Shown piece by piece: positions 1 to 64,000 of a DNA stretch of 64,000 nt. Origin of the DNA: Ensifer sp. IC3342. Its GTDB lineage: Bacteria; Pseudomonadota; Alphaproteobacteria; Rhizobiales; Rhizobiaceae. The stretch lies in assembly GCF_020193655.1 (NCBI RefSeq), contig NZ_JADYVE010000005.1, positions 186,001-250,000 of the forward strand. Reading direction: 5' to 3'. The notes under the pieces are model-generated. The model worked only from the letters and a program-made list of their open reading frames with translations, was not told the DNA's origin and did no database searches. Each line of letters begins with the position of its first letter. Positions within the stretch are counted from its first letter, which is position 1. The translations under genes and the position numbers were made by a program.

Positions 1-1937
1 TAAATTACAAGCGCGGTCAGCGCGAGGAATTGGTCGCGATCTTGCGGCAGATGGCGTTTGCCCTGGCGCATCGCGGGCCTGATGATGCCGGCATCTGGCT
101 CGACGAGGAAAGCCGTGTCGGGCTTTGTCACCGCCGGCTGTCGATCATCGATCTCTCCCCGTCAGGGGCTCAGCCGATGCAATCCGCCAGCGGCCGATAC
201 TCCATCGTCTACAACGGCGAGGTCTATGGATTTCTCGAACTGCGTGATGAGTTGGAGGCGCGCGGCTCCCGCTTTCGCGGGCACTCCGACACGGAAATCC
301 TGTTGGAGGCCATCGAAGTCTATGGCTTCGAAGCTGCATTGCGCTGTTGCAACGGCATGTTCGCCTTCGCTCTTTATGACAGGGAGGAGCGGAAGGTCCT
401 GTTTGCGCGCGATCGAATGGGCGAAAAGCCGCTCTATATCGGCGTGCACGACGGCGTTGTCGCCTTCGGGTCTGAACTGAAGAGTCTGAGAAGGCATCCA
501 TCCTTTGCCTCTCCGGAATTGGATCGCGATGCCCTGGCGCTCTACCTCCGCCACAACTATGTGCCGACGCCCTATACGATATACCGGGGTATCTTCAAAC
601 TGCCGCATGGTTGCTGGCTGAGCATATCCGTCGATGAACCACCTGCCTCAATGGCTGCAGCCCTGGGGTCGGTCCGGCCCTATTGGGATGCCTTCGAGGT
701 CGTCGAGCGAGGCTATGCCGAACGGATCGAGTCCGCGGAAGAGGCCTTGCGCCTTCTCGACAACACGCTGAGGGCCGCTGTTCGCGAACGTATCGTCTCC
801 GATGTCCCGGTCGGCGTGTTGCTCTCCAGTGGCATCGATTCGTCCCTGGTGTCGGCGGTCATGCAGGAAGTGTCGCCCACGCCCGTAAAGACCTACACCG
901 TGCGTTTCCTGGAAGAAGACTACAACGAGGCGGATGCGGCCGCCGAGGTGGCGGGTTATCTGAAAACGGATCACACGGAAATCACGGCCGAACCCGAAAC
1001 CGCCTTCGGGACCATTTCCAGTTTGCCGGATATCTATGACGAGCCTTTCGCCGATCCGTCACAAATTCCGACGTTGATGGTCGCGAAGCTCGCGCGAAAA
1101 ACCGTGACGGTTGCACTTTCCGGCGATGGCGGCGACGAATTTTTCGGCGGTTACAAGCGCTACCAGCAGATGATGGCATTCGATCGCCTGGCCAAGACAA
1201 TGCCGGCAGTTGCCGTTCACGCGGCAAAAGGCGCACCGGACTGGTTGCTCGATATCGCATCAAGCCTTAGTCGATCCATGATTGCCGCGCCGCTCAGAGA
1301 CGAGGTGACCGGCGGTCGCCTCCGAAGGCTGGCGGAACTGCTGCAAATCCAGGATCCGGACGACCGCTATTTGAACTTCGTGTCCCAATGGACCAGTCCA
1401 ACCGATGTGGTGCTCGGCGGAAAGGAACCGAGCACGGCGTTCTCGTCGAAGAGAATCCCCGGCGGTCTCGGGTCGGTCGACAGAATGATGTTTCGCGACA
1501 TGGTCGCGTATCTTCCTGACGATATCCTCGTCAAGATCGATCGCGCCTCCATGGCTGTTGGTCTTGAGATGCGGACACCGCTGCTTGACCATCGGTTCAT
1601 CGAATTGGCGTGGCGGTCGCCGCGAACCCTGTGCTTTGCAGACAACCACAGCAAGCCGGCGCTGCGCGAACTGTTGTCCCGACGGCTGCCTGATAAGCTC
1701 ATCAGTGCCAACAAGCGGGGCTTCGGGGTGCCGTTGAACGCCTGGCTTCGCGGTCCATTGCGCGCCTGGGCCAGCGACATGCTGTCGCCATCACGCATGC
1801 GCCGCGACGGGATGTTCCAGGTGGAGCCGATACTGGACCGTTGGAAGGCACATCTTTCAGGCAACCGCGACTGGGGGCCGCAGCTCTGGACGGTGCTGAT
1901 GTTCAATAGCTGGCACGAACGGTGGGCGGGTGCTTAA
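1..1937 (+). CDS. asnB: Asparagine synthase (glutamine-hydrolysing)-type amidotransferase, 5' truncated by window edge
   Basis: The frame is open to the window edge, so the real start and the N-terminal nucleophile Cys2 lie outside; the first in-frame TTG at nt 30 is not taken as the start. The visible part begins within the class II glutamine amidotransferase domain (AHRGPDD, YNGEVY, HSDTE motifs). It continues into the synthetase domain with the PP-loop SSGIDSS near nt 825-846 and SGDGGDEFFGGY near nt 1120-1155. Family members make asparagine from aspartate, glutamine and ATP. Copies in polysaccharide loci are often thought to amidate uronic acids or similar sugars (inference). It stands beside the polysaccharide cluster but is separated from it by repeats, and it ends with TAA. 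The fold is certain; the substrate is not known. Confidence 0.93.
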   Translation, partial: NYKRGQREELVAILRQMAFALAHRGPDDAGIWLDEESRVGLCHRRLSIIDLSPSGAQPMQSASGRYSIVYNGEVYGFLELRDELEARGSRFRGHSDTEILLEAIEVYGFEAALRCCNGMFAFALYDREERKVLFARDRMGEKPLYIGVHDGVVAFGSELKSLRRHPSFASPELDRDALALYLRHNYVPTPYTIYRGIFKLPHGCWLSISVDEPPASMAAALGSVRPYWDAFEVVERGYAERIESAEEALRLLDNTLRAAVRERIVSDVPVGVLLSSGIDSSLVSAVMQEVSPTPVKTYTVRFLEEDYNEADAAAEVAGYLKTDHTEITAEPETAFGTISSLPDIYDEPFADPSQIPTLMVAKLARKTVTVALSGDGGDEFFGGYKRYQQMMAFDRLAKTMPAVAVHAAKGAPDWLLDIASSLSRSMIAAPLRDEVTGGRLRRLAELLQIQDPDDRYLNFVSQWTSPTDVVLGGKEPSTAFSSKRIPGGLGSVDRMMFRDMVAYLPDDILVKIDRASMAVGLEMRTPLLDHRFIELAWRSPRTLCFADNHSKPALRELLSRRLPDKLISANKRGFGVPLNAWLRGPLRAWASDMLSPSRMRRDGMFQVEPILDRWKAHLSGNRDWGPQLWTVLMFNSWHERWAGA

Positions 1938-2040
1938 TGCATGTCGCCCAAAATTGTGCAGCGGTTTCGGACAACGACATGCATAAAGACACGGACCTAA
2001 AGCGCGTCGCATGAGTCCGATTGAACGCGACGCGCTTTAT
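1937..2040. repeat. Intergenic repeat block with two perfect inverted repeats
   Basis: Two palindromes lie just after asnB. The first has 10-bp arms ATGCATGTCG (1937-1946) and CGACATGCAT (1975-1984). The second has 13-bp arms TAAAGCGCGTCGC (1998-2010) and GCGACGCGCTTTA (2027-2039) around a 16-nt loop. I recognise the block from memory as a common rhizobial intergenic repeat. The second hairpin could also end asnB transcription, although no clean T-run follows. Confidence 0.7.
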
Positions 2041-2086
2041 AGAAATGCGCTCGCCGCAGGGTGCCTAATGGTTTCCACGCATCGTG

Positions 2087-2197
2087 ACATTTGCAGCGCC
2101 GTGCTTTCTTTAGGCCGCACAAAGGTCTCTGTAGCACTTTGAATTGCTGCATGTATTTATCCTTAAATCGAGTACGATTTAAGGAAACAGCAGTAGA
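2087..2197 (-). repeat. RIME-like palindromic element, copy A
   Basis: The core is a perfect 10-bp inverted repeat CCTTAAATCG (2161-2170) / CGATTTAAGG (2175-2184) with a 4-nt loop. It is flanked on the minus strand by the conserved ATGCAGCAATTCAAAGTGCT stretch shared with copies C and D. It lies between asnB and the end of the RTX gene. Short peptides can be read through it, but their sequence is only the repeat itself. The rest of 1938-2357 holds no gene I can support. Confidence 0.75.
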
Positions 2198-2357
2198 GAG
2201 CCGTGCGTTCATTTCAAGCACACGACTCTCTAATACTCTGAATCTAGATCCTTTTCACGGTTTCAGTGATGCCTCATGAAAGCGGGAGGGTCTAGAATGG
2301 TTACCTGGTTCTGCATCGATGCCGACGCGGGAAGCGATGCAGTTGCGGGATGCCGGC

Positions 2358-3545
2358 TTATGCGAAGACGAAGTCCGCGCTGCTGAAGCTCGACACACTC
2401 AGGTTATTGGCTGGATCATCGATAAGCACGGAAATGGTGCCGCCCGAGCCGTATCCCTTGATCAGGATATCGCCGCCGGACGTTTCGTAGGCGTACACGG
2501 TACCCGCCGCACCTGAATTCGAATACTTCGTTATTCCGAGGTTTTCGAGCACGAGAAGATCGCTCCCGTTCTGGAAGTCCATGACGGTGTCCTGCCCGGC
2601 ATAGGCGCCTGCTCCCTTGAAGGCGAAGCGGTCGGCATCTGCGCCGCCCCAAAGGACGTCGGCGCCGGCTTCGCCGATGAGGGTGTCCTGTCCGGCGTCG
2701 CCGCGCAGCGTGTCGTTGCCTTCGCCGCCATAGAAGCGGTCGTTGCCGATGCCGCCCCAAAGGATGTCGGCGCCGGCTTCGCCGCTGATGCTGTCGTCGC
2801 CAGCATCGCCGTACGCGACATCGTTACCCCCGCCGACTTCGATCTTGTCGTTGCCGTTTCCGCCATGGGCCTCATCGATGCCGATCTCGGAATCGAGCAC
2901 ATCGTTGCCGTCGCCGCCATCGAGGTAGTTGTTGCCATCGCCGCCGTCGACCTTGTCGTGGCCGATGCCGCCGTAGACCCGGTCGTTGCCCGACTGGCCC
3001 TTAAGGGCGTCATCGCCGCCTTCGCCATAAATCGTGTCGTTGCCGGCTCCGCCGCTGACAGCCTGCTGGGTCAGCTTGCCTGTAGCGGGGTCGATACGGT
3101 TGTTGAAGCCGTCATTGCCTTCACCGGCATAAATGATGTCGTCGCCGATGCCGGCGTCGATCCATTCCTCACCAGCGCCGCCGTAGATCTTGTCGTTGCC
3201 GGCATCGCCCTGGAAATGATCGTGGCCGTCTCCACCCTCGAGGATGTCGTGGCCGTCACCACCCTCGACGATGTCGTTTCCGAGGCCGCCGAGAAATCTG
3301 TCGTCGCCGGCGCCGCCGTCAAAGCTGTCATTGCCGTCGCCGCCATCGGCGTAATCGTTGCCGATCGAGGCTTTGAAGAAGTCGTTACCGAGCCCACCGT
3401 AAAAAGTGTCGTTGCCGGCACCACCGTCGAGATAATCGTCTCCTGAGTAACCCCAAATGAAGTCGTCGCCATCGTATCCGCTGATCGTATCGGCGGAGTT
3501 CGTACCATAGAGCCGGTTGCCCGCGTTGGTTCCTTTGATAATCAT
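2358..3545 (-). CDS. Secreted RTX (hemolysin-type calcium-binding repeat) protein
   Basis: This is a 395-residue protein made almost wholly of glycine- and aspartate-rich nonapeptides of the GGxGxDxxx type, from near residue 10 to about 310. They fold into a calcium-binding parallel beta-roll outside the cell. The C-terminus ends in the hydrophobic SSADFVFA, which resembles the uncleaved secretion signals of rhizobial type I-exported proteins. The start at 3545 is chosen because AGGAG sits 7 nt upstream of the ATG; an 18-codon upstream extension lacks such a site. No catalytic domain and no type I secretion genes are seen in the window, so it must rely on a transporter elsewhere. It may be a matrix or adhesion protein working with the polysaccharide (inference). 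Confidence 0.88.
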   Translation of the reverse strand: MIIKGTNAGNRLYGTNSADTISGYDGDDFIWGYSGDDYLDGGAGNDTFYGGLGNDFFKASIGNDYADGGDGNDSFDGGAGDDRFLGGLGNDIVEGGDGHDILEGGDGHDHFQGDAGNDKIYGGAGEEWIDAGIGDDIIYAGEGNDGFNNRIDPATGKLTQQAVSGGAGNDTIYGEGGDDALKGQSGNDRVYGGIGHDKVDGGDGNNYLDGGDGNDVLDSEIGIDEAHGGNGNDKIEVGGGNDVAYGDAGDDSISGEAGADILWGGIGNDRFYGGEGNDTLRGDAGQDTLIGEAGADVLWGGADADRFAFKGAGAYAGQDTVMDFQNGSDLLVLENLGITKYSNSGAAGTVYAYETSGGDILIKGYGSGGTISVLIDDPANNLSVSSFSSADFVFA

Positions 3546-3790
3546 AAATAACTCCTCTGCTGTTAGCGGGGGAGCGGGTAAAGTTGGAATGAGGCACAAA
3601 GGTGTCCCGCGACCGATCTAGGTAGTATGGCGTTGATCTGATTAAGGAAAAATTTGAATATCCGTTCTAACGCGAAATTTATCGCACGGATTCAACCGAT
3701 TATCGGAATTGGTGGCGAGAGGAGTTGCTTCTCCTGGCGGTGGGATAGTGTATTTTCACCGACGATTTATTGTCACATTCGGCGCCAGTG

Positions 3791-4879
3791 CTATTTGTAA
3801 GATCCCAGGAAATTTGAATATTTTCGTTCGATCGCGGCCAGCGTATATTCGCTCTCGATGCGCTCGCGGGCATTGCGAGCATAGCGAGCATATTCGCTTG
3901 GGGCGAGATCAAGGATTGCGCACATGGCCTCGGCGAGGGCTTCGGGATTGCGCGCCGGTACGGCGATTCCCGCGTTCCCCGCGACGACTGCGGCATCGCC
4001 GACATTCGTGGTGACGATCGGCTTGGAATAGCTCATCGCCTCGGCGATGACGTTCGGGAAACCCTCGGTCCTGGATGACAGGACCAAGAGATCGATGCTG
4101 CGGTAAAAGCCGGCCATGTCGGAGACTTCGCCTCTGAGGTCCACCGAGTGGGGCGGGAGCCCCGCTTCCGCCATGAGTTTCATCACTTCCGGATTGTCTC
4201 GTGATAGGCCGAGGCCCGCAGCCGCGAACGTCGCCTGCGGGTACGTCTCGAGCACACGGGCGGCCGCGCGAAAGAATGTGGCATGGTCCTTTTGCGGATG
4301 AAAGCGGCCCGCGATGCCGATCCGCTTGGCTGACGTCGCCTCGCCGGCAACGAGCGGCGGCAGTTCGAAGCCGTTTGGAATGACCGCCACGTGACGATTG
4401 CGATAGCCGTATGCCTCATGCAGGTCACGGGCGCGCGAACTGTTGTAGATCACGCCGGATGCTCTGGCCGACAGCAGCCGGCCCGCCGCGATCGCGATGC
4501 GCGAACTGCGTGAGAGGCAAGCAGGATCGTCGAGCGACTGGCGAATGTTCCAGAACACCGGGGCCTGGGACTGCGCAATTCCCGCCGCGATCGTACCGGC
4601 GATCATCGCGTGATACATCCAACACAGAATGACGTCGGGTTCTTCCTTGCGGATCAATTTCGCAAGTTGGACCAAGGCGCCGGGCAGGCCGGCAGCGGAC
4701 GCTGCCCCCAGCGGCGCGTAAACGACCCTGGGATTGTCGGCGAGGCTGCGGTTCCTTTCCGATATGCCACGCAGAGAGGCAACGATGATGCGTTCGTCGC
4801 TGGAGATCTTCAGCAGGCGCGCCAGCATCGTCTCGGCGCCGGCGCTGGCGGTGAAATTGGTGATGACATGCATGATCAT
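3791..4879 (-). CDS. Glycosyltransferase family 4 (GT-B fold)
   Basis: A 362-residue cytoplasmic glycosyltransferase. The N-terminal acceptor domain starts MIMHVITNF and carries a glycine-rich loop near SAGAET. The C-terminal donor domain carries IGIAGRFHPQKDH and the E-x7-E type motif EGFPNVIAEAM. The start at 4879 is preferred over a 46-residue longer frame because the extension has no family-like sequence and AAGGT lies upstream of this ATG. It is preceded on the same strand by another GT4 ending at 5014, so the two are probably co-transcribed. It probably adds one sugar to the repeat unit; donor and linkage cannot be read from sequence. Confidence 0.88.
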   Translation of the reverse strand: MIMHVITNFTASAGAETMLARLLKISSDERIIVASLRGISERNRSLADNPRVVYAPLGAASAAGLPGALVQLAKLIRKEEPDVILCWMYHAMIAGTIAAGIAQSQAPVFWNIRQSLDDPACLSRSSRIAIAAGRLLSARASGVIYNSSRARDLHEAYGYRNRHVAVIPNGFELPPLVAGEATSAKRIGIAGRFHPQKDHATFFRAAARVLETYPQATFAAAGLGLSRDNPEVMKLMAEAGLPPHSVDLRGEVSDMAGFYRSIDLLVLSSRTEGFPNVIAEAMSYSKPIVTTNVGDAAVVAGNAGIAVPARNPEALAEAMCAILDLAPSEYARYARNARERIESEYTLAAIERKYSNFLGSYK

Positions 4880-5013
4880 GGCAGCGACCTTGTTGGCGCA
4901 GCGCGTTCGCTCCCCGGAAGCCGGCCTGTTCGCCTTCGCGAACCGCAGCGGTCCGGTCTGGCTTGGGTGCACCGGGGGCGAGGGGGACGCGGTGGCACGG
5001 ATGCAATCCAGGT

Positions 5014-6138
5014 TCACGCCAGACGCATGCGATCGAGCAGCATCTGGTTGACCATGTGGACGTCGAACCGAGCCTGCGCGATGTAGCGCGATTGCCGCCC
5101 CATTTCTGCGGCCAGTCTCGTGTTGCGGGCAAAGACCGACATGGCTTCGGCGAGGCTCAGCGGATTCCGCGGTTGGACGACCAATCCGTTCACGCCGGGT
5201 TGCACCGTGTCGCGGCAGCCCGGCAGGTCAGTCGTGACGATCGGCCGGCCCGTTGCGAGGGCCTCGAGTATGCTTCGCGGAATGCCCTCCCGATAATAGG
5301 AGGGCAGAACGAAGACGCTGCACGCGGCGAGGTAAGGACGCACGTCCTGCGTATATCCGAGGTAGTCCAGGATGCCCTCGCGGACCCATCCGTCGATCTC
5401 CTCACGCGAGATCGCGCTCGGATTGCTGTCGAAGCTGCCAAGCAGTTGGAATTTTGCATCAGGAAAGCTGCGACGCACGATCCTCGCCGCCTCGACATAT
5501 TCCACGATCCCCTTGTCGCGCAAAAGCCGGGCGACGAGAAGAAACACCGGCCCGCGCTGCGGTGGCGGCGAAAAAGCGAAATGCTCAAGATCGACCCCCG
5601 ATCCCGGGATCAGACTGAGCACGGCAGTGCTGTCGAGCATCTGGTATTTGCAGATGTCTGCACGATCGGCCTCGTTGTAGACGAACACGGCCTTCGCACC
5701 GCGGAAGGCAATGCGATACAGGCGGACGCACAAATGCCTGACGACACTCGACTTCAAGGAGGCGGGTGTTTCGTTCGAAAAGACATGTCCGAGGCCGGTG
5801 ACGAGGAAGCAGCGGTCCTTGATCCCGAGCATCCGGGCGGCAATCCCGGCATAGATGATCGGCTTCATCGTATAGGGCAGGATCACGTCCGGCTTCAGCC
5901 GCTTGAAGTGTCGCCTCAGCGACCAAAGCGTCCGCAGGTCATCGAGGGGATTGAGCCCGGTGCGCGCCATGGGAATTTGAACGAAGCGGACGCCGATCTC
6001 GGTCAATTGCTGTTCGACCCGCTCGTCGTTCTCCGGAGCAAAGGCAACGACGTCATGCCCGGCTTTGACCAGTTTCTTCAGCAGTTCCAGCCGGAAATTT
6101 GTCAGCGATACCGTTAGGCTCGCAACCACCGCGATCAT
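5014..6138 (-). CDS. Glycosyltransferase family 4 (GT-B fold)
   Basis: A 374-residue GT4 enzyme. The N-terminus MIAVVASLTVSLTNFR is typical of the family branch that includes capsule and O-antigen galactosyl- and N-acetylhexosaminyl-transferases. Donor-domain motifs are VARLLRDKGIVEYVEAA and the acidic REGIPRSILEAL. A frame open to 6303 would add 55 residues with no family similarity, so the ATG at 6138, with AAAGG about 9 nt upstream, is preferred; this start is moderately uncertain. Downstream gene 3791-4879 follows after 134 nt. The sugar specificity is unknown. Confidence 0.86.
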   Translation of the reverse strand: MIAVVASLTVSLTNFRLELLKKLVKAGHDVVAFAPENDERVEQQLTEIGVRFVQIPMARTGLNPLDDLRTLWSLRRHFKRLKPDVILPYTMKPIIYAGIAARMLGIKDRCFLVTGLGHVFSNETPASLKSSVVRHLCVRLYRIAFRGAKAVFVYNEADRADICKYQMLDSTAVLSLIPGSGVDLEHFAFSPPPQRGPVFLLVARLLRDKGIVEYVEAARIVRRSFPDAKFQLLGSFDSNPSAISREEIDGWVREGILDYLGYTQDVRPYLAACSVFVLPSYYREGIPRSILEALATGRPIVTTDLPGCRDTVQPGVNGLVVQPRNPLSLAEAMSVFARNTRLAAEMGRQSRYIAQARFDVHMVNQMLLDRMRLA

Positions 6139-6488
6139 GCGCTTCTGCCTTTGCGCGTACTGAGTGTGGCACGGTTCGGCGGGAATGGAGAGTTGTACGT
6201 CGCCGCGTTCGACGCAGGGGCGCGAAGTTGACATGGTCGGGTTCAAGGCCGTCTCCCGCGAGAGCTTCGCCGCGATGCCGTGGGAAACGGCATGGAGCGA
6301 CATGCGTCGCCAACCTGGTGTGATGGAGTTCGGTTGCGCATCCCAGTCTCCGCGCTCGGCCTGCTATGAGACTACAAACGATGTTGCAGCTTTGCGCCCT
6401 TGCGACCTCTCATCCTGAATGTCTTGCCGTTCGGCGCGAGCTGCGCATCGTGGGCGATGCGCAGGCCAGCCTTCGCGGCTTATCAAGT
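6139..6488. other. Intergenic stretch with one strong hairpin
   Basis: The 350 nt between the GT4 start and the end of the dehydratase gene hold no supportable gene. There is a perfect 10-bp inverted repeat CTGCGCATCG (6441-6450) / CGATGCGCAG (6455-6464) with a 4-nt loop. It sits 25 nt past the stop of the minus-strand gene that ends at 6489. It lacks a following T-run, so it is at best a factor-assisted terminator or a processing site. Confidence 0.5.
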
Positions 6489-8696
6489 TCAAGTTCCGGG
6501 CAGGCCAATTTCTTTGCGCGCGCCCTTGTCATAGCCGTTGCGCTGCGGACCTGCCTTCGCAAGATTTCGCCGCCGAAGCGGCTTGCGATCCTTGAGGGGG
6601 TAGGCGTTGCCGTTCACCGGCTCCGGCTCATAGCGGGGAAGCAGCTCGCGCATGACCATCTTCAGGGCCTTTTCATTGCCTCGCTCGGCATGGCGCTGCA
6701 GCCGCGTAAACGCGTCGCTGAGAGTCGGCAGGGATATCGGATCCGGAACCGCCCCAAGGACACCCGGCACCGGTGACTCGATGCGCTTGTCCGTTTCGTC
6801 GAAGAGCTCCTCGAAGAGCTTTTCACCGGGCCGGCATCCGATGATCTTGATCTCGATGTCGCGATCGGGCGTGAACCCTGCCAGCTGAATCATCCGCCGC
6901 GCGATATCGATGATCTTGATCGGCTCGCCCATGTCCAGAACGAAGATTTCCCCCTGGCCGAGCTGTTTCTCGAAGCCGTATGCAGAGGCCTGCAACGTCA
7001 ATTCCACCGCCTCGCGAATGGTCATGAAGAAGCGCGTCATGCAGGGGTCGGTAACCGTAAGCGGGCCACCGCGCGCAAGCTGGCGTTTGAAAAGGGGGAT
7101 CAGCGAGCCGCTCGATCCAAGCACGTTTCCAAAACGCACCGTCATGAAACGCGGACCTTTGCCGGTCTTGACCCCGTCCAGGTCAAGCGCCTGGCAATAA
7201 AGTTCCGCCAGGCGCTTGGTAGCACCCATGACGCTTGTCGAGTTCACAACCTTGTCGGTCGAGATCTGGACCATTGCAAGCGTGCCGTATTTCTTCGCGG
7301 CATTGGCAACGTTCATCGTTCCGATGACGTTGGTCAGCACGCCTTCGCACGGGTTCATCTGCACCATAGGCACATGTTTCAAGGCAGCCGCATGGAACAC
7401 CAGTTCCGGCCGGTGCCTGTCGAAGATTTCATCGACGCGCTGGCTCCGTCTGACGCTGCAAAGATAGCTGAAACGCGGGACGGTCGCGAAATTCTCGCTG
7501 AGCGTCATGTCGATCGCGTAGAGATTGTATTCGGTGTTGTCTATCAGCACGATCTCGGCCGGCGCGCAGGCGGCGATCTGAGAGGTCAGCTCACTGCCGA
7601 TCGAGCCGCCGGCTCCGGTTATCAACACACGCCGTCCGCCGACGAGACGCCGAATGGCCTCCTTGTCGAGCGCCGCCTGCGGGCGCTCCAGAAGGTCGGT
7701 CAGTTCGATCGATCGAAGCTCGTAGGGATTTTCGGATTTCGCACGCTTGAGCTCGGTCATTTGAGACAGGCGCGACACCGCGATCCCCAGCCTCTCGGCC
7801 GATTTCAGCAGTTCATCGGACGCCGCGTCCCCGAACGTCGAAGGCGCTTCGGTGAAGACGACGTGGCGCGGCTGCCGGTTCACCCGCTGCAACTCGCACA
7901 CGACCTTCTCGAAGTCCTCGATCCGGCCGGCAATCGGAACGCCGCGAAGCGTCATGCCGATGTGATCGCCCGTCTTGTCGAGGCAGGCGACCGGCAAATA
8001 TGTGGAGTTCGGGTCCCGAGCGAGCGCGCGCAGATAGAGGTCAGCCGCATCCCCCGCCCCAACGATCAGCAGCGGTATGCGGTGGTCCGTTTTTGCCGCG
8101 CCATTGCGCGCAATCCTGAAAGCCGGCCGCGCCAGTGAAATTTCGTCCGCGCGAAAACTCAAGCGAGAGGCGGCCAGGCAGGCGATCAGGAGCAGCGATT
8201 GAAGCGGGACGACAGTTCTCGGAATCTCGCTGAGTCGCGTCGAAAAGAACAGCAGCGAGACGAGCAACAAGGACGTCAGCAAGGCTGCGCGAAGGATGGT
8301 GAACAGGTCTGAAATGGAACCATATTTCCAGTTTCGGCTGTACAAGCCGGACAACGGGAAGACGAAGGCGCAGATTGCCACATATTGCAGGCCCGACCAT
8401 ATGAGCACGGAGGCGGTTTCCGGCCGAGCGGTGAGGCCGGTGATGCCATAGCGCAACAGCAGCGCCACCGCGAGCGCGATCGCTGCTGACCCAAGGTCCA
8501 CAAGATAGAGCGCCGAGCATTTTTGGGCGCTGCGAGCCGCAGTCGAGAGGCGCCGCAGACCGATGTCGCGAGCGGCATCTGCGATCGCCCAAACCATTTT
8601 TCCGAGGGATTTTGCTGTTTGGTCCTTCCGCGACAGCGGTGGCCACTCTAGGAAATTGTCACGAATCGCCTTCGCGGCAGCGTATAAACGCAGCAT
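6489..8696 (-). CDS. Membrane-bound UDP-sugar 4,6-dehydratase/epimerase, WbpM/EpsC/CapD type
   Basis: A 735-residue long-form member of the FlaA1/CapD family. The N-terminal third has about four membrane segments (from about residue 65 to 190), followed by a nucleotide-binding domain (VGAGDAADLY) and the catalytic SDR domain (ITGAGGSIGSE near residue 358). The catalytic triad region TDKVVNSTSVMGATK shows Met in place of the usual Tyr, as in PglF/WbpM enzymes that convert UDP-GlcNAc to the UDP-4-keto-6-deoxy sugar. AGGAAGGGG precedes the ATG. The keto sugar would be a substrate for the DegT aminotransferase at 32248-33435, giving an amino-dideoxy sugar (inference). Family assignment is firm, the exact stereochemistry is not. 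Confidence 0.93.
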   Translation of the reverse strand: MLRLYAAAKAIRDNFLEWPPLSRKDQTAKSLGKMVWAIADAARDIGLRRLSTAARSAQKCSALYLVDLGSAAIALAVALLLRYGITGLTARPETASVLIWSGLQYVAICAFVFPLSGLYSRNWKYGSISDLFTILRAALLTSLLLVSLLFFSTRLSEIPRTVVPLQSLLLIACLAASRLSFRADEISLARPAFRIARNGAAKTDHRIPLLIVGAGDAADLYLRALARDPNSTYLPVACLDKTGDHIGMTLRGVPIAGRIEDFEKVVCELQRVNRQPRHVVFTEAPSTFGDAASDELLKSAERLGIAVSRLSQMTELKRAKSENPYELRSIELTDLLERPQAALDKEAIRRLVGGRRVLITGAGGSIGSELTSQIAACAPAEIVLIDNTEYNLYAIDMTLSENFATVPRFSYLCSVRRSQRVDEIFDRHRPELVFHAAALKHVPMVQMNPCEGVLTNVIGTMNVANAAKKYGTLAMVQISTDKVVNSTSVMGATKRLAELYCQALDLDGVKTGKGPRFMTVRFGNVLGSSGSLIPLFKRQLARGGPLTVTDPCMTRFFMTIREAVELTLQASAYGFEKQLGQGEIFVLDMGEPIKIIDIARRMIQLAGFTPDRDIEIKIIGCRPGEKLFEELFDETDKRIESPVPGVLGAVPDPISLPTLSDAFTRLQRHAERGNEKALKMVMRELLPRYEPEPVNGNAYPLKDRKPLRRRNLAKAGPQRNGYDKGARKEIGLPGT

Positions 8697-9083
8697 GACG
8701 GCCCCTTCCTAACAAGTGCAAGCCTTACCGCCCAGCCGCGCGACGACCACACCTGCCCTCGCGCCCCATTGCTGTGTGAGGGTCGTCGTCTATGAATCTT
8801 GTCTGGTCGACATGGTCGAAAGGCTAATATTTATTTTCAACAAAAAATGATCGCCCCGCGATGGTCAGATCCCGGCGCAAAACTAAATAGTCATATTCGA
8901 TTTCCTTAATAAAAAAGCATGTAATTAACCGGTTGTAAATAGGTTTCGCGCATCGCGCCAAATATAATTTCCCATTTGATTGCCAGAGTTTAGCGGCTGC
9001 GGACGGTGCATGGATAAGTTGTAGATCGGCCAAGATGCTCCTAAAAGGTTGATTTGAGAGCGAATTCCGACTTGGGCCTTCCT
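8697..9083. promoter_or_regulatory. AT-rich gene-free region upstream of the dehydratase gene
   Basis: This stretch of 387 nt lies between two minus-strand genes and is markedly AT-rich from about 8820 to 8990, unlike the coding sequence around it. It most likely holds the promoter of the 6489-8696 gene and the glycosyltransferases downstream. A 69-codon minus-strand frame (8824-9033) has no coding character that I can see. No clear sigma-70 boxes were identified. Confidence 0.4.
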
Positions 9084-9776
9084 TCAGCCGGATTGAAGTT
9101 CGGCCAGACGGGCTTCCAGGGCGTCGAGATCGGGCAAAACGATGTGTGGCCTGTAGGTCTCCCCGGGGGCTTCGCCGCGGTGAACTCTATCGGCTCGAGC
9201 GACTTGAACCGTCCACCATCCACGCGCACGTGGGGTCACGAAATCCTTGCGAGGATTATCTGCCACGTAGACGATGCGTGAAGGGGGCGCCTCAGCCCAC
9301 GCCTCGATTTCCGCGAACGCGCGCGGGTGCGGTTTCCAAAATTCGGCTCCCCAGACATCGGTGTAAATGATGTAGTCGATCATCCGGTCGAGGCCGAGCG
9401 CCTGTACTTTCGCTCGTTGTGTTGCCGAGGGGCCATCCGTGATCATGGCGAGCCGTCGCCCGAGGTGGCGGCCACGAAAGAAGCGCTCGGCATCGGGCGC
9501 GAGCGCGATTGCGGGTTTGTGGCCACGATAGACGGCAACGAGTTCGCCCACGAGAGCCTCGTCGGCGGCCACGCCAAGCGCGCAGAGCGCCTCGTCGAAG
9601 ATCTTCGTTCTGCGGCCCTCGTTGAAAAGCGCCCCGCAGCGTTCTGCCAGCCCCTGCAGACCGCTCCGACCGGCGTACCAATCGCCGGCGGCCCTGAAGC
9701 CGCTGAAGGCGAAGTCCCGCTCAAGATAGAGCGTATCGTCCAGGTCGAATACCAGAACGCCTTCGTGGCCGGACAC
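9084..9776 (-). CDS. HAD-superfamily hydrolase
   Basis: A 230-residue cytosolic phosphatase-type enzyme. Motif I is DLDDTLY near residue 10 (nucleophile and acid Asp), motif II TDGPS, the Lys region KPHPRAF, and motif III ADNPRKDF. The GTG at 9776 is chosen because GGAGAG lies 7 nt upstream and overlaps the stop codon of the ATP-grasp gene; an ATG at 9803 would give a 23-nt overlap without such a site. It is the last gene of a three-gene operon with the ATP-grasp ligase and the formyltransferase, so it probably removes a phosphate from a sugar or cofactor intermediate of that pathway (inference). Confidence 0.85.
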   Translation of the reverse strand: MSGHEGVLVFDLDDTLYLERDFAFSGFRAAGDWYAGRSGLQGLAERCGALFNEGRRTKIFDEALCALGVAADEALVGELVAVYRGHKPAIALAPDAERFFRGRHLGRRLAMITDGPSATQRAKVQALGLDRMIDYIIYTDVWGAEFWKPHPRAFAEIEAWAEAPPSRIVYVADNPRKDFVTPRARGWWTVQVARADRVHRGEAPGETYRPHIVLPDLDALEARLAELQSG

Positions 9777-9780
9777 TGTT

Positions 9781-10752
9781 CTACTCTCCATAGACCGCTG
9801 CATCGTAGCGCAGCATCAATACGCCTTCGCGCCATGCGTCATGCGCGCTGCTCGGCAGGCCGGCGACTTCTTCCAGAAGCCAGCGCGCGAAAGTCGCGCC
9901 GGCGCGATCGACCAGGGGGTAGCCGCCGCCGAACCGGGCATTGATTTCGATGACCTTCGGTCCCGTCTGGCGGTCGACGATAATCTGAAAGCACAGAACG
10001 CCGCGCGCTTCCGGCAGGGCCCAGGCAAGCTGGTGGGCGATTTCGGTGAAACGTGGATCGCGGACGGTCCTTCCCTTTTCCACCTCGCCCGCCCGCACGC
10101 TGAGGCGATGATGCGCGACGGCGGTTTTCAACCGGCCCGTCGCATCGAAGAAGGCATTGATCGTGTATTCCGGACCGTCCAGAAACTCTTGCACGATCAT
10201 CGGTTCCTCGACGTCCTGGGGCAACTCGTCGGGTGTCCGCACGATGCGGATAAGCCGGCTCGCGCTTCCGTTGCGCGGCTTCATGAAGAGCGGCCATGGC
10301 CATTCGCCGGGTCGCTCCCGCACATCCTCAAACGTGCTCGTGGCGGGAACCGGCACACCGGCGGCGCCGAGCACGCGCATGGTCTCCGCCTTGTCGCGCG
10401 CGATATTGATGACTGACGGCGGACTGACGTGGACACGAGCGCCGATGGCCTCGAATTCGCCGGCGGCGACAGCGAGCGGCAGCAGTTCCGGATCTATCGT
10501 TGGCACCACCAGCCTCGCCTCGTGGCGAGCCGCGATGTCGCGGAGGACGACGGCGAATTCCGGATGATCGACTCTGGGTACCTTGAAGGCCTTGTCGGCG
10601 ATCTGGCAGGCGGCACTTAAGTCGGGGTCGGCGTCGCAGGCCAACACCGTAAGGTCGAGATCGATCGCGAGGGCCGCCCGACGGAAGCATTCGATCAAGC
10701 CGACCCGTCTGCCGGCGGAGGAAACCAGTATCGCTAGCGATGTGCCCCTCAT
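9781..10752 (-). CDS. ATP-grasp domain ligase (carbamoyl-phosphate-synthase-like)
   Basis: A 323-residue protein with an N-terminal pre-ATP-grasp Rossmann domain (LVSSAGRRVGLIECFRRA) and a C-terminal ATP-grasp fold. The latter carries LFMKPRNGSASRL, VQEFLDGPEYTIN and the metal-binding EINARFGGGYPL. Such enzymes join a carboxylate to an amine through an acyl phosphate. In polysaccharide loci they may attach an amino acid or small acid to an amino sugar (inference). The ATG directly follows the TAG of the formyltransferase gene, so translation is coupled. The substrate cannot be told from sequence. Confidence 0.87.
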   Translation of the reverse strand: MRGTSLAILVSSAGRRVGLIECFRRAALAIDLDLTVLACDADPDLSAACQIADKAFKVPRVDHPEFAVVLRDIAARHEARLVVPTIDPELLPLAVAAGEFEAIGARVHVSPPSVINIARDKAETMRVLGAAGVPVPATSTFEDVRERPGEWPWPLFMKPRNGSASRLIRIVRTPDELPQDVEEPMIVQEFLDGPEYTINAFFDATGRLKTAVAHHRLSVRAGEVEKGRTVRDPRFTEIAHQLAWALPEARGVLCFQIIVDRQTGPKVIEINARFGGGYPLVDRAGATFARWLLEEVAGLPSSAHDAWREGVLMLRYDAAVYGE

Positions 10753-11664
10753 CTATGCGCCTCCGCTGAACTTGCTGTGAACCGGCGGGCGTTTGCCGGA
10801 CGATGCCGTCCAGGCCGACACCTCGATGCATTGGTCGTCGCCACAAAGAACGACGAATCCATGTTCCGTGTGGGTCTGGACCTGGCCGGGCAGACCGATA
10901 TATCGCCCGCGGTTATCGAATGCCGTGGCCGCGTCGATGCGGACTTTCTCGCCGCTCTGAAAGGTGAAAGCTCCGGGATAAGGTTCGCCGACGGCGCGGA
11001 TCAGGCGCAACACGGACGCGGCCGGGTCGCGCCAGTCGATGAGGCCGTCTTCCGCCGTGCGCTTGGCGCAATAGCTCGCCTGCATGTGGTCCTGCTCGGC
11101 TCGGGGCGCCTCTCCGGCCTCGACGAGTGCCACGGCCTGCACCACCATTTCGGCGAGGTTCGCCGTGTGCTTGGCGTAGAGACTACGCGCGGTCTCGTCG
11201 GGCGCCACGGCGAACAGGCGCTGCAGCACGATCGGTCCGGAATCCACCCCGTCGTCCAACCAGAACAGGGTCGAGCCGGTGGTCTCTTCCTGGCGCAGGA
11301 TCGTCCAGGGAATGACAGCGCGGCCCCGAAGCCGTGGCAGCGCGGCCGGATGGAAACCGATGGTGCCTTTTGCCGCAATATCGCGAAATGGCTGCTTGCA
11401 GACCTGCGACCAGCCGATGACAAGTGTCAGGTCGGGGGCGACCGCCGCCATCGCCTCGAGGGTCGCGGGCGCGTTGATGTTGTTCGTGTAATGAACCGCA
11501 CTGCCGGCGGCACGCGCTGGACCGGAAATGTCCACGAAATCGGAATGCCTTGCTGCCGCTTCGGGCGGGAGGGTTATCGTCAGTGACGGCGTGCGACCGG
11601 CCCGGATGAGGGCATCAAGAGCAATACTGGAGCCTTCGACGGCGCCAACGAAAACAATACGCAT
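10753..11664 (-). CDS. Formyltransferase-fold protein, probable sugar N-formyltransferase relative
   Basis: A 303-residue protein with the methionyl-tRNA formyltransferase catalytic domain and a C-terminal Fmt-like beta domain (from about residue 210). In the Asn-His-Asp triad, His105 (GFHPAALPRLRG) and Asp141 (DDGVDSGP) are present with the expected 36-residue spacing, but the position of the first Asn is Gly103. GFHP-type members are, as I recall, frequent in surface-sugar loci and differ from true tRNA formyltransferases. It would transfer a one-carbon group from N10-formyl-tetrahydrofolate to an amino sugar. It heads the operon with the ATP-grasp and HAD genes. Confidence 0.82.
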   Translation of the reverse strand: MRIVFVGAVEGSSIALDALIRAGRTPSLTITLPPEAAARHSDFVDISGPARAAGSAVHYTNNINAPATLEAMAAVAPDLTLVIGWSQVCKQPFRDIAAKGTIGFHPAALPRLRGRAVIPWTILRQEETTGSTLFWLDDGVDSGPIVLQRLFAVAPDETARSLYAKHTANLAEMVVQAVALVEAGEAPRAEQDHMQASYCAKRTAEDGLIDWRDPAASVLRLIRAVGEPYPGAFTFQSGEKVRIDAATAFDNRGRYIGLPGQVQTHTEHGFVVLCGDDQCIEVSAWTASSGKRPPVHSKFSGGA

Positions 11665-11835
11665 GTTCTCTGCACCAATAATAATGATAAGCGACTATTC
11701 GCGACGGCTATCGGGACGGTAAGGCCACAACAATGGCCGAGAAGCGGATGCCCGCGATAGAGTGTAAGTAGAGCATTGCATTGTGCTAATGCTTTGTCAT
11801 CAAACACAAAAGCAGTGATTTATCCATATTGCGCC

Positions 11836-12237
11836 TCAAGTGCGAAAGACCCATAGACGGGCCATTAGATAATTCCAGATGAAGACCAGCGGAACGCTCA
11901 GGATCTTGGCGATCAGCGCCGGCATGATCATCACGAACAGCGCGACAAGGCAGGTCGAGATCATGAGCCCTGCCAATGTCGAAACAACGAATTTCAGCGC
12001 CAGAACGGGGCTCCCGCGCGCGCCGAATGTCCAGGACCGGTGGAGAAGGTAACTCACCAATATGCCGCAGGAATAGGAGAAGAGATTGGCAAGCGCAGGC
12101 ATCGCACCGACCGCCACAAGGGCTGTGAAGAGGACGAAGTCCAAGGCGGTCGTCACCGCCCCGACGACGGCAAACCGCGTGACGGTTCCGAGGCCTCCCC
12201 GTGCTCCGGCGCTGTGGCTGGTGGGCGCGTACCGCAT
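11836..12237 (-). CDS. gtrA: GtrA-family small membrane protein
   Basis: A 133-residue protein with four predicted membrane helices (around residues 22-42, 47-67, 80-100 and 108-128) and the typical GtrA motifs FAVVGAVTTALDF and HRSWTF. GtrA proteins are thought to flip polyprenyl-phosphate-linked hexose across the inner membrane. The ATG at 12237 overlaps the TGA of the GT2 gene by one base (TGATG), which couples the two. With the GT2 partner it forms a Gtr-type lipid-linked sugar supply for a periplasmic transferase, perhaps the GT-C protein at 19246-20862. Confidence 0.88.
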   Translation of the reverse strand: MRYAPTSHSAGARGGLGTVTRFAVVGAVTTALDFVLFTALVAVGAMPALANLFSYSCGILVSYLLHRSWTFGARGSPVLALKFVVSTLAGLMISTCLVALFVMIMPALIAKILSVPLVFIWNYLMARLWVFRT

Positions 12238-13226
12238 CAAGGCGAACCCAGTTTCGTCGCGACAAGCTCACGATTGAAGCGGACCTCGCCATTCAGGCTT
12301 GCCTCGATGATCGGCGTTGGGCGCCGCTTCGACTGCATGAAGATACGGCCGAGATATTCCCCGATGATGCCGAGAAAGACCGCATTCAACGTGATCGAGA
12401 GCAGGATCAGGATGGTGGTCGTGGCGAAACCGGCTGGCCAATCCTGTCCGAACACGAGTTTGCCGATAACATAGCCCATCAGCAGCAGAAAAGTCGCGGT
12501 CCCCATGATGAGGCTTGCCATCGACGCGATCCTGAGCGGCGTCAGCGAATGATTGAGAATGCCGTCGACGGCGAGCGACAACATGGCTTTGACCGGGAAT
12601 TTGCTCTCGCCTGCGACCCGCGCCTGGCGGTCATATTCGAAACCGATCTGGGAAAAGCCCATTGCGCTGATGAGACCGCGCAGATAGGGGGACGTGTCGT
12701 CGACCTGGCGCAATTCGTCCAGGATGCGGCGGTCGACAAGGCGGAATTCGCCGGCATTGAGAGGGAGGTCGTCCTCGCTCAACGCATTGATGAACCAGTA
12801 GAAGGCGCGCCGCATGAAGGCGGTCACCGCATCATCCTTGAGCGAGCGCCGGATGCCGTAGACCACCTGGTGACCCTGTCGCCAGAGCGCGAGCATGTCG
12901 GGAATGAGGTGTGGCGGGTCCTGCAGGTCGCAGTCGATCTGCACCGAGCAATCGCCGGTCGCCGCCTTGTAAGCGACCAGAAGTGACCGTTGGTAGCCGA
13001 CATTGCGGCTAAACCGGATGACGCGAACGCGAGGATCATCGCGCGCGATTTCCTGGAGGAGCTCGAAGGTGCGGTCGGTCGAATGATTGTCCGTGAAGAC
13101 GATCTCGTAGTCGTAGCCCGGGAGCTCGCGAAACGCGTCGACGATGGCCGCATAGCAGCGCCTCACATTTGTCTCTTCGTTGTATGCGGGCACCAGCACC
13201 GAAACCCTTGTTTTCATGTCGCTCAC
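12237..13226 (-). CDS. gtrB: GT2 polyprenyl-phosphate glycosyltransferase, GtrB/DPM1 type
   Basis: A 329-residue enzyme. The N-terminal GT-A domain has VSVLVPAYNEE, the metal/donor motif IDCDLQDPP and a typical RRAFYWFINALS segment. The C-terminus has two membrane helices and the GEYLGRIF motif. It transfers a sugar from a nucleotide donor to polyprenyl phosphate at the cytoplasmic face. A GTG start at 13226 is backed by GGAG 7 nt upstream; an ATG three codons later lacks a good site. It is followed by gtrA and preceded by the epimerase-like gene with a 21-nt gap, so it belongs to the long minus-strand operon running down from rfbF. Confidence 0.9.
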   Translation of the reverse strand: MSDMKTRVSVLVPAYNEETNVRRCYAAIVDAFRELPGYDYEIVFTDNHSTDRTFELLQEIARDDPRVRVIRFSRNVGYQRSLLVAYKAATGDCSVQIDCDLQDPPHLIPDMLALWRQGHQVVYGIRRSLKDDAVTAFMRRAFYWFINALSEDDLPLNAGEFRLVDRRILDELRQVDDTSPYLRGLISAMGFSQIGFEYDRQARVAGESKFPVKAMLSLAVDGILNHSLTPLRIASMASLIMGTATFLLLMGYVIGKLVFGQDWPAGFATTTILILLSITLNAVFLGIIGEYLGRIFMQSKRRPTPIIEASLNGEVRFNRELVATKLGSP

Positions 13227-13247
13227 TGTCGCACTCCAGTCCTGTTT

Positions 13248-14225
13248 TCACGCGCGGTGCTCGACCTTGCGGGGCGAGACGCCGGTGCAAGTGTGTTCTC
13301 GGTACCATGCAACGGTTCGTGCGACGCCTTCCGCGAGCGGAACGCGTGCCCGCCACCCGATGAGTTCGCGTGCCTTATCCGCTGACCCCCTTAGGTCTAC
13401 GATGCCCGACGAATGATCGTCCGCGCCATATTCGATCAGGCGAGGATCGGCGCCTGTCTGCTCGACGACCATTTGCGCCACCTCGCGCATCGTGGGGGCG
13501 ATGGTGCTCGCGATGTTGACGATCGTTGGCCCCGGCAGCCGGGCTTCTCCCAACCGCAGCAGCGCATCGATAACGTCGTCGATGTAGAGCAGATCACGCC
13601 GATCCCGCGGATGGCGGACGATCGAAAGCTCCCCGGTGAGGCATCGCCGGATGAGCGACGGCATCAGGTAGTCGGTCGCCTGCGACGGCCCATAGACAAG
13701 GGCGAGACGCGCGGTAACCACCGGAAACGGCAGCCGCGCCTGAAGACCGCCAATCAGGTGCGTCGCGGCCGCCAGTTCGGCGCCGTAGGTCGTGACAGGC
13801 GCCTCGCGGCTTGTTTCCAGGTAAGGCGCTGGCGCAAGTCCGTATTCGGCGAGCGAGCCGGAGCGGATAAGAACCGAAGGCGGACGGTGTGTCGTCGCAG
13901 CAGCACCGAGCAGGCTGACGAGCGTCTGCAGATGCTCACGCACGCCCTCGGCGGCATCGGCAAAATCGGGACTTTCGCGCCGGCGCGGACGTGCCGCCAG
14001 ATGGAAAATGCGATCCGGTTGAACCTCCGACAGGCAATGCTTCAGAGCGGCTTCGGACTGAAGATCGAAGCCGTGGCGGACGACATCGTCGGCAATCGGC
14101 CGCAGCCGCTCGTCGTCCGAGCCCGGACGCAGGACCACATGCACCTCGTGGCCGGCCGCAAGGCAGGCCTTGGCGAGGTGGGCACCAATGAACCCTGCGC
14201 CACCGGTAATCAGAACACGCGACAT
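13248..14225 (-). CDS. NAD(P)-dependent epimerase/dehydratase-like protein with altered active site
   Basis: A 325-residue extended SDR protein. The nucleotide-binding GGAGFIG (residues 8-14) and the HLAARP motif are intact, and the active-site Ser region RSGSLAEYG is present. At the YxxxK position it reads Tyr147-Gly-Ala-Glu-Leu151, so the catalytic Lys is replaced by Leu. It lies in the CDP-sugar operon downstream of the C-methyltransferase, where a C4 ketoreductase or epimerase would be expected. It may act as that enzyme with changed chemistry or may have lost activity. It is separated from the methyltransferase gene by about 180 nt containing a hairpin repeat. Confidence 0.82.
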   Translation of the reverse strand: MSRVLITGGAGFIGAHLAKACLAAGHEVHVVLRPGSDDERLRPIADDVVRHGFDLQSEAALKHCLSEVQPDRIFHLAARPRRRESPDFADAAEGVREHLQTLVSLLGAAATTHRPPSVLIRSGSLAEYGLAPAPYLETSREAPVTTYGAELAAATHLIGGLQARLPFPVVTARLALVYGPSQATDYLMPSLIRRCLTGELSIVRHPRDRRDLLYIDDVIDALLRLGEARLPGPTIVNIASTIAPTMREVAQMVVEQTGADPRLIEYGADDHSSGIVDLRGSADKARELIGWRARVPLAEGVARTVAWYREHTCTGVSPRKVEHRA

Positions 14226-14261
14226 CTTGTCAGCCCACTGGTTTCATTGAACCCCTGAATG

Positions 14262-14326
14262 ATCCAACGCTTTGAAATGACGCAATTCCGCACGGAAAAC
14301 CGTTACGCACTTTTCCTGGAATTGCT
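14262..14326. repeat. Nested inverted repeat, rhizobial interspersed type
   Basis: Outer arms GCAATTCC (14282-14289) and GGAATTGC (14318-14325) enclose inner arms GGAAAA (14294-14299) and TTTTCC (14311-14316). I recognise the TTTTCCTGGAATTGCTCTAG end from memory as a frequent rhizobial intergenic repeat. It lies inside the minus-strand operon between the methyltransferase and the epimerase-like gene. Confidence 0.65.
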
Positions 14327-14330
14327 CTAG

Positions 14331-14362
14331 CTCTCCGCGGCCGTCTTTGCGGCGGCGGAGAG
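14331..14362 (-). terminator. GC-rich hairpin after the methyltransferase gene
   Basis: Arms CTCTCCGC (14331-14338) and GCGGAGAG (14355-14362) form an 8-bp stem 45 nt downstream of the stop of the gene ending at 14407. No T-run follows on the minus strand, so full termination is doubtful. It may weaken read-through to the epimerase-like, gtrB and gtrA genes. Confidence 0.3.
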
Positions 14363-14406
14363 GGAGTTTGTGTCAATCGTGCGGTGCAGAAGGCGACGCC
14401 TTCGGC

Positions 14407-15633
14407 TCAGCTGACCAGCACCGGCCGTGGCAGCGGAACGAGGAACCGCCCCCCTCGCGCCGCAAAGTCGCTCTGCTGCGAACGGATTTCATCGAAGAAA
14501 TTCCATGCCAGCACGAGCAGCACCTCGGGACTATCCTCTTGCTCCAGTGCCTCCGGCGGCCGAATGGGAATCTTCATGCCCGGCGAATAGAGCCCCTGCT
14601 TCAAGGTATTGCGATCCACGAGGTAATCGAGCAGCTCGGGGCCGATCTTGAAGTAGTTCAGGAGCGTGTTGCCCTTCGCCGGAGCTCCGTAGCCGGCGAC
14701 TGCGACGCCGTCTGCCTTCAGTTGCTCCAACATTGCGATTAGGTCGCGCCGGATTTCTTCCACGCGTGTGGAAAAAGCCTCATAGGTTTCGGCCGACTGC
14801 ATGCCGGCGTCGCGTTCTTCGGCGAGCATCTCCTTGACGATGGAGGCCACCGCGGGAGCGCCAGCCGCGCGCTTGAGGAAGACGCGCATGGAGCCGCCGT
14901 GGACGCCAAGCCGCTGCACGTCCGTCACCGTGAGTCCGAAGAACTCTCCGAGCCGCACCAGCGACAACAGGCTGAACTCCGAAACGTGCTCGTGATAGAT
15001 CGTGTCGAATTCATTGTTGTCGAGAAGGTTCTTCGCCCAGGGTACCTCGATCACGAAGACGCCGTCATCGGCAAGCCACCGCACCACACCCGCCATAAAG
15101 TCATGCAGGTTACCGATGTGGTTGAACGTATTTGTGGTAACGATGGCCTTGGCCGGGCCGCGTTTTTCGGCAAGCGTTGGAGCCGCCGCCGCGGTGAAAT
15201 ATCCGACCTCGACGTCGACGCCGCGTGAACGGGCAGTCTCCGCAAGATTGGCAGCCGGATCGACGCCGACGGTTCGGCAGCCGATCTTGTTGCAGGCCGA
15301 GAGCAAAAGGCCGTCGTTGCAGCCGATGTCGACGATCAGTCCGTCGCCGGCTTCGTTCTTGAGCACTTCGGCAAGCCCGGCGAAGTGGCTGTGCATCGAG
15401 GTCGCTGCGGAGGGCACGTAGAGGTAGTGCTCGAAGAAGCCCTCCGGAACCTGGTCGGAGACCTGGATCAAGCCGCATTCGAGGCAGACCTGGGTGTCCA
15501 GGGGATATACGGGTTGCTGCTCCTTGATGTCCTCGGGCCGCACGAAACTGTTGGCCGGCGGATGGTCTCCCATGCGGAGGAACGTGTAGGGGGTGGCAGC
15601 TAGGCATGCGCGGCACTGGGTCAGAAGGGCCAT
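14407..15633 (-). CDS. SAM-dependent sugar C-methyltransferase, TylC3-like
   Basis: A 408-residue protein with three parts. An N-terminal zinc-binding domain has two CxxC pairs (CRAC near residue 8, CLEC near 52). A central Rossmann methyltransferase domain carries IVDIGCNDG. The C-terminal domain has GYGAPAKGNTLLNYF. This architecture is typical of C-methyltransferases acting on 4-keto or 3-keto nucleotide sugars, e.g. C-3 methylation in mycarose synthesis. The ATG at 15633 is used because GGGAG lies upstream; a TTG at 15639 overlaps the previous stop. Its place directly after the dehydrase suggests it methylates the CDP-linked keto sugar. Confidence 0.9.
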   Translation of the reverse strand: MALLTQCRACLAATPYTFLRMGDHPPANSFVRPEDIKEQQPVYPLDTQVCLECGLIQVSDQVPEGFFEHYLYVPSAATSMHSHFAGLAEVLKNEAGDGLIVDIGCNDGLLLSACNKIGCRTVGVDPAANLAETARSRGVDVEVGYFTAAAAPTLAEKRGPAKAIVTTNTFNHIGNLHDFMAGVVRWLADDGVFVIEVPWAKNLLDNNEFDTIYHEHVSEFSLLSLVRLGEFFGLTVTDVQRLGVHGGSMRVFLKRAAGAPAVASIVKEMLAEERDAGMQSAETYEAFSTRVEEIRRDLIAMLEQLKADGVAVAGYGAPAKGNTLLNYFKIGPELLDYLVDRNTLKQGLYSPGMKIPIRPPEALEQEDSPEVLLVLAWNFFDEIRSQQSDFAARGGRFLVPLPRPVLVS

Positions 15634-15635
15634 CG

Positions 15636-16889
15636 TCAAACTCCCGTGGCTTTTGCTGCGATAGGGGACTCAAAGGCTTGTCGTGCCGCGGGTCGCGTGG
15701 CTGGGAGGCTCTTGACGAACTCTCGGAACGAATTGTGTATGTGGTTCAGTTGCTCTTGCGTGAGGCCGTGGTGGCACGCGAGCAATATGCCGCCGCGCGT
15801 GACATCATCGGCAACAGGGTATCCGGCCTCGGCCGTGCGGCATTTCACGCCCTTCATCGCTGGCTGGCGCAGAATGTTGCCGGTAAAGACCGGGCGCGTC
15901 TGAATGTCCCGACGTTCCAGGAAAATCTGCATGTCGCGCCTTGTGAACGGCGCATCGGGCCGGATCGTGAGCGGAAACGCAAGCCAGCCCGTCTTCGAGC
16001 CGGGCAGTTGCCGCGGCAGCCGGAACCAGTCCTCGTATTCCTCAAAGAAGGCATACTGCGCGGCGAAGTTGCGTTCACGCGCGGCAATGTTTTCCTTGAG
16101 CCTGTTGAGCTGGACGAGACCGAAGGCGGCGCCGAGTTCCGACGGTTCCAGATTGAAGCCGAGCATTTCGAACACGAATTTCGCATCGTAGGAGATGCCG
16201 TCGAGATCGATGTTGAAACGGTTTTCGATGAGTTCGGAATCGACGAAAAGCGAGGAGGTGCGCCCCCACGAGCGCAGCAGTCGCGCCCGGCGCGCCAGCT
16301 CGTCGTCGTTCACGCAGAGCATGCCGCCGTTTCCCGCCGCGGTGATCACATGTGAGCCATAAAAGCTGGTCGTGCTCACTTCCGAGCGTTTGCCGGTGCT
16401 CGTGCCATGAAGCGTGGCGCCGAGTGTGTCGCAACTGTCCTCGATAACGACCAAGCCGTGCGCATCGGCAATCGAGCGGATGCGATCCCAATCCGGAAGG
16501 TTGCCGATCAAGGAGGGGATCATCAGCGCGCGGGTTTGCGGCGAGATCATCCGCTCGATGAGGTCGACATCGATGTTGTAGGTGGCTTCCGCCGCATCGA
16601 CGAGGACCGGTGCCAGACCCGCTCTTACGATCGGCGCGATGGTCGTCGCGAAGGTCAGCGCCGGCGTAATGACCTCGGAGCCCTTTGGAAGGTTCAACAT
16701 TTCGATCGCAATATAGTTGGCGGAGGATCCGGAGTTGACCATGATGCCATGTCGCTTGCCGAAGTGCGCCGCGACGCGCTCCTCCATTTCCCTCACTGCC
16801 TGACCCATCTGGGTCGATCTGCGCATGGTGTCGGCGACGGCGGCGATCTCTTCCTCGCCGTAAACGGACTGCCCATAGTTAACACGCAT
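15636..16889 (-). CDS. rfbH: CDP-4-keto-6-deoxyglucose 3-dehydrase-like protein (RfbH/DdhC/ColD family), lacking Fe-S cysteines
   Basis: A 417-residue fold-type I PLP/PMP enzyme of the DegT family. The usual Schiff-base Lys is His180 (FYGSHVITAAGNGG), the hallmark of the 3-dehydrases that remove the C3 hydroxyl. In the E1/DdhC enzymes a [2Fe-2S] cluster is held by C-x57-C-x1-C-x7-C. Here the first Cys (Cys153) is present, but the other three positions are Thr211, Ser213 and Ile221. In this it resembles ColD, which works without a cluster. The ATG at 16889 follows GGGGAG; a longer frame to 16964 would overlap rfbG by 38 nt. The gene is coupled to rfbG upstream and the methyltransferase downstream. 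Confidence 0.87.
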   Translation of the reverse strand: MRVNYGQSVYGEEEIAAVADTMRRSTQMGQAVREMEERVAAHFGKRHGIMVNSGSSANYIAIEMLNLPKGSEVITPALTFATTIAPIVRAGLAPVLVDAAEATYNIDVDLIERMISPQTRALMIPSLIGNLPDWDRIRSIADAHGLVVIEDSCDTLGATLHGTSTGKRSEVSTTSFYGSHVITAAGNGGMLCVNDDELARRARLLRSWGRTSSLFVDSELIENRFNIDLDGISYDAKFVFEMLGFNLEPSELGAAFGLVQLNRLKENIAARERNFAAQYAFFEEYEDWFRLPRQLPGSKTGWLAFPLTIRPDAPFTRRDMQIFLERRDIQTRPVFTGNILRQPAMKGVKCRTAEAGYPVADDVTRGGILLACHHGLTQEQLNHIHNSFREFVKSLPATRPAARQAFESPIAAKATGV

Positions 16890-16926
16890 TTCACGCTCCC
16901 CATCTACGGTTCGTCGGGCGCCAGAC

Positions 16927-18015
16927 TCAGACGGTGCGGCCCCAAGCTGCTGCGTATTCGTCAAGCTGCTGTTGTGAAAACCGCCGTATCTCCGACGGCT
17001 CTTTCAGATATTTCCGGTACCAGGCGACGGTCATGGCGACCGCATCGTCCAGGCGGAGCAGGGGCCTCCAGCCGAGTTCGACGTGCGATTTCGTGCTGTC
17101 TAGCCTGAGGACGACGGATTCCTTTGGTTCGTCGGCACGGCGCTCGATGACATATTCGGGCGCGGCCTCGCCCCAGTGGGCGACAACCAGTTCGGCAAGC
17201 GTACCGACGTTGACGGTTGCCTCCTGTTCGGGGCCGAAGTTCCAGCCGCCGGCAAAGCGCTGACCGGCGTCGATCAAACCGGCAGCAAGCATGAGATAGC
17301 CGCGGATCGGCTCCAGCACGTGTTGCCAGGGCCTGATGTTCTTTGGGTTTCGCAGCCGCGCCGGCGTGCCGGTTTCGACGGCGCGCACCAGATCCGGGAT
17401 CAGTCGATCCGCGCCCCAATCGCCACCCCCGATGACATTGCCGGCACGCACCGTGGCAAGCTGCGGTCCTTCGGGATCGCTGAAGAAGGAAGCGCGATAG
17501 GCGGCAGCGACGAGTTCGGCGCAGCCCTTGGAAGAACTGTAGGGATCACGCCCGCCCATCGGGTCGCTTTCCCGGTAGCCCCAGACCCATTCGCGGTTGT
17601 CGTAACACTTGTCGCTCGTGACGACGACGACGCCCCGAAGCGAAGGCATGCGCCGAGCTGCGTCCAGCACGACAGCGGTCCCGACCACATTGGTCAGATA
17701 AGTGTCGACCGGCGTCTCGTAGGACGCGCGGACGACCGCTTGGGCGGCCATATGGATGACGAGGTCGAAATCCTGGCCGTCGATGCTTTGGCTGAACCCG
17801 GTTTCCGTACGGATATCGCCGATGCGCCCGTCGACGATGCCATCAAGATCCACGGCTTTGCAGAAGGAGGGCGCCGTTGGCGGCAACGCGACGCCCACGA
17901 CGTTCGCGCCGAGGCGCCGGAGCCAGAGCGATAGCCATCCGCCCTTGAAACCGGTATGCCCGGTCACCAGCACGCGGCGGTTGCGCAGCACCTGTGAAAG
18001 GTAGGACTCGTCCAC
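16927..18015 (-). CDS. rfbG: CDP-glucose 4,6-dehydratase
   Basis: A 362-residue extended SDR enzyme that turns CDP-glucose into CDP-4-keto-6-deoxyglucose. Motifs are GHTGFKGGW near residue 18 (NAD binding), VTSDKCYDN, WGYRE and the catalytic YSSSK. TSDKCYDN and GHTGFKG are diagnostic for the CDP-glucose branch. The GTG start at 18015 is preceded by GGAGG at about 7 nt. It follows rfbF after 15 nt and feeds its product to the RfbH-like dehydrase and probably the C-methyltransferase. All catalytic residues look intact. Confidence 0.95.
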   Translation of the reverse strand: MDESYLSQVLRNRRVLVTGHTGFKGGWLSLWLRRLGANVVGVALPPTAPSFCKAVDLDGIVDGRIGDIRTETGFSQSIDGQDFDLVIHMAAQAVVRASYETPVDTYLTNVVGTAVVLDAARRMPSLRGVVVVTSDKCYDNREWVWGYRESDPMGGRDPYSSSKGCAELVAAAYRASFFSDPEGPQLATVRAGNVIGGGDWGADRLIPDLVRAVETGTPARLRNPKNIRPWQHVLEPIRGYLMLAAGLIDAGQRFAGGWNFGPEQEATVNVGTLAELVVAHWGEAAPEYVIERRADEPKESVVLRLDSTKSHVELGWRPLLRLDDAVAMTVAWYRKYLKEPSEIRRFSQQQLDEYAAAWGRTV

Positions 18016-18030
18016 GGCGACCTCCGTACC

Positions 18031-18852
18031 CTAGGCCGTTGCCTGTGGCTGCTGGGGCGAAGCGGTTGCGGAAACGGGGCTTCGTTCAAACTGTAGCCAC
18101 GGCGGATCGTCCGTTTCGGCGAGGCCGTTGAGGTAGTCGCGGTCACGCACCGTGTCCATCGGATGCCAGAAGCCCTTGTGCTTGTAGGCAAAGAGCTGGC
18201 CGTCCCTGGCAAGGTTTGTCAGAGGCGACATTTCAAGCGGCTCCGCTGCACCGGGAATATAGTCCAGGATGCCCGGCTCGAAGACGAAGAAGCCGCCGTT
18301 GATCCAGGTTTCGTGCTTGCGCACTTTTTCGGTGAACTCCACGACCTGGTCGCCTTCGAGCTCCAGATTGCCGAAACGTGCCGGCGGTTGCACGGCGGTA
18401 ACTGTTGCGAGCCGACCGTGCGAGCGGTGGAAGGCGAGGAGTGCCTCGATGTCGATATTGCCGACACCGTCGGAATAGGTGACCATGAATGTATCGCCGT
18501 CGAGCCAGTCGCGCAGGCGCAGCAACCGACCGCCGGTCATGGTCGACAGCCCGGTGTCGACAACCGAGACGTTCCAATCCAATGGATGAACGGGGCGAAG
18601 AACCATCGAACCACTTCCAAGCGCAACCGTGAAGTCCGCAGTCGACAAATGGAAATTGTGGAAGAAGTTCTTGATGGACATGCATTTGTAGCCGCCCGCG
18701 ACGACGAAATCGTGGTAGCCCCAGTGGCTGTAGATATCCATGACGTGGAGAATGATGGGCTTTCCGCCGACCTCCACCATCGGTTTCGGAATGCGGGTGG
18801 TCTCCTCCGCGAGGCGCGATCCAAAGCCCCCGGCGAAAAGAACGACTTTCAT
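18031..18852 (-). CDS. rfbF: Glucose-1-phosphate cytidylyltransferase
   Basis: A 273-residue nucleotidyltransferase making CDP-glucose from glucose-1-phosphate and CTP. It starts MKVVLFAGGFGSRLAEET with the pyrophosphorylase signature and has the family-specific segments KPMVEVGGKP, HPLDWNVS and YSDGVGNID. The ATG at 18852 has GGAGG 5 nt upstream and is preferred to an in-frame start four codons earlier. It is the first gene of the minus-strand CDP-sugar operon (rfbF, rfbG, rfbH-like, methyltransferase, epimerase-like, gtrB, gtrA). Promoter elements probably lie in the AT-rich stretch above it. Confidence 0.95.
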   Translation of the reverse strand: MKVVLFAGGFGSRLAEETTRIPKPMVEVGGKPIILHVMDIYSHWGYHDFVVAGGYKCMSIKNFFHNFHLSTADFTVALGSGSMVLRPVHPLDWNVSVVDTGLSTMTGGRLLRLRDWLDGDTFMVTYSDGVGNIDIEALLAFHRSHGRLATVTAVQPPARFGNLELEGDQVVEFTEKVRKHETWINGGFFVFEPGILDYIPGAAEPLEMSPLTNLARDGQLFAYKHKGFWHPMDTVRDRDYLNGLAETDDPPWLQFERSPVSATASPQQPQATA

Positions 18853-19245
18853 GACGGCCTCCAACAGGTCAGTAGTGGAATTCCGGTTGGGTCATCCAAA
18901 CGGTGCCGTGCGCGTGCTTCTTGAACACGCGCGCAAAGACGCCTTTGTCGGCAAGTAAGTCAAAAGCAGCTGAAAGCCGGAAAGGCGTGCAGATTTTTGT
19001 ATAAATACGACTGTACTTAAGGTAATTTTCGCTGAATAATACTCGGTAATTTGATATATGACGATTATGCTATCTGACCTTCCGTAAATCCGCAAGCCAT
19101 TGAGGTGTCAGGATAAACCTTGCATCCTTGTCAGGATTACTCCGGAAGGCGTTGAAAACAGCCATTTTCGATAATTGAAAACGCGAGCCGTGTTCGCTTC
19201 CAACAACATGAGTTCGCCAGAGATTTTTCTGTTCGGAGTATCTTT
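18853..19245. promoter_or_regulatory. Divergent AT-rich promoter region, rfbF / GT-C gene
   Basis: The 393 nt between two divergent genes are clearly richer in A and T from about 18990 to 19240 than the flanking genes. It should hold promoters in both directions. No coding frame, repeat or recognisable operator was found, and exact boxes could not be assigned. Confidence 0.45.
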
Positions 19246-20862
19246 ATGGCAAATATTGAAGAGATTTCCGTTTCAAAAATCATCGGGCAATCAGTAAAGC
19301 CGAGAGCGCTATTGTTCAGCGCCGGGATGGTTGTCCTTTCAGCGCTGCTTTTATTTTGCTTGCTGCTTCGCATTATGAACTACGAGATGCGGAAGGACGA
19401 GCAGCTGTACGTCCCGCCAATCCGGCTGCTCGATCAGCATCAGCTTTACACCGACTTCTTTTACAACCATCCGCCCGGTTCCGCCTGGTTATTCTACGGG
19501 ATCGGCAAGATCGTCGGTTCGGATCACCTCTTGCTCGCGGGCCGAGTTTCGATGTTCTTGGCCTGGCTTTTGCTTGTGGCCGTCATCGGCTGGATCACCT
19601 ATGCGCTCACCCGCTCAGCGCTCGTTTCCTGGTGCGCCGCCGTCCTGACGGTTACGAATGAGCTCTTCCTGTCGCAGACGGGCATGACGGCGACAAACAA
19701 CTTGCTGCCGCTGCCTTTTTCGCTTCTCGGCATCGGGCTCTTCCTGCTCGCCGTCAAGGATGGGCGCGTCTTGCCGCTGGCGGTTGGTGCGGCGGGTTTC
19801 TGTTTGTCGATTGCGGCGAGTTTCAAGATCAGTGCCGTCGCCTTCATCCCTCCTGTCGCGATCGCGGCCTTCTTCCTGCCGCGTGGGTGCGATTTTCGCC
19901 AGCGCCTCCTGCGCGTCGTCCTCCCGCTTGCGCTCGGGGGATTGCTTGGCGGACTTCCGATCCTCATCCCGCTGGTCTCCGACCCGCAAGTGTTTCTCGC
20001 CCATGTGCTCGGCTACCACACCGGCCCGCATCTGCAATACTGGCGAGACCCGGCGGTCGAGTCAGAGGGCGCGTCTGTCTCGTGGGCTGCCAAGTTGCTG
20101 CTGGCGCAAAGTGTCTGGCTGTCCGCTACGGTCGCCGTCGCGATTTCCGCCGCCCTCATGCTTTTTCTTGCCTGGCTTCTTTTGCCGGCCGGAAATGGGC
20201 GGCTGCCGGTGGCCGCGCTGCTTGTGGTCGCGGGAGCCCTTGTTTGCAGCGTCGCGCTGAGCCTGATACCGACGCCCAGCTTCCCGCAGTATTTCGGGCC
20301 GCCGCTGATATGCCTGCCGCTGGCACTCGCGCTGCTTTATGCCGGCCTCGGTCACGAAACGCGTCGCTACATGCAACCGGGCCTCGTTGCTGCAACGATC
20401 GTCGTGCTCGTGGTCGCAGCGCCTCGCCTGGTGCAATATCTGCCGGCGGTTGCGCATCCGGAGCGGTGGACCGTGCTGCGGGTACATGGGGCTGGCGAGA
20501 CCGTTGCCGAGCGCCTTGCGGCCTCCGGTGTTAGCGGCAAGATCGCGACCCTCTCGCCTATCTATCCGCTCGAGGGCGGGCTTACGGTTTACCAGGAGCT
20601 TGCGACCGGGCCTTTTGCCTATCGGATTGCCGATATTGCCGACCCGAAACTTGCCGCTTTCTACAAGATGACGTCTCCGACGACGATTGGCGCACTGTTC
20701 GAGGCCGATCCGCCTGCAGCCTTGCTGCTCGGCTTCGACGGGGTTCTGGAGCGGCCAATGCTCGCCTATGCACAACGCAACGGCTACGTGGTTTCGTCCG
20801 ATCTGGGGATCAAGGATCGATATGGATCGCCGGTCCTGTACGTCAGGCCGCAGGCGGATTGA
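19246..20862 (+). CDS. GT-C membrane glycosyltransferase (GT39/PMT-like)
   Basis: A 538-residue polytopic inner-membrane protein with about 10-12 helices. After the first helix it has MRKDEQLYVPP, in which Asp-Glu is the expected catalytic acidic pair of GT-C enzymes, and the first-loop NHPPG motif. The C-terminal 130 residues form a periplasmic domain. Such proteins transfer sugars from polyprenyl-phosphate donors in the periplasm. The ATG at 19246 has GGAG 8 nt upstream. It may use the lipid-linked sugar made by the GtrB-GtrA pair at 11.8-13.2 kb (inference). It stands alone on the plus strand, convergent with a GT4. Confidence 0.87.
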   Translation: MANIEEISVSKIIGQSVKPRALLFSAGMVVLSALLLFCLLLRIMNYEMRKDEQLYVPPIRLLDQHQLYTDFFYNHPPGSAWLFYGIGKIVGSDHLLLAGRVSMFLAWLLLVAVIGWITYALTRSALVSWCAAVLTVTNELFLSQTGMTATNNLLPLPFSLLGIGLFLLAVKDGRVLPLAVGAAGFCLSIAASFKISAVAFIPPVAIAAFFLPRGCDFRQRLLRVVLPLALGGLLGGLPILIPLVSDPQVFLAHVLGYHTGPHLQYWRDPAVESEGASVSWAAKLLLAQSVWLSATVAVAISAALMLFLAWLLLPAGNGRLPVAALLVVAGALVCSVALSLIPTPSFPQYFGPPLICLPLALALLYAGLGHETRRYMQPGLVAATIVVLVVAAPRLVQYLPAVAHPERWTVLRVHGAGETVAERLAASGVSGKIATLSPIYPLEGGLTVYQELATGPFAYRIADIADPKLAAFYKMTSPTTIGALFEADPPAALLLGFDGVLERPMLAYAQRNGYVVSSDLGIKDRYGSPVLYVRPQAD

Positions 20863-20909
20863 GGTGCGGTCGTTTTTCCCGATTGCGGCCTGCGGCGGCA
20901 GATAAGCAT

Positions 20910-22052
20910 TCAGGACCGCACGGGAGCGCGCGCATCTTCGATCGATCCCCGGGCTTTTAGTGATGGACGCCGTGCGGCCGACGCGGTGATGGTGTCGTCC
21001 CAGAGTTGCAGCACCGCTGACGTTGCGTAGCGTGTCGTCGCCGCGGCGGACCCAGCGCTTGCGAGCTTTTCCCTGAGGGTTCGGTCCATGATCAAGCGGC
21101 GAATTGCATCGCCGAGCCGTTCGACATCTGCCGCGGGCACGAGCACGCCGGTATCGGGGCTGCCCAGGATTTCCGACGGCCCCCAAGGGCAGTCAAACGC
21201 GATGACGGCCAGCCCGGCCGTCATCGCTTCGAGAAGCACGTTAGGGAAACCCTCGAAGCGGGAACTGAGAACGAAGATATCGCCAGCCTTGATCCAATCA
21301 GCGGGGGACTTGGTGACGCCGGGCATCAGGACGCGGTCGCTAAGCGCGAGATCGCGCACCTGCTGCTCCAGGGCGGCGCGCTGCGGCCCCTCGCCGAAAA
21401 TCGTAAGCGTTGCCGCCGGCGCCGTCGCTGCGACGCCTTGATAGGCCTGCAGAAGGAGATCAAAGCCCTTCTGCTTGTCCAATCGGCCGACGGCGATGAT
21501 CCTCGTGCCGTCGCCGGGGGCACGCGCGCATGCCGATGGCAGGGCGACAGGATTTGGGATAATGACCGCCTTGGCCCTCAGCGTTTCCGGCAGACAGCGG
21601 CAGGCTTCGTTCGTCTGCATGACGAGGTTTGTCGCAAAGCGCGCCGCGAGCGGCCGTGCAAGCCGCCAGAACACATGCATCTCCTGCGACCGAAAATTGT
21701 TGCGCTCCGACATGATGACCGCCGTGTCGAGGCCCCAAGTCGCCAGTCCGACCAATACGTTTATCTTGGTCAGGAACGAGATGACGACATCGGGCTGAAG
21801 GGCCTGCAAATGGCGGCGAAGTGCTAATAGCCGCCATCCCTTTCCGGAAGCCGGCAAGGCCTGGCGTTTCCCGTTTCCTAGGGCTTCGACGCTGATCGCA
21901 CGGTCGTATGGAAAATAGGACTCCGGGCTAGTAGCGTTGAGCGCAATCACGTGGACGGTGTCCCCGCGAGCGAGCCGGTGATGCGCCAGGAGATTGACGA
22001 TTTTCTCGGCGCCGCCGGCACCCAGCCCGGACAGGACGAACACTATTCTCAC
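20910..22052 (-). CDS. Glycosyltransferase family 4
   Basis: A 380-residue GT-B enzyme. The N-terminal VFVLSGLGAGGAEKIVNLL is typical of the AmsE/WbpX-like GT4 group. Donor-site motifs are IIAVGRLDKQKGFDLLL and the acidic FEGFPNVLLEAMTAG. The start is a GTG at 22052 with GGGGAT upstream. It is downstream of the two-component genes on the same strand (about 120 nt gap) and may share their transcript. It probably builds one linkage of the repeat unit; the donor is unknown. Confidence 0.88.
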   Translation of the reverse strand: MRIVFVLSGLGAGGAEKIVNLLAHHRLARGDTVHVIALNATSPESYFPYDRAISVEALGNGKRQALPASGKGWRLLALRRHLQALQPDVVISFLTKINVLVGLATWGLDTAVIMSERNNFRSQEMHVFWRLARPLAARFATNLVMQTNEACRCLPETLRAKAVIIPNPVALPSACARAPGDGTRIIAVGRLDKQKGFDLLLQAYQGVAATAPAATLTIFGEGPQRAALEQQVRDLALSDRVLMPGVTKSPADWIKAGDIFVLSSRFEGFPNVLLEAMTAGLAVIAFDCPWGPSEILGSPDTGVLVPAADVERLGDAIRRLIMDRTLREKLASAGSAAATTRYATSAVLQLWDDTITASAARRPSLKARGSIEDARAPVRS

Positions 22053-22175
22053 AGGATCCCCTTCGTTTCGGCGACAGTGGGCGAAAGAGCCTTCGAGCGG
22101 ACGTGAGCGCGGGATAGCCCTCCGACTTTGCCGCCGTCTCTCGTTGGCGGGCGGTGCGGTGCGCCAATCGCGCGC

Positions 22176-22835
22176 TCAGTTGACGCTCATCCAGCCATGA
22201 GTCAGGGCGAAGTGAACAATCTGCGCGCGCGAGTGCAGGTTCAGTTTTTCTGTGGCCCGTGCCTTGTATGTTTCGATCGACTTGACGCTGATATTGGCGC
22301 GGGCGCCGATTTCCTTGTTGGAGTAGCCAAGGGCGACCAGCCGCAGCACATCCCGCTCCCGGGCGGTCAGCCCCGAAGCGTCCGCGGAAGTCGAACGGAT
22401 GGCATGTGGCTCGGTTGGCGGCGCGGTCATCTCCCGCGCCGTCGGCGGATCGAAAAACAGACCGCCCAGCATGACCGAGCGAATGGCCAGAAGCAGGTTC
22501 TGTCCGGCGGAGCATTTCTGAACGAAGCCCTTTGCCCCGGCCTGCAGTGCCTGCTGGACATAGGAGCGATCGTGGTACTGGGTCATGATCACGATGCGAC
22601 CCGAATATCCGCTCGCTATGATCTTCTCGGCAAGCGCGAGACCATTCATGTCCGGCAGCGAGACGTCGAGGACGGAGACGTCCGGTGCTCGCTCACTGAT
22701 TACCGTCAGCGCGTCGGCGCCGGTATTCGCTTCTCCGACGCAGACGATGTCATCGCACGTGTCGATCAAGGCGCGCACGCCTGCTACGATAATTGGATGG
22801 TCATCAACGATGACTGTTCGAATTGGCGAGGTCAT
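22176..22835 (-). CDS. NarL/LuxR-family response regulator
   Basis: A 219-residue two-domain regulator. The receiver starts IRTVIVDDHPI with the acidic pocket, and the phospho-acceptor Asp lies in LDVSLPDMNG. The C-terminal LuxR helix-turn-helix has LTARERDVLRLVALGYSNKE and SVKSIETYKARATEKL. The ATG at 22835 overlaps the TGA of the kinase gene (ATGA) and has GAGAGGGGG upstream, so the pair is translationally coupled. It is expected to bind DNA when phosphorylated by the neighbouring kinase. Its place inside the polysaccharide locus makes local promoters likely targets (inference). Confidence 0.92.
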   Translation of the reverse strand: MTSPIRTVIVDDHPIIVAGVRALIDTCDDIVCVGEANTGADALTVISERAPDVSVLDVSLPDMNGLALAEKIIASGYSGRIVIMTQYHDRSYVQQALQAGAKGFVQKCSAGQNLLLAIRSVMLGGLFFDPPTAREMTAPPTEPHAIRSTSADASGLTARERDVLRLVALGYSNKEIGARANISVKSIETYKARATEKLNLHSRAQIVHFALTHGWMSVN

Positions 22836-23650
22836 GCCAGCCCCCTCTCGCACTGCTGAACGCTCGAACGCTCTGTCGGAACTGCGACTGTGAGACGTGT
22901 GCCTCTTGCTGTCCGCTCGAGCGTCAGCGTGCCGCCGAGCTCCGCAACACGTTCCCGCATGCCCGCGATCCCGGAGGGCCGGTGGAAGCCCCCATCCTGC
23001 GGCATTGGCGGTCGTCCCTTGCCCGTCCCATCATCCTCGATTGTCAGAGCCAGGCAGGTCGCTATCTGCCGCAGACGAATTGTCACGAGTGAGGCCGTTG
23101 CAGCGTGCTTTGCGACATTGGTCAGCCCCTCCTGGGTGATCCGAAACAGCGTCTCCGCCGTCGCGTCGTCGATCCGGAAATCTTTGGCCGCCTCGTGCAG
23201 GAAGCGCGTGGCGATCCCTATGTGATTTTCCCATCGCCCGATTAGGTCTGAAAGGGCCGTGATCAGATCGGATCCGTCCGGCGTCGCGCTCTCAGAACCG
23301 GACGTCACCTTCTCCAGTTCCCGGCTGAGTTGCACCAGCATCTCCCGAACATCGTTGCAGTGGCGCGAAAGGGTTCCGTCACCGCTCGCCCGTTCCAATG
23401 CGTCCAGGCGAAACAGGGCTGCAACGATGTACTGGCCGGAAAGATCATGGATGTCGCGTGCCAGCCGCCGTCGTTCCCCCTCCGCGGCGCTTAGCGTCGG
23501 ACGGTAGTCATCGAGCGCGGGTACCGTGGAAACGTCACGTCTACCGGAGATTTCCATTTGAGCTTGCCTCGGGCGGACGTCATTTTCGAACGCAACAACC
23601 GGAAGGCGAACGGCAACACGGCTTGAAAAATCTTTTCGTGACTTAGTCAT
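22832..23650 (-). CDS. NarX/DegS-type (HisKA_3) sensor histidine kinase without membrane domain
   Basis: A 272-residue kinase. The dimerisation/phosphotransfer helix has RRLARDIHDLSGQYI with the phospho-His. The HATPase domain has the N-box ITQEGLTNVAKHA, the G1 box IEDDGTGKG and a G2 region PSGIAGMRERV. No transmembrane segment and no PAS or GAF domain is seen in the N-terminal 70 residues, so the signal must be cytosolic or come from a partner. The ATG at 23650 with GAGGTC upstream is preferred over a 27-residue longer frame. It is coupled to the response regulator that follows. Confidence 0.9.
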   Translation of the reverse strand: MTKSRKDFSSRVAVRLPVVAFENDVRPRQAQMEISGRRDVSTVPALDDYRPTLSAAEGERRRLARDIHDLSGQYIVAALFRLDALERASGDGTLSRHCNDVREMLVQLSRELEKVTSGSESATPDGSDLITALSDLIGRWENHIGIATRFLHEAAKDFRIDDATAETLFRITQEGLTNVAKHAATASLVTIRLRQIATCLALTIEDDGTGKGRPPMPQDGGFHRPSGIAGMRERVAELGGTLTLERTARGTRLTVAVPTERSSVQQCERGLA

Positions 23651-23834
23651 GCAAGAGACCTCGCCAGGATATACAAAGAGTGGCAATCGCCCGGCGGACG
23701 CGGGCCGGCTAAAATATTCAGGTCCTGACAATCAGGATCATTAAAAAATCAAAGTAATGCCAGTTCTTTTCAGAAGCCTAAAATAACAGATAGCGCCTAG
23801 GCGTCAACTTGGCCGCTTGGGGCTTATCTCGCCA

Positions 23835-24710
23835 TCATGAAGGGTGCAGCGCGCCCGTGTTGCCGTGGCGCGCGCCTTCTTGGGGATGGCCCCTCAACCA
23901 GTCTGTAAGATCTCTGCCGACCAAAGTACCGAGCTTTTCCGTTTCGGCGGCATAGTAGTCGGCCATCCTGTCGCGAAGCTCTGTACTCAAAGGTGCGTAT
24001 TGGACCTCACTGACAAACAGGGACCTCGCTTTCTTAAATCCGGTATTGTCTCTGAACCGGGCAACGACCGGTTTCAACGGACGCAGGAGGCGACGCAGGG
24101 CCGGATTGACCACCGGCTCGGCCTTGTCCTTGACCTTCGTGGACAAGGGGCTCGGCGCTACATCGCCGTCGAGCTTCAGGAAGTCGCGCACACGGGAAAG
24201 CTGCACGTGAGCATCGACCTTTAAGTCCTCATAGAGCAGCACGAGAAGCTGATCGCTGGGAAAGCGGTCGAGGTATCGCTGCAGTTGTTGGAAATAGAGT
24301 CCGCCGTTCAGGAAGCGCCCGCCCGCCCCCTGTCGGGGGTCGAGATAGCGGGCGATGTCGCGACCGGCCTCGCCCCGGCGGTAGAGCATGCAGTAGTCCG
24401 AATAGGCGCGGTCGACGGGATTGCGCAGCTGTGCGATCAGTCGTGCCTTGGGCAGCTTTTCGCCTATCCGGCTACAGGCTTCCGGCGTGTCCATGTAGGA
24501 GTTCGATTTTTCGCCCACGAACCGGCCGTTCTTTTCGCCCTGAAAATACGACAGATACCAGGGGTCGCCGCGTTCGTAGTAACGGCTGAAATAGTGGAGC
24601 TCAGGACTGGGCATGTATATCTTCGGATCCTGCACCAGCGACTTCTGGAGCCAGGTTGTTGCGCTTTTGGCGGCGCCGATGATCAGGAAGTCAATCTCAT
24701 GCATTTCCAT
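23835..24710 (-). CDS. PAPS-dependent sulfotransferase
   Basis: A 291-residue cytosolic enzyme of the Sulfotransfer_1 type. The 5'-phosphosulfate loop is IIGAAKSATTWL near residue 9. The 3'-phosphate site has RNPVDRAYSDY near residue 97. The YMPSPELHYFSR segment fits carbohydrate sulfotransferases. It would move sulfate from PAPS to a sugar of the polysaccharide or its lipid intermediate. AAGAGGT precedes the ATG. It lies 69 nt downstream of a GT4 on the same strand, so the two are likely one operon. No PAPS-synthesis genes are seen here. Confidence 0.9.
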   Translation of the reverse strand: MEMHEIDFLIIGAAKSATTWLQKSLVQDPKIYMPSPELHYFSRYYERGDPWYLSYFQGEKNGRFVGEKSNSYMDTPEACSRIGEKLPKARLIAQLRNPVDRAYSDYCMLYRRGEAGRDIARYLDPRQGAGGRFLNGGLYFQQLQRYLDRFPSDQLLVLLYEDLKVDAHVQLSRVRDFLKLDGDVAPSPLSTKVKDKAEPVVNPALRRLLRPLKPVVARFRDNTGFKKARSLFVSEVQYAPLSTELRDRMADYYAAETEKLGTLVGRDLTDWLRGHPQEGARHGNTGALHPS

Positions 24711-24779
24711 TGTCGACCTCTTTGCTTCAAGCTCGTAGCGAACGAATGCCCAGAGCGGCGCTCCGGAAAGCGGAATGCA

Positions 24780-25991
24780 CTAGTGTCGAGAAACCAGTTG
24801 CCCGTGCATGGCCGGTGATTGCCGGGGTGCGAGCGTCTCGTATAGCCGGCTGATCCCCTCTATATGCGCTTTGTTGCCGTATCGGGCGCGCGCATTCTCC
24901 AAGGCGGTCGAGCTTATCGTCTCCCACTGATGGCGATCGAACAGAAGTCGTTCCAGCGGTTCCACGAAGGCTTCCGGACATTCGGCCTTCACGAGATAGC
25001 CCGTCAGTCCATCGTCGATTGCCTCCGGATTTCCTCCGTGATTTGTCGCGACGACCGGCGTTTGCAGGAGCATGGCCTCGATGAGCGTCCGCCCGAACGG
25101 CTCATTGACAGCGGTGACGAGCAAGGCATCGAGCGCGCCCATGCAAGGGGCGATGGGTGTGCGAAAGCCCATCAGATGAATCCGGTCGGAAATACCGAGC
25201 TCCTTGGCTCGGCACTTCGCCGCGCTGGCGAGGTCCGGCCCATTGGCGGCATTTGAACCGAACAGCAGACCCGCCAAAGGAAATTCCGGATGATGTTGCA
25301 GAAAGGCGTGCACCGCTTCGACAAATTTCACCGGGCGCTTTCGCTCTATTAACCCGCCGACGTAGCCGACGAAACGCGTGTCCGGCCGAAGGCCCAATTC
25401 CTCGACGAACCTTCGTCGGCATGCGTCACGGTCCGGGAGGCCGCTCGGATGATCGAACGGGCTGTGCAACACGGTGATTTTGTGGTCCACCGGCACGATC
25501 GGCTTCGCCGGTCGGACGAAGTGCGACACCGTTACGATGTGATTGGCCAGCAATGGCGCCACGATGTTCACACCCCTTGCCATCGGGTCGCCCCGGTGAT
25601 GCCAGAGAAGCTTTGCGCCCGACAGCCTGGCGGCCAACGCCCAGGTCGCATGCATGCGGCCGTCATTGGTATGAACGATGTCCACCCGGTGGCGCCTCAA
25701 GAAGGGGGCGAGTGTTGCTGTCGTCCGTACCAGGCTCAATCCGTTCGCTACACTGGCCGCGAACCCGAGGTCGGAATCCGCCGAAAGAATACTGACGTCG
25801 GGGGCAAGCATAAAGGGCAGCCCGACTTTCCTCAGGTATTCCTCTAGTATTAGGCCCTTCTTATGAAGAATAATTATCGGTTTGAATTTGTCCCGGTCGA
25901 GCCCACAGATTAGTCCTGTTGCAGAAATGTGGCTGCCGCCCAGTTCTCCACCGGTGAATGGAAAAGCGATAACAATCTTTTGGGAATCCAT
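24780..25991 (-). CDS. Glycosyltransferase family 4
   Basis: A 403-residue GT-B enzyme. The N-terminal IAFPFTGGELGGSHISA carries the glycine loop, and the donor domain has VGYVGGLIERKRPVKF and NEPFGRTLIEAM with the two conserved Glu residues. The ATG at 25991 faces an AT-rich region shared with the divergent lyase gene. The sulfotransferase follows after 69 nt, which suggests that the sugar it adds may be the one sulfated (inference). Sugar donor unknown. Confidence 0.88.
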   Translation of the reverse strand: MDSQKIVIAFPFTGGELGGSHISATGLICGLDRDKFKPIIILHKKGLILEEYLRKVGLPFMLAPDVSILSADSDLGFAASVANGLSLVRTTATLAPFLRRHRVDIVHTNDGRMHATWALAARLSGAKLLWHHRGDPMARGVNIVAPLLANHIVTVSHFVRPAKPIVPVDHKITVLHSPFDHPSGLPDRDACRRRFVEELGLRPDTRFVGYVGGLIERKRPVKFVEAVHAFLQHHPEFPLAGLLFGSNAANGPDLASAAKCRAKELGISDRIHLMGFRTPIAPCMGALDALLVTAVNEPFGRTLIEAMLLQTPVVATNHGGNPEAIDDGLTGYLVKAECPEAFVEPLERLLFDRHQWETISSTALENARARYGNKAHIEGISRLYETLAPRQSPAMHGQLVSRH

Positions 25992-26217
25992 TGCATTATT
26001 CCCTGCCTTTGTTATAAATTTAAATTGTCTTTCAGTGTCGAAAATATAAAATATATTGAATTTAAAAACGCGGACGTTCCGTTTTGCTCAATTGCTGTGA
26101 TTGCTACAGGACAATTCCTTAGCGAAATTGCGGTATTAGCGCTAAAAATCCCCGCGCGGGCTCTCCAAATGTCTGGCCAAGCAAAAATCGGATGCCGAGC
26201 TTTCTAGGAGATTTCAC
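25992..26217. promoter_or_regulatory. Divergent AT-rich promoter region, GT4 / lyase
   Basis: The 226 nt between divergent genes are strongly AT-rich (about 26000-26080 in particular). The right end carries AGGAGA 7 nt before the lyase ATG. Both promoters are expected here; no operator was recognised. Confidence 0.45.
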
Positions 26218-27669
26218 ATGAAAAAGTGGTCGGAGGCAAGATGTTCCGTTTTTCAACACGGTTTCTTGAAATGGAGAGGCGCGCCGGCGGGGCGAGCCTG
26301 CATTGAAAAAGCGCTCCCTGCTTTGCTTTTACTTGCTTTTTCTCCGATCGCCGTTGACGGGGCCCGGGTTTACGCCGACGAGTCTGCTCAGACGGCGTTC
26401 CCGGGTGCACAGGGCTACGGCAGATACGCTGCCGGCGGCAGGAACGGGGCGGTCGTGCTGGTTACAAATCTTGACGACGCCGGGCCGGGCAGTCTGCGGG
26501 CCTGCGCGGAAATGCGGGGGCCGCGCACATGCATCTTTCGCGTCTCCGGCGTTATCCGGCTCAAGAAGTCCCTGGTCATCGGCAAGGGAAGCGGACAAGT
26601 CTCGATCCTCGGCCAGACCGCGCCCGGCGGGGGAATTCTTCTGACGATCGACGAGCGCAACGAAGAAAAGAAGCACACGCCTCTCGTCGTGAAGAGAGCC
26701 GACGACGTCATCATTCGCCACCTGCGCGTCCGTCCCCGCCTGCCCAACACGATCTCCAACATCGATGGCGTGACGGTCGAGGATAGCAAGAAGGTCTACA
26801 TCGACCACGTGTCCACGTCATGGTCGACAGACGAAAACTTCAATTCGCATTCCAATACCAGCGACCTGACTGTGGCGAACTCGATCTTTGGCGAGGGGTT
26901 GAACAAGCACAGCAAGTGCGCGCTCATTGGCTCCGATCCGCGCGTGCCCCAGAACATCACCTTCATGCGGAATGCCTGCATTTCCAACCGGGACCGCAAT
27001 CCCGACAACAACCACTACGCCAATTCATGCGTCGAGATCGTCAACAACCTGTTTTTTAACGCTTTGTCCGAGTGGGGCGAAATCTTCTCGCAGTACCCGG
27101 GCGGCACGCCGATCGCGTTTGTCGGCAACTATTTCAAGGCGGGAGCAAGCACCAACGACCTCACCTATGCGATGGCCTGGGACCAGGCCGCCAGTGTCGA
27201 CAAGCCGCACATCTATCAGGCGGGCAATGTCACGTGGAGCCCGAGCGACAAGTCTGTCGTTCTCCTCTCTCCCGAGACGGAAGATGTTCTCGTCGACGAG
27301 CCGCCCTGCGCCCTGGCCGTGTCAGAGGTCCTGACGGCAGAGCAGGCCTACGAAGAGATAACCCGGAGCGCCGGCGCCTTTCCGCGCGATGCCGTCGATC
27401 AAAGGCTCATCAGCGAAGTGGGGCGAATGGGCGCCGAAGGTGGCGGCGAAATGGTGAAGGAGCCCGGCGCCCTGCCGGATATCGCTTCCGCGGAGCCCTA
27501 CATCGACGCCGATGGCGACGGGCTGGCCGACAGCGTCGAGCCGCGCTTCGGAGCAAACCCCGCGAAGAACGACGCGTGGGAAGACTCGGATGAGAACGGC
27601 TGGTCCAATTTCGACGACTTCATGCAATGGCTGTCGGAGGAACGCATCGCCGGGCGCTATCCGCAATAG
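26218..27669 (+). CDS. Secreted pectate-lyase-like (PL1-type) beta-helix protein with Ca-loop tail
   Basis: A 483-residue secreted protein. A long N-region and a hydrophobic stretch (ALPALLLLAFSPIA) form a signal peptide ending near residue 50. The body is a right-handed beta-helix starting AFPGAQGYGRYAAGG, a pectate lyase family 1 opening, with VIIRHLRVRP, IDGVTVEDS, HVSTSWSTDE and LNKHSKCALIGS. The C-terminal 50 residues contain DADGDGLADSVE and DSDENGWSNFDDF, which look like calcium loops of the thrombospondin-3/dockerin kind. It may trim or release the polysaccharide, as lyases in such loci often do, or act on plant pectin. Confidence 0.85.
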   Translation: MKKWSEARCSVFQHGFLKWRGAPAGRACIEKALPALLLLAFSPIAVDGARVYADESAQTAFPGAQGYGRYAAGGRNGAVVLVTNLDDAGPGSLRACAEMRGPRTCIFRVSGVIRLKKSLVIGKGSGQVSILGQTAPGGGILLTIDERNEEKKHTPLVVKRADDVIIRHLRVRPRLPNTISNIDGVTVEDSKKVYIDHVSTSWSTDENFNSHSNTSDLTVANSIFGEGLNKHSKCALIGSDPRVPQNITFMRNACISNRDRNPDNNHYANSCVEIVNNLFFNALSEWGEIFSQYPGGTPIAFVGNYFKAGASTNDLTYAMAWDQAASVDKPHIYQAGNVTWSPSDKSVVLLSPETEDVLVDEPPCALAVSEVLTAEQAYEEITRSAGAFPRDAVDQRLISEVGRMGAEGGGEMVKEPGALPDIASAEPYIDADGDGLADSVEPRFGANPAKNDAWEDSDENGWSNFDDFMQWLSEERIAGRYPQ

Positions 27670-27714
27670 GCCGCTGATCCCCGTGGGCGCTTCTGATGCG
27701 TCGGGCTGTAGACG

Positions 27715-29061
27715 CTATTGTTTCGGCGGGCGACGATAGACGACCATCATCACCGAAAGCCAAATCGCCGACATGACGATATGAGCCACGTTCGCGCCCA
27801 TGGCGCCCATGACGGGGACGAGCAGCAGAGCCGTAGAGTGGAATGCCGCGGTGGCGATCAGCACGCTGCGAAGAACCTGATCCTCGCGCCCCATGGCAAG
27901 AAGCGCCGATCGGATGACGGTGCCGCAAAGCGTCATCGTCACCGCAATGGACTGGACGACGACCAGTGGGGCGGCCGCGACAAAATCCGGACCTGCCGCC
28001 AATCTCAGGAGCGGCTCGATCGCAATGTAGAGTCCACTGGTGAGGAGCAGCCCGAAGCCCAGGAGAAGGGTTTGCGTCTGTACGATCGCGTGGCGGAATT
28101 CGGCCATCGCCTTTGACGCCCAGGCTCTGGCGAGTTCCGGATAAACGACGGTCTGGAGCTGGTCTCCGGCCTGTTGCGCGATCCGCCCGATGCGTTTGGC
28201 GATGTGGTAAAGGCCCGCCGCAGCGGGATCGGCGAGATAACCGACCAGAAGGGTATCGACCTGGTTGGCGCTCGAGCGGATGGTCAGGGAGATGTTCGTC
28301 GAGATCGCGAATCTCCAGATGCCTGGAAATTTCGATGTTACGCCCTTGAGCGGCGCGGAAAGCAGTCCGGCGAGAAGTCCCTGTCTGTGTAGCTCCGCGC
28401 AGGCGAGCCCGAGCACGGTCAGGGAGCCGATGATTTGCGATGTCATCCAGATCAGCATGAACTCAAGAAAACCACCACCGACCATGATCCCGATCGCGCA
28501 AAGGATGACGCGCAAGATGCTCGTCGCAACATGGCCATAGGCAATGGTCCGGAACCGGCCGAACAAGCGCAGCACCGCCGTGGGCATTCCCGAGATCTGG
28601 AACGGCAGGACGGCAGAATAGAGCATGACCAGGCCGGACATCTCAGGCGATACCCCGAACCAAGGGGCGCCGATCCATAGGAGAGCGACCGCGATCGGCC
28701 AGCCGGCCGTGGCCGCGCAAATATCGAGCAGAAGGCCGAACTTGAGCAGGGACTGGAATTGCTCGGTGTCGCCCGCGTTTTGCGCTTCCGCCCCATACTT
28801 GATCAGTGGGAGCCACGACTGAAAACTGACGAGCCTTTCGATGACGCCGACATAGGTGAAGCAAAGGGCAAGGGCGCCATAATCCGACGGGCCGAGTGCC
28901 CTTGCCGTCAGCGCAAAGCCGACGAGCCCAAGCACGGAGGTCAGTAGATTCCCGGTCAGCAGATGCGCGACATTCTCGAGACGCGTCTTGAGATTCTTTT
29001 CGCGGTCGAGGAGTTGGTGCAGAATACCGAGTTTTTTGCCAAGTCTTTTTCTTATCGTCAA
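27715..29061 (-). CDS. wzx: Polysaccharide flippase, Wzx/MATE-like
   Basis: A 448-residue polytopic membrane protein with about 12-14 helices and little soluble sequence. The opening NVAHLLTGNLLTSVLGLVGF and ARALGPSDYGALAL is typical of Wzx-type O-antigen/EPS flippases, which move the undecaprenyl-PP-linked repeat unit to the periplasm. A TTG at 29061 is chosen because AGGAAGG lies 5-6 nt upstream; an earlier TTG at 29082 lacks one. It is divergent from the export genes at 29.4 kb. With the polymerase at 33.5 kb and the co-polymerase at 35 kb it completes a Wzx/Wzy pathway. Confidence 0.9.
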   Translation of the reverse strand: MTIRKRLGKKLGILHQLLDREKNLKTRLENVAHLLTGNLLTSVLGLVGFALTARALGPSDYGALALCFTYVGVIERLVSFQSWLPLIKYGAEAQNAGDTEQFQSLLKFGLLLDICAATAGWPIAVALLWIGAPWFGVSPEMSGLVMLYSAVLPFQISGMPTAVLRLFGRFRTIAYGHVATSILRVILCAIGIMVGGGFLEFMLIWMTSQIIGSLTVLGLACAELHRQGLLAGLLSAPLKGVTSKFPGIWRFAISTNISLTIRSSANQVDTLLVGYLADPAAAGLYHIAKRIGRIAQQAGDQLQTVVYPELARAWASKAMAEFRHAIVQTQTLLLGFGLLLTSGLYIAIEPLLRLAAGPDFVAAAPLVVVQSIAVTMTLCGTVIRSALLAMGREDQVLRSVLIATAAFHSTALLLVPVMGAMGANVAHIVMSAIWLSVMMVVYRRPPKQ

Positions 29062-29374
29062 AGGAACCTTCCTACATCTCAAAGGTCGGAGCAGGACTAT
29101 GAATTCGTTTGAGAAAAAGCTGTTGCCGGGGTTGCCGGCGAATTCTTATCGATAACAAATAAAATGCATTGCGGTGGGCGCCGCCCTGAAAAACTACGCA
29201 CCTTCAGTGGCGAGCCCGGACGAGACTGCCGCCACACAGTATCATTCGCCGATTGCCCCCCGGCCGTGAAGAGTACTGCCAATTTCCTTTGACGCGGCAG
29301 CGGCAGGAAGAATATAGTTGGCCAATATTTTTTGGTAGCGTTTTCTTAATTTGTTTTTTGGGGGACTGTTTGAG
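29062..29374. promoter_or_regulatory. Divergent promoter region, wzx / export operon
   Basis: The 313 nt separate wzx from the plus-strand export operon. An AT-rich stretch around 29310-29360 with a GGGGGA run precedes the ATG at 29375. Promoters for both directions are expected. No gene or repeat is seen. Confidence 0.4.
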
Positions 29375-30625
29375 ATGGGTACCCTCCGTGCATCCAAGAG
29401 AATGCGTTCGTCGCTGTCCGGCTGGGGAGCGCGCTTGGCGGTCGCACTTTTGGCGATCATGTTCACGGCAATCGGCCAGCCGCATCTGCAAGCGGCAGAG
29501 TATCGGCTTGCCATCGGCGATGTGCTGACCTTCGACTTTCTTGATGACGCCGAACTGCCGGTCACTGCGACGATTTCCAACGATGGCGAAGCACCATTCC
29601 CGCTGATCGGCGCCGTCGACGTGGTCGGCCTCACGGTGACGGAGGCCATCCAAAAGCTGAAAGACGAATACCGCCAACGCGAGATACTGGTCGACCCGAA
29701 GCTGTCATTGAACATCGCGAGTTTCAGGCCGGTCTTCGTGCTCGGGGAAGTGAAAACGCCTGGTTCATTTCCCTATTACAGCGGCTTGACGGTCGAGCAA
29801 GCCATCGGTTTGGCGGGCGGCACGCAGGTCATCTCCTCGAACCCATCAGACCGGATCATAGCGCGCGCGCGCCTTCGCGCAGAGATCGAGGGTGCCGACG
29901 CAGAGATCATCCATGAGGGCATCTATGCGGCCCGGCTCGTGGCTCAACTGAAATCCAAGCCCAAAGTCGACTTGAACGACGTGCCCGAAATCGCCCGGGA
30001 CTATATCAAGGACGCTTCGGTGGCAGGTGTTATCGAGCTTCAGGAGAAAATTCTGACGGCCGACCTTGCCGCCAGAAAGTCTCAACTTCAGATATTGTCG
30101 GATGGGATCGTGCAGGCCGAGGGCGGCGTCGAGATCCTGAACGAGCTGGTGGCGCAGCAGAAGGAGGTTGTCTCGAACAACGAGAAGGACCTCGAACGCA
30201 TCAGTTCCCTGCGCAAGCGAGAACTGAACACAGAAAGCGATCTTTCTCGGGCGAAGAACAATGCCCTTGCGGAGAAGGCGCAGCTTCTTCAGACGTTTGC
30301 AACGCTTGCGAGATCGCGCCAGGAATTGAGCGAGATGAAGCTGCAACTGTCGAAGCTCAGCGCCGACAGGGAGAAGGAAGTCCTGACCCTGCTGCAAGAG
30401 CGCGAAATTGCCATCAAGAAGCTCATCGCAGAACGGCAGTCGGCAGAAGAGCAAATGCTGCTCATGGCTGCCGTGGAGGCCGATGCATCGAAGCAAAAAA
30501 AGATCTCGTATACTTATGAGATACGACGGAATCCGGTGGCAGGAACGCCGACCAGCATAAAGGCTTCGACCTTGACCGAAATGCTGCCTGGCGACGTCCT
30601 CGTCGTCGCCATTGCCGGAATTTAG
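29375..30625 (+). CDS. Periplasmic polysaccharide export protein, ExoF/Wza-like
   Basis: A 416-residue exported protein. The signal peptide ends near residue 39 (HLQAA, then EYRL). There is no lipobox Cys, so unlike Wza it is not a lipoprotein. The Poly_export domain begins YRLAIGDVLTFDF, followed by an SLBB-like part (VFVLGEVKTPGSFPYYSGL) and a long coiled coil (about residues 200-370), as in ExoF-type proteins. It would form the periplasmic/outer-membrane export conduit together with the Wzc/ExoP-like protein. An ATG at 29375 is preferred over a TTG eight codons earlier. It begins the operon export - priming transferase - deacetylase - aminotransferase. Confidence 0.9.
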   Translation: MGTLRASKRMRSSLSGWGARLAVALLAIMFTAIGQPHLQAAEYRLAIGDVLTFDFLDDAELPVTATISNDGEAPFPLIGAVDVVGLTVTEAIQKLKDEYRQREILVDPKLSLNIASFRPVFVLGEVKTPGSFPYYSGLTVEQAIGLAGGTQVISSNPSDRIIARARLRAEIEGADAEIIHEGIYAARLVAQLKSKPKVDLNDVPEIARDYIKDASVAGVIELQEKILTADLAARKSQLQILSDGIVQAEGGVEILNELVAQQKEVVSNNEKDLERISSLRKRELNTESDLSRAKNNALAEKAQLLQTFATLARSRQELSEMKLQLSKLSADREKEVLTLLQEREIAIKKLIAERQSAEEQMLLMAAVEADASKQKKISYTYEIRRNPVAGTPTSIKASTLTEMLPGDVLVVAIAGI

Positions 30626-30693
30626 CGACGCCGTGTTTGGCGTCGCCGCATCACTTTCCAGTTAGGCTCTCATCTTTCCAAGGGAATTTTGAG

Positions 30694-31365
30694 TTGAAGG
30701 CGAATCTTGATCGCGTGATTTCTGTTCCCGCCTGGCCGCCGCTGCGACGGTCGGCAGCTTTCAGGCGCGCCATCGAGTCTCTGTTTGCGGCTGTTGCTCT
30801 CGTCCTGTGCCTGCCCTTGATGGGTCTGACGGCGATCATCGTCTGGGTCAACCTTGGCCGGCCGCTGTTTTTCACGCAGGTGCGTGCCGGCGTCGGGATG
30901 CGCGCCTTCACGATATTGAAATTCCGCACCATGACGGAGGCGCGAGGTCCGGACGGCGAACTGCTCTCCGACGAATTGCGGCAAACGAAGCTGACGGCCC
31001 TTCTGCGGCGGCTGCGCTTCGATGAACTGCCGCAATTGCTCTCGATTCTGCGTGGCGACATGTCGTTGGTAGGGCCGCGGCCACTGCCGGTCGGAACCAT
31101 TGCCGCCTTCGGCGAGCTTGGCCGTCTTCGTTGCCTCGTCCCGCCGGGGCTGACGGGCTGGGCGCAAGTCAATGGCAACACGCGTCTGTCGGACTACCAG
31201 AAGATCGCTCTCGATCTCTGGTATGTCGGACATGCCAGCTTGCGCCTCGATGGACTTATTCTCCTCATGACATTGAAAACGATCATCCTTGGCGAAAAAG
31301 TCCACCGCGAGCATCTGAAAATGGCGGAGGAGTACTTGGCAAGGCGCGCCAGTTTGCAGGGCTGA
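30694..31365 (+). CDS. Undecaprenyl-phosphate sugar phosphotransferase (priming enzyme, ExoY-like)
   Basis: A 223-residue short-form bacterial sugar transferase. One N-terminal membrane helix (around residues 28-50) is followed by ILKFRTM, the DELPQLLSILRGDMSLVGPR block and LVPPGLTGWAQVNG. It moves a sugar-1-phosphate onto undecaprenyl phosphate and starts the repeat unit. A TTG at 30694 with AAGGGA upstream is the best start; another TTG at 30637 would add 19 residues. It follows the export gene by 68 nt. The first sugar could be a hexose or the 2,4-diamino/amino-dideoxy sugar implied by the dehydratase and aminotransferase genes. Confidence 0.92.
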   Translation: MKANLDRVISVPAWPPLRRSAAFRRAIESLFAAVALVLCLPLMGLTAIIVWVNLGRPLFFTQVRAGVGMRAFTILKFRTMTEARGPDGELLSDELRQTKLTALLRRLRFDELPQLLSILRGDMSLVGPRPLPVGTIAAFGELGRLRCLVPPGLTGWAQVNGNTRLSDYQKIALDLWYVGHASLRLDGLILLMTLKTIILGEKVHREHLKMAEEYLARRASLQG

Positions 31366-31466
31366 CCGGAGATAGCGGCCGCGGCTCGATCTGGCAGTTC
31401 GAGCGAAACCATAGAATGGAGCGGAATACTTCTGATGAAGATCACAAGCTTTGCCAAGGAGGCGCG

Positions 31467-32153
31467 ATGCAGGGGCTAAGATTGGCGTTTGGGCGCACGC
31501 TCGTGATCGCGCCACATCCGGACGATGAGGTGCTCGGTGCCGGCGGTACAATCGCAAGGCTTGCCGCGGAAGGCGAGGATATCTTCGTTGCGATTGTAAC
31601 CGAGGGCAAGCCGCCGGCATTTGCGCCCGATGCGGTGGCCAGGGTCCAGGCGGAGGCAAGGACGGCCCACGCCATTCTCGGTGTCAAGGACACATTCTGG
31701 CTCGGGCTTCCGGCGGCCGGGCTCTCGGAGACGCCACACACCAGCTTGAACGGCACGCTTTCCGACCTTGTGCGCCGCCTCGCGCCCCAGACGGTTCTCG
31801 TGCCGTTCGTGGGCGACATGCATATCGACCACCAGCTCACCTTCACCTCTGCGCTGGTAGCCTGCAGGCCGCATCAGGCCGAGTTTCCCACGCGCATTCT
31901 CGCCTATGAGACCCTGTCCGAGACGAATTGGAACGCCCCCTATCTGTCGCCGACCTTCGTACCGAATGTCTTCATCGATATCGCCGCGCATGTCGAAACG
32001 AAACTGGAGGCGATGCAGGCCTTTGCTTCTCAGTTGCGCCAACCGCCGCACGAGCGATCGCTGACCGCGTTGCGAGCGCTCGCCACTCTGCGCGGTGCAA
32101 CGATCCAGCGGCAAGCGGCAGAGGCATTCGTTTTGGTCCGCCACGTCGCTTGA
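31467..32153 (+). CDS. PIG-L-family N-deacetylase
   Basis: A 228-residue zinc-dependent deacetylase of the LmbE/PIG-L family. The metal motif PHPDDEVLGAGG is near residue 15, and the second site DMHIDHQLTF near residue 113. Such enzymes remove the N-acetyl group from a GlcNAc-type sugar, often on a nucleotide or lipid carrier. The ATG at 31467 has AAGGAGG at ideal spacing; longer frames have no family sequence. It lies between the priming transferase and the aminotransferase, so it probably frees an amine for later N-acylation, perhaps by the formyltransferase (inference). Confidence 0.9.
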   Translation: MQGLRLAFGRTLVIAPHPDDEVLGAGGTIARLAAEGEDIFVAIVTEGKPPAFAPDAVARVQAEARTAHAILGVKDTFWLGLPAAGLSETPHTSLNGTLSDLVRRLAPQTVLVPFVGDMHIDHQLTFTSALVACRPHQAEFPTRILAYETLSETNWNAPYLSPTFVPNVFIDIAAHVETKLEAMQAFASQLRQPPHERSLTALRALATLRGATIQRQAAEAFVLVRHVA

Positions 32154-32247
32154 GGTTCTCGCGACGCGACGTTGAACACGGGGTAGGATGTGTCGGCATT
32201 GGCGGGAACGCGATGCAATGGACCCGAAAGCGGTTTGGAGAGACAGA

Positions 32248-33435
32248 ATGGGACGCTGGCCAGTTTACGACGAAGAACAGATCGAAGATGTCGTGTCGGT
32301 CTTGAGGTCGGGCGAGGTGAACGCCTGGACGGGGCCGCATGTGCGCAACTTTGAGGCCGCCTATGAGCGGTTCCTGGGGGCGAAGCACGCCATTGCGCTG
32401 GCGAATGGAACGGTCGCGCTGGATCTTGCGCTCTACGCGCTTCACTTTCAACCGGGCGACGAGGTCATCGTGACGCCCCGCAGCTTCATAGCATCCGCCT
32501 CCACAGTGCCCATGGCAGGTGGCGCCGCGGTGTTCGCCGACGTCGATCGCGACAGCCAGAACATCACCGCCGAAACCATAAGGGCGAAGCTGACGCCGCG
32601 GACGAAGGGCGTGATCGTCGTCCATCTTGCCGGTTGGCCGTGCGACATGCCGGCGATCATGGCGCTGGCGCGGGAAAAGGGCCTTTGGGTTATTGAGGAT
32701 TGTGCGCAAGCGCATGGCGCCGAAATCGATGGCCGGCCCGTCGGCAGTTTTGGAGATATCGCGGCATTTTCCTTCTGCCAGGACAAGATCATCACCACCG
32801 GCGGGGAGGGCGGCCTTGTCGCCATGAACGACGAAGGCCTGTGGAAGCGTGCGTGGAGCCGCAAGGACCACGGGAAGTCCTACGACGCTGTTTTCAACAA
32901 ACAGCACCCGCCCGGTTTTCGCTGGCTGCACGAATCCATAGGAACCAACTGGCGAATGACGTCCATCCAGGCTGTTCTGGGCCTGCGCCAGCTGCAACGC
33001 CTCTTAAAGTGGCGCGATATACGCGCCCATAACGCGGCAATTCTTGCAAGGGCGACCGAGGGCATCGAGGCGCTGCGGACGCCATCGCCGCCCAGCCACC
33101 TCCAGCATGCCTGGTACCGCTTCTACACCTTCGTGCGGTCCGACTATCTCAAGTCCGGGTGGAGCCGGGACAGGATTATCAGTGAGATCAACGCCGCCGG
33201 CGTCGCCTGTTTCAGCGGAAGTTGTTCGGAAATCTATCTGGAGAAGGCGTTCACCGATATCGGCATGGGCCCGACCGAGAGGCTGCCCAATGCACGGGAA
33301 CTCGGTGAAACCAGCCTCGCTTTTCTCGTCGACCCTGCCCTCGATACCGTCGCCATGGAGAGGAGCGCGCATGCGATACGGAGCGTGCTTGCAAGCGCCA
33401 GCGCGGAAAAAACGAGGCAGGTGGCGCAGCGATAG
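32248..33435 (+). CDS. DegT/DnrJ/EryC1/StrS-family sugar aminotransferase
   Basis: A 395-residue PLP enzyme. The Schiff-base residue is Lys180 in FSFCQDKIITTGGEGG, so unlike the RfbH-like protein at 15.6-16.9 kb this is a true aminotransferase. Other motifs are ANGTVALDLAL, EDCAQAHGAE and the N-terminal NAWTGPHV. It probably aminates the 4-keto-6-deoxy UDP-sugar made by the WbpM-type dehydratase, with glutamate as donor. The start at 32248 follows GGAGAG; two earlier in-frame ATG/GTG-type starts lack sites. It ends the plus-strand export operon and is convergent with the polymerase gene. Confidence 0.92.
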   Translation: MGRWPVYDEEQIEDVVSVLRSGEVNAWTGPHVRNFEAAYERFLGAKHAIALANGTVALDLALYALHFQPGDEVIVTPRSFIASASTVPMAGGAAVFADVDRDSQNITAETIRAKLTPRTKGVIVVHLAGWPCDMPAIMALAREKGLWVIEDCAQAHGAEIDGRPVGSFGDIAAFSFCQDKIITTGGEGGLVAMNDEGLWKRAWSRKDHGKSYDAVFNKQHPPGFRWLHESIGTNWRMTSIQAVLGLRQLQRLLKWRDIRAHNAAILARATEGIEALRTPSPPSHLQHAWYRFYTFVRSDYLKSGWSRDRIISEINAAGVACFSGSCSEIYLEKAFTDIGMGPTERLPNARELGETSLAFLVDPALDTVAMERSAHAIRSVLASASAEKTRQVAQR

Positions 33436-33484
33436 CTGCGCGACACCATGGGCACGTGCCTGAAGAAACGGGGCCTCTCGATCG

Positions 33485-34768
33485 TTATCTACGCTCCAGC
33501 CCGAAAGACCGCAGCTGTGAGAACTGGCGATGCCAGCTCCGGCAGTAAGCTTGCGCCAATGCGACCGAGAGGATGATCGGTACGGACCAGAACCTGCCAT
33601 AGACATGTGTGAACGCATTGACCGCCAGCAGGAACATGCTCACGCAGACGAAGCCGCAGGTCGCAAAAGGAAGCCCTCCCGGCAATTTGAACGCTCGCGC
33701 GATCGGCCCGAGGCCCGCAAGGAGCATGATCAGAAAGCCGCTCACGGCGACGATCCCCCCTTCGTTCCACATGAGAAGATATACGTTGTGCACCGGGCGC
33801 CCGATGTAGCTCACGACCATGTATTGATCGGCGCCCAGTCCGACCCAGAAATTCTGCTCGACGAGACCCATGGCTTCGTGAATGAGCTCAAGACGGTGGT
33901 CGAAGGTCCCGGCCTGGCTCAAGTCGCCCGATTCCAACGCCCCGAGCACCCGTTTCTGAAAGATTGCGGGAAGATATTCGCGACCCGCGTCTGCCATGAC
34001 CGCCGCGGCTGCAAGGGCGACGCCGGCGCCGGCGAGCAGGCGCTTCCAATTGGCCGTCACCAACAGGAAGACAAGCAGTCCGTAGGCGAGGCAGGCCAGC
34101 CCGCTGTTGGATCCGGTCAACATGATGCCGTAGCCCATGACCGGGACCGCAACGGCGACATAGATCTTCCTCAATTTGCCCGCCGAGGCGACGAGCAGCA
34201 ATATAGGCACAGCCAACGCAATCAGTGCCGCGCATTCGTTTTCTCGTTCGACAAAGCCCGTAAACCGGCCGCTCCCGCTGACGAACGTCGTGTTCTTCTG
34301 CCCATCCCAATGGATGAGATAGATCGCGTGGACGCACATCAGAAACACCGAGAGGATATAGAATTTTGCCAGCTTGATCGTTTCATCCACCGGGCGCCCG
34401 GCAACGATAAGCAGGACGATAAAATACGCGAAAATGTACTGACCCGGAACGACCAGGCCTCTTATCGGATCTGGGCTGACGAGGCTGCTGACGAGGAGAC
34501 CAATTGCGATACAGCAAAGCCCCGACAGCCAGACGACTGTGCTGACGCGCCCGAGCGGTCGCAATGGGATGCGCCCGTTGATCAGGCCGAGGATCAACGC
34601 CAGGCTGAACAATGCATCGCTGAGCGTGAAGTAGAACTGATTGAGGCGCAAAACATTGACGGGCGAAAAGAAGATCGCAGCACCCACAGTCAGGAATTCG
34701 ATGCGCTGCCAGACCTCTCTCTTGGATTTGGCCGGGACTGCGAATCTGGACTCAACCGCGCTTATCAT
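33485..34768 (-). CDS. wzy: O-antigen ligase/polymerase family membrane protein (Wzy/WaaL-like)
   Basis: A 427-residue polytopic protein with about 11 helices and one larger periplasmic loop (near residues 255-330) holding FDHRLELIHEAM and GLGADQYMV, the usual Wzy_C/WaaL pattern. It either polymerises the repeat unit in the periplasm or ligates it to an acceptor. As wzx, the co-polymerase and the export gene are adjacent, Wzy is the likelier role. It is divergent from the ExoP/Wzc-like gene and convergent with the aminotransferase gene. Confidence 0.85.
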   Translation of the reverse strand: MISAVESRFAVPAKSKREVWQRIEFLTVGAAIFFSPVNVLRLNQFYFTLSDALFSLALILGLINGRIPLRPLGRVSTVVWLSGLCCIAIGLLVSSLVSPDPIRGLVVPGQYIFAYFIVLLIVAGRPVDETIKLAKFYILSVFLMCVHAIYLIHWDGQKNTTFVSGSGRFTGFVERENECAALIALAVPILLLVASAGKLRKIYVAVAVPVMGYGIMLTGSNSGLACLAYGLLVFLLVTANWKRLLAGAGVALAAAAVMADAGREYLPAIFQKRVLGALESGDLSQAGTFDHRLELIHEAMGLVEQNFWVGLGADQYMVVSYIGRPVHNVYLLMWNEGGIVAVSGFLIMLLAGLGPIARAFKLPGGLPFATCGFVCVSMFLLAVNAFTHVYGRFWSVPIILSVALAQAYCRSWHRQFSQLRSFGLERR

Positions 34769-35061
34769 TGTCGGCCCGCGTAAACTCTTGCTTTTGCCTG
34801 GACGTCCGATAACATCCGCTAAAAAAATTATCGCGCGAAGAAAGCCAATATGGCAAAATCGCGCCAGGCACGATTTTACGAGATATAAAAATTTACTTGC
34901 TCATCCGGCGGATGAGATGTGTGTTAAGTACTTAAAGCTTTCTAACTTTGCACGCATTTGGCCGCTGAGTAAATATTGCATAGCAGCAACCTTTTCACAT
35001 TAGAAATTTGACCCCAATTTTCAGTCTGGGCTTCGGTGTCCGACGGGGTTGGAAGAGGGGC
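34769..35061. promoter_or_regulatory. Divergent promoter region with two palindromes, wzy / exoP-like
   Basis: This AT-rich region of 293 nt carries a 17-nt palindrome CTCATCCGGCGGATGAG (34900-34916) and a perfect 12-nt palindrome TTAAGTACTTAA (34924-34935), only 7 nt apart. Both are 130-160 nt before the ExoP/Wzc-like start and could be operators for a dimeric regulator. No regulator is assigned. Confidence 0.45.
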
Positions 35062-37371
35062 ATGATGCTTACTTTTGATCGGGATTTCGAAGTCCGCGAA
35101 GAGGCCAGGAGGCTTGCAAACCTGGGCGGTGCGGGCCAGCGAGAGGCGTCGATTCAGAGCTTCCATGACGTTTTGGATCTCTTGCGGCGCTACGCCAAGC
35201 TGATCGCTTCTGTCGTCGTCGTCGGTACATTGCTTGCCACTATAGTCACCTATTCGCTCGACAAGGTTTATACGGCGTCATCGACGCTGGTCTTCGACCG
35301 CAACGACACGCGTCCCTACGAGTCGGTGCTCGAGTTGCAGAAACTCGAGCGCGACAAATCCGCGATGGATACGGAGATGGATCTGGTCAGGTCGCGCGAG
35401 TTTCTGGGATTTGTCGTCGACGATCTGAACCTTCAGGAAGACCCTTATTTCAACCCGCGACTTGCTGAAAAACAGGCTGCCTCCAAATCGACTTGGACCT
35501 CTCTGAAGGAATTCTTCGGAGCCTCTCCTGAAATCATCAGTTCGCGTGGTCGAGAGGACCGGCGGTCAAATATTGTTGCTGGAGGACGCTCGAGGGACCG
35601 TGCGATTACGAGGCTGCAGGCTTCCGTTGCCGCTGACCGCAGGGGCGACAGCTTGGCGATGACCATCTCAGTCCAACACGACCTTCCGGCCCGGGCGGCC
35701 GAGGTCGCCAACGGCGTTGCGTCAAATTATGTGGCGTGGACATCGCACCTGAAGGAGGCCGCAGCGCAAAACACCGTGAACTACCTGCGCCTGCAAGCCA
35801 GCGGCCTGGCGACGTCGATCGCGAAAAAAGAGCGCGAGATGGCGGAATTTGCCGCCAGGAGCGATCTGGCCTTCGATCCACGGGACGATGTGCTGCGTGC
35901 CCGCACCGAGCAGCTGAATACCCAGTTTACCGTTGCGCGCGTCGATGAGGCCGGCGCATGGGCAAAATATAACGAGGCCAAGCAGCTGCTCGCTTCGATG
36001 GGCATCGATTCTGCCGGAAAGGTCGTGACCTCGGAATTGCTGACTACCCTGAGAAACGAAGAGGGCCGCCTTCTGCGCGAAAGGGCGCAGCTCACCGCGA
36101 AGTTTGGGCGAAACCATCCTCTCGTCGTGGAATCGGACGCGCAGATCGTCTCCAATCGGCGTCTGATCAATGAGGAAGTTGGGCGAATTCTGCGGGAGCT
36201 GGAGAACGACGCCAAGGTTGCCACCATAAGGGTGAAGAAGTTCCAGCAGGAGGTCAGCCTACTGCAAAAGGAGATGCAGGTCCGCAATCTCGATGAAATT
36301 CGCCGTCGCGAGTTGGAGCGAGACTTGCTCTCGGAACAAAAGCGCTATGACGAGGTGGTGCTGCGGCTGGGCTCCTTCGATCCGGAGCAGGAGGAGGTCA
36401 AGGCCACGGCGCGGATCGCATCCTTTGCAGAAATTCCGCGCGCGCCGTCCTTTCCGCGGCCCGCACTCATGATTCCGATCGCCGCCGTGGCTTCTCTCCT
36501 GTTGGCCGTCGTCGCGATGTTCATCATGGATGGGCTGGACACGCGCATTCGCACGACGCGAAAGGTGGAGAGCATCATCAAGCGCCCGAACATCATCTCG
36601 ATCCCGGATGTGGAAGGGATTCTGGAGCCGGGACAGACCCCGTATCAGCATATGCTCGCCAGTCCCCATTCGCCTTTTGCGCGCTCGATGCGTTCCCTGT
36701 GCTTGGCCTGGCGCGCGCTGGAGTTTGGCGCGGACGTGAAAGTCGTCATGTTCTTTTCCGCCGGTGCGGCCGAGGGTAAGACGACCTGCGCCCTTGGAAT
36801 GGCGGCAACGGCCACTCTCAGCGGTCTGAGGGCCGTCATTCTCGACATCGATCCCAAGCCGAACGGCGCGGCTGGCATGCTCGGCATTACCAACAGAAAT
36901 CCGACGCTCGGCATGTATCTGGACGGTACGACCGACCTCGAGTCCATCATAAGCGTCGCGCCTGAATATCCGTTCTTGCGTGTCATTAACTCACGCCTCG
37001 GCCTGCATGACCATGAACGGCTCTTCCAGGAGCTGCGCCGCCGCTTCGACCTCGTCATAATCGATCCGCCGGCAATCGCACACGACGACGATTCCGTGTG
37101 GCTGTCATCCCAGGTGGACGCGGTTCTGGTGATGGTCGCGGCCGGAAGGACGCAGGAGACCGAACTGCTTGAATCGGTCCAGCGTCTGAACATCGGTCGC
37201 GCGCCCGTCGTCGGCAGCATCCTGAACTTCGCCGGCCGCCGCGGCGCAGGCCTGAAAACCTGGCGGCCTCAATCCCTCAAGTCCCTATGGTCGCGAATTC
37301 GCAGCAAGTTCCGGCATCTGCCCGCGGGCGGCCTGCCGGCCTTTAAGAGGCGTGATCGGGCAAGGGTGTGA
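35062..37371 (+). CDS. Polysaccharide co-polymerase with C-terminal ATPase/BY-kinase domain (ExoP/Wzc-like)
   Basis: A 769-residue inner-membrane protein. The Wzz domain has a first helix near residues 48-70, a long periplasmic coiled coil and a second helix near 465-485. The cytoplasmic BY-kinase-like domain has a Walker A variant SAGAAEGKTT near residue 570, Walker A' VILDIDPKP and Walker B DLVIIDPPA. Its C-terminal tail is rich in Arg and Lys and has no Tyr in roughly the last 130 residues, unlike Wzc, which is phosphorylated on a Tyr cluster. It would set chain length and link Wzy to the export conduit. The ATG at 35062 follows GGAAGAGGGG. Confidence 0.9.
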   Translation: MMLTFDRDFEVREEARRLANLGGAGQREASIQSFHDVLDLLRRYAKLIASVVVVGTLLATIVTYSLDKVYTASSTLVFDRNDTRPYESVLELQKLERDKSAMDTEMDLVRSREFLGFVVDDLNLQEDPYFNPRLAEKQAASKSTWTSLKEFFGASPEIISSRGREDRRSNIVAGGRSRDRAITRLQASVAADRRGDSLAMTISVQHDLPARAAEVANGVASNYVAWTSHLKEAAAQNTVNYLRLQASGLATSIAKKEREMAEFAARSDLAFDPRDDVLRARTEQLNTQFTVARVDEAGAWAKYNEAKQLLASMGIDSAGKVVTSELLTTLRNEEGRLLRERAQLTAKFGRNHPLVVESDAQIVSNRRLINEEVGRILRELENDAKVATIRVKKFQQEVSLLQKEMQVRNLDEIRRRELERDLLSEQKRYDEVVLRLGSFDPEQEEVKATARIASFAEIPRAPSFPRPALMIPIAAVASLLLAVVAMFIMDGLDTRIRTTRKVESIIKRPNIISIPDVEGILEPGQTPYQHMLASPHSPFARSMRSLCLAWRALEFGADVKVVMFFSAGAAEGKTTCALGMAATATLSGLRAVILDIDPKPNGAAGMLGITNRNPTLGMYLDGTTDLESIISVAPEYPFLRVINSRLGLHDHERLFQELRRRFDLVIIDPPAIAHDDDSVWLSSQVDAVLVMVAAGRTQETELLESVQRLNIGRAPVVGSILNFAGRRGAGLKTWRPQSLKSLWSRIRSKFRHLPAGGLPAFKRRDRARV

Positions 37372-37724
37372 GAGCCCTCCGGTGCCAACAGCGCCGCGCC
37401 TCTTATAAGACGCCACAGCATATGACAGCCGCGCGCTGTCACCTCGTCGCTCGCGGTAGGGCACGGTATCTGCTCCCTACCTCATTCCAGTGCTTGTCAC
37501 AGGAATCCAGCCAGCCCAAGTCCTTGGGCTGAAAAGACTCTTCCGCGCCGCAGCTTGAGCGCCGCCCACATCCCTGTGACAAAGCACAGCGATGTGGGCG
37601 GAAAAAAAAGCATGCGCCAAAGCCAGTTACGTTACTACTTTGAATTGTCGTATGGTTTTATCCTCAAGCCGGTTACGATCTAAGGAAACATGCCGTGATC
37701 AGATCGCACTGGAGCTGATCGCAA
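37372..37724. repeat. Mosaic of palindromes with split RIME-like copy B
   Basis: Fragments of the RIME-like element lie at 37387-37413 and 37640-37694 (degenerate core CCTCAAGCCG / CGATCTAAGG, 37662-37685). Between them sit three hairpins. These are ATTCC-GTG / CAC-GGAAT with one mismatch (37484-37506); AGCCCAAG/CTTGGGCT (37513-37530); and CCGCCCACATC (37562-37572) / GATGTGGGCGG (37591-37601), which encloses an inner CTGTG/CACAG. No gene is present. The block separates two convergent genes and may also stop their transcripts. Confidence 0.65.
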
Positions 37725-38417
37725 CTATCTCGATTTGATCTGCGTGAAGGCGACAGCATCGATCTTGCCGTCCTTCAGGCGGTAGACCAGCGACTGTGTC
37801 AATTGCGCATCTGCGCCGGCTCCTTCATGAGCGTAGCGGACCAGGCCGCTCTCCGGAGCGTTGCCGAAACGTTGTTGGAGGGAAGCTCTGTCTTCGCCGA
37901 GCGTCGGTACCGGGATTGTCCAGTTCTCAACATCGAACTGCCCCTTGTCGCAATCGAGTTGATCCTCGGACGTCTCCTCGACCGCAATCATATTCACGGC
38001 TTGTCCCGCCCCGGATGCCGCCTGCATGTCGTTGGCAATGAACCAGACATCGCGCTGAACGGATTGCGAGACAAAGGTGTAGCACAGCCAGCCGACTGCA
38101 ATATCCCCGGCCGAGCGTATCCGGATTTCACCGCCGAATGCAGCTTTGATGTCGTCGAGCGTCGTCTTGTCGAGGATGATATTGATCGTCGGCGTCTTGA
38201 CCTCCTCGACGAATGCCTGCTCGAAATTGTACGTTTGCGCCTCGGCGGTCTGGCCGCTGAGGATCATGGAAGGCAGGCCTGAAAGCCTGCCTTCCTTAGC
38301 CGACATAGTGCCGCCAGAAAAAAGGAGGACGGTCATCGCCAGGGCGCCTGTCAGCAACCGCGTCGAGGTGACGTGGCCTCCATGGATGGCAGCTATCTTC
38401 GCAACCTTCTTCGGCAT
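37725..38417 (-). CDS. Secreted protein of unknown function
   Basis: A 230-residue protein I do not recognise. A basic N-region and a hydrophobic stretch (LLTGALAMTVLLFSGG) predict an exported protein, cleaved perhaps after a signal near residue 40 or the AEAQ site near 60. The mature part is mixed alpha/beta with two Cys, in WLCYTFV and QLDCDKG, which could form a disulfide. GAGGGG lies upstream of the ATG. It is divergent from the MscS gene and sits between two repeat blocks. A periplasmic or outer-surface role is likely; nothing more can be said. Confidence 0.75.
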   Translation of the reverse strand: MPKKVAKIAAIHGGHVTSTRLLTGALAMTVLLFSGGTMSAKEGRLSGLPSMILSGQTAEAQTYNFEQAFVEEVKTPTINIILDKTTLDDIKAAFGGEIRIRSAGDIAVGWLCYTFVSQSVQRDVWFIANDMQAASGAGQAVNMIAVEETSEDQLDCDKGQFDVENWTIPVPTLGEDRASLQQRFGNAPESGLVRYAHEGAGADAQLTQSLVYRLKDGKIDAVAFTQIKSR

Positions 38418-38653
38418 CGCGGTTTCCCCTCTTTGATCGCCAAATCCTCTTCCGAAAAACTATGTGCGCAACGGCCGGTTTCAAGTCCCCAACGGCCACA
38501 CCGCTTGCAGGGTAAGCTGCACGCGGGCGAAAGCAGAACCGACGAGCGTGTCCCCGAATTCAATCAATGATAATCCAGATCGGGCAGGATGGCGTTGCGC
38601 TATGACACTTTTATTAGGCATCTGCTATTAAGGATAAAATGCAGGTTAATCGC

Positions 38654-38757
38654 CTGCTGCATGTTTCTTTAAATCGCAGCCGATTTAAGGACAAAAACAT
38701 GCAGCGATTCAAAGTGCTACAGCGTCCTTCACGCGTCTGACAAGGCGCGCGGCGCTG
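38654..38757 (+). repeat. RIME-like palindromic element, copy C
   Basis: The core TTAAATCG (38669-38676) / CGATTTAA (38681-38688) is followed by ACATGCAGCGATTCAAAGTG and a GC-rich tail ending GCGCGGCGCTG. It is in opposite orientation to copies A and D and ends 38 nt before the MscS start, so it may lie in that gene's leader. The rest of 38418-38795 shows nothing else. Confidence 0.75.
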
Positions 38758-38795
38758 GGGTGGTTCGTCGTCGCAATGGGAAAGGCTGGGTCGCC

Positions 38796-40913
38796 ATGCA
38801 TGCAGCTTCAGGTCATTGCAGGAAAGGTGTGGTTCTCGCCTTCTTTGTCCTGTTTCTACAGTTGATTTTCGCGTTTGCCAGCCCTCTGGCCGCGCAGGAA
38901 CCGACGGCTGCGCTGCCCCCGGCCAAGGTGCAGCAACTGATCGAGTTGCTCGATGATCCCGAGGTCCGCCAATGGCTGGTGGCTAAGCAGGCGGCGCAGC
39001 CTGCGCCACCGGCGCCGACCACCGGGCTTGCCCACCAATGGGTCGCGGAAATCAAGAAGCACTTAAGCGGCATGCGGGACGCAGTTCCACGGATGGCTCC
39101 CGAATGGCGGGCCGCGAAGGATCGCATCGCCAGCGATATGCAGAACCAAGGAACGATGCCCATTCTGCGGGGGTTCGCTTTCATCTTGCTGGTCGGCTAT
39201 GGCGCCGAATACTTGCTACGCTATTTCCTGCGGCGCAATGCTGAGCGTAATGCCGCCCAGTACGGAGGCGGCCTTGGCGCCTTCATCCGCATCGCACCTC
39301 TCGTCGCCTTTGCAATCGCCGCAATCGCCACTTTCGTGCTTTCCGGTTGGCCGCACCGACTTGAGGCCGCGATCGCGCCGCTGCTCATCGCCTGGATCGG
39401 CGCGCGCCTGTTGATTGCCATCGCATCGGCTGTCTTCAAGTCGGCCGCCGGGGCCGCCCCGACGCCGGGTGCAGAAGCAGTATATGCGACACTTGCCCCC
39501 GACGCCGCCCGGTTCTGGTTCAATCGATCGGTGCTGTTCATCTGCGCGCTCGCCTTTGTGTGGGCGATTACCGATGTGATGCAGGCCCTTTCGGTTGCGG
39601 AAGACGTTCGCAAACTTGTTGCCGCAATAATCGGACTTGTCATTCTCGGCCTCGCGATCGACACGACGCTTCGCCGCCCTGTCGAGCCCACGACGGCGGC
39701 GCGCCGGATGCTCCGCAATGCGATGATTATCGCCTTCCTGGTCCTGCTCTGGTTCCTTTGGGTCGCCGATATGAGGGTCCTGTTCTGGATCGGCATCTAT
39801 GTTCTCGGCTTGCCGCCGCTCTTGCGTTTCACCAGCGCAACGACGAGGGCGATGCTCGACACCTCGGCAACCGACGGTATGAGCGTGCTGCGCAATGTGT
39901 CGATCGAGCGAGGCGCCCGGCTCGTGATCATTGGGCTCGCGGCTGCCTGGCTCGCTGTCGTCTTCCGCTTCAACGGCAGTTCGATGCTGCAGGACGATGC
40001 CTTCAACCGCATCTTCCGTGGCGTGCTTGCGGGCATCGTCATCCTGCTCGCAGCAGATCTCATCTGGCACCTGGCAAAGGAGCTCATCAATCAACGTCTG
40101 AAGCGGGCGAGCGTTAACGTCGCGGACCCGGTGCAACTCGCACGTGATATGCGCCTGCGCACGCTGCTGCCGATACTGCGCAACTTCCTGGCCGTCTTCA
40201 TCGCCATAGTCGCTGTGCTGATGGTTCTTTCCGGCCTTGGTATCGCGATCGGTCCGCTGATCGCTGGCGCCGGGGTGTTCGGCGTCGCAATCGGCTTCGG
40301 CTCGCAGACGCTGGTCAAGGATATCATCAGCGGCATCTTCTACATGATGGACGATGCCTTCCGCGTCGGCGAATACATCCAGAGCGGCAGCTATATGGGG
40401 ACGGTCGAATCCTTCAGCATCCGCTCCGTCAAGCTGCGCCACCACCGCGGACCGGTGTTCACCGTACCGTTTGGCTCGCTCGGCGCCGTCCAGAACATGA
40501 GCCGCGACTGGGTGATCGACAAGTTCAAGATCAACGTTTCCTACGACACCGATGTCGGCAAGGTGAAGAAGGTGGTGAAGGGGATCGGCGCCACGCTGCT
40601 CGAGGACGAGGAGCTCGGGCCGCTGATCCTGGAAACGGTGAAGATGAAGGGCGTCGAGCAGTTCGGCGACTACGGCATCACCCTGAGCTTCGCGATGAAG
40701 ACGAAGCCGGGACACCAGACCCAGGTTAGGCGGCGGGCTCAGGCCCTGATCAAGCAGGCCTTCGACGCCAACGGCATCCACTTCGCTTCACCGACCGTCC
40801 AGGTCGCCGGCGACGATACGCAATCGACAACGGCCGCGGCCGCCGCGACCCGCGACGCAATCGCCAAGAAGAACGCTGCCTTAGCGCAGGCGGAAGGAGC
40901 GCCAACGGAATAA
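38796..40913 (+). CDS. Large MscS-family mechanosensitive channel
   Basis: A 705-residue membrane protein. A signal peptide ends near residue 34 (LAAQEP). A short periplasmic domain is followed by about nine or ten helices and then the MscS core with the pore helix AGVFGVAIGFGSQTLVKD, the beta domain (TVESFSIRSVKLRHHRGP) and the C-terminal alpha/beta domain. The length is typical of the YnaI/MscK-like long forms. It opens on membrane tension to release solutes during osmotic downshift. The ATG at 38796 gives a better signal peptide than the upstream GTG at 38760. It is not obviously tied to the sugar genes. Confidence 0.92.
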   Translation: MHAASGHCRKGVVLAFFVLFLQLIFAFASPLAAQEPTAALPPAKVQQLIELLDDPEVRQWLVAKQAAQPAPPAPTTGLAHQWVAEIKKHLSGMRDAVPRMAPEWRAAKDRIASDMQNQGTMPILRGFAFILLVGYGAEYLLRYFLRRNAERNAAQYGGGLGAFIRIAPLVAFAIAAIATFVLSGWPHRLEAAIAPLLIAWIGARLLIAIASAVFKSAAGAAPTPGAEAVYATLAPDAARFWFNRSVLFICALAFVWAITDVMQALSVAEDVRKLVAAIIGLVILGLAIDTTLRRPVEPTTAARRMLRNAMIIAFLVLLWFLWVADMRVLFWIGIYVLGLPPLLRFTSATTRAMLDTSATDGMSVLRNVSIERGARLVIIGLAAAWLAVVFRFNGSSMLQDDAFNRIFRGVLAGIVILLAADLIWHLAKELINQRLKRASVNVADPVQLARDMRLRTLLPILRNFLAVFIAIVAVLMVLSGLGIAIGPLIAGAGVFGVAIGFGSQTLVKDIISGIFYMMDDAFRVGEYIQSGSYMGTVESFSIRSVKLRHHRGPVFTVPFGSLGAVQNMSRDWVIDKFKINVSYDTDVGKVKKVVKGIGATLLEDEELGPLILETVKMKGVEQFGDYGITLSFAMKTKPGHQTQVRRRAQALIKQAFDANGIHFASPTVQVAGDDTQSTTAAAAATRDAIAKKNAALAQAEGAPTE

Positions 40914-41046
40914 ACCGCCACAACGCGGAACGAGAGCCGCAGTACTTGCATCGGGCCCGCCCGCGTGTAGGTAGTGGCAGCCGCCGCGCTGCCTTCGTTC
41001 GACACATGTTGACATCCGATCGGTAAGGCGGGATAGCTCGCGTCGA

Positions 41047-42144
41047 ATGAAGATCGCCTTTTACGCGCCTTTGAAATCGCCCGATCATCCCGTCCCCTCC
41101 GGCGACAGGCAGATGGCGCGCCTGCTGATCGATGCGCTTCGGCTGGGCGGCCATGAAATTGGCATCGCGTCGCAACTGCGCAGCTTTTCACGCGAGGCGT
41201 CCGATGAACAACTTTCGTCGCTTCGAACGGAAGCCGATCTGGAGGTCCGCCGTCTTCGGCGCCTCTGGCGCGCTGAGGGACCGCCCGACGCATGGTTCTG
41301 CTACCATCCTTACTACAAGGCGCCGGATCTCATCGGCCCCCGCATCTCGACTGAATTTTCCATTCCCTACATTACCGCCGAAAGTTCCTACTCGTACCGC
41401 CGCAACGTTGGCGCCAGGAAGCCAGCCCAGGATGAAGCTGCGGCCGGCGCCAGGCATGCTGCCGTCAATATCTGCTTTACACAGCGCGACCGCGAAGGCT
41501 TGGAAGAGGCCATACCGGATGGCCGATATGCCATGCTTGCGCCGTTCATAGACGTGGCGCCGTTCCACGAGCCGCGACAATCCGAGACCGACCTGTGCCG
41601 GCTGCTGGCAGTGGCGATGATGCGGCCGGGCGACAAGATGGAGAGCTACCGAATGCTCGCCAAGGCTTTGGCGCTGGTGGTCGACCTGCCCTGGACAATG
41701 TCGATCGTCGGCGACGGCCCCGCCTGGGCGGAAGTGCAGGAAGTTTTCTCCGCGCTTCCAGCCGAGAGGCTGAATTGGCTCGGCGAGAGAGAGCCCGGAG
41801 CGATTGCCGGGATTCTTGCGCGCGGCGATCTCTATGTCTGGCCGGGCTGCGGCGAGGCCTATGGCCTCTCCTATCTGGAGGCGCAGGCAGCCGGCCTGCC
41901 GGTCGTCGCGCAACGGACAGCCGGCGTTCCGGAAGTGGTGAGGGATGAGGAAACGGGCTTGCTGACGAAGGAGGGTGATATCGACCTGTTCGCCGCGGCG
42001 ATCCGGCGGCTGATCAGCGACAGGACCCTGCGCGCCGAGTTCGGGGCAAACGCGAGCCGCTTCGTTGTCGAGCAACGGTCGTTGCAGGCAGCAGCAGCGC
42101 GCCTTGGCGAGATTTTCAAGGACTTTGTGGAGAAGGCGGCATAA
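41047..42144 (+). CDS. Glycosyltransferase family 4
   Basis: A 365-residue GT-B enzyme starting MKIAFYAPLKSPDHPVPSGD, a pattern common in rhizobial exopolysaccharide transferases. Donor-domain motifs are SIVGDGPAW, WPGCGEAYGLSYLEAQAAG and VAQRTAGVPEVV. Its TAA shares a base with the ATG of the deacetylase gene (TAATG), so the two are translationally coupled and probably work on the same glycan. The donor is unknown. Confidence 0.88.
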   Translation: MKIAFYAPLKSPDHPVPSGDRQMARLLIDALRLGGHEIGIASQLRSFSREASDEQLSSLRTEADLEVRRLRRLWRAEGPPDAWFCYHPYYKAPDLIGPRISTEFSIPYITAESSYSYRRNVGARKPAQDEAAAGARHAAVNICFTQRDREGLEEAIPDGRYAMLAPFIDVAPFHEPRQSETDLCRLLAVAMMRPGDKMESYRMLAKALALVVDLPWTMSIVGDGPAWAEVQEVFSALPAERLNWLGEREPGAIAGILARGDLYVWPGCGEAYGLSYLEAQAAGLPVVAQRTAGVPEVVRDEETGLLTKEGDIDLFAAAIRRLISDRTLRAEFGANASRFVVEQRSLQAAAARLGEIFKDFVEKAA

Positions 42145-42944
42145 TGGGGACGTCGACCTGGCAGCCGATTGTCGACAGACTGGAGCGTTTGCGGACGGCC
42201 GGGCGGCGCGTCGATTTCTGGTTGCGCGACGACGATGCGGTCGAACCGACAGCGGCGCTCGACCGGCTGGTGGATTTGGCGGACCGGTTTTCCGTGCCGA
42301 TTACCTTGGCCGTTATCCCGGCGTACACAAGCGGGGAGCTCTCGCGTTACCTTGCCCACAGTGACGATATCAGCGTTGCCGTTCACGGCTGGACGCATCG
42401 AAACCATGCGCCGCCGGCGGATAAGCGGCAGGAACTTGGTGGTCATCGGCCGCGCGAGGTCGTTCTCGATGAGTTGGAGAGGGGACACTCCCATCTCAAG
42501 GTGCTCCATCCGTCCTCTTTTGTCCCGCTTCTCGTCCCGCCATGGAACCGAATCGATCCGGGCCTCCTCGATGGGGTGCCAGACATCGGCTTCACGGCCC
42601 TTTCGGTCTTCGGTCCCGAAAGAAAGAGTCCGAGCAAGCCTGCAAAGATGAAGAACGGGCCGATCGCATCCGCTTTTCCCCGGCCCGGCCTGTGCCTCAT
42701 CAACACGCATGTGGACGTGATGGATTGGCATGGAACGCGCGGCTGTCGGAATCACCGGGAAATCATTCAAGATATCGTACGGCGCTTGGACGAGATGGAC
42801 GTCGATGAGGAGGCTGTCGGCATTCTCACGCACCATTTGGTCCATGACGAAAGCGTATGGGAATTTCTGTCGCGATTGTTCGAGCTTACCGCCGTGCACC
42901 CCGCCTGCCGCTGGCGCAGGGTAGGCGACCTCATAGCTCGATGA
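42144..42944 (+). CDS. Polysaccharide-deacetylase-fold protein
   Basis: A 266-residue protein of the NodB/carbohydrate esterase 4-like fold. The early acidic motif FWLRDDDAVEP near residue 26 and the metal pair HGWTHRNH near residue 93 fit the zinc site. A late HVDVMDWHG is also family-like. It would deacetylate an amino sugar in the cytosol, as no signal peptide is seen. It is coupled to the GT4 upstream, and its 3' end overlaps the convergent metallo-hydrolase gene by 14 nt. Confidence 0.8.
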   Translation: MGTSTWQPIVDRLERLRTAGRRVDFWLRDDDAVEPTAALDRLVDLADRFSVPITLAVIPAYTSGELSRYLAHSDDISVAVHGWTHRNHAPPADKRQELGGHRPREVVLDELERGHSHLKVLHPSSFVPLLVPPWNRIDPGLLDGVPDIGFTALSVFGPERKSPSKPAKMKNGPIASAFPRPGLCLINTHVDVMDWHGTRGCRNHREIIQDIVRRLDEMDVDEEAVGILTHHLVHDESVWEFLSRLFELTAVHPACRWRRVGDLIAR

Positions 42945-43761
42945 TCTGGCGGTCGCGGGCCGCGAAGGCGCCCTCGAAAAAGGCCTGTACTTCCTGTTCC
43001 ATCGCCGCGAGCTCAATATCCGTCCGCGACGGATCGTGGTGGAACATTGCCAGACGCCGCACGCCGGCAGCTTGCGCCAGCTTGGCGCCGTGCATGCCGG
43101 TCGAGTGCCCATATCCTCGATAGGTCGCCATCTCCGATTCGAGATAGGTGCAGTCATAGACCATAAGGTCGGCGCCGGCGATGAACTCAAGGATTGCTGG
43201 ATCGAGAACACCGGCCTCGTGTTCGGTGTCATAGATCAAGGCGACGGCACGGCCGCCCCATTCGATCCGGTAGCCCACGCACCCGCCGGGGTGATTGAGA
43301 CTCATCGTGCGGATGGTAACCCCTTTGCGGGGCGCGAGCACGTCTCCCGGGCGGAAGTCGACACAGTCCATGCTCGATTGACAAATGTCGGTATCGACCG
43401 GGAACCATGGCGGCCGCATGAACTCGCCGACCATTCTCTTGGTGCTCATCCTTCCGTAAAGATGGCCGGACCAGAAACGCACGGCAGTGCTGCAATTGTA
43501 GATCGGCTTGAAATAGGGGAGGCCGATGATGTGATCATAGTGGCTGTGCGTGAAGAACAGGTCGAACGCCGAGATGCCCTCCGACATGAGCGCCACCCCG
43601 GCTTCGCGCAGCCCTGAGCCGGCATCGAATATCAGGACTTCGTTGCCGCAACGGACTTCGATGCAGGGTGTATTGCCTCCATAGCGTAGAAATTGTTCGC
43701 CGGATACCGGCAAACTGCCTCGCACTCCCCAGAACCGCACTCGAAAGGTGTTTTCCTGCAT
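42931..43761 (-). CDS. Metallo-beta-lactamase-fold hydrolase, cyclic-phosphodiesterase-like
   Basis: A 276-residue cytosolic enzyme with THSHYDHIIGLPYF (the HxHxDH zinc motif) near residue 92, and further metal ligands in LNHPGG, IYDTEH and MFHHDPS. The opening FWGVRGSLP and RYGGNTPCIEV marks the PhnP/RNase Z-like subgroup that includes cyclic phosphodiesterases. It faces away from the DUF3095 gene. Given two cyclase-type genes nearby, cleavage of a cyclic nucleotide or cyclic phosphate is a reasonable guess but not shown. Confidence 0.82.
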   Translation of the reverse strand: MQENTFRVRFWGVRGSLPVSGEQFLRYGGNTPCIEVRCGNEVLIFDAGSGLREAGVALMSEGISAFDLFFTHSHYDHIIGLPYFKPIYNCSTAVRFWSGHLYGRMSTKRMVGEFMRPPWFPVDTDICQSSMDCVDFRPGDVLAPRKGVTIRTMSLNHPGGCVGYRIEWGGRAVALIYDTEHEAGVLDPAILEFIAGADLMVYDCTYLESEMATYRGYGHSTGMHGAKLAQAAGVRRLAMFHHDPSRTDIELAAMEQEVQAFFEGAFAARDRQIIEL

Positions 43762-44014
43762 TCCCGTTTTGGCTTCGTCCTGCCCGCCTCGGCGCTTTTG
43801 CCTGCGTGCATTTCCTTAGACAAGCACAGATCATAAGGGTCCTGCAACGGCATAAGTTCCAATTGGATTGTAGGGTTGCTTTATTTCTAGATCTGCTCTC
43901 CAAAGCCTGTTTTGAAACTTCATCTTCGGATCTAACGTGATTTAGAGCGAAGCGAAGAAGAATAAAGCGATTCTCGAGCGCATTAGGCTAAAGTCGAAAA
44001 GGTTGGATGCAGTC
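43762..44014. promoter_or_regulatory. Divergent promoter region, metallo-hydrolase / DUF3095
   Basis: The 253 nt between divergent genes become AT-rich from about 43850. Shared control of the two genes is plausible. No operator was recognised. Confidence 0.35.
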
Positions 44015-45178
44015 ATGGCGAAGGCAGCTGATATGCAGTTCTACGAGAGCCTTCCCCTTTTTGAGGCATTCGAGGGGGTTGCCGACGAGGCCAACTACCG
44101 GCCCTTGCCGGATGGTTGGGTGCTGGCAGTCGCTGACATCGTCGACTCGACCAGCGCCATTGCGGAGGGTCGTTACAAGAGCGTCAATATGGCCGGCGCG
44201 AGCGTCATATCTGCGTTGATGAATGCGCTCGACGAGAGAAACCTACCCTTCGTCTTCGGAGGCGACGGGGCTCTTGCCGCAATACCCGCGGCAATGGCAG
44301 CGAAGGCGCGCGCTGCATTGGCCGACGCGAAGACCTGGGTCGCGGAAGAGCTTGGCCTCGAACTGCGGACAGCCCTTGTTCCGGTCGCCGACATCCGTGC
44401 CAACGGGCTCGACATGCACATCGCGCGCTTCAAGGCGAGCGAGGAGGTCTCCTACGCCATGTTTTCCGGTGGCGGTGCCAGTTGGGCAGAGGCGGAAATG
44501 AAAGCGGGGCGCTACCAGATCGAGGCCGCGGCGGCCGGAAGCAGGCCGGATCTGACCGGGCTATCCTGCCGCTGGAATCCGATTGTCTCCCGGCACGGGG
44601 CCATCGTCTCGATCATTGCCGTTCCGGGTCTGCGCGGCAATGGTCCGGAGTTCCAGGCACTGGTCGGTGATATCGTGGCATTGGCCGAAGGCGAGGAACG
44701 CGGGGGGCATCCCGTGCCGGAGAACGGGCCAGAGCCTCGGCTCTCCATGCAAGGGGTTGCAGTCGAGTCTCGCGCTATGGCGCGGAAAGGCCGACGTCTC
44801 ATCGCCTGGTCGTGGATAACGCTCCAGAGCCTGGTGCTGTTCGTGTGCTTCAAGCTGGGATGGAATATCGGCACGTTCGATACCACGCAATACAAGCGCG
44901 ACCTGGTCAGAAATTCCGACTTCCGCAAGTTCGACGACGGGCTGAAGATGACGATCGATATCGGCATCGAGCGGCTCAGCCAGATCGAAGAAAGGCTGAA
45001 GCGGGCGGCGGAGGCCGGCGTCTCCAGCTATGGGCTGCATCAGCAGGATTCCGCGCTGATGACCTGCATCGTACCGGCGGCCATGAGCCGCGATCACGTG
45101 CATTTCATCGACGGCGCGGCAGGCGGCTACGCCATGGCGGCGAAAAATCTGAAGGCTGCGCTCGCGCCAGTTGGCTGA
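44015..45178 (+). CDS. DUF3095 protein, class III cyclase-like fold
   Basis: A 387-residue protein of the DUF3095 family. The N-terminal ADIVDSTSAI (Asp41, Asp44) and FGGDGALAAIP (Asp84) match the positions of the metal-binding Asp residues of class III nucleotide cyclases (compare ADMREST and VGDGFIAVYP in the neighbouring cyclase), which suggests a shared fold. A hydrophobic helix (WITLQSLVLFVCFKLGW) lies near residue 270. The family has no firmly known reaction that I can cite. The ATG at 44015 is preferred over a TTG four codons earlier. It is convergent with the nucleotide-sugar dehydrogenase gene. Confidence 0.82.
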   Translation: MAKAADMQFYESLPLFEAFEGVADEANYRPLPDGWVLAVADIVDSTSAIAEGRYKSVNMAGASVISALMNALDERNLPFVFGGDGALAAIPAAMAAKARAALADAKTWVAEELGLELRTALVPVADIRANGLDMHIARFKASEEVSYAMFSGGGASWAEAEMKAGRYQIEAAAAGSRPDLTGLSCRWNPIVSRHGAIVSIIAVPGLRGNGPEFQALVGDIVALAEGEERGGHPVPENGPEPRLSMQGVAVESRAMARKGRRLIAWSWITLQSLVLFVCFKLGWNIGTFDTTQYKRDLVRNSDFRKFDDGLKMTIDIGIERLSQIEERLKRAAEAGVSSYGLHQQDSALMTCIVPAAMSRDHVHFIDGAAGGYAMAAKNLKAALAPVG

Positions 45179-45200
45179 AGCGACGCGGCTTTTCGCCCGC

Positions 45201-45228
45201 ATCGCGCTCCAACTCGCTACAGCGCGAT
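45201..45228. terminator. Hairpin between convergent genes
   Basis: Perfect 8-bp arms ATCGCGCT (45201-45208) and AGCGCGAT (45221-45228) with a 12-nt loop lie in the 60 nt between two convergent genes. The position suits a bidirectional terminator, but there is no clear U-tract. Confidence 0.35.
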
Positions 45229-45238
45229 CGCTCGCACG

Positions 45239-46576
45239 TCAGGCTTTGACGACGTGGTCCGCAACAATGCCGAGTCGTGCGAAAACGTTGCGCGTATCGA
45301 CAATCAGAGGTGCCCAGTCCGAAAGCGCCTTGTAGTCGATGCCGTCATGGTCCGTTGCGATAAGCACGGCGTCGAAGCGGCGCACGCTTTCCTTGTTGAA
45401 GGGGATCGATCGACGGCCCTTCAACGGGAGATGTTCGCGCGTCGAGGGGATCTCTTCGACATGTGGATCGTAGAAGGCAGCGCTGCCGCCGCGCTCCTCG
45501 ATGAGCTCGATCAGCCTGAGCGAGGGGCTTTCCCGAATGTCCGGCACGTTCTTCTTGTAGGCGAGACCGATGACGAGAACGTTTGAGCGGCTGAGCGCCT
45601 TGCCCTGCCGCCTGTCGAGCGCCTCGGCGAGCCGGCTGACGACATGGCGCGGCATCGCCGAATTGATTTCGCCCGCGAGTTCGATGAAGCGTGTCGGCAG
45701 TTCGTATTCGCGCGATTTCCAGGTGAGGTAAAAAGGGTCGATCGGGATGCAATGCCCGCCGAGTCCCGGCCCGGGGTAGAAGGGCATATAGCCGAACGGC
45801 TTCGTCTTGGCCGCTTCGATGACTTCCCAGATGTCGATCCCCATGGCCTCGTAGACGACCTTGAGCTCGTTGACGAGGGCAATGTTGACGGCGCGGAAGA
45901 TGTTTTCGGTAAGCTTCACGGCCTCGGCCGTGGCGTTCGAGGAGACCGGGACGACGGTCTTGACCACGGCGCCGTAGAAATGCTGCATCAGCGCTGTCGC
46001 GCGCGGCCCGTCACCGGCTACGATCTTCGGGATGCTCGCGGTCTCGAAGACGCGGTTCCCCGGGTCTTCGCGCTCGGGCGAGAAGCCGAGGAAGAAGTCC
46101 TCGCCGGACTTCAGCCCCGTTTCTTCGAGGATCGAACGTACGACGCCGTCGGTGGTGCCGGGGTAGGTGGTCGATTCGAGAACCACAAGCTGGCCCGACC
46201 TCAGCGTGGCGGCGATCGAGCGCGCCGTTCCTTCGACGAAGGAGAGGTCCGGATCGCGGTGCCTGGTCAATGGCGTTGGCACGCAGATGACGATCACGTC
46301 GCACGGGCCAAGCTCAGAGAAATCTGTCGTCGAACGGAATCGGCCCGCGGCGATCTCGCGGCCAAGCGCCTCATCCGTAACCGCCTCGATATAGGAGCGG
46401 CCATCGTCCAGAGCGACGATCTTCGCTGGATCGATGTCGAAACCGGTCACCGGAAAACCGGAGCGTGCCACCGCAATGGCGAGCGGCAGGCCGACATAGC
46501 CGAGGCCGATGACGCCGACGCGTGCCTGGCGCGCTGAGATCGATTCAAGCAGCCTGTCGTGGTGAGGGGAGGTCAA
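45239..46576 (-). CDS. Nucleotide-sugar 6-dehydrogenase (UDP-HexNAc dehydrogenase, WbpA/WecC type)
   Basis: A 445-residue enzyme of the UDP-glucose/GDP-mannose dehydrogenase family. It has VGVIGLGYVGLPLA (NAD site), the middle-domain ENIFRAVNIALVNELK and the catalytic Cys in GLGGHCIPIDPFYL. It oxidises C6 of a UDP-sugar to the uronic acid in two steps; the sequence style fits UDP-GlcNAc or UDP-ManNAc dehydrogenases. The frame is open for over 110 residues upstream without family similarity, so a TTG at 46576 is taken as start; it lacks a strong ribosome site. The uronic acid could be the substrate of an AsnB-type amidotransferase (inference). Confidence 0.88.
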   Translation of the reverse strand: MTSPHHDRLLESISARQARVGVIGLGYVGLPLAIAVARSGFPVTGFDIDPAKIVALDDGRSYIEAVTDEALGREIAAGRFRSTTDFSELGPCDVIVICVPTPLTRHRDPDLSFVEGTARSIAATLRSGQLVVLESTTYPGTTDGVVRSILEETGLKSGEDFFLGFSPEREDPGNRVFETASIPKIVAGDGPRATALMQHFYGAVVKTVVPVSSNATAEAVKLTENIFRAVNIALVNELKVVYEAMGIDIWEVIEAAKTKPFGYMPFYPGPGLGGHCIPIDPFYLTWKSREYELPTRFIELAGEINSAMPRHVVSRLAEALDRRQGKALSRSNVLVIGLAYKKNVPDIRESPSLRLIELIEERGGSAAFYDPHVEEIPSTREHLPLKGRRSIPFNKESVRRFDAVLIATDHDGIDYKALSDWAPLIVDTRNVFARLGIVADHVVKA

Positions 46577-46965
46577 GATAGGGTTCCATCTGTCAGGGGC
46601 AGGGCGAGCGATTGCGACGATCCCGACTGCCGGAAAGGTCGCCGTTTTGTTGGCGAGAAAGGCGTCGCAAGTCAAGCGCGGGGCGGAAGGTCGCGGACCA
46701 CCCCAACAATTACAGGGTGCAATTATACGATCAATCCCGTGTACGATCGACGCATGATCAAAAATTTCGAACGTCTCTGGAAATCGGGCTCGCCGGTGAA
46801 TATCTCCAGGAAAGAAGATGCTGCGATTCAATCGCCGCAAGTACTGCCGCCGAGCGCGGCAGACGCCGTTCGTTACAACGGGCATCACAGGTGGACGCGG
46901 CCTTGATTGCAAGGTCCGCGCGATAGCCGTCGGTGTTGGCCGTCATGCCGATAATGAGGAATGCC
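46577..46965. promoter_or_regulatory. Divergent region, sugar dehydrogenase / cyclase
   Basis: The 389 nt between divergent genes include a relatively AT-rich part near 46700-46800. Open frames cross it but lack family sequence. Promoters for both genes are expected. GAGGA sits 6 nt before the cyclase ATG. Confidence 0.35.
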
Positions 46966-48315
46966 ATGAGCCCGATCAACAACAGCGTATCCGAAATTCT
47001 TCTGGACAAGGTCGCAGACTGGCTCATGCGAGCGTCCTTGAGCGACGAGACGCTCGAAACCCTCGTGCGTGGCTTCTGCGAAAGGCTGGCGGCGGCCGGC
47101 CTGCCGCTCATGCGCGTCCATCTATCCTTCTCGATGCTGCATCCGCTCTACGACGCGCTCGGTTTTACCTGGTGGCGCGGCAAGGGCGTCGAAGTAAGCG
47201 GTTTGCGCCATGAGGACCTGGCGCTCAATCCCGAGCGGTTTCTGCGGAGCCCCTATTATTATCTGCTCAACAACAACCTCGACCACGTAAGGCGGCGCAT
47301 CGATCCGGCGGAGGTGTCCGAGTTTCCGATTTTCGATGAGCTGAAAGAGCATGGGGCCACTGATTATCTGGCCTTCATGCAACCGCTCGGGACCGATTCC
47401 GACCATGGCATGGTGGGGTCCTGGACGACGGATCGCCACGGCGGCTTCAGCGACGATGTGATCGCGGCGTTGCTCAAGCTTCAGAATCATCTGGCGGTTG
47501 CCGCCAAGGTCGCCGTCCTCGGCAAACTCGCCGACAACATGTTGACGACCTATCTCGGCGCCAATGCCGGACGGCGCGTGATGAGCGGTCAGGTGCGGCG
47601 CGGTGACGGCGAGACCGTGCGCGCCGTCCTGGTGATGGCGGACATGCGGGAATCGACCATGCTCGCGGAGAAGGAAGGTCGCCAGGCCTATATCGAGACG
47701 CTCAACGGCTTCTTCGATGCGATCGCGACGCCATTCAACCGAAACGGCGGGCAGATCCTGAGCTTCGTTGGAGACGGATTCATCGCCGTCTATCCATGCG
47801 GCCGCCACAAGGAGCCGTCGGAAATGGCGAGCCGCGAGGCCCTTGCTGCAGTGAGCGTGGCGACCGCGCGCGTGGCGGCCCTGAATGCGGAAAGGAAGAG
47901 ACAGGGCCGCGATCCGATCGGCTATGGAATTGGGCTCCATGTGGGCAACGTCATGTTCGGCAATGTCGGGCTTCGCGACCGGCTGACCTTTTCCGTTTTC
48001 GGGTCGGCGGTGAACGAGGTGCAGCGCCTGCAGAGCCTGACGAAAAAATATGCCCACAACGTCGTCGCCAGCGAAGCCTTCGTCAACTATTGCGGCGGCG
48101 ACTGGGCGACGCTCGGCCAGGAAAAACTGCGCGGCGTGCGACAGAAGTTCACCATCCTCTATCCCAAGGACACAGCGCTTGCAGCGATCGCGGAGGAGCG
48201 TCCCGACGATGCAACTCAGGATGGACTTTCCGAGGCAGAGCATGTCATGTTGCTCTATCGCAATACGAAGCAGTCGCCGGGGCCACGCGGCCTCATCGAC
48301 AAGATGTTGCAATAG
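46966..48315 (+). CDS. Class III adenylate/guanylate cyclase
   Basis: A 449-residue cytosolic protein. The C-terminal catalytic domain (about residues 215-400) has the two metal Asp motifs VMADMREST and VGDGFIAVYP, the GIGLHVGNVMFG strand and FGSAVNEVQRLQSL, with the transition-state Asn and Arg. The N-terminal 200 residues hold a GAF- or LuxR-ligand-like sensor region (YLAFMQPLG, WTTDRHGGF) that I cannot name with certainty. It makes cAMP or cGMP from the nucleoside triphosphate. The ATG at 46966 is backed by GAGGA. It is followed by the secreted lyase after 31 nt, so the two may be co-transcribed. Confidence 0.92.
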   Translation: MSPINNSVSEILLDKVADWLMRASLSDETLETLVRGFCERLAAAGLPLMRVHLSFSMLHPLYDALGFTWWRGKGVEVSGLRHEDLALNPERFLRSPYYYLLNNNLDHVRRRIDPAEVSEFPIFDELKEHGATDYLAFMQPLGTDSDHGMVGSWTTDRHGGFSDDVIAALLKLQNHLAVAAKVAVLGKLADNMLTTYLGANAGRRVMSGQVRRGDGETVRAVLVMADMRESTMLAEKEGRQAYIETLNGFFDAIATPFNRNGGQILSFVGDGFIAVYPCGRHKEPSEMASREALAAVSVATARVAALNAERKRQGRDPIGYGIGLHVGNVMFGNVGLRDRLTFSVFGSAVNEVQRLQSLTKKYAHNVVASEAFVNYCGGDWATLGQEKLRGVRQKFTILYPKDTALAAIAEERPDDATQDGLSEAEHVMLLYRNTKQSPGPRGLIDKMLQ

Positions 48316-48346
48316 TTCGTCAAGACGCTCGCTTTAAGGAGGTTCG

Positions 48347-49315
48347 ATGTTCCGTGTGGTTGTTCTGGCCGCAGCCCTCGCTGCGACAACCGTTGCGCAT
48401 GCCCAATCGACAGAACAGCAACCCGCCTTGGAGCAGAAGCTGGTCGACGGGTTCGAGGGGAAGGATTTTGCCCCTGAAGGCGGGCTCTACTATCGCGACA
48501 ACTTCGAACAGAGCGCCGGCACCTATGTGTTTCAAAGCGACGTCAAGCGCACCGGAAGTGGCGGGTTGAAACTGTCCATCGTGCCAAAATGCCTACAACC
48601 CGACGACGGGTGCAGCGAGCGGGCGGAAATCTGGGAAAAGACCGCATTGCGCGTGCCTTACGATCAGGGGGTCTGGTACGGCTTTTCGGTCAAGTTCGCC
48701 GATCCGGTTCCGAGTGGAGACCATCGCTACCTCATTGCGCAATGGAAGCGTGAAATCGATCACGGCGCCAACGGAGACTTCAGCCCCTTTCTGGCGTTCC
48801 GCATGAGCTTGGGTAAGCTCTTCGTTACTGTCGAGACCAATTATCTGCCGCCGGTGTCCACCGGGCCGGAGAACACGCCGGCGAGCTGCGCGCCGGGGGA
48901 GGTTCCCGTCTGGGTGCGACCCGAACTCAACCAGATGCGCATGCTGGTCGCGGCCGATCCGAACTGGAAGCCCGAAGACGGCGGCCTCTTCAATTCATGC
49001 ACAACCGGGATCACCGTCACCAATCACGGCAATCCGCTGCCAGATCCGAAGTCCGGCTGGATCGACTTCGCGGTCTTCACCAAGCCCGGGCCGGACGGTT
49101 CCGGACATATCGAGCTGTTCGCCAATGGTCAGCCGGTCATTACAGTGAAGGGTCATATCGGCCATGCCGACAAGGGGCTCGGCCAGAATCAGTATTTCAA
49201 GTTCGGGCCATACCGGGCGGCGGACACGACCGACTGGACGCTTTATTACGACGATTTCCGCCGCTCGCCGCGGTGCGCCGACGTTCTGACGAACGGCATT
49301 TGCCCGTTCTCATAA
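48347..49315 (+). CDS. Secreted polysaccharide lyase, heparin-lyase-I-like
   Basis: A 322-residue secreted protein. The signal peptide ends after VAHAQ near residue 20. The rest is a beta-jelly-roll with SERAEIWEKTALRVPYDQG, WYGFSVKFADP and YLIAQWKRE, the pattern of the heparin lyase I / PL-like family. It probably cleaves an acidic polysaccharide outside the cytosol by beta-elimination. A ribosome site AAGGAGG lies before the ATG. It follows the cyclase gene closely, which may tie polymer turnover to the cyclic nucleotide signal (inference). The precise substrate is unknown. Confidence 0.85.
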   Translation: MFRVVVLAAALAATTVAHAQSTEQQPALEQKLVDGFEGKDFAPEGGLYYRDNFEQSAGTYVFQSDVKRTGSGGLKLSIVPKCLQPDDGCSERAEIWEKTALRVPYDQGVWYGFSVKFADPVPSGDHRYLIAQWKREIDHGANGDFSPFLAFRMSLGKLFVTVETNYLPPVSTGPENTPASCAPGEVPVWVRPELNQMRMLVAADPNWKPEDGGLFNSCTTGITVTNHGNPLPDPKSGWIDFAVFTKPGPDGSGHIELFANGQPVITVKGHIGHADKGLGQNQYFKFGPYRAADTTDWTLYYDDFRRSPRCADVLTNGICPFS

Positions 49316-49337
49316 GCTGATTGGCCGTTGAACCGCA

Positions 49338-49360
49338 GCCCCCGGGGCGCCTCCGGGGGC
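49338..49360 (+). terminator. GC-rich hairpin after the lyase gene
   Basis: Arms GCCCCCGG (49338-49345) and CCGGGGGC (49353-49360) form a strong stem 23 nt past the lyase stop. It lacks an immediate T-run, yet its position suits termination before the ABC importer operon. Confidence 0.5.
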
Positions 49361-49533
49361 CTGCTGGACAGCCCGTTTAAGCTAGGCTACTCTTTTTTTG
49401 GTGTCGGACGCTATGGCATCGCCAACGACGTGAAACGCCTCGATTGAAGATGCGTAGAACCAAAAAGGAGAGCGTCCATGTGCGTCTGGGGACGACGTAC
49501 GGCGCTCTGAGGTAGTGAGGGAAGCGTGCTGCA

Positions 49534-51426
49534 ATGACATCAGGGGCGGACCTGCTACGGGTTGAGGGTCTGCGGATCACATTCTCGGTGCTCGGCGGCG
49601 AAGTCGAAGCCGTCAGGGGGGCGAATTTCAGGATTCTGCCAGGGAAGGTAACCGCGCTGGTCGGCGAGTCCGGATCCGGTAAGTCGGCGATCAGCCAGGC
49701 AATCATGGGCATTTTGCCGAGCGTTGCGAGGGTCAGCGGAAGGGTCTTGTTCAATGACCCGGCCGTCGCTGGCAAGCCTCAAGATCTGCTCTCGCTCGAG
49801 CCTGACGGGCGCGATATACAGGCCATTCGCGGCGCGCGCATCAGCAAGATCTTCCAGGAGCCGATGACCTCGCTGTCGCCACTCCACACGATCGGGAACC
49901 AGATTTCCGAGGTGCTGGCGATACACACAGACGCGGACAAGGAGGAGCGGAGAGCGAGGACCGAGCAGCTTCTGGGCTATGTCGGATTCTCCAACCCGCC
50001 GCGCGCTTACGACATGTACCCGTTCGAGCTTTCCGGCGGGATGCGGCAGCGCGCGATGATCGCCATGGCGCTGATCTGCCGCCCGGCGCTCCTGATTGCC
50101 GATGAGCCGACCACGGCACTCGATGTGACGGTGCAGGCGCAAATTCTCCAGCTCCTGCGCGAGCTTCAGGCCAAGCTCAACATGGCCATGCTGTTGATCA
50201 CGCACGATCTCGGCGTCGTCGCCAATATGGCCGACGAGGTCGTCGTCATCTATCATGGCGAGATCGTCGAAGCGGGTCCGGTCGATGCAATCTTCCGCAA
50301 TCCCCAGCATCCCTATCTAAAGGGCCTGATGGCCGCTGTGCCGCACTTCGACATGAAGCCCGGCGAACGCCTGAAGGCACTGCGCGAGGTGCCGGTCAAG
50401 GCCGAAAACCTTCTCGGAAATCGACCGGCGCGCAAGACTTCCAGCTCCGATGTTCTCATCTCCGTCCGTAACCTGTCGAAGACCTTCACCACCCGCAACT
50501 CGGGGTGGTTCGGCAGTCAGGATGCCTCCCGACACCGCGCCGTCGACAATGTCAGTTTCGACATTCGCCGCGGCGAATGTCTCGGGCTCGTCGGCGAAAG
50601 CGGCTGCGGCAAGACGACGGTGAGCAAGATTCTGATGCGTGCGGTGACGCCGGATTCGGGATCGATAACTTACGATGACGGCGGCAGGGCGGTCGACGTC
50701 CTGAAACTCGAGGGTGCGGCACTGAAAGAGCTGCGCTCGAAAATCCAGATGGTCTTCCAGGACCCGGTCTCGTCGCTGTCGCCGCGCATGACGGTCAAGA
50801 ACATTCTCAGTGAGCCGCTTGAGATCCATGGGCGTGGAACGCCGAAGTCGCGGATCGAAACCGTTCGCTCGCTGCTTCAGGCCGTCGGCCTCGATCAGCG
50901 TTTCATCAACCGCTATCCGCACAGTTTCTCCGGTGGTCAAAGGCAGCGCATCGGTATCGCCCGCGCGCTGGCGCTCGTTCCGGAACTGTTGATCTGCGAC
51001 GAGCCCGTTTCAGCGCTCGATGTTTCGGTGCAGGCCCAGATTCTCAACCTTCTCAAGGATTTGCAGAAGGAATTGGGCCTGACGTCGCTCTTCATTTCGC
51101 ATAATCTGGCGGTTGTGGACTACATGGCGGACCGGATCGCGGTGATGTGTGCCGGCCGGATCGTCGAACTCGCACCGCGTGAAGTGCTGATGCGCAATCC
51201 CGTACACCCCTATACGAAGTCCTTGCTGGCGGCCGTGCCTTATCCCGATCTCGATCGGAAGCTCGATTTCGACGCCCTCCAGGCAAGCGGAGGCTCGGAC
51301 AAGCGGCGGTGGGGTGCACAGTTCTCGGACGATGGTGAGGAAGACGCCCTTTTTCCCGCGAATCTCGGCGGCGATCATTTCGTTCTTGCTCGAAAGTCGG
51401 TGGATGCAAGGGAGCTACGCCCATGA
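49534..51426 (+). CDS. Fused two-domain ATPase of a peptide-type ABC importer (DppD-DppF/YejF-like)
   Basis: A 630-residue protein with two complete ABC domains. The first has Walker [13 protein letters not shown], signature [10 protein letters not shown] and Walker [13 protein letters not shown]. The second has [22 protein letters not shown] and [12 protein letters not shown]. Each ends with an oligopeptide-type C-terminal extension ([26 protein letters not shown]). It powers uptake through the two permeases encoded downstream. Its TGA overlaps the ATG of the binding-protein gene (ATGA). The four genes form one operon. Confidence 0.95.
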
Positions 51427-53324
51427 TCACCCGGAGAACTGCGCTGGCGATGCTGGCTTCCACCGTTCTTCCGCCGCGGCTGCTTGCGGCGGGAACAGAG
51501 GCCGAGGCGCTCGCGCCGCTGGTTGCGGAAGGCAAGCTTCCTCCGCTCAATGAGCGGCTGCCGAAAACGCCGCGCGTGATCAATGTCGCGGCCAGAGGGC
51601 GGACGCCCGGCAAGCATGGCGGCGAGATCCGAAGCCTCATCGGCAGCGCCAAGGACATCCGCCTGATGACGGTCTACGGCTATTCCCGGCTGGTCGGCTA
51701 CGACGAGCAGCTGAACCTTCAGGCCGATGTTCTCGAAAGCTACGAAACGGTCGAGGACCGCATCTTCACCCTGCGTCTGCGCGAAGGCCATAGGTGGTCG
51801 AATGGGACGCCGCTTTCGACGGAAGACTTCCGCTACTGCTGGGAGGATGTGCTGCTCAACGAGGACCTCTCTCCGGCGGGTCTCCCGACGGCGCTGGTGA
51901 TGGATGGCGAGGCGGGCAAGTTCGAGATCATCGACGAGCGCACAGTGCGTTATTCCTGGTCGATGCCGAACCCGGATTTCCTGCAGAAGCTCGCCGCTCC
52001 GCAGCCGCTGGTCATCGTCATGCCGTCCGCCTATCTCAAGCAGTTCCACAAGAAGTACCAGGACGAGGACAAGCTCAAGGCAAAGATGAAGGAAGAGCGA
52101 GTCAAGAAGTGGAGCCAGCTGCACATGCGCATGGCACGCTCCTATCGCCCGGAAAACCCCGATTTGCCGACGCTCGATCCGTGGCGGAACACCACACCGC
52201 TTCCCGCCGAGCAGTTCATTTTCGAGCGCAATCCGTATTTCCATCGGGTCGACGAAAACGGCCTGCAACTGCCCTACATCGACAAGTTCGTGCTGAACGT
52301 CAGCTCCTCCTCGCTCATCCCGGCGAAAACCGGCACGGGTGAAAGCGACCTCCAGGCGGCGGGCATCGATTTTGTCGACTACACCTTCCTGAAGGATGCG
52401 GAGAAACGCTATCCGATAACGGTCAAGCTGTGGAAGAAGACGCAGGGATCGCGTCTCGCGCTGCTTCCCAACCTTAATGCTTCCGATCCGGTCTGGCGTC
52501 CGCTGCTGCAGGATGTCCGTGTCCGGCGAGCGTTGTCGCTGGCGATCGACCGGCGCGAAATCAACATGGCGGTCTTCTACGGACTGACCAAGGAGAGCGC
52601 CGATACTGTGCTGCCGGATAGTCCGCTGTTCCGTCCCGAATTCGCAAGCGCGTGGGTGGCCTACGATCCGGAGGAGGCCAACAGCCTGCTCGACGCGGCT
52701 GGTCTGGCGAAGCGCGGGAGCGATGGAATCCGTATCCTGCCGGATGGACGGGCGGCCCAGATCGTCGTCGAGACGGCGGGCGAAAGCACGCTTGAAACCG
52801 ATGTTCTGCAACTGATAACCGACTATTGGCGGAACGTCGGCATTTCGCTCTTCATCCGTACTTCCCAGCGCGATACGTTCCGCAGCCGGGCGGTCGGCGG
52901 CGAGATCATCATGTCCATGTGGTTCGGCATCGACAACGGCGTTCCGACCGCGAACATGAATCCGGGTCAACTGGCGCCGACGGCCGACGATCAGTTGCAG
53001 TGGCCGGTCTGGGGATTGAATTACCTGTCGCACGGCGAAATGGGAGAAGCGCCGAAACTGCCGCCGGTTGTCGAGCTTCTTGACTTGCTCAAGCGCTGGC
53101 GGCATTCGAGCACCGACGCGGAGCGGACGGAAATCTGGAAATCGATGCTGTCGATCTATACAGATCAGGTCTTCTCGATCGGCCTCGTCAATGCATCGCT
53201 GCAGCCGATCGTCGTCTCCTCGAAGCTTCGCAATATGCCGGAAGAGGGGCTCTACGGCTTCGATCCGACCAGCTATTTCGGCGTGTACAATCCCGACACC
53301 TTCTGGCTTGAACAGGACACGTGA
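51423..53324 (+). CDS. Periplasmic solute-binding protein, family 5 (peptide/oligosaccharide type)
   Basis: A 633-residue exported binding protein. The N-terminus [20 protein letters not shown] has a twin-arginine-like RR and a cleavable signal ending near LLAAG. The SBP_bac_5 fold shows [20 protein letters not shown] and the late [15 protein letters not shown] motif. At over 600 residues it is long for the family and resembles YejA-type proteins. Ligands may be peptides, modified peptides or glycan fragments. It is coupled to the ATPase upstream and ends 2 nt before the first permease. Confidence 0.92.
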
Positions 53325-53325
53325 C

Positions 53326-54324
53326 ATGCTGCGATACATTCTCTGGCGTATTGCGGCGATGGTTCCGACCCTTCTGATAATCTCGGCCCTGGTGTTCGCT
53401 ATCATCGAGTTGCCGCCGGGAGACTATTTCGAGAGCTACGTGGCCGAGATCAGGGCGCAGGGCGAAGGCGTCAACATGGAGCAGATCGAAGCCCTGCGAA
53501 AAGAATACGGCTTCGATCAACCGCCGCTGCTGCGCTACATCTACTGGGTCGGCGGCATGCTGCAGGGCGACTTCGGCTATTCGTTCGAATATGAACTGCC
53601 GGTGAGCGAGGTCGTCGGAGACCGGCTCTGGCTGACAATCCTTGTCTCCTTCTTCACCATCATGCTGACCTGGATCATCGCCTTTCCGATCGGCATCTAT
53701 GCGGCGACGCATCAATACAGTTGGGGCGATTACGGGCTGTCGCTGGTCGGCCTCATCGGCATAGCGGTGCCTAACTTCATGCTGGCGCTGATTCTCATGT
53801 ATTTCGCCAACATCTGGTTCGGAACCTCGATCGGCCATCTCATGGATCAGCGATATCTCAACGAGCCGATGAGTTGGGCAAAAGCCAAGTCCATGCTCGA
53901 GCACATGTGGATACCGGTGATCATCATCGGCGCGGCGGGAACGGCGGGCATGATCCGGCGGCTCAGGGCCAACCTGCTCGACGAGCTTCAGAAGCAATAT
54001 GTGGTGACGGCGAGAGCGAAGGGGCTCTCACCCACCAAGACCCTGCTCAAATATCCGCTGCGCATGGCACTCAACTTCTTCATCTCCGATATCGGCTCGA
54101 TTCTGCCGGCGATCATCTCCGGCGCGGAAATCACGGCGATCGTCCTCTCACTTGAAACGACGGGTCCGATGTTGATCAAGGCGCTGCAGAGCCAGGATAT
54201 GTACCTCGCCGGCTCGTTCCTTATGTTTCTCGCATTTCTCACCGTCATCGGCGTGCTGATATCCGATCTTGCGCTCGCCGTTCTCGATCCCAGAATCCGT
54301 CTGCAAGGCAGGAGTACGAAGTGA
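53326..54324 (+). CDS. ABC importer permease, DppB/YejB-like
   Basis: A 332-residue inner-membrane protein with the N-terminal MLRYILWRIAAMVPTLLIIS helix, a periplasmic loop (YGFDQPPLLRYIYWVGGMLQ), five further helices and the coupling motif VTARAKGLSPTKTLLKYPLR. The ATG at 53326 lies 2 nt after the binding-protein stop. The TGA overlaps the GTG of the next permease gene (GTGA). It forms the channel with that partner. Confidence 0.94.
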   Translation: MLRYILWRIAAMVPTLLIISALVFAIIELPPGDYFESYVAEIRAQGEGVNMEQIEALRKEYGFDQPPLLRYIYWVGGMLQGDFGYSFEYELPVSEVVGDRLWLTILVSFFTIMLTWIIAFPIGIYAATHQYSWGDYGLSLVGLIGIAVPNFMLALILMYFANIWFGTSIGHLMDQRYLNEPMSWAKAKSMLEHMWIPVIIIGAAGTAGMIRRLRANLLDELQKQYVVTARAKGLSPTKTLLKYPLRMALNFFISDIGSILPAIISGAEITAIVLSLETTGPMLIKALQSQDMYLAGSFLMFLAFLTVIGVLISDLALAVLDPRIRLQGRSTK

Positions 54325-55496
54325 CGTCACCGATTCCGGCGCCCGGCGAACCCCTGCCGCATTATGTGTCGACCGCCCCGTTCGATCCCTATTCCGTCGA
54401 GGTGATGACGGAGGAGCAGGTGCGCGTGAACCAGGCGTCGCAGCTGCGCCTGATGTGGTGGAAGTTCAAGCGGCACAAGTTGGCGCTTGCCTCCGGCATT
54501 TTCCTGGCGGCCCTCTACGTCATGATCCTCTTTTGCGAGTTTCTGGCGCCGTACAACCTGCACACGCGCAACGTCGATTTCATCTATGCGCCGCCGCAGA
54601 CTGTCCGTCTCTTTCATGACGGCGCGTTTGTCAGCCCCTTCGTCTATGGTCGGACGATGACGCTGGACATAGCAACGCTGAAGCGGAACTATGCCGACAA
54701 CCCCTCGGACATCCAGCGGATCCGCTTCTTCTGCCGCGGCGATAGCTATCGTTTCTGGGGACTTTTCGAGAGCAACCTGCATCTCGTCTGTCCCGCGGAG
54801 GGCGGTCAGCTCTTCCTGCTCGGCACCGACAGGCTCGGACGCGACGTGCTGTCGCGCATCATCTACGGCGCGCGGATTTCCCTGACGATCGGCCTTCTCG
54901 GCATCACGGTCAGCTTCGTGCTCGGCATCGTCATCGGCGGCCTCGCTGGCTATCACGGCGGAGTTTTCGATCTGCTGGTCCAGAGACTGATCGAGGTGCT
55001 CCAGTCGATTCCGAGCATTCCGCTGTGGCTGTCGCTTGCAGCCATCATGCCGGCCACATGGAGTCCGATCCTAATCTATCTCGGGATCACGGTGATTCTG
55101 GGGCTTCTCGACTGGACGGGGCTTGCGCGGGCCGTCCGCTCGAAGCTGCTTGCGCTGCGTGAGGAGGACTATGTCCTTGCGGCCCAATTGATGGGCGCGA
55201 AAAGCAGCCGCATCATCGGGCGCCACCTCGTGCCGGGATTCATGTCCCATCTTATTGCAACGGCGACGATCTCCATTCCCGGCATGATCCTCGGCGAGAC
55301 TGCGCTGAGCTTCCTCGGGTTGGGATTGCGTCCGCCGATAACGAGTTGGGGCATCTTGCTGACAGAGGCAAAGAGCGTTAGCGTCATTGCTTTCTATCCC
55401 TGGCTGCTGTTTCCGACTATACCAGTTATTCTTGTGATTTTGGCGTTCAACTTCCTGGGAGATGGGTTGCGCGACGCCGCCGATCCCTACAAATAA
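54321..55496 (+). CDS. ABC importer permease, DppC/YejE-like
   Basis: A 391-residue inner-membrane protein with an N-terminal cytosolic segment, a first helix near residue 55, a long periplasmic loop (about 75-170, including FLLGTDRLGRDVLSRIIYG) and five more helices. The coupling motif is VLAAQLMGAKSSRIIGRHLV. A GTG start overlaps the previous stop and has GGAG upstream. Its length fits YejE-like members better than the shorter DppC. It is the last gene of the importer operon; a glycosyltransferase gene follows 81 nt later. Confidence 0.93.
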   Translation: MTSPIPAPGEPLPHYVSTAPFDPYSVEVMTEEQVRVNQASQLRLMWWKFKRHKLALASGIFLAALYVMILFCEFLAPYNLHTRNVDFIYAPPQTVRLFHDGAFVSPFVYGRTMTLDIATLKRNYADNPSDIQRIRFFCRGDSYRFWGLFESNLHLVCPAEGGQLFLLGTDRLGRDVLSRIIYGARISLTIGLLGITVSFVLGIVIGGLAGYHGGVFDLLVQRLIEVLQSIPSIPLWLSLAAIMPATWSPILIYLGITVILGLLDWTGLARAVRSKLLALREEDYVLAAQLMGAKSSRIIGRHLVPGFMSHLIATATISIPGMILGETALSFLGLGLRPPITSWGILLTEAKSVSVIAFYPWLLFPTIPVILVILAFNFLGDGLRDAADPYK

Positions 55497-55577
55497 GGCC
55501 GGCATACTTTCCTTTGACTGCCCGCGGGCGCTGCATCCTGTTGTAGCCCTTCTGATGATGAGCGAAAGGTTCTTCGC

Positions 55578-56792
55578 ATGGTACGGCGTTTCGAGGATGC
55601 CCGGATCCTCATGTACAGCCACGACACTTTCGGCCTCGGTCACCTGCGGCGTTGTCGGACGATCGCGCACGCGCTCGTGGAAGACTATAGCGGGCTGCAG
55701 GTCCTGATCATCTCGGGCGCAACGATCGCCGGGGCGTTCGATTATCGTGCACGCGTCGATTTCGTGAAGATACCGAGCGTCATCAAACTCAGAAACGGTG
55801 AGTACACGTCGCTCGACCGGCATATCGAATTGCACGAGACGCTGAAGATGCGCCAGTCGATCATCCGCTCGACGGCCGAGACGTTCAAGCCGGACATCTT
55901 CATCGTCGACAAGGAGCCCATGGGCCTGCGCGGCGAGGTCGAGGATACGCTCACCTATCTGAAGACCCATGGGACGAAGTTGGTGCTTGGGCTTCGGGAG
56001 ATCATGGACGCACCGCATCTGCTCGAAGTCGAATGGAAGCGGCGCGACACCATGCGCAAGATCGAGCAGTTCTACGATACGATCTGGGTCTATGGCCCGC
56101 CTGATTTCTACGATCCGCTAGTGGGCCTCGAGGTGCCCGCAGCCGTCCGCGAACGCATGAATTTCGTTGGTTTCCTACAACGAAGCGTTCCGCATGACGG
56201 GCTGCCGGACCACAGGCCGGAGGGGGACTATATACTCGTCACCACGGGCGGCGGCGGCGACGGCGCCGAACTCATCCATGACGTGATCCACGCCTATCAG
56301 CAGGATCCCGAACTGACGCATAACGCCCTCGTGGTGCTCGGGCCCTACATGCCGGCCAGGCAACGCAACAAGCTGATCAAGAAGGGCGGTCGCATTCCTT
56401 TCATCAAGATAATCGAGTTCGACAATCGCATGGAAGAACTGATCGCCGGCGCGAGAGGAGTTGTCTCGATGGGCGGCTACAACACCTATTGCGAGATTCT
56501 CTCCTTCGACAAGCCGGCCTTGATCGTGCCGCGTCTCGAGCCGCGGGAGGAGCAGCTGATCCGGGCCCGACGCGCGTCCGACCTTGGCCTCGTCGAGATG
56601 CTGCTTCCACACGAGGCCGAGGATCCGCTGCGGTTTGCAGCTGCGTTGAAGGCTTTGCCGGGGCGCGCGCCGCCATCGCGCGCTGCCAATGGCCTGAGGC
56701 TGGAGGGCCTTGTCCACATCTCCGAGCTCGTCGGCAACTGGCTCGATCACAGATCGAAAGAGCACTTAAGCATCGTGAAGCAGACGAGCTGA
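55578..56792 (+). CDS. MurG-like (GT28-type) glycosyltransferase
   Basis: A 404-residue GT-B protein. The N-terminal YSHDTFGLGHLRRC is the glycine loop of the acceptor domain. The C-terminal part has AGARGVVSMGGYNTYCEIL and LIVPRLEPREEQLIRA, the GT28 donor-binding pattern. AAAGG precedes the ATG. It begins a run of three overlapping or near-touching glycosyltransferase genes (4 nt gap to the next). It has the same fold as the third gene at 58041-59204, which suggests an old duplication. Substrate unknown. Confidence 0.86.
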   Translation: MVRRFEDARILMYSHDTFGLGHLRRCRTIAHALVEDYSGLQVLIISGATIAGAFDYRARVDFVKIPSVIKLRNGEYTSLDRHIELHETLKMRQSIIRSTAETFKPDIFIVDKEPMGLRGEVEDTLTYLKTHGTKLVLGLREIMDAPHLLEVEWKRRDTMRKIEQFYDTIWVYGPPDFYDPLVGLEVPAAVRERMNFVGFLQRSVPHDGLPDHRPEGDYILVTTGGGGDGAELIHDVIHAYQQDPELTHNALVVLGPYMPARQRNKLIKKGGRIPFIKIIEFDNRMEELIAGARGVVSMGGYNTYCEILSFDKPALIVPRLEPREEQLIRARRASDLGLVEMLLPHEAEDPLRFAAALKALPGRAPPSRAANGLRLEGLVHISELVGNWLDHRSKEHLSIVKQTS

Positions 56793-56796
56793 GCCA

Positions 56797-58044
56797 GTGT
56801 CGCCGAATCGCAAGATTGCCGTCATCCTGAAAGGCTATCCGCGCCTGTCGGAAACGTTCATTGCGCAGGAACTGCTCGGCCTCGAAAAGGCCGGGCACGA
56901 ACTCGTTCTCGTCGCGCTCCGTCGTCCGACCGATGACAGGCGTCATCCCGTGCACGACGAAATCCGGGCCGACGTCCACTATTTGCCGGAATATCTGCAT
57001 GAGGAACCATGGCGCGTGCTTCGCGCCACGTTCCGCTTGATGCCGAAAGCCGGCTTCTGGCGCGCGCTTGGCCCATTCCTTTGGGATCTCGTGCGCGACC
57101 CGTCGCGCAATCGTTTCCGGCGGTTCGGTCAGGCGCTGGTGCTGGCCGCCGAATGGCCGGGCGCAGCGACCTGGCTTCACGCGCATTTCATTCACACACC
57201 GGCTTCGGTGGCCGGCTATGCCAGCATCATCGCCGGCATACCCTGGACCTGCTCCGCCCATGCCAAGGACATCTGGACGTCGTCCAACTGGGAGCTTTCC
57301 GGAAAGCTCGACCGCGCCCGCTGGACCGTTACCTGCACGCGGAGCGGCTTTGAGCATCTGCAAAGCCTGACGCCCGAGAAATCGCGGGTGCATCTGAGCT
57401 ACCACGGTCTCGACCTCGACCGCTTCCCGGTTTTTGGCGGCGACCATTCCCGCCGCGACGGCTCCGACCCGGACGATCCGGTGCGCATCGTCAGCGTCGG
57501 ACGCGCCGTCGCCAAAAAGGGCTACGACATCCTGCTGAAGGCCCTGTCGCTGCTGCCGGCCGATCTCGACTGGCGCTTCGATCACATCGGCTCGGGCGAA
57601 CTGGCTGGCGACCTCAAGAAGCTTGCCACCGAGCTCGGTCTTGCCGAGCGGATCCGCTGGAAGGGCGCGCTCGACCAGACCGACGTGCTTCAGCATTACC
57701 GCGACAGCGACATCTTCGCGCTCGCCTGCCGGGTCACGGCAAATGGTGATCGTGATGGCCTGCCGAACGTTCTGGTGGAAGCGTCCAGCCAGCGGCTGCC
57801 TTGCGTCTCGACATCCGTCTCGGGCGTTCCGGAATTGCTGACGGACTATCAGAACGGTCTCCTCGTGCCGCCCGAGGACCCGCGGGCGCTTGCCGTGGCG
57901 CTCGAACGGCTGGTTCGCGACCCGGATCTCAGGCGACAACTCGGCACTGCTGCCGAACAGCGGGTTCGCGCCGAGTTCGACCATCACTCGAGCGTCACAC
58001 AGTTGATCGGGCTCTTTCAAAGCGAGTGGAGCAAAGCCTCTTGA
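56797..58044 (+). CDS. Glycosyltransferase family 4 (colanic-acid-transferase-like)
   Basis: A 415-residue GT-B enzyme. Its opening AVILKGYPRLSETFIAQELL is typical of the WcaL-like GT4 group (YPxLSETFI). Donor motifs are IVSVGRAVAKKGYDILL and DGLPNVLVEASSQ. The GTG start is 4 nt after the previous stop. Its TGA overlaps the TTG start of the following gene (TTGA). It should add one sugar of the glycan made by this three-gene set. Confidence 0.9.
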   Translation: MSPNRKIAVILKGYPRLSETFIAQELLGLEKAGHELVLVALRRPTDDRRHPVHDEIRADVHYLPEYLHEEPWRVLRATFRLMPKAGFWRALGPFLWDLVRDPSRNRFRRFGQALVLAAEWPGAATWLHAHFIHTPASVAGYASIIAGIPWTCSAHAKDIWTSSNWELSGKLDRARWTVTCTRSGFEHLQSLTPEKSRVHLSYHGLDLDRFPVFGGDHSRRDGSDPDDPVRIVSVGRAVAKKGYDILLKALSLLPADLDWRFDHIGSGELAGDLKKLATELGLAERIRWKGALDQTDVLQHYRDSDIFALACRVTANGDRDGLPNVLVEASSQRLPCVSTSVSGVPELLTDYQNGLLVPPEDPRALAVALERLVRDPDLRRQLGTAAEQRVRAEFDHHSSVTQLIGLFQSEWSKAS

Positions 58045-59204
58045 ACAAGCGTCGGGTCTTCTTTTACGTGCAGCATCTGCTCGGCATCGGGCATCTGGCG
58101 CGAGCGAGCCGTATCGCTAAAGCGTTGTCCGTCGACGGGTTCGACGTCACGATGGTCACGGGCGGCGCATCGGTTCCCGGTTTTCCGGGCGACGGTCTGG
58201 CGACGATCGCGCTGCCGTCGGTTACGGCCGGCGACAAAGGCTTTACCGGCCTGAGCGATGCCGACGGCAATCCGGTCACGGCTGCTTTCCAGCAGCACCG
58301 CAAGAACCTGTTGATCGAAGCGCTGCATGCATCGAAGCCTGATGTCGTCATCATCGAGGCCTTCCCGTTCGGTCGCAGACAGATGCGCTTCGAATTGCTG
58401 CCGCTGCTCGATGCCATCGCAGCCATGGAGCCGCGGCCGCTGGTGGCGACTTCGCTGCGTGATATACTGCAGGAACGGGTCAAGCCCGGCCGTGCAGAGG
58501 AGACCGTGGATCTGGTCAAGGCGCATTTCGATCTCGTGCTTGTCCACGGCGACCCGGCGTTTGCGCGTCTCGAGGAGACCTTTCCGCTCGCGAGAGAGAT
58601 CGCGGAAAAGGTTGCCTACACGGGTCTCGTCGCACCGCCTCCGCCAGCCGAAGCGAAGGAGAAATTCGACATCGTGGTTTCGGCCGGTGGTGGTGCTGTC
58701 GGGAAGGATCTGATAAGCGCGGCACTTGGCGCGGCAACGAAGCTGCCGAAGGCGCTCCGCTGGTGCATCGTTACCGGGCCCAATCTGCCGCAGGGAGATT
58801 TCGATGATCTCACCACTGCGGCTCCCGACGGGGTCAGCCTCTTCCGCTTTCGCCAGGATTTTGCAGGCCTGCTCGCGGGCGCGCGGCTCTCAGTCTCGCA
58901 GGCAGGATACAACACCGTGTGCGACATTCTTCGCGCCGGCTGCGGCTCGTTGCTCATTCCCTTCACGGCGGGCGGCGAAACCGAGCAGAGCACACGCGCA
59001 GCGCGGCTCGAAAGGCTCGGCCTTGCGGGCGTCCTGCCGGAAGAAGGGATCACGTCCGACCGGCTCGCACGGGACATAGAGGCGATGCTTGCGCGACCGA
59101 AGCCGGAGATTCCGCCGCTCGATCTCAACGGCGCTGCCAGGACTGCAACAATCATCAGGGAAGAGCTGCAACAGCGGGAGGTCAGACCGTCCCGATCAGC
59201 ATGA
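58041..59204 (+). CDS. MurG-like (GT28-type) glycosyltransferase
   Basis: A 387-residue protein resembling the product of 55578-56792. The N-terminal FFYVQHLLGIGHLARASRI carries the glycine loop, and the C-terminal AGARLSVSQAGYNTVCDIL and LLIPFTAGGETEQSTRA match the GT28 donor domain. The frame is open far upstream through the GT4 gene, but homology starts only here, so the TTG at 58041 overlapping the previous TGA is taken as the start. Its 3' end overlaps the convergent methyltransferase gene by 23 nt. Confidence 0.85.
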   Translation: MNKRRVFFYVQHLLGIGHLARASRIAKALSVDGFDVTMVTGGASVPGFPGDGLATIALPSVTAGDKGFTGLSDADGNPVTAAFQQHRKNLLIEALHASKPDVVIIEAFPFGRRQMRFELLPLLDAIAAMEPRPLVATSLRDILQERVKPGRAEETVDLVKAHFDLVLVHGDPAFARLEETFPLAREIAEKVAYTGLVAPPPPAEAKEKFDIVVSAGGGAVGKDLISAALGAATKLPKALRWCIVTGPNLPQGDFDDLTTAAPDGVSLFRFRQDFAGLLAGARLSVSQAGYNTVCDILRAGCGSLLIPFTAGGETEQSTRAARLERLGLAGVLPEEGITSDRLARDIEAMLARPKPEIPPLDLNGAARTATIIREELQQREVRPSRSA

Positions 59205-59850
59205 AGCGATTGTATTTCTTCATCGGCAACGCGCCTGCAAAATGGAGCTTCGAAAGACCGGCCCGCGCTTGGAATTCCTCGAGCGAGGATACGCAGCTTA
59301 TATGCGTCGGTTCGCTGAAATAGTCGTTTGACTGCAGCAGGACGCGCGTGCCCGAAGGAAGGAGCTCAAGCCAGAGCTTGAGATCGGCAATGTGCTCGCA
59401 ACTCGTGTTGATGATCAGATCGGCTCCGATCGTACGATAGTCGAGAGCATACATATCCGCCGTGATCGCGCGGAAGCGGTCACCATGCACTGAATTGAGC
59501 GTGCGTGCGACCTCTTCGACCGCAGGATCGATGTCGTAACTGTCGATGGCGCCGATGTTGAAGCGCGTGTCCTCGAAAAGCATCGCGGGCAGAATGCCGT
59601 ACCAGCCGCCAAGCACGGCTACGCGGTTGAAGGCCGAGCCGGCGCTTTCGAAGAGCTTGTCACGCGCCCAGATCTTGCAGCCGACCTGCTTGTAATTGAA
59701 CGCGTTGGCGATGTCCGCATCCGGGTGCTTGGCGATCACCCTGCCTATGCCCGCCACCACGGCGCTGCCGGAATAGGCGGCGATCCCGCGCACGAGATCA
59801 TAGGCGTTCTCGTGCCAATCTTCGGGGTGAGTATGGGTGGCATGCATCAT
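59182..59850 (-). CDS. Probable class I SAM-dependent methyltransferase
   Basis: A 222-residue protein with a Rossmann-type SAM site: VAVLGGWYGILPAML (motif I), SYDIDPAVEEVA (acidic loop) and ITADMYALDY followed by LIINTSCEH (motif IV region). The acceptor is unknown. The ATG pair at 59850/59847 is preferred over a start at 59916, which would add unrelated residues; the ribosome site is weak. It is divergent from the ABC gene at 60164, and its 3' end overlaps the glycosyltransferase gene by 23 nt. Confidence 0.68.
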   Translation of the reverse strand: MMHATHTHPEDWHENAYDLVRGIAAYSGSAVVAGIGRVIAKHPDADIANAFNYKQVGCKIWARDKLFESAGSAFNRVAVLGGWYGILPAMLFEDTRFNIGAIDSYDIDPAVEEVARTLNSVHGDRFRAITADMYALDYRTIGADLIINTSCEHIADLKLWLELLPSGTRVLLQSNDYFSEPTHISCVSSLEEFQARAGLSKLHFAGALPMKKYNRFMLIGTV

Positions 59851-60163
59851 GAGGCTGTTGTAAGCTGATGGGTAGGCGAGTGCAAGCCACGCGCGAGTAT
59901 GCCTCGAGCCGCACATGCTCGCCGTATCTGCAAGGATACCGTCCGGGCCTTGCGGAAGGGGCGATCTGTTCGACGGATGTTACCCGTGGTTCGCGTCCGC
60001 TTGACATGGGGCAAGGCTCTGCTCTCATGCCGGGCAGTCACGATTCCGTGGATGAAGCGCGAGTCCATTGACGATTTGATGGACTGTAACCATTTGCGAC
60101 GGGAGTCCGCCGGCCCTATCGGTCCGGTGATCCTGTATTTAAGTTAGGTCACATTGCCAGCAC
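59851..60163. promoter_or_regulatory. Divergent region, methyltransferase / degenerate ABC gene
   Basis: The 313 nt between divergent genes hold no supportable gene, although several short frames cross it. Promoters for both directions are expected here; no boxes were assigned. Confidence 0.35.
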
Positions 60164-62875
60164 ATGGAAACACGTCTTTCCCGCTACATCTGGACCCACA
60201 CGCGCAAGCAGCAGCTTTGGATCCTGCTGGTCGTCGCGCTGTCGATGATACCTTATTTCCTGTCCTTCGATCTTCCCAAGCAGATCGTCAACGGACCGAT
60301 TCAGGGTGAAGGTTTCGAAGGTCCCGAGGCGACCCAGGCATTCCTGCCGGTTTCCTTCAACCTGCCCGGTTTCGGCGAGGTCAACCTGTTTTCGGGCTTT
60401 CAACTTGAGCGAGAGGGAATGCTGCTTGCCCTCAGCCTTGTCTTCCTGCTGCTCGTCATCGTCAACGGGCTCTTCAAGTTCTACATCAATACCTACAAGG
60501 GCCGGCTCGGCGAGCGCCTCCTGCGGCGCATCCGCTTCGAACTCGTCGACCGCGTGCTGCGCTTCCCGCCGAGCCACTTCAAGCGCGTGAAGCCCGCCGA
60601 AATCTCGACCATGATCAAGGACGAGGTCGAGCCGCTTGGCGGGTTCACCGGCGATGCCTTCGTGCAACCGGCGCTCCTCGGCGGCCAGGCTTTGACGGCG
60701 CTGATCTTCATTCTGCTCCAGAGCCTATGGCTTGGTCTCATCGCCGCCTTTATCGTCGCGATACAGGCGGTGATCATTCCACGCATGCGGCGGCGGTTGA
60801 TCGTGCTCGGGCGCGAGCGCCAGTTGACGGCGCGGGAATTGTCGGGACGGGTCAGCGAGATCGTGGACGGCATCGGAACCATTCGCGGGCACGACACGTC
60901 CAACTATGAAAGAGCCGACATTGCTGCCCGCCTCGGCCGGATATTCAAGATCCGCTACGACCTCTATCAGTGGAAGTTCCTGGTCAAGTTCCTGAACAAC
61001 TTCCTGGCTCAGGTTACTCCATTCCTGTTCTACTCGATCGGCGGCTACTTCGCCCTGCAGGGGCGGCTCGATATCGGCCAGCTCGTTGCGGTGATCGGCG
61101 CCTACAAGGACCTGCCGGGTCCGCTGAAAGAACTCATCGACTGGGATCAGGCGCGGCAGGACGTGCAGGTCAAATACGCCCAGGTCGTCGAGCAGTTCAG
61201 CGTCGAGCCGCTGATCGACCCCGGTGTTCAGGCGATCTCCGTAACCTCCGTGGCGCCGATCACCGGGGCTCTTGCAGCCGTCAATCTTTCAGTTGCCGAT
61301 GACGGCGGTTCGAGGCTCGTGGAACACGTGTCGCTGCAGGTGCGCCCCGGCGAGGCCATCGCGATCACGGGCGGCTCCACCGGCGGCGGCGAGGCGCTCG
61401 CCGAGGCCTTCGGGCGCCTGACGTGGCCCGAAAGCGGCAGGATCGTCGTCGGCGACGACGATATCCACGACCTGCCGGAATCGATCGTCGGGCGGCGGAT
61501 CTCCTACGCCTCGTCGGAGGTCTACACCTTCCAGGGCAGCTTGGGTGATAATCTGCTTTACGGTCTCAAGCACGCGCCGCTGACAGAGGTGGTCTACGAG
61601 GGCGACAAGGCTGCCCACCGACGGTGGGAGCTGCTGGAAGCAAAACTTGCCGGCAATCCCTCGCTCGACCTCAACAGCGACTGGATCGATTATGGAGCGG
61701 CGGCTGCAACCGGCCCGGATGACCTCTTCGCGAAGGTCAGAGAGGTGCTCGACACGGTGCTTCTCACAAACGACATCATGGCGCTTGCCGTCCGCTCGAC
61801 CATCAATCCCGCGCAGCACGAAGCATTTGCGGGTGAGATCGTGGCGATGCGCGGGGCCCTTCGCAGGCGTCTCGAGGCCGAGAAGCTCAGTGACTTGGTC
61901 GTGTTCTTCGAGCCTGGTTCCTACAATGTCGAGGCGACGATCGGCGAGAACCTGCTGTTCGGGACGGTGACCGATCAGGCGCGGTGGGAAAAGGCGCTCG
62001 AAGACCACCCGTTCTTCAAGACCGTCTTGAAGAGGGCCGGCCTGCACGAGGCCTTCTACGAGATGGGACTCGAAATCGCCGGGAACGTCGTCGAGCTGTT
62101 CCGCGACCTGCCTCCGGACCACCCGTTCTTCCAGCAGCTCACCTTCATGGCGGCGGAAGAAATCCCGGCCTATGAGGCGCTTCTCCAGAAGCTGAGGGGA
62201 CGGGCAATCGACGAAGTTTCCGAGGATGATGCCATCAAGATCATCCGCCTGTGCTTCGGCTACATCGAGCCACGCCACCGCTTCGGCCTGCTGTCCGAAG
62301 AACTTATGTCTCAGATCGTCAAGGCGCGGCGGGAATTCAGCGAAGGTCTGCCCGAGGACCTCATCGGTATCATCGAGCACTATCAGCCGAACCACTATAT
62401 GGCATCGGCCAGCATCATCGATAACGTGCTCTTTGGTCGTATCGGCCATAGGCACACCGACGGCTCCGAGAGAATCCGCGCGATCGTGCGCGACCTTTTC
62501 GAAACGCTCGGACTTTACAACAACGTGCTTGCCTTCGGACTTGACTTCGACGTCGGCGCCGGCGGCAAGCGGTTGACGGCGGGGCAGCGGCAGAAGCTCA
62601 ATCTTGCGCGTGCATTGATCCGCATGTCGGATTTCTACATCTTCAATCAACCGCTGCTCGCCCTTGACCAGCGGGCACAGGAGCAGATCACCCGCAACGT
62701 CTTTGCCTTCTTGAGGCAGGACGACCGTAAACCGGCGATCGTCTGGGTTCTCGCCAATCCGGCTCTTTCCGAGTTGTTCGATCGCCAGGCGCACTTCGAA
62801 AACGGCCATCTCGTAAGGGACGAAGCTGTGGAAACAGCGGCGAAAGACAGCGACTACAAGGAACTGGCATCTTGA
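60164..62875 (+). CDS. ABC-exporter-fold protein with degenerate, enlarged nucleotide-binding domain
   Basis: A 903-residue protein. Residues 15-350 form a type I exporter membrane domain (about six helices; coupling segments RLLRRIRFELVDRVLRFPPS and ELSGRVSEIVDGIGTIRGHD). The nucleotide-binding domain follows from about 370. Walker A reads GSTGGGEA (404-411), with the Lys replaced by Glu410. The Q-loop Gln is missing (SYASSEVYTF, 447-456). The signature LTAGQ (804-808) is kept. Walker B ends FNQP, with Asp-Glu changed to Asn828-Gln829. The H-loop His is absent (WVLANP, 861-866). About 340 residues are inserted between Q-loop and signature. ATP hydrolysis is unlikely. It is followed by a cNMP-binding protein gene after 60 nt. 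Confidence 0.88.
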   Translation: METRLSRYIWTHTRKQQLWILLVVALSMIPYFLSFDLPKQIVNGPIQGEGFEGPEATQAFLPVSFNLPGFGEVNLFSGFQLEREGMLLALSLVFLLLVIVNGLFKFYINTYKGRLGERLLRRIRFELVDRVLRFPPSHFKRVKPAEISTMIKDEVEPLGGFTGDAFVQPALLGGQALTALIFILLQSLWLGLIAAFIVAIQAVIIPRMRRRLIVLGRERQLTARELSGRVSEIVDGIGTIRGHDTSNYERADIAARLGRIFKIRYDLYQWKFLVKFLNNFLAQVTPFLFYSIGGYFALQGRLDIGQLVAVIGAYKDLPGPLKELIDWDQARQDVQVKYAQVVEQFSVEPLIDPGVQAISVTSVAPITGALAAVNLSVADDGGSRLVEHVSLQVRPGEAIAITGGSTGGGEALAEAFGRLTWPESGRIVVGDDDIHDLPESIVGRRISYASSEVYTFQGSLGDNLLYGLKHAPLTEVVYEGDKAAHRRWELLEAKLAGNPSLDLNSDWIDYGAAAATGPDDLFAKVREVLDTVLLTNDIMALAVRSTINPAQHEAFAGEIVAMRGALRRRLEAEKLSDLVVFFEPGSYNVEATIGENLLFGTVTDQARWEKALEDHPFFKTVLKRAGLHEAFYEMGLEIAGNVVELFRDLPPDHPFFQQLTFMAAEEIPAYEALLQKLRGRAIDEVSEDDAIKIIRLCFGYIEPRHRFGLLSEELMSQIVKARREFSEGLPEDLIGIIEHYQPNHYMASASIIDNVLFGRIGHRHTDGSERIRAIVRDLFETLGLYNNVLAFGLDFDVGAGGKRLTAGQRQKLNLARALIRMSDFYIFNQPLLALDQRAQEQITRNVFAFLRQDDRKPAIVWVLANPALSELFDRQAHFENGHLVRDEAVETAAKDSDYKELAS

Positions 62876-62935
62876 TGTAATATAAATGTGAGGGCGCAAG
62901 CATATCTTCCCGATTGCAAGGGGAGGGAGGTGCTT

Positions 62936-63433
62936 ATGCTCGCGACACACTCGGAGAAACGAACTGTTATGCTCCTAAAAGACGAAGTGGAAATGCTGCG
63001 CCGGATCACGCTGTTTTCCGGCTTGCCGCCAGCCAAGCTCAAACTTCTGGCATTCACCTCCGACAGGGTAATATACGGCGCGGGAGAAAGTCTGTTCCAT
63101 CAGGGCGATATCGGCGACGCGGCCTATGTGATCCTTTCCGGTAGAGCCGATGTGCTGGTTGCGACGCAAACCGGGCAATTGAAGGTCGCCGAGGTGGAGC
63201 AGAATTCGATCGTCGGCGAGATCGCCATTCTCTGCAACACGCCGCGCACGGCGACCGTCAAGACCACCACGGCCCTCGAGGCGCTGCGCATTCGCAAGGA
63301 CGATTTCCTGAAATTGCTGGCCGACTTCCCGGAAATGGCAGTGGAAATCATGCGCGTGCTTGCCGACCGCCTCAGCCAGACAACCTCCGAACTCACCGAA
63401 GCGCGCAGCCGCGCCCAGCGGGCAGAGGCGTAA
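62936..63433 (+). CDS. Stand-alone cyclic-nucleotide-binding domain protein
   Basis: A 165-residue cytosolic protein formed almost entirely by one CRP-type cNMP-binding domain. It has ITLFSGLPPAKLKLLA, the GDIGDAAYVILSGRADVLV beta-roll and the phosphate-binding cassette VGEIAILCNTPRTATVKT, with the Glu and Arg that contact the cyclic nucleotide. No helix-turn-helix follows, so it is not a CRP-like transcription factor; the C-terminal 30 residues are a charged helix. A strong GGAGGGAGG precedes the ATG at 62936. It lies 60 nt after the degenerate ABC gene and probably shares its transcript, which suggests it acts on that protein. Confidence 0.9.
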   Translation: MLATHSEKRTVMLLKDEVEMLRRITLFSGLPPAKLKLLAFTSDRVIYGAGESLFHQGDIGDAAYVILSGRADVLVATQTGQLKVAEVEQNSIVGEIAILCNTPRTATVKTTTALEALRIRKDDFLKLLADFPEMAVEIMRVLADRLSQTTSELTEARSRAQRAEA

Positions 63434-63501
63434 GCGCCATTCGGCAGTCGAACCTCGCGCCCGAGCGGTGTCACCCTGACTCTTTATTTGCCCGTCCTCC
63501 T

Positions 63502-63604
63502 ACAGCGCCGCGGGTCTTATCAGACGCGCGAGGCACGCTGGAGCACCTTGAATTGCTGCATGCTCTTATCCGTACGCCAGCTACGATTTAGGGAAACATG
63601 CAGT
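63502..63604 (-). repeat. RIME-like palindromic element, copy D
   Basis: It carries the same layout as copy A: CAGCGCCGCG, CTTATCAGACGCGCG, TTGAATTGCTGCATG and a degenerate core (TTATCCGTACG / TACGATTTAGG). It ends about 50 nt before the FkbM gene and may be in its leader. Confidence 0.72.
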
Positions 63605-63652
63605 AGCGGGAGCCGCTTCACACGTCGCCCCGAAATGCATTAAAGAGGCGCG

Positions 63653-64000
63653 ATGCGTGCGATAACCTATTTTCAGAAGACTGTATATTTCCCCGACAAG
63701 CCGGAGAAGGCCCGCTTCTTTGCCCGGCTGGAAGGCGGGCAATGGGAGCCCGGCACATTCCGCAACATCGAGCGTCTCGTCGACGGTACGACCACCTTCA
63801 TCGATATCGGAGGCTGGATCGGCGTGACGCCCTACTGGGCGGCGCAGATCGCCGACAATGTCATTACCGTCGAACCTGATCCAGTGTGCTTCGAGATCCT
63901 TTCGGAGATGCAGCGCGAGAATGCGGGCGAAGTGAAGCTTGTCAACGCGGCGCTCTCCCAGGATGAATGCCTGGTGCTGCACTCGGTCGGCGGCGGCTTC
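63653..64000 (+). CDS. FkbM-family methyltransferase, 3' end beyond window
   Basis: The first 116 codons of a gene that runs off the window. It reads MRAITYFQKTVYFPD and then GTTTFIDIGGWIGVTPYWA, the SAM-binding motif I, and ITVEPDPVCFEIL with the acidic Glu that binds the SAM ribose. This is the FkbM pattern; members methylate sugars in glycans or antibiotics. AGAGG lies about 5 nt before the ATG. It follows the cNMP-binding gene and a repeat on the same strand. No stop or C-terminal part can be judged. Confidence 0.85.
   Translation, partial: MRAITYFQKTVYFPDKPEKARFFARLEGGQWEPGTFRNIERLVDGTTTFIDIGGWIGVTPYWAAQIADNVITVEPDPVCFEILSEMQRENAGEVKLVNAALSQDECLVLHSVGGGF

Follow-up and report, generated by a model that had tools for sequence, protein, structure and literature searches.

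We propose, at a probability of a little under one half (about 0.48), that one gene in the window (the whole stretch of 64,000 nucleotides of Ensifer sp. IC3342 DNA that was analyzed) encodes a nonhydrolyzing membrane protein of the ABC fold, here called pseudo-ABC, whose NBD would act as a platform switched by a cyclic-nucleotide-binding subunit (CNBD) in a polysaccharide pathway. ATP use is a defining trait of ABC exporters. If the proposal is true, this would be a case of a pump turned into a signal-gated membrane device, in a widely conserved family that keeps the fold, drops the ATP site, enlarges the NBD with copies of the domain's own helical module, and is linked to a sensor of second messengers. 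It would also provide a direct, nontranscriptional cyclic-nucleotide target for rhizobia and other alphaproteobacteria, whose genomes may encode many cyclases.

The frame and its coordinates are as given in an earlier note, which had been made from the DNA letters. Pfam detects ABC_membrane (PF00664, E 1e-19) at residues 88-311 and ABC_tran in two stretches, the only Pfam domains in the protein, and a fold match likewise indicates that the NBD fold is present. The nearest named relatives are 94-97% identical, and public records, where they name relatives, use "ABC transporter ATP-binding protein" or similar; we recognized no description of the family in the literature searched. The parts of the protein and its partner are as follows.

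60164..62875 (+), pseudo-ABC exporter-fold protein, ATG start, 903 amino acids
60164..61198 (+), transmembrane domain (TMD), residues 1-345; dN/dS 0.068, the lowest of the protein's parts
61370..61393 (+), degenerate Walker A GGSTGGGE, residues 403-410; Lys replaced by Gly409, Ser/Thr by Glu410
61481..61915 (+), unit 1, Q-loop region copy 1 plus helices, residues 440-584
61901..62392 (+), unit 2, Q-loop region copy 2 (YNVEATIGENLLFG), residues 580-743
62369..62713 (+), unit 3, residues 736-850; Q-loop region copy 3, helical part, signature, Walker B, and D-loop
62573..62587 (+), signature LTAGQ, residues 804-808
62633..62650 (+), degenerate Walker B FYIFNQ, residues 824-829
62888..63433 (+), stand-alone CNBD protein, 181 amino acids; Pfam cNMP_binding E 3e-20

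The earlier note had read the Walker A Lys and Ser/Thr as Glu410 and Ala411, which is one residue off; alignment to MsbA and to relatives that read GxxGxGK sets the register at Gly409 and Glu410, and GGSTGGGE departs from GxxGxGK[ST]. Its other readings of the ATP site stand. The Q-loop Gln is missing (YASSEVY, with Ser451 in its place), the Walker B Asp-Glu is Asn828-Gln829, the H-loop His is gone (IVWVLANPAL, Asn865), the signature is partly kept (LTAGQ versus the consensus LSGGQ), and the D-loop ALD (residues 833-835) is kept. The A-loop aromatic is also lost (Val377). The best reading of these residues is that the NBD is no longer a working ATPase.

To describe the ATP site across the family, residues were counted in 236 distinct relatives, a 247-row set minus 11 duplicates; the excluded rows were two fragments (L035 and L126), one row from the same place as another (L038, as L070), four paralogues with a diverged TMD (L274-L277), and a TMD fragment (L278). 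The class-level rows comprise 30 loci plus hand-picked, mostly weak ones out of 98 genomes with a match, and the fractions at class level are therefore not representative. Position 409 is G in 71, A in 68, R in 57, and K in 28 relatives; position 410 is E in 142, D in 40, T in 21, and S in 14; position 828 is N in 172 and D in 50; and position 829 is R in 104, Q in 35, E in 33, and D in 25. The Q-loop Gln is retained in 12/236, His at 864/865 in 21/236, and an aromatic residue (Y, F, or W) at A-loop position 377 in 28/236. The signature Gln is found in 213/236, and the signature Gly807 in 80 of the 247 rows that include the duplicates. GK[ST] occurs in Walker A of only four distinct relatives (L121, L230, L233, and L258).

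Orthologues with canonical residues, which the earlier note had named as counting against its reading, therefore exist in part (Lys in 28, Glu829 in 33, and His in 21 of the 236), but the full set of Lys, Ser/Thr, Asp, Glu, and His occurs together in none. Nine relatives, all from other orders of the class, combine Lys, Glu, and His and might still hydrolyze ATP, and its binding or hydrolysis may persist in some distant orthologues. The note's reading is supported in the rhizobial group, to which all of the best 80 named relatives belong (10 of them duplicates of other rows): Glu/Asp410 in 79/80, Asn828 in 80/80, Lys in 0/80, and the catalytic Glu in 1/80.

We placed these changes on a TMD tree of 141 rows, built by a quick method and unrooted, so that the direction of change is unreadable. 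The window's group forms one supported clade of 56 rows, of which 54 have G, A, or S at 409. Rows bearing Lys are scattered, with at least three Lys changes forced by supported branches, which implies that the ATPase was eroded in more than one lineage. ATP-site erosion is family-wide yet uneven. A clade of fused pseudo-ABC-CNBD proteins (L268-L272 and L265) has a barely recognizable Walker A, and three copies of this clade are found in one genome (G584).

The earlier note's motifs were mostly right, but it missed that the NBD is about 300 residues longer than normal, the extra residues lying between Walker A and the signature. The Q-loop/helical segment is present in three copies in all; with hhalign, unit 1 aligns to units 2 and 3, and ordinary exporters are matched by unit 1 (E 2e-12) and by unit 3 over 88 columns (E 8e-25). 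Asn596 in unit 2 is found in 236/236 relatives and a second Asn in the extra residues in 235/236, both better conserved than every ATP-site residue.

The pseudo-ABC gene is present in 32/32 other genomes of the same genus, 31 as a single full-length match and 1 split across two contigs. One same-genus full-length match (L035, genome G012) carries an in-frame TAG, and four Sinorhizobium records (H47-H50) match only 85-87% of the query and may be interrupted copies. Counting the window's own genome, matches were found in 116/397 genomes of the order (E <= 1e-60) and, by profile search at E <= 1e-80, in 98/289 of the class and 26/299 of a phylum sample. Only 1 of these 26 lies outside the class, and it is a TMD fragment (the out-of-class share of the 299 being unstated). 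Pseudo-ABC is an alphaproteobacterial family. The paralogues L274-L277 (order family f42) match over the C-terminal half (~364-890) with a strongly diverged TMD, one of the four has a CNBD match nearby, and they may represent either a second subunit or a more derived form.

Median dN/dS is 0.093 (19 pairs), which signifies strong purifying selection on the gene. Within the protein, dN/dS rises from 0.068 in the TMD to 0.092 in the insertion, 0.093 in the NBD tail, and 0.135 in the NBD head, whereas a canonical exporter from the same genus has 0.047 for the NBD versus 0.063 for the TMD (16 pairs); the usual order of constraint is thus inverted, with the TMD tighter than the NBD in pseudo-ABC. 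This selection, together with presence in every same-genus genome examined, upholds the earlier view of an intact frame rather than a pseudogene. The accompanying idea of changes at specific residues under selection agrees with the purifying selection but not with the lack of a single fixed set of changes; because distant orthologues keep Lys, Glu829, or His, the pattern is one of lineage-wise erosion.

The cyclic nucleotide sensor that the earlier note saw next to the gene proves to be a near-obligate partner. A CNBD accompanies 231/236 distinct relatives, either directly downstream on the same strand or C-terminally fused (121/122 in one set of loci, with one place counted twice, and 123/128 in the other; L258 was scored through L300, a refetch of the same place), and its frame never starts more than 380 nt past the pseudo-ABC stop. 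Pfam detects no DNA-binding domain in the window's 181-residue protein. This protein carries GE...R[ST] (VGEIAILCNTPRTATV), which we take to be the pocket motif of cAMP-type CNBDs, and the motif is present in 111/121 and 114/123 CNBDs of relatives and missing in 10/121 and 9/123. The best NCBIfam match of the window's CNBD protein is an acetyltransferase family (65 of 460 bits) and its second best is TIGR03896 cyc_nuc_ocin (E 3e-13, 49.9 of 161 bits), both far under the family cut-offs.

No CNBD was detected for L092 (1.3 kb of downstream sequence searched), L215, L230, L233, and L282, and the last four all have the Walker A Lys. L230 adjoins a tgt-like gene, with none of the cluster's glycosyltransferases in 10 kb. 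The association between Lys and CNBD absence (Fisher p 0.0007) ignores descent, and three of the four rows belong to one lineage; the link is suggestive. A CNBD is present in 24/28 Lys-retaining relatives; hence, it did not simply replace ATP.

The surrounding genes of the window are listed below.

42931..43761 (-), MBL (metallo-beta-lactamase)-fold hydrolase, 41% identical to its counterpart beside distant relatives
44003-45178 (+), DUF3095 protein (PF11294, E 5e-133), also at the R. etli locus
45239..46912 (-), UDP-glucose/GDP-mannose dehydrogenase family (nucleotide sugar dehydrogenase), the same neighbor in S. meliloti and R. etli
46933..48315 (+), class III adenylate/guanylate cyclase (PF00211, E 3e-9), 11.8 kb upstream of pseudo-ABC
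48347..49315 (+), polysaccharide lyase family protein (PF14099, E 1e-37)
49534..55496 (+), peptide-type ABC importer (double ATPase, family 5 binding protein, two permeases)
55578..56792 (+), glycosyltransferase, Glyco_tran_28_C
56797..58044 (+), glycosyltransferase, GT4 type
57801..59204 (+), glycosyltransferase, Glyco_tran_28_C (ORF as listed)
59182-59916 (-), methyltransferase (named from S. meliloti; no Pfam match)
63653 onward (+), FkbM-type methyltransferase

The glycosyltransferase run reported beside the gene is confirmed, with three such genes upstream; the third ORF overlaps the second by ~240 bases, and its true start is probably further in. Both methyltransferase genes flank the pseudo-ABC/CNBD pair in nearly all same-genus loci, and genes related to the first are also neighbors of several distant pseudo-ABC-CNBD fusions. 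In S. meliloti the order is MBL, nucleotide sugar dehydrogenase, cyclase, hypothetical protein, importer, glycosyltransferases, pseudo-ABC, and CNBD, and one glycosyltransferase and the DUF3095 gene are absent from its gene table. R. etli p42e is alike (dehydrogenase, cyclase, importer, three glycosyltransferases, pseudo-ABC, and CNBD), with the MBL gene further off and no lyase gene listed at the locus. The class III cyclase occupies an equivalent place in both species, and the importer order is the same in both. In Azospirillum, importer and glycosyltransferase genes adjoin a longer pseudo-ABC gene. Ruegeria TM1040 has none of the importer- or glycosyltransferase-type neighbors within 5 kb downstream.

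We extended this comparison to 58 wide loci with long upstream flanks, picked for diversity and therefore nonrandom, assigning each ORF to its best seed. Of these loci, 37, 41, and 38 contain the respective three types of glycosyltransferase and 32 contain a fourth; at least three types occur in 36/58 and none of the four in 15/58, so the link to sugars is not universal. A class III cyclase is found in 38, an MBL-fold gene in 34, and either one in 50. The window's genome has 42 cyclase matches, and many of 16 genomes have a further class III cyclase (~630-760 residues) ~13-22 kb from pseudo-ABC, beyond the flanks studied.

The loss of the ATP site, the selection, and the near-obligate CNBD pairing are observed, as are the fusions, the extra Q-loop/helical copies, and the neighborhood; the first three suggest a signal, not ATP, as the controller. 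In the mechanism that we favor, the half-size ABC-exporter-fold protein, presumably a homodimer, would have a non-ATPase NBD turned into a docking and switching platform. The CNBD, separate here or C-terminally fused elsewhere, would sit on this platform, and binding of a cyclic nucleotide, for example from the locus cyclase (a plausible source of the signal), would change the platform and, through it, the transmembrane pathway. The outcome would be gated or regulated passage of a substrate of the surrounding polysaccharide pathway, possibly an ion, a polymer, or a lipid-linked sugar. Counting against this mechanism are the nine relatives with Lys, Glu, and His, the CNBD in 24/28 Lys-retaining relatives, the CNBDs that lack the pocket motif, and the 15/58 loci devoid of all four glycosyltransferase types.

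It is a more doubtful idea that the CNBD subunit replaced ATP as the driver or gate, giving a bacterial cyclic-nucleotide-gated ABC protein whose polysaccharide locus also encodes a dedicated cyclase. In that case, the ATP site would be eroding in several lineages, the conserved function would reside in the extra Q-loop/helical copies instead of the ATP site, and the present-day relatives that have Lys, Glu, and His would be intermediates.

We regard it as unlikely that ATP is still bound and hydrolyzed not at all or very slowly, serving as a structural ligand or energy sensor in the manner of the degenerate site of CFTR, with the CNBD as a second input. The 28 relatives with the Walker A Lys and the 213 with the signature Gln would fit this explanation, as would the pairing of positions 410 and 828: in the 247-row set with its 11 duplicates, Glu/Asp410 goes with Asn828 in 172 rows and Ser/Thr410 with Asp828 in 29, versus 17 mixed rows (other letters uncounted), as if the acid had switched sides of the site. 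However, about four independent contrasts underlie this swap, which does not reach significance on the tree, and the window's protein has lost Lys, Ser/Thr, and the A-loop aromatic, so that the usual ATP contacts should be gone. Stable ATP binding without hydrolysis at degenerate sites is described in a review (PMC7756269).

Two further explanations are less likely still, one about as improbable as the other. A secondary transporter that uses an ABC scaffold and an ion gradient, as in SbmA/BacA (SLiPT), and in which the dead NBD has a regulatory role at the base, would agree with the TMD being the most constrained part of pseudo-ABC and with the ABC-type TMD of SbmA running on a proton gradient (PMC13316013). 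However, the TMD columns that are at least 90% acidic (2, 36, 117, 146, 154, 156, 164, 232, 316, 323, and 333) appear to be located where helices end or toward the cytosol, not as a ladder in the membrane. Alternatively, pseudo-ABC could form a heterodimeric exporter, as its degenerate half, with a catalytic half from another place in the genome, and the partly retained signature LTAGQ would suit such a role. In bacteria, the two halves of a heterodimeric exporter usually have adjacent genes, which counts against this explanation, since none of the 58 wide loci contains a second exporter-like half-transporter (one canonical exporter as query); Gly807, moreover, is kept in only 80/247 rows. Heterodimeric and full-length exporters often have degenerate sites (PMC7756269), which would favor it. 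Finally, a decaying, functionless gene, for which one could cite the in-frame TAG in G012 and the several Sinorhizobium records at 85-87% of the query, is ruled out by the selection analysis (dN/dS 0.09), with frames open in nearly all listed relatives and Asn596 in 236/236.

The proposed signal-switched protein shares features with several known systems. Like the MsbA/ABCB-type (type IV) exporters, it is a fused TMD-NBD half-transporter, matching them in sequence along the TMD and NBD head and in fold along the TMD and NBD, but it lacks the ATP-site residues and has ~300 extra residues that include additional Q-loop/helical copies. TIGR03896 comprises CNBD proteins named as bacteriocin-type transport associated and matches the window's CNBD protein, which nevertheless scores well below membership of that family. 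The ABC exporter fold also has nonpump uses in CFTR and SUR, as a channel and a channel regulator, and pseudo-ABC would resemble them in this respect. CFTR pairs a degenerate site with a second site that hydrolyzes (PMC7756269), whereas both sites of a pseudo-ABC homodimer would be degenerate. In HetC of Nostoc PCC 7120, as described in PMC10986499, a CNBD, a C39 peptidase, and an ABC exporter are combined, the CNBD is needed in vivo, the ATPase Glu is needed, and the N-terminal CNBD binds ppGpp. Pseudo-ABC is similar in that a CNBD belongs to an ABC exporter; unlike in HetC, its ATPase is degenerate (Gln829), its CNBD is separate or C-terminal, and Pfam detects no C39 peptidase domain in it. 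In SbmA/BacA, an ABC exporter-type TMD functions without ATP (PMC13316013); SLiPTs have no NBD, whereas pseudo-ABC keeps its NBD, enlarged and paired with a CNBD.
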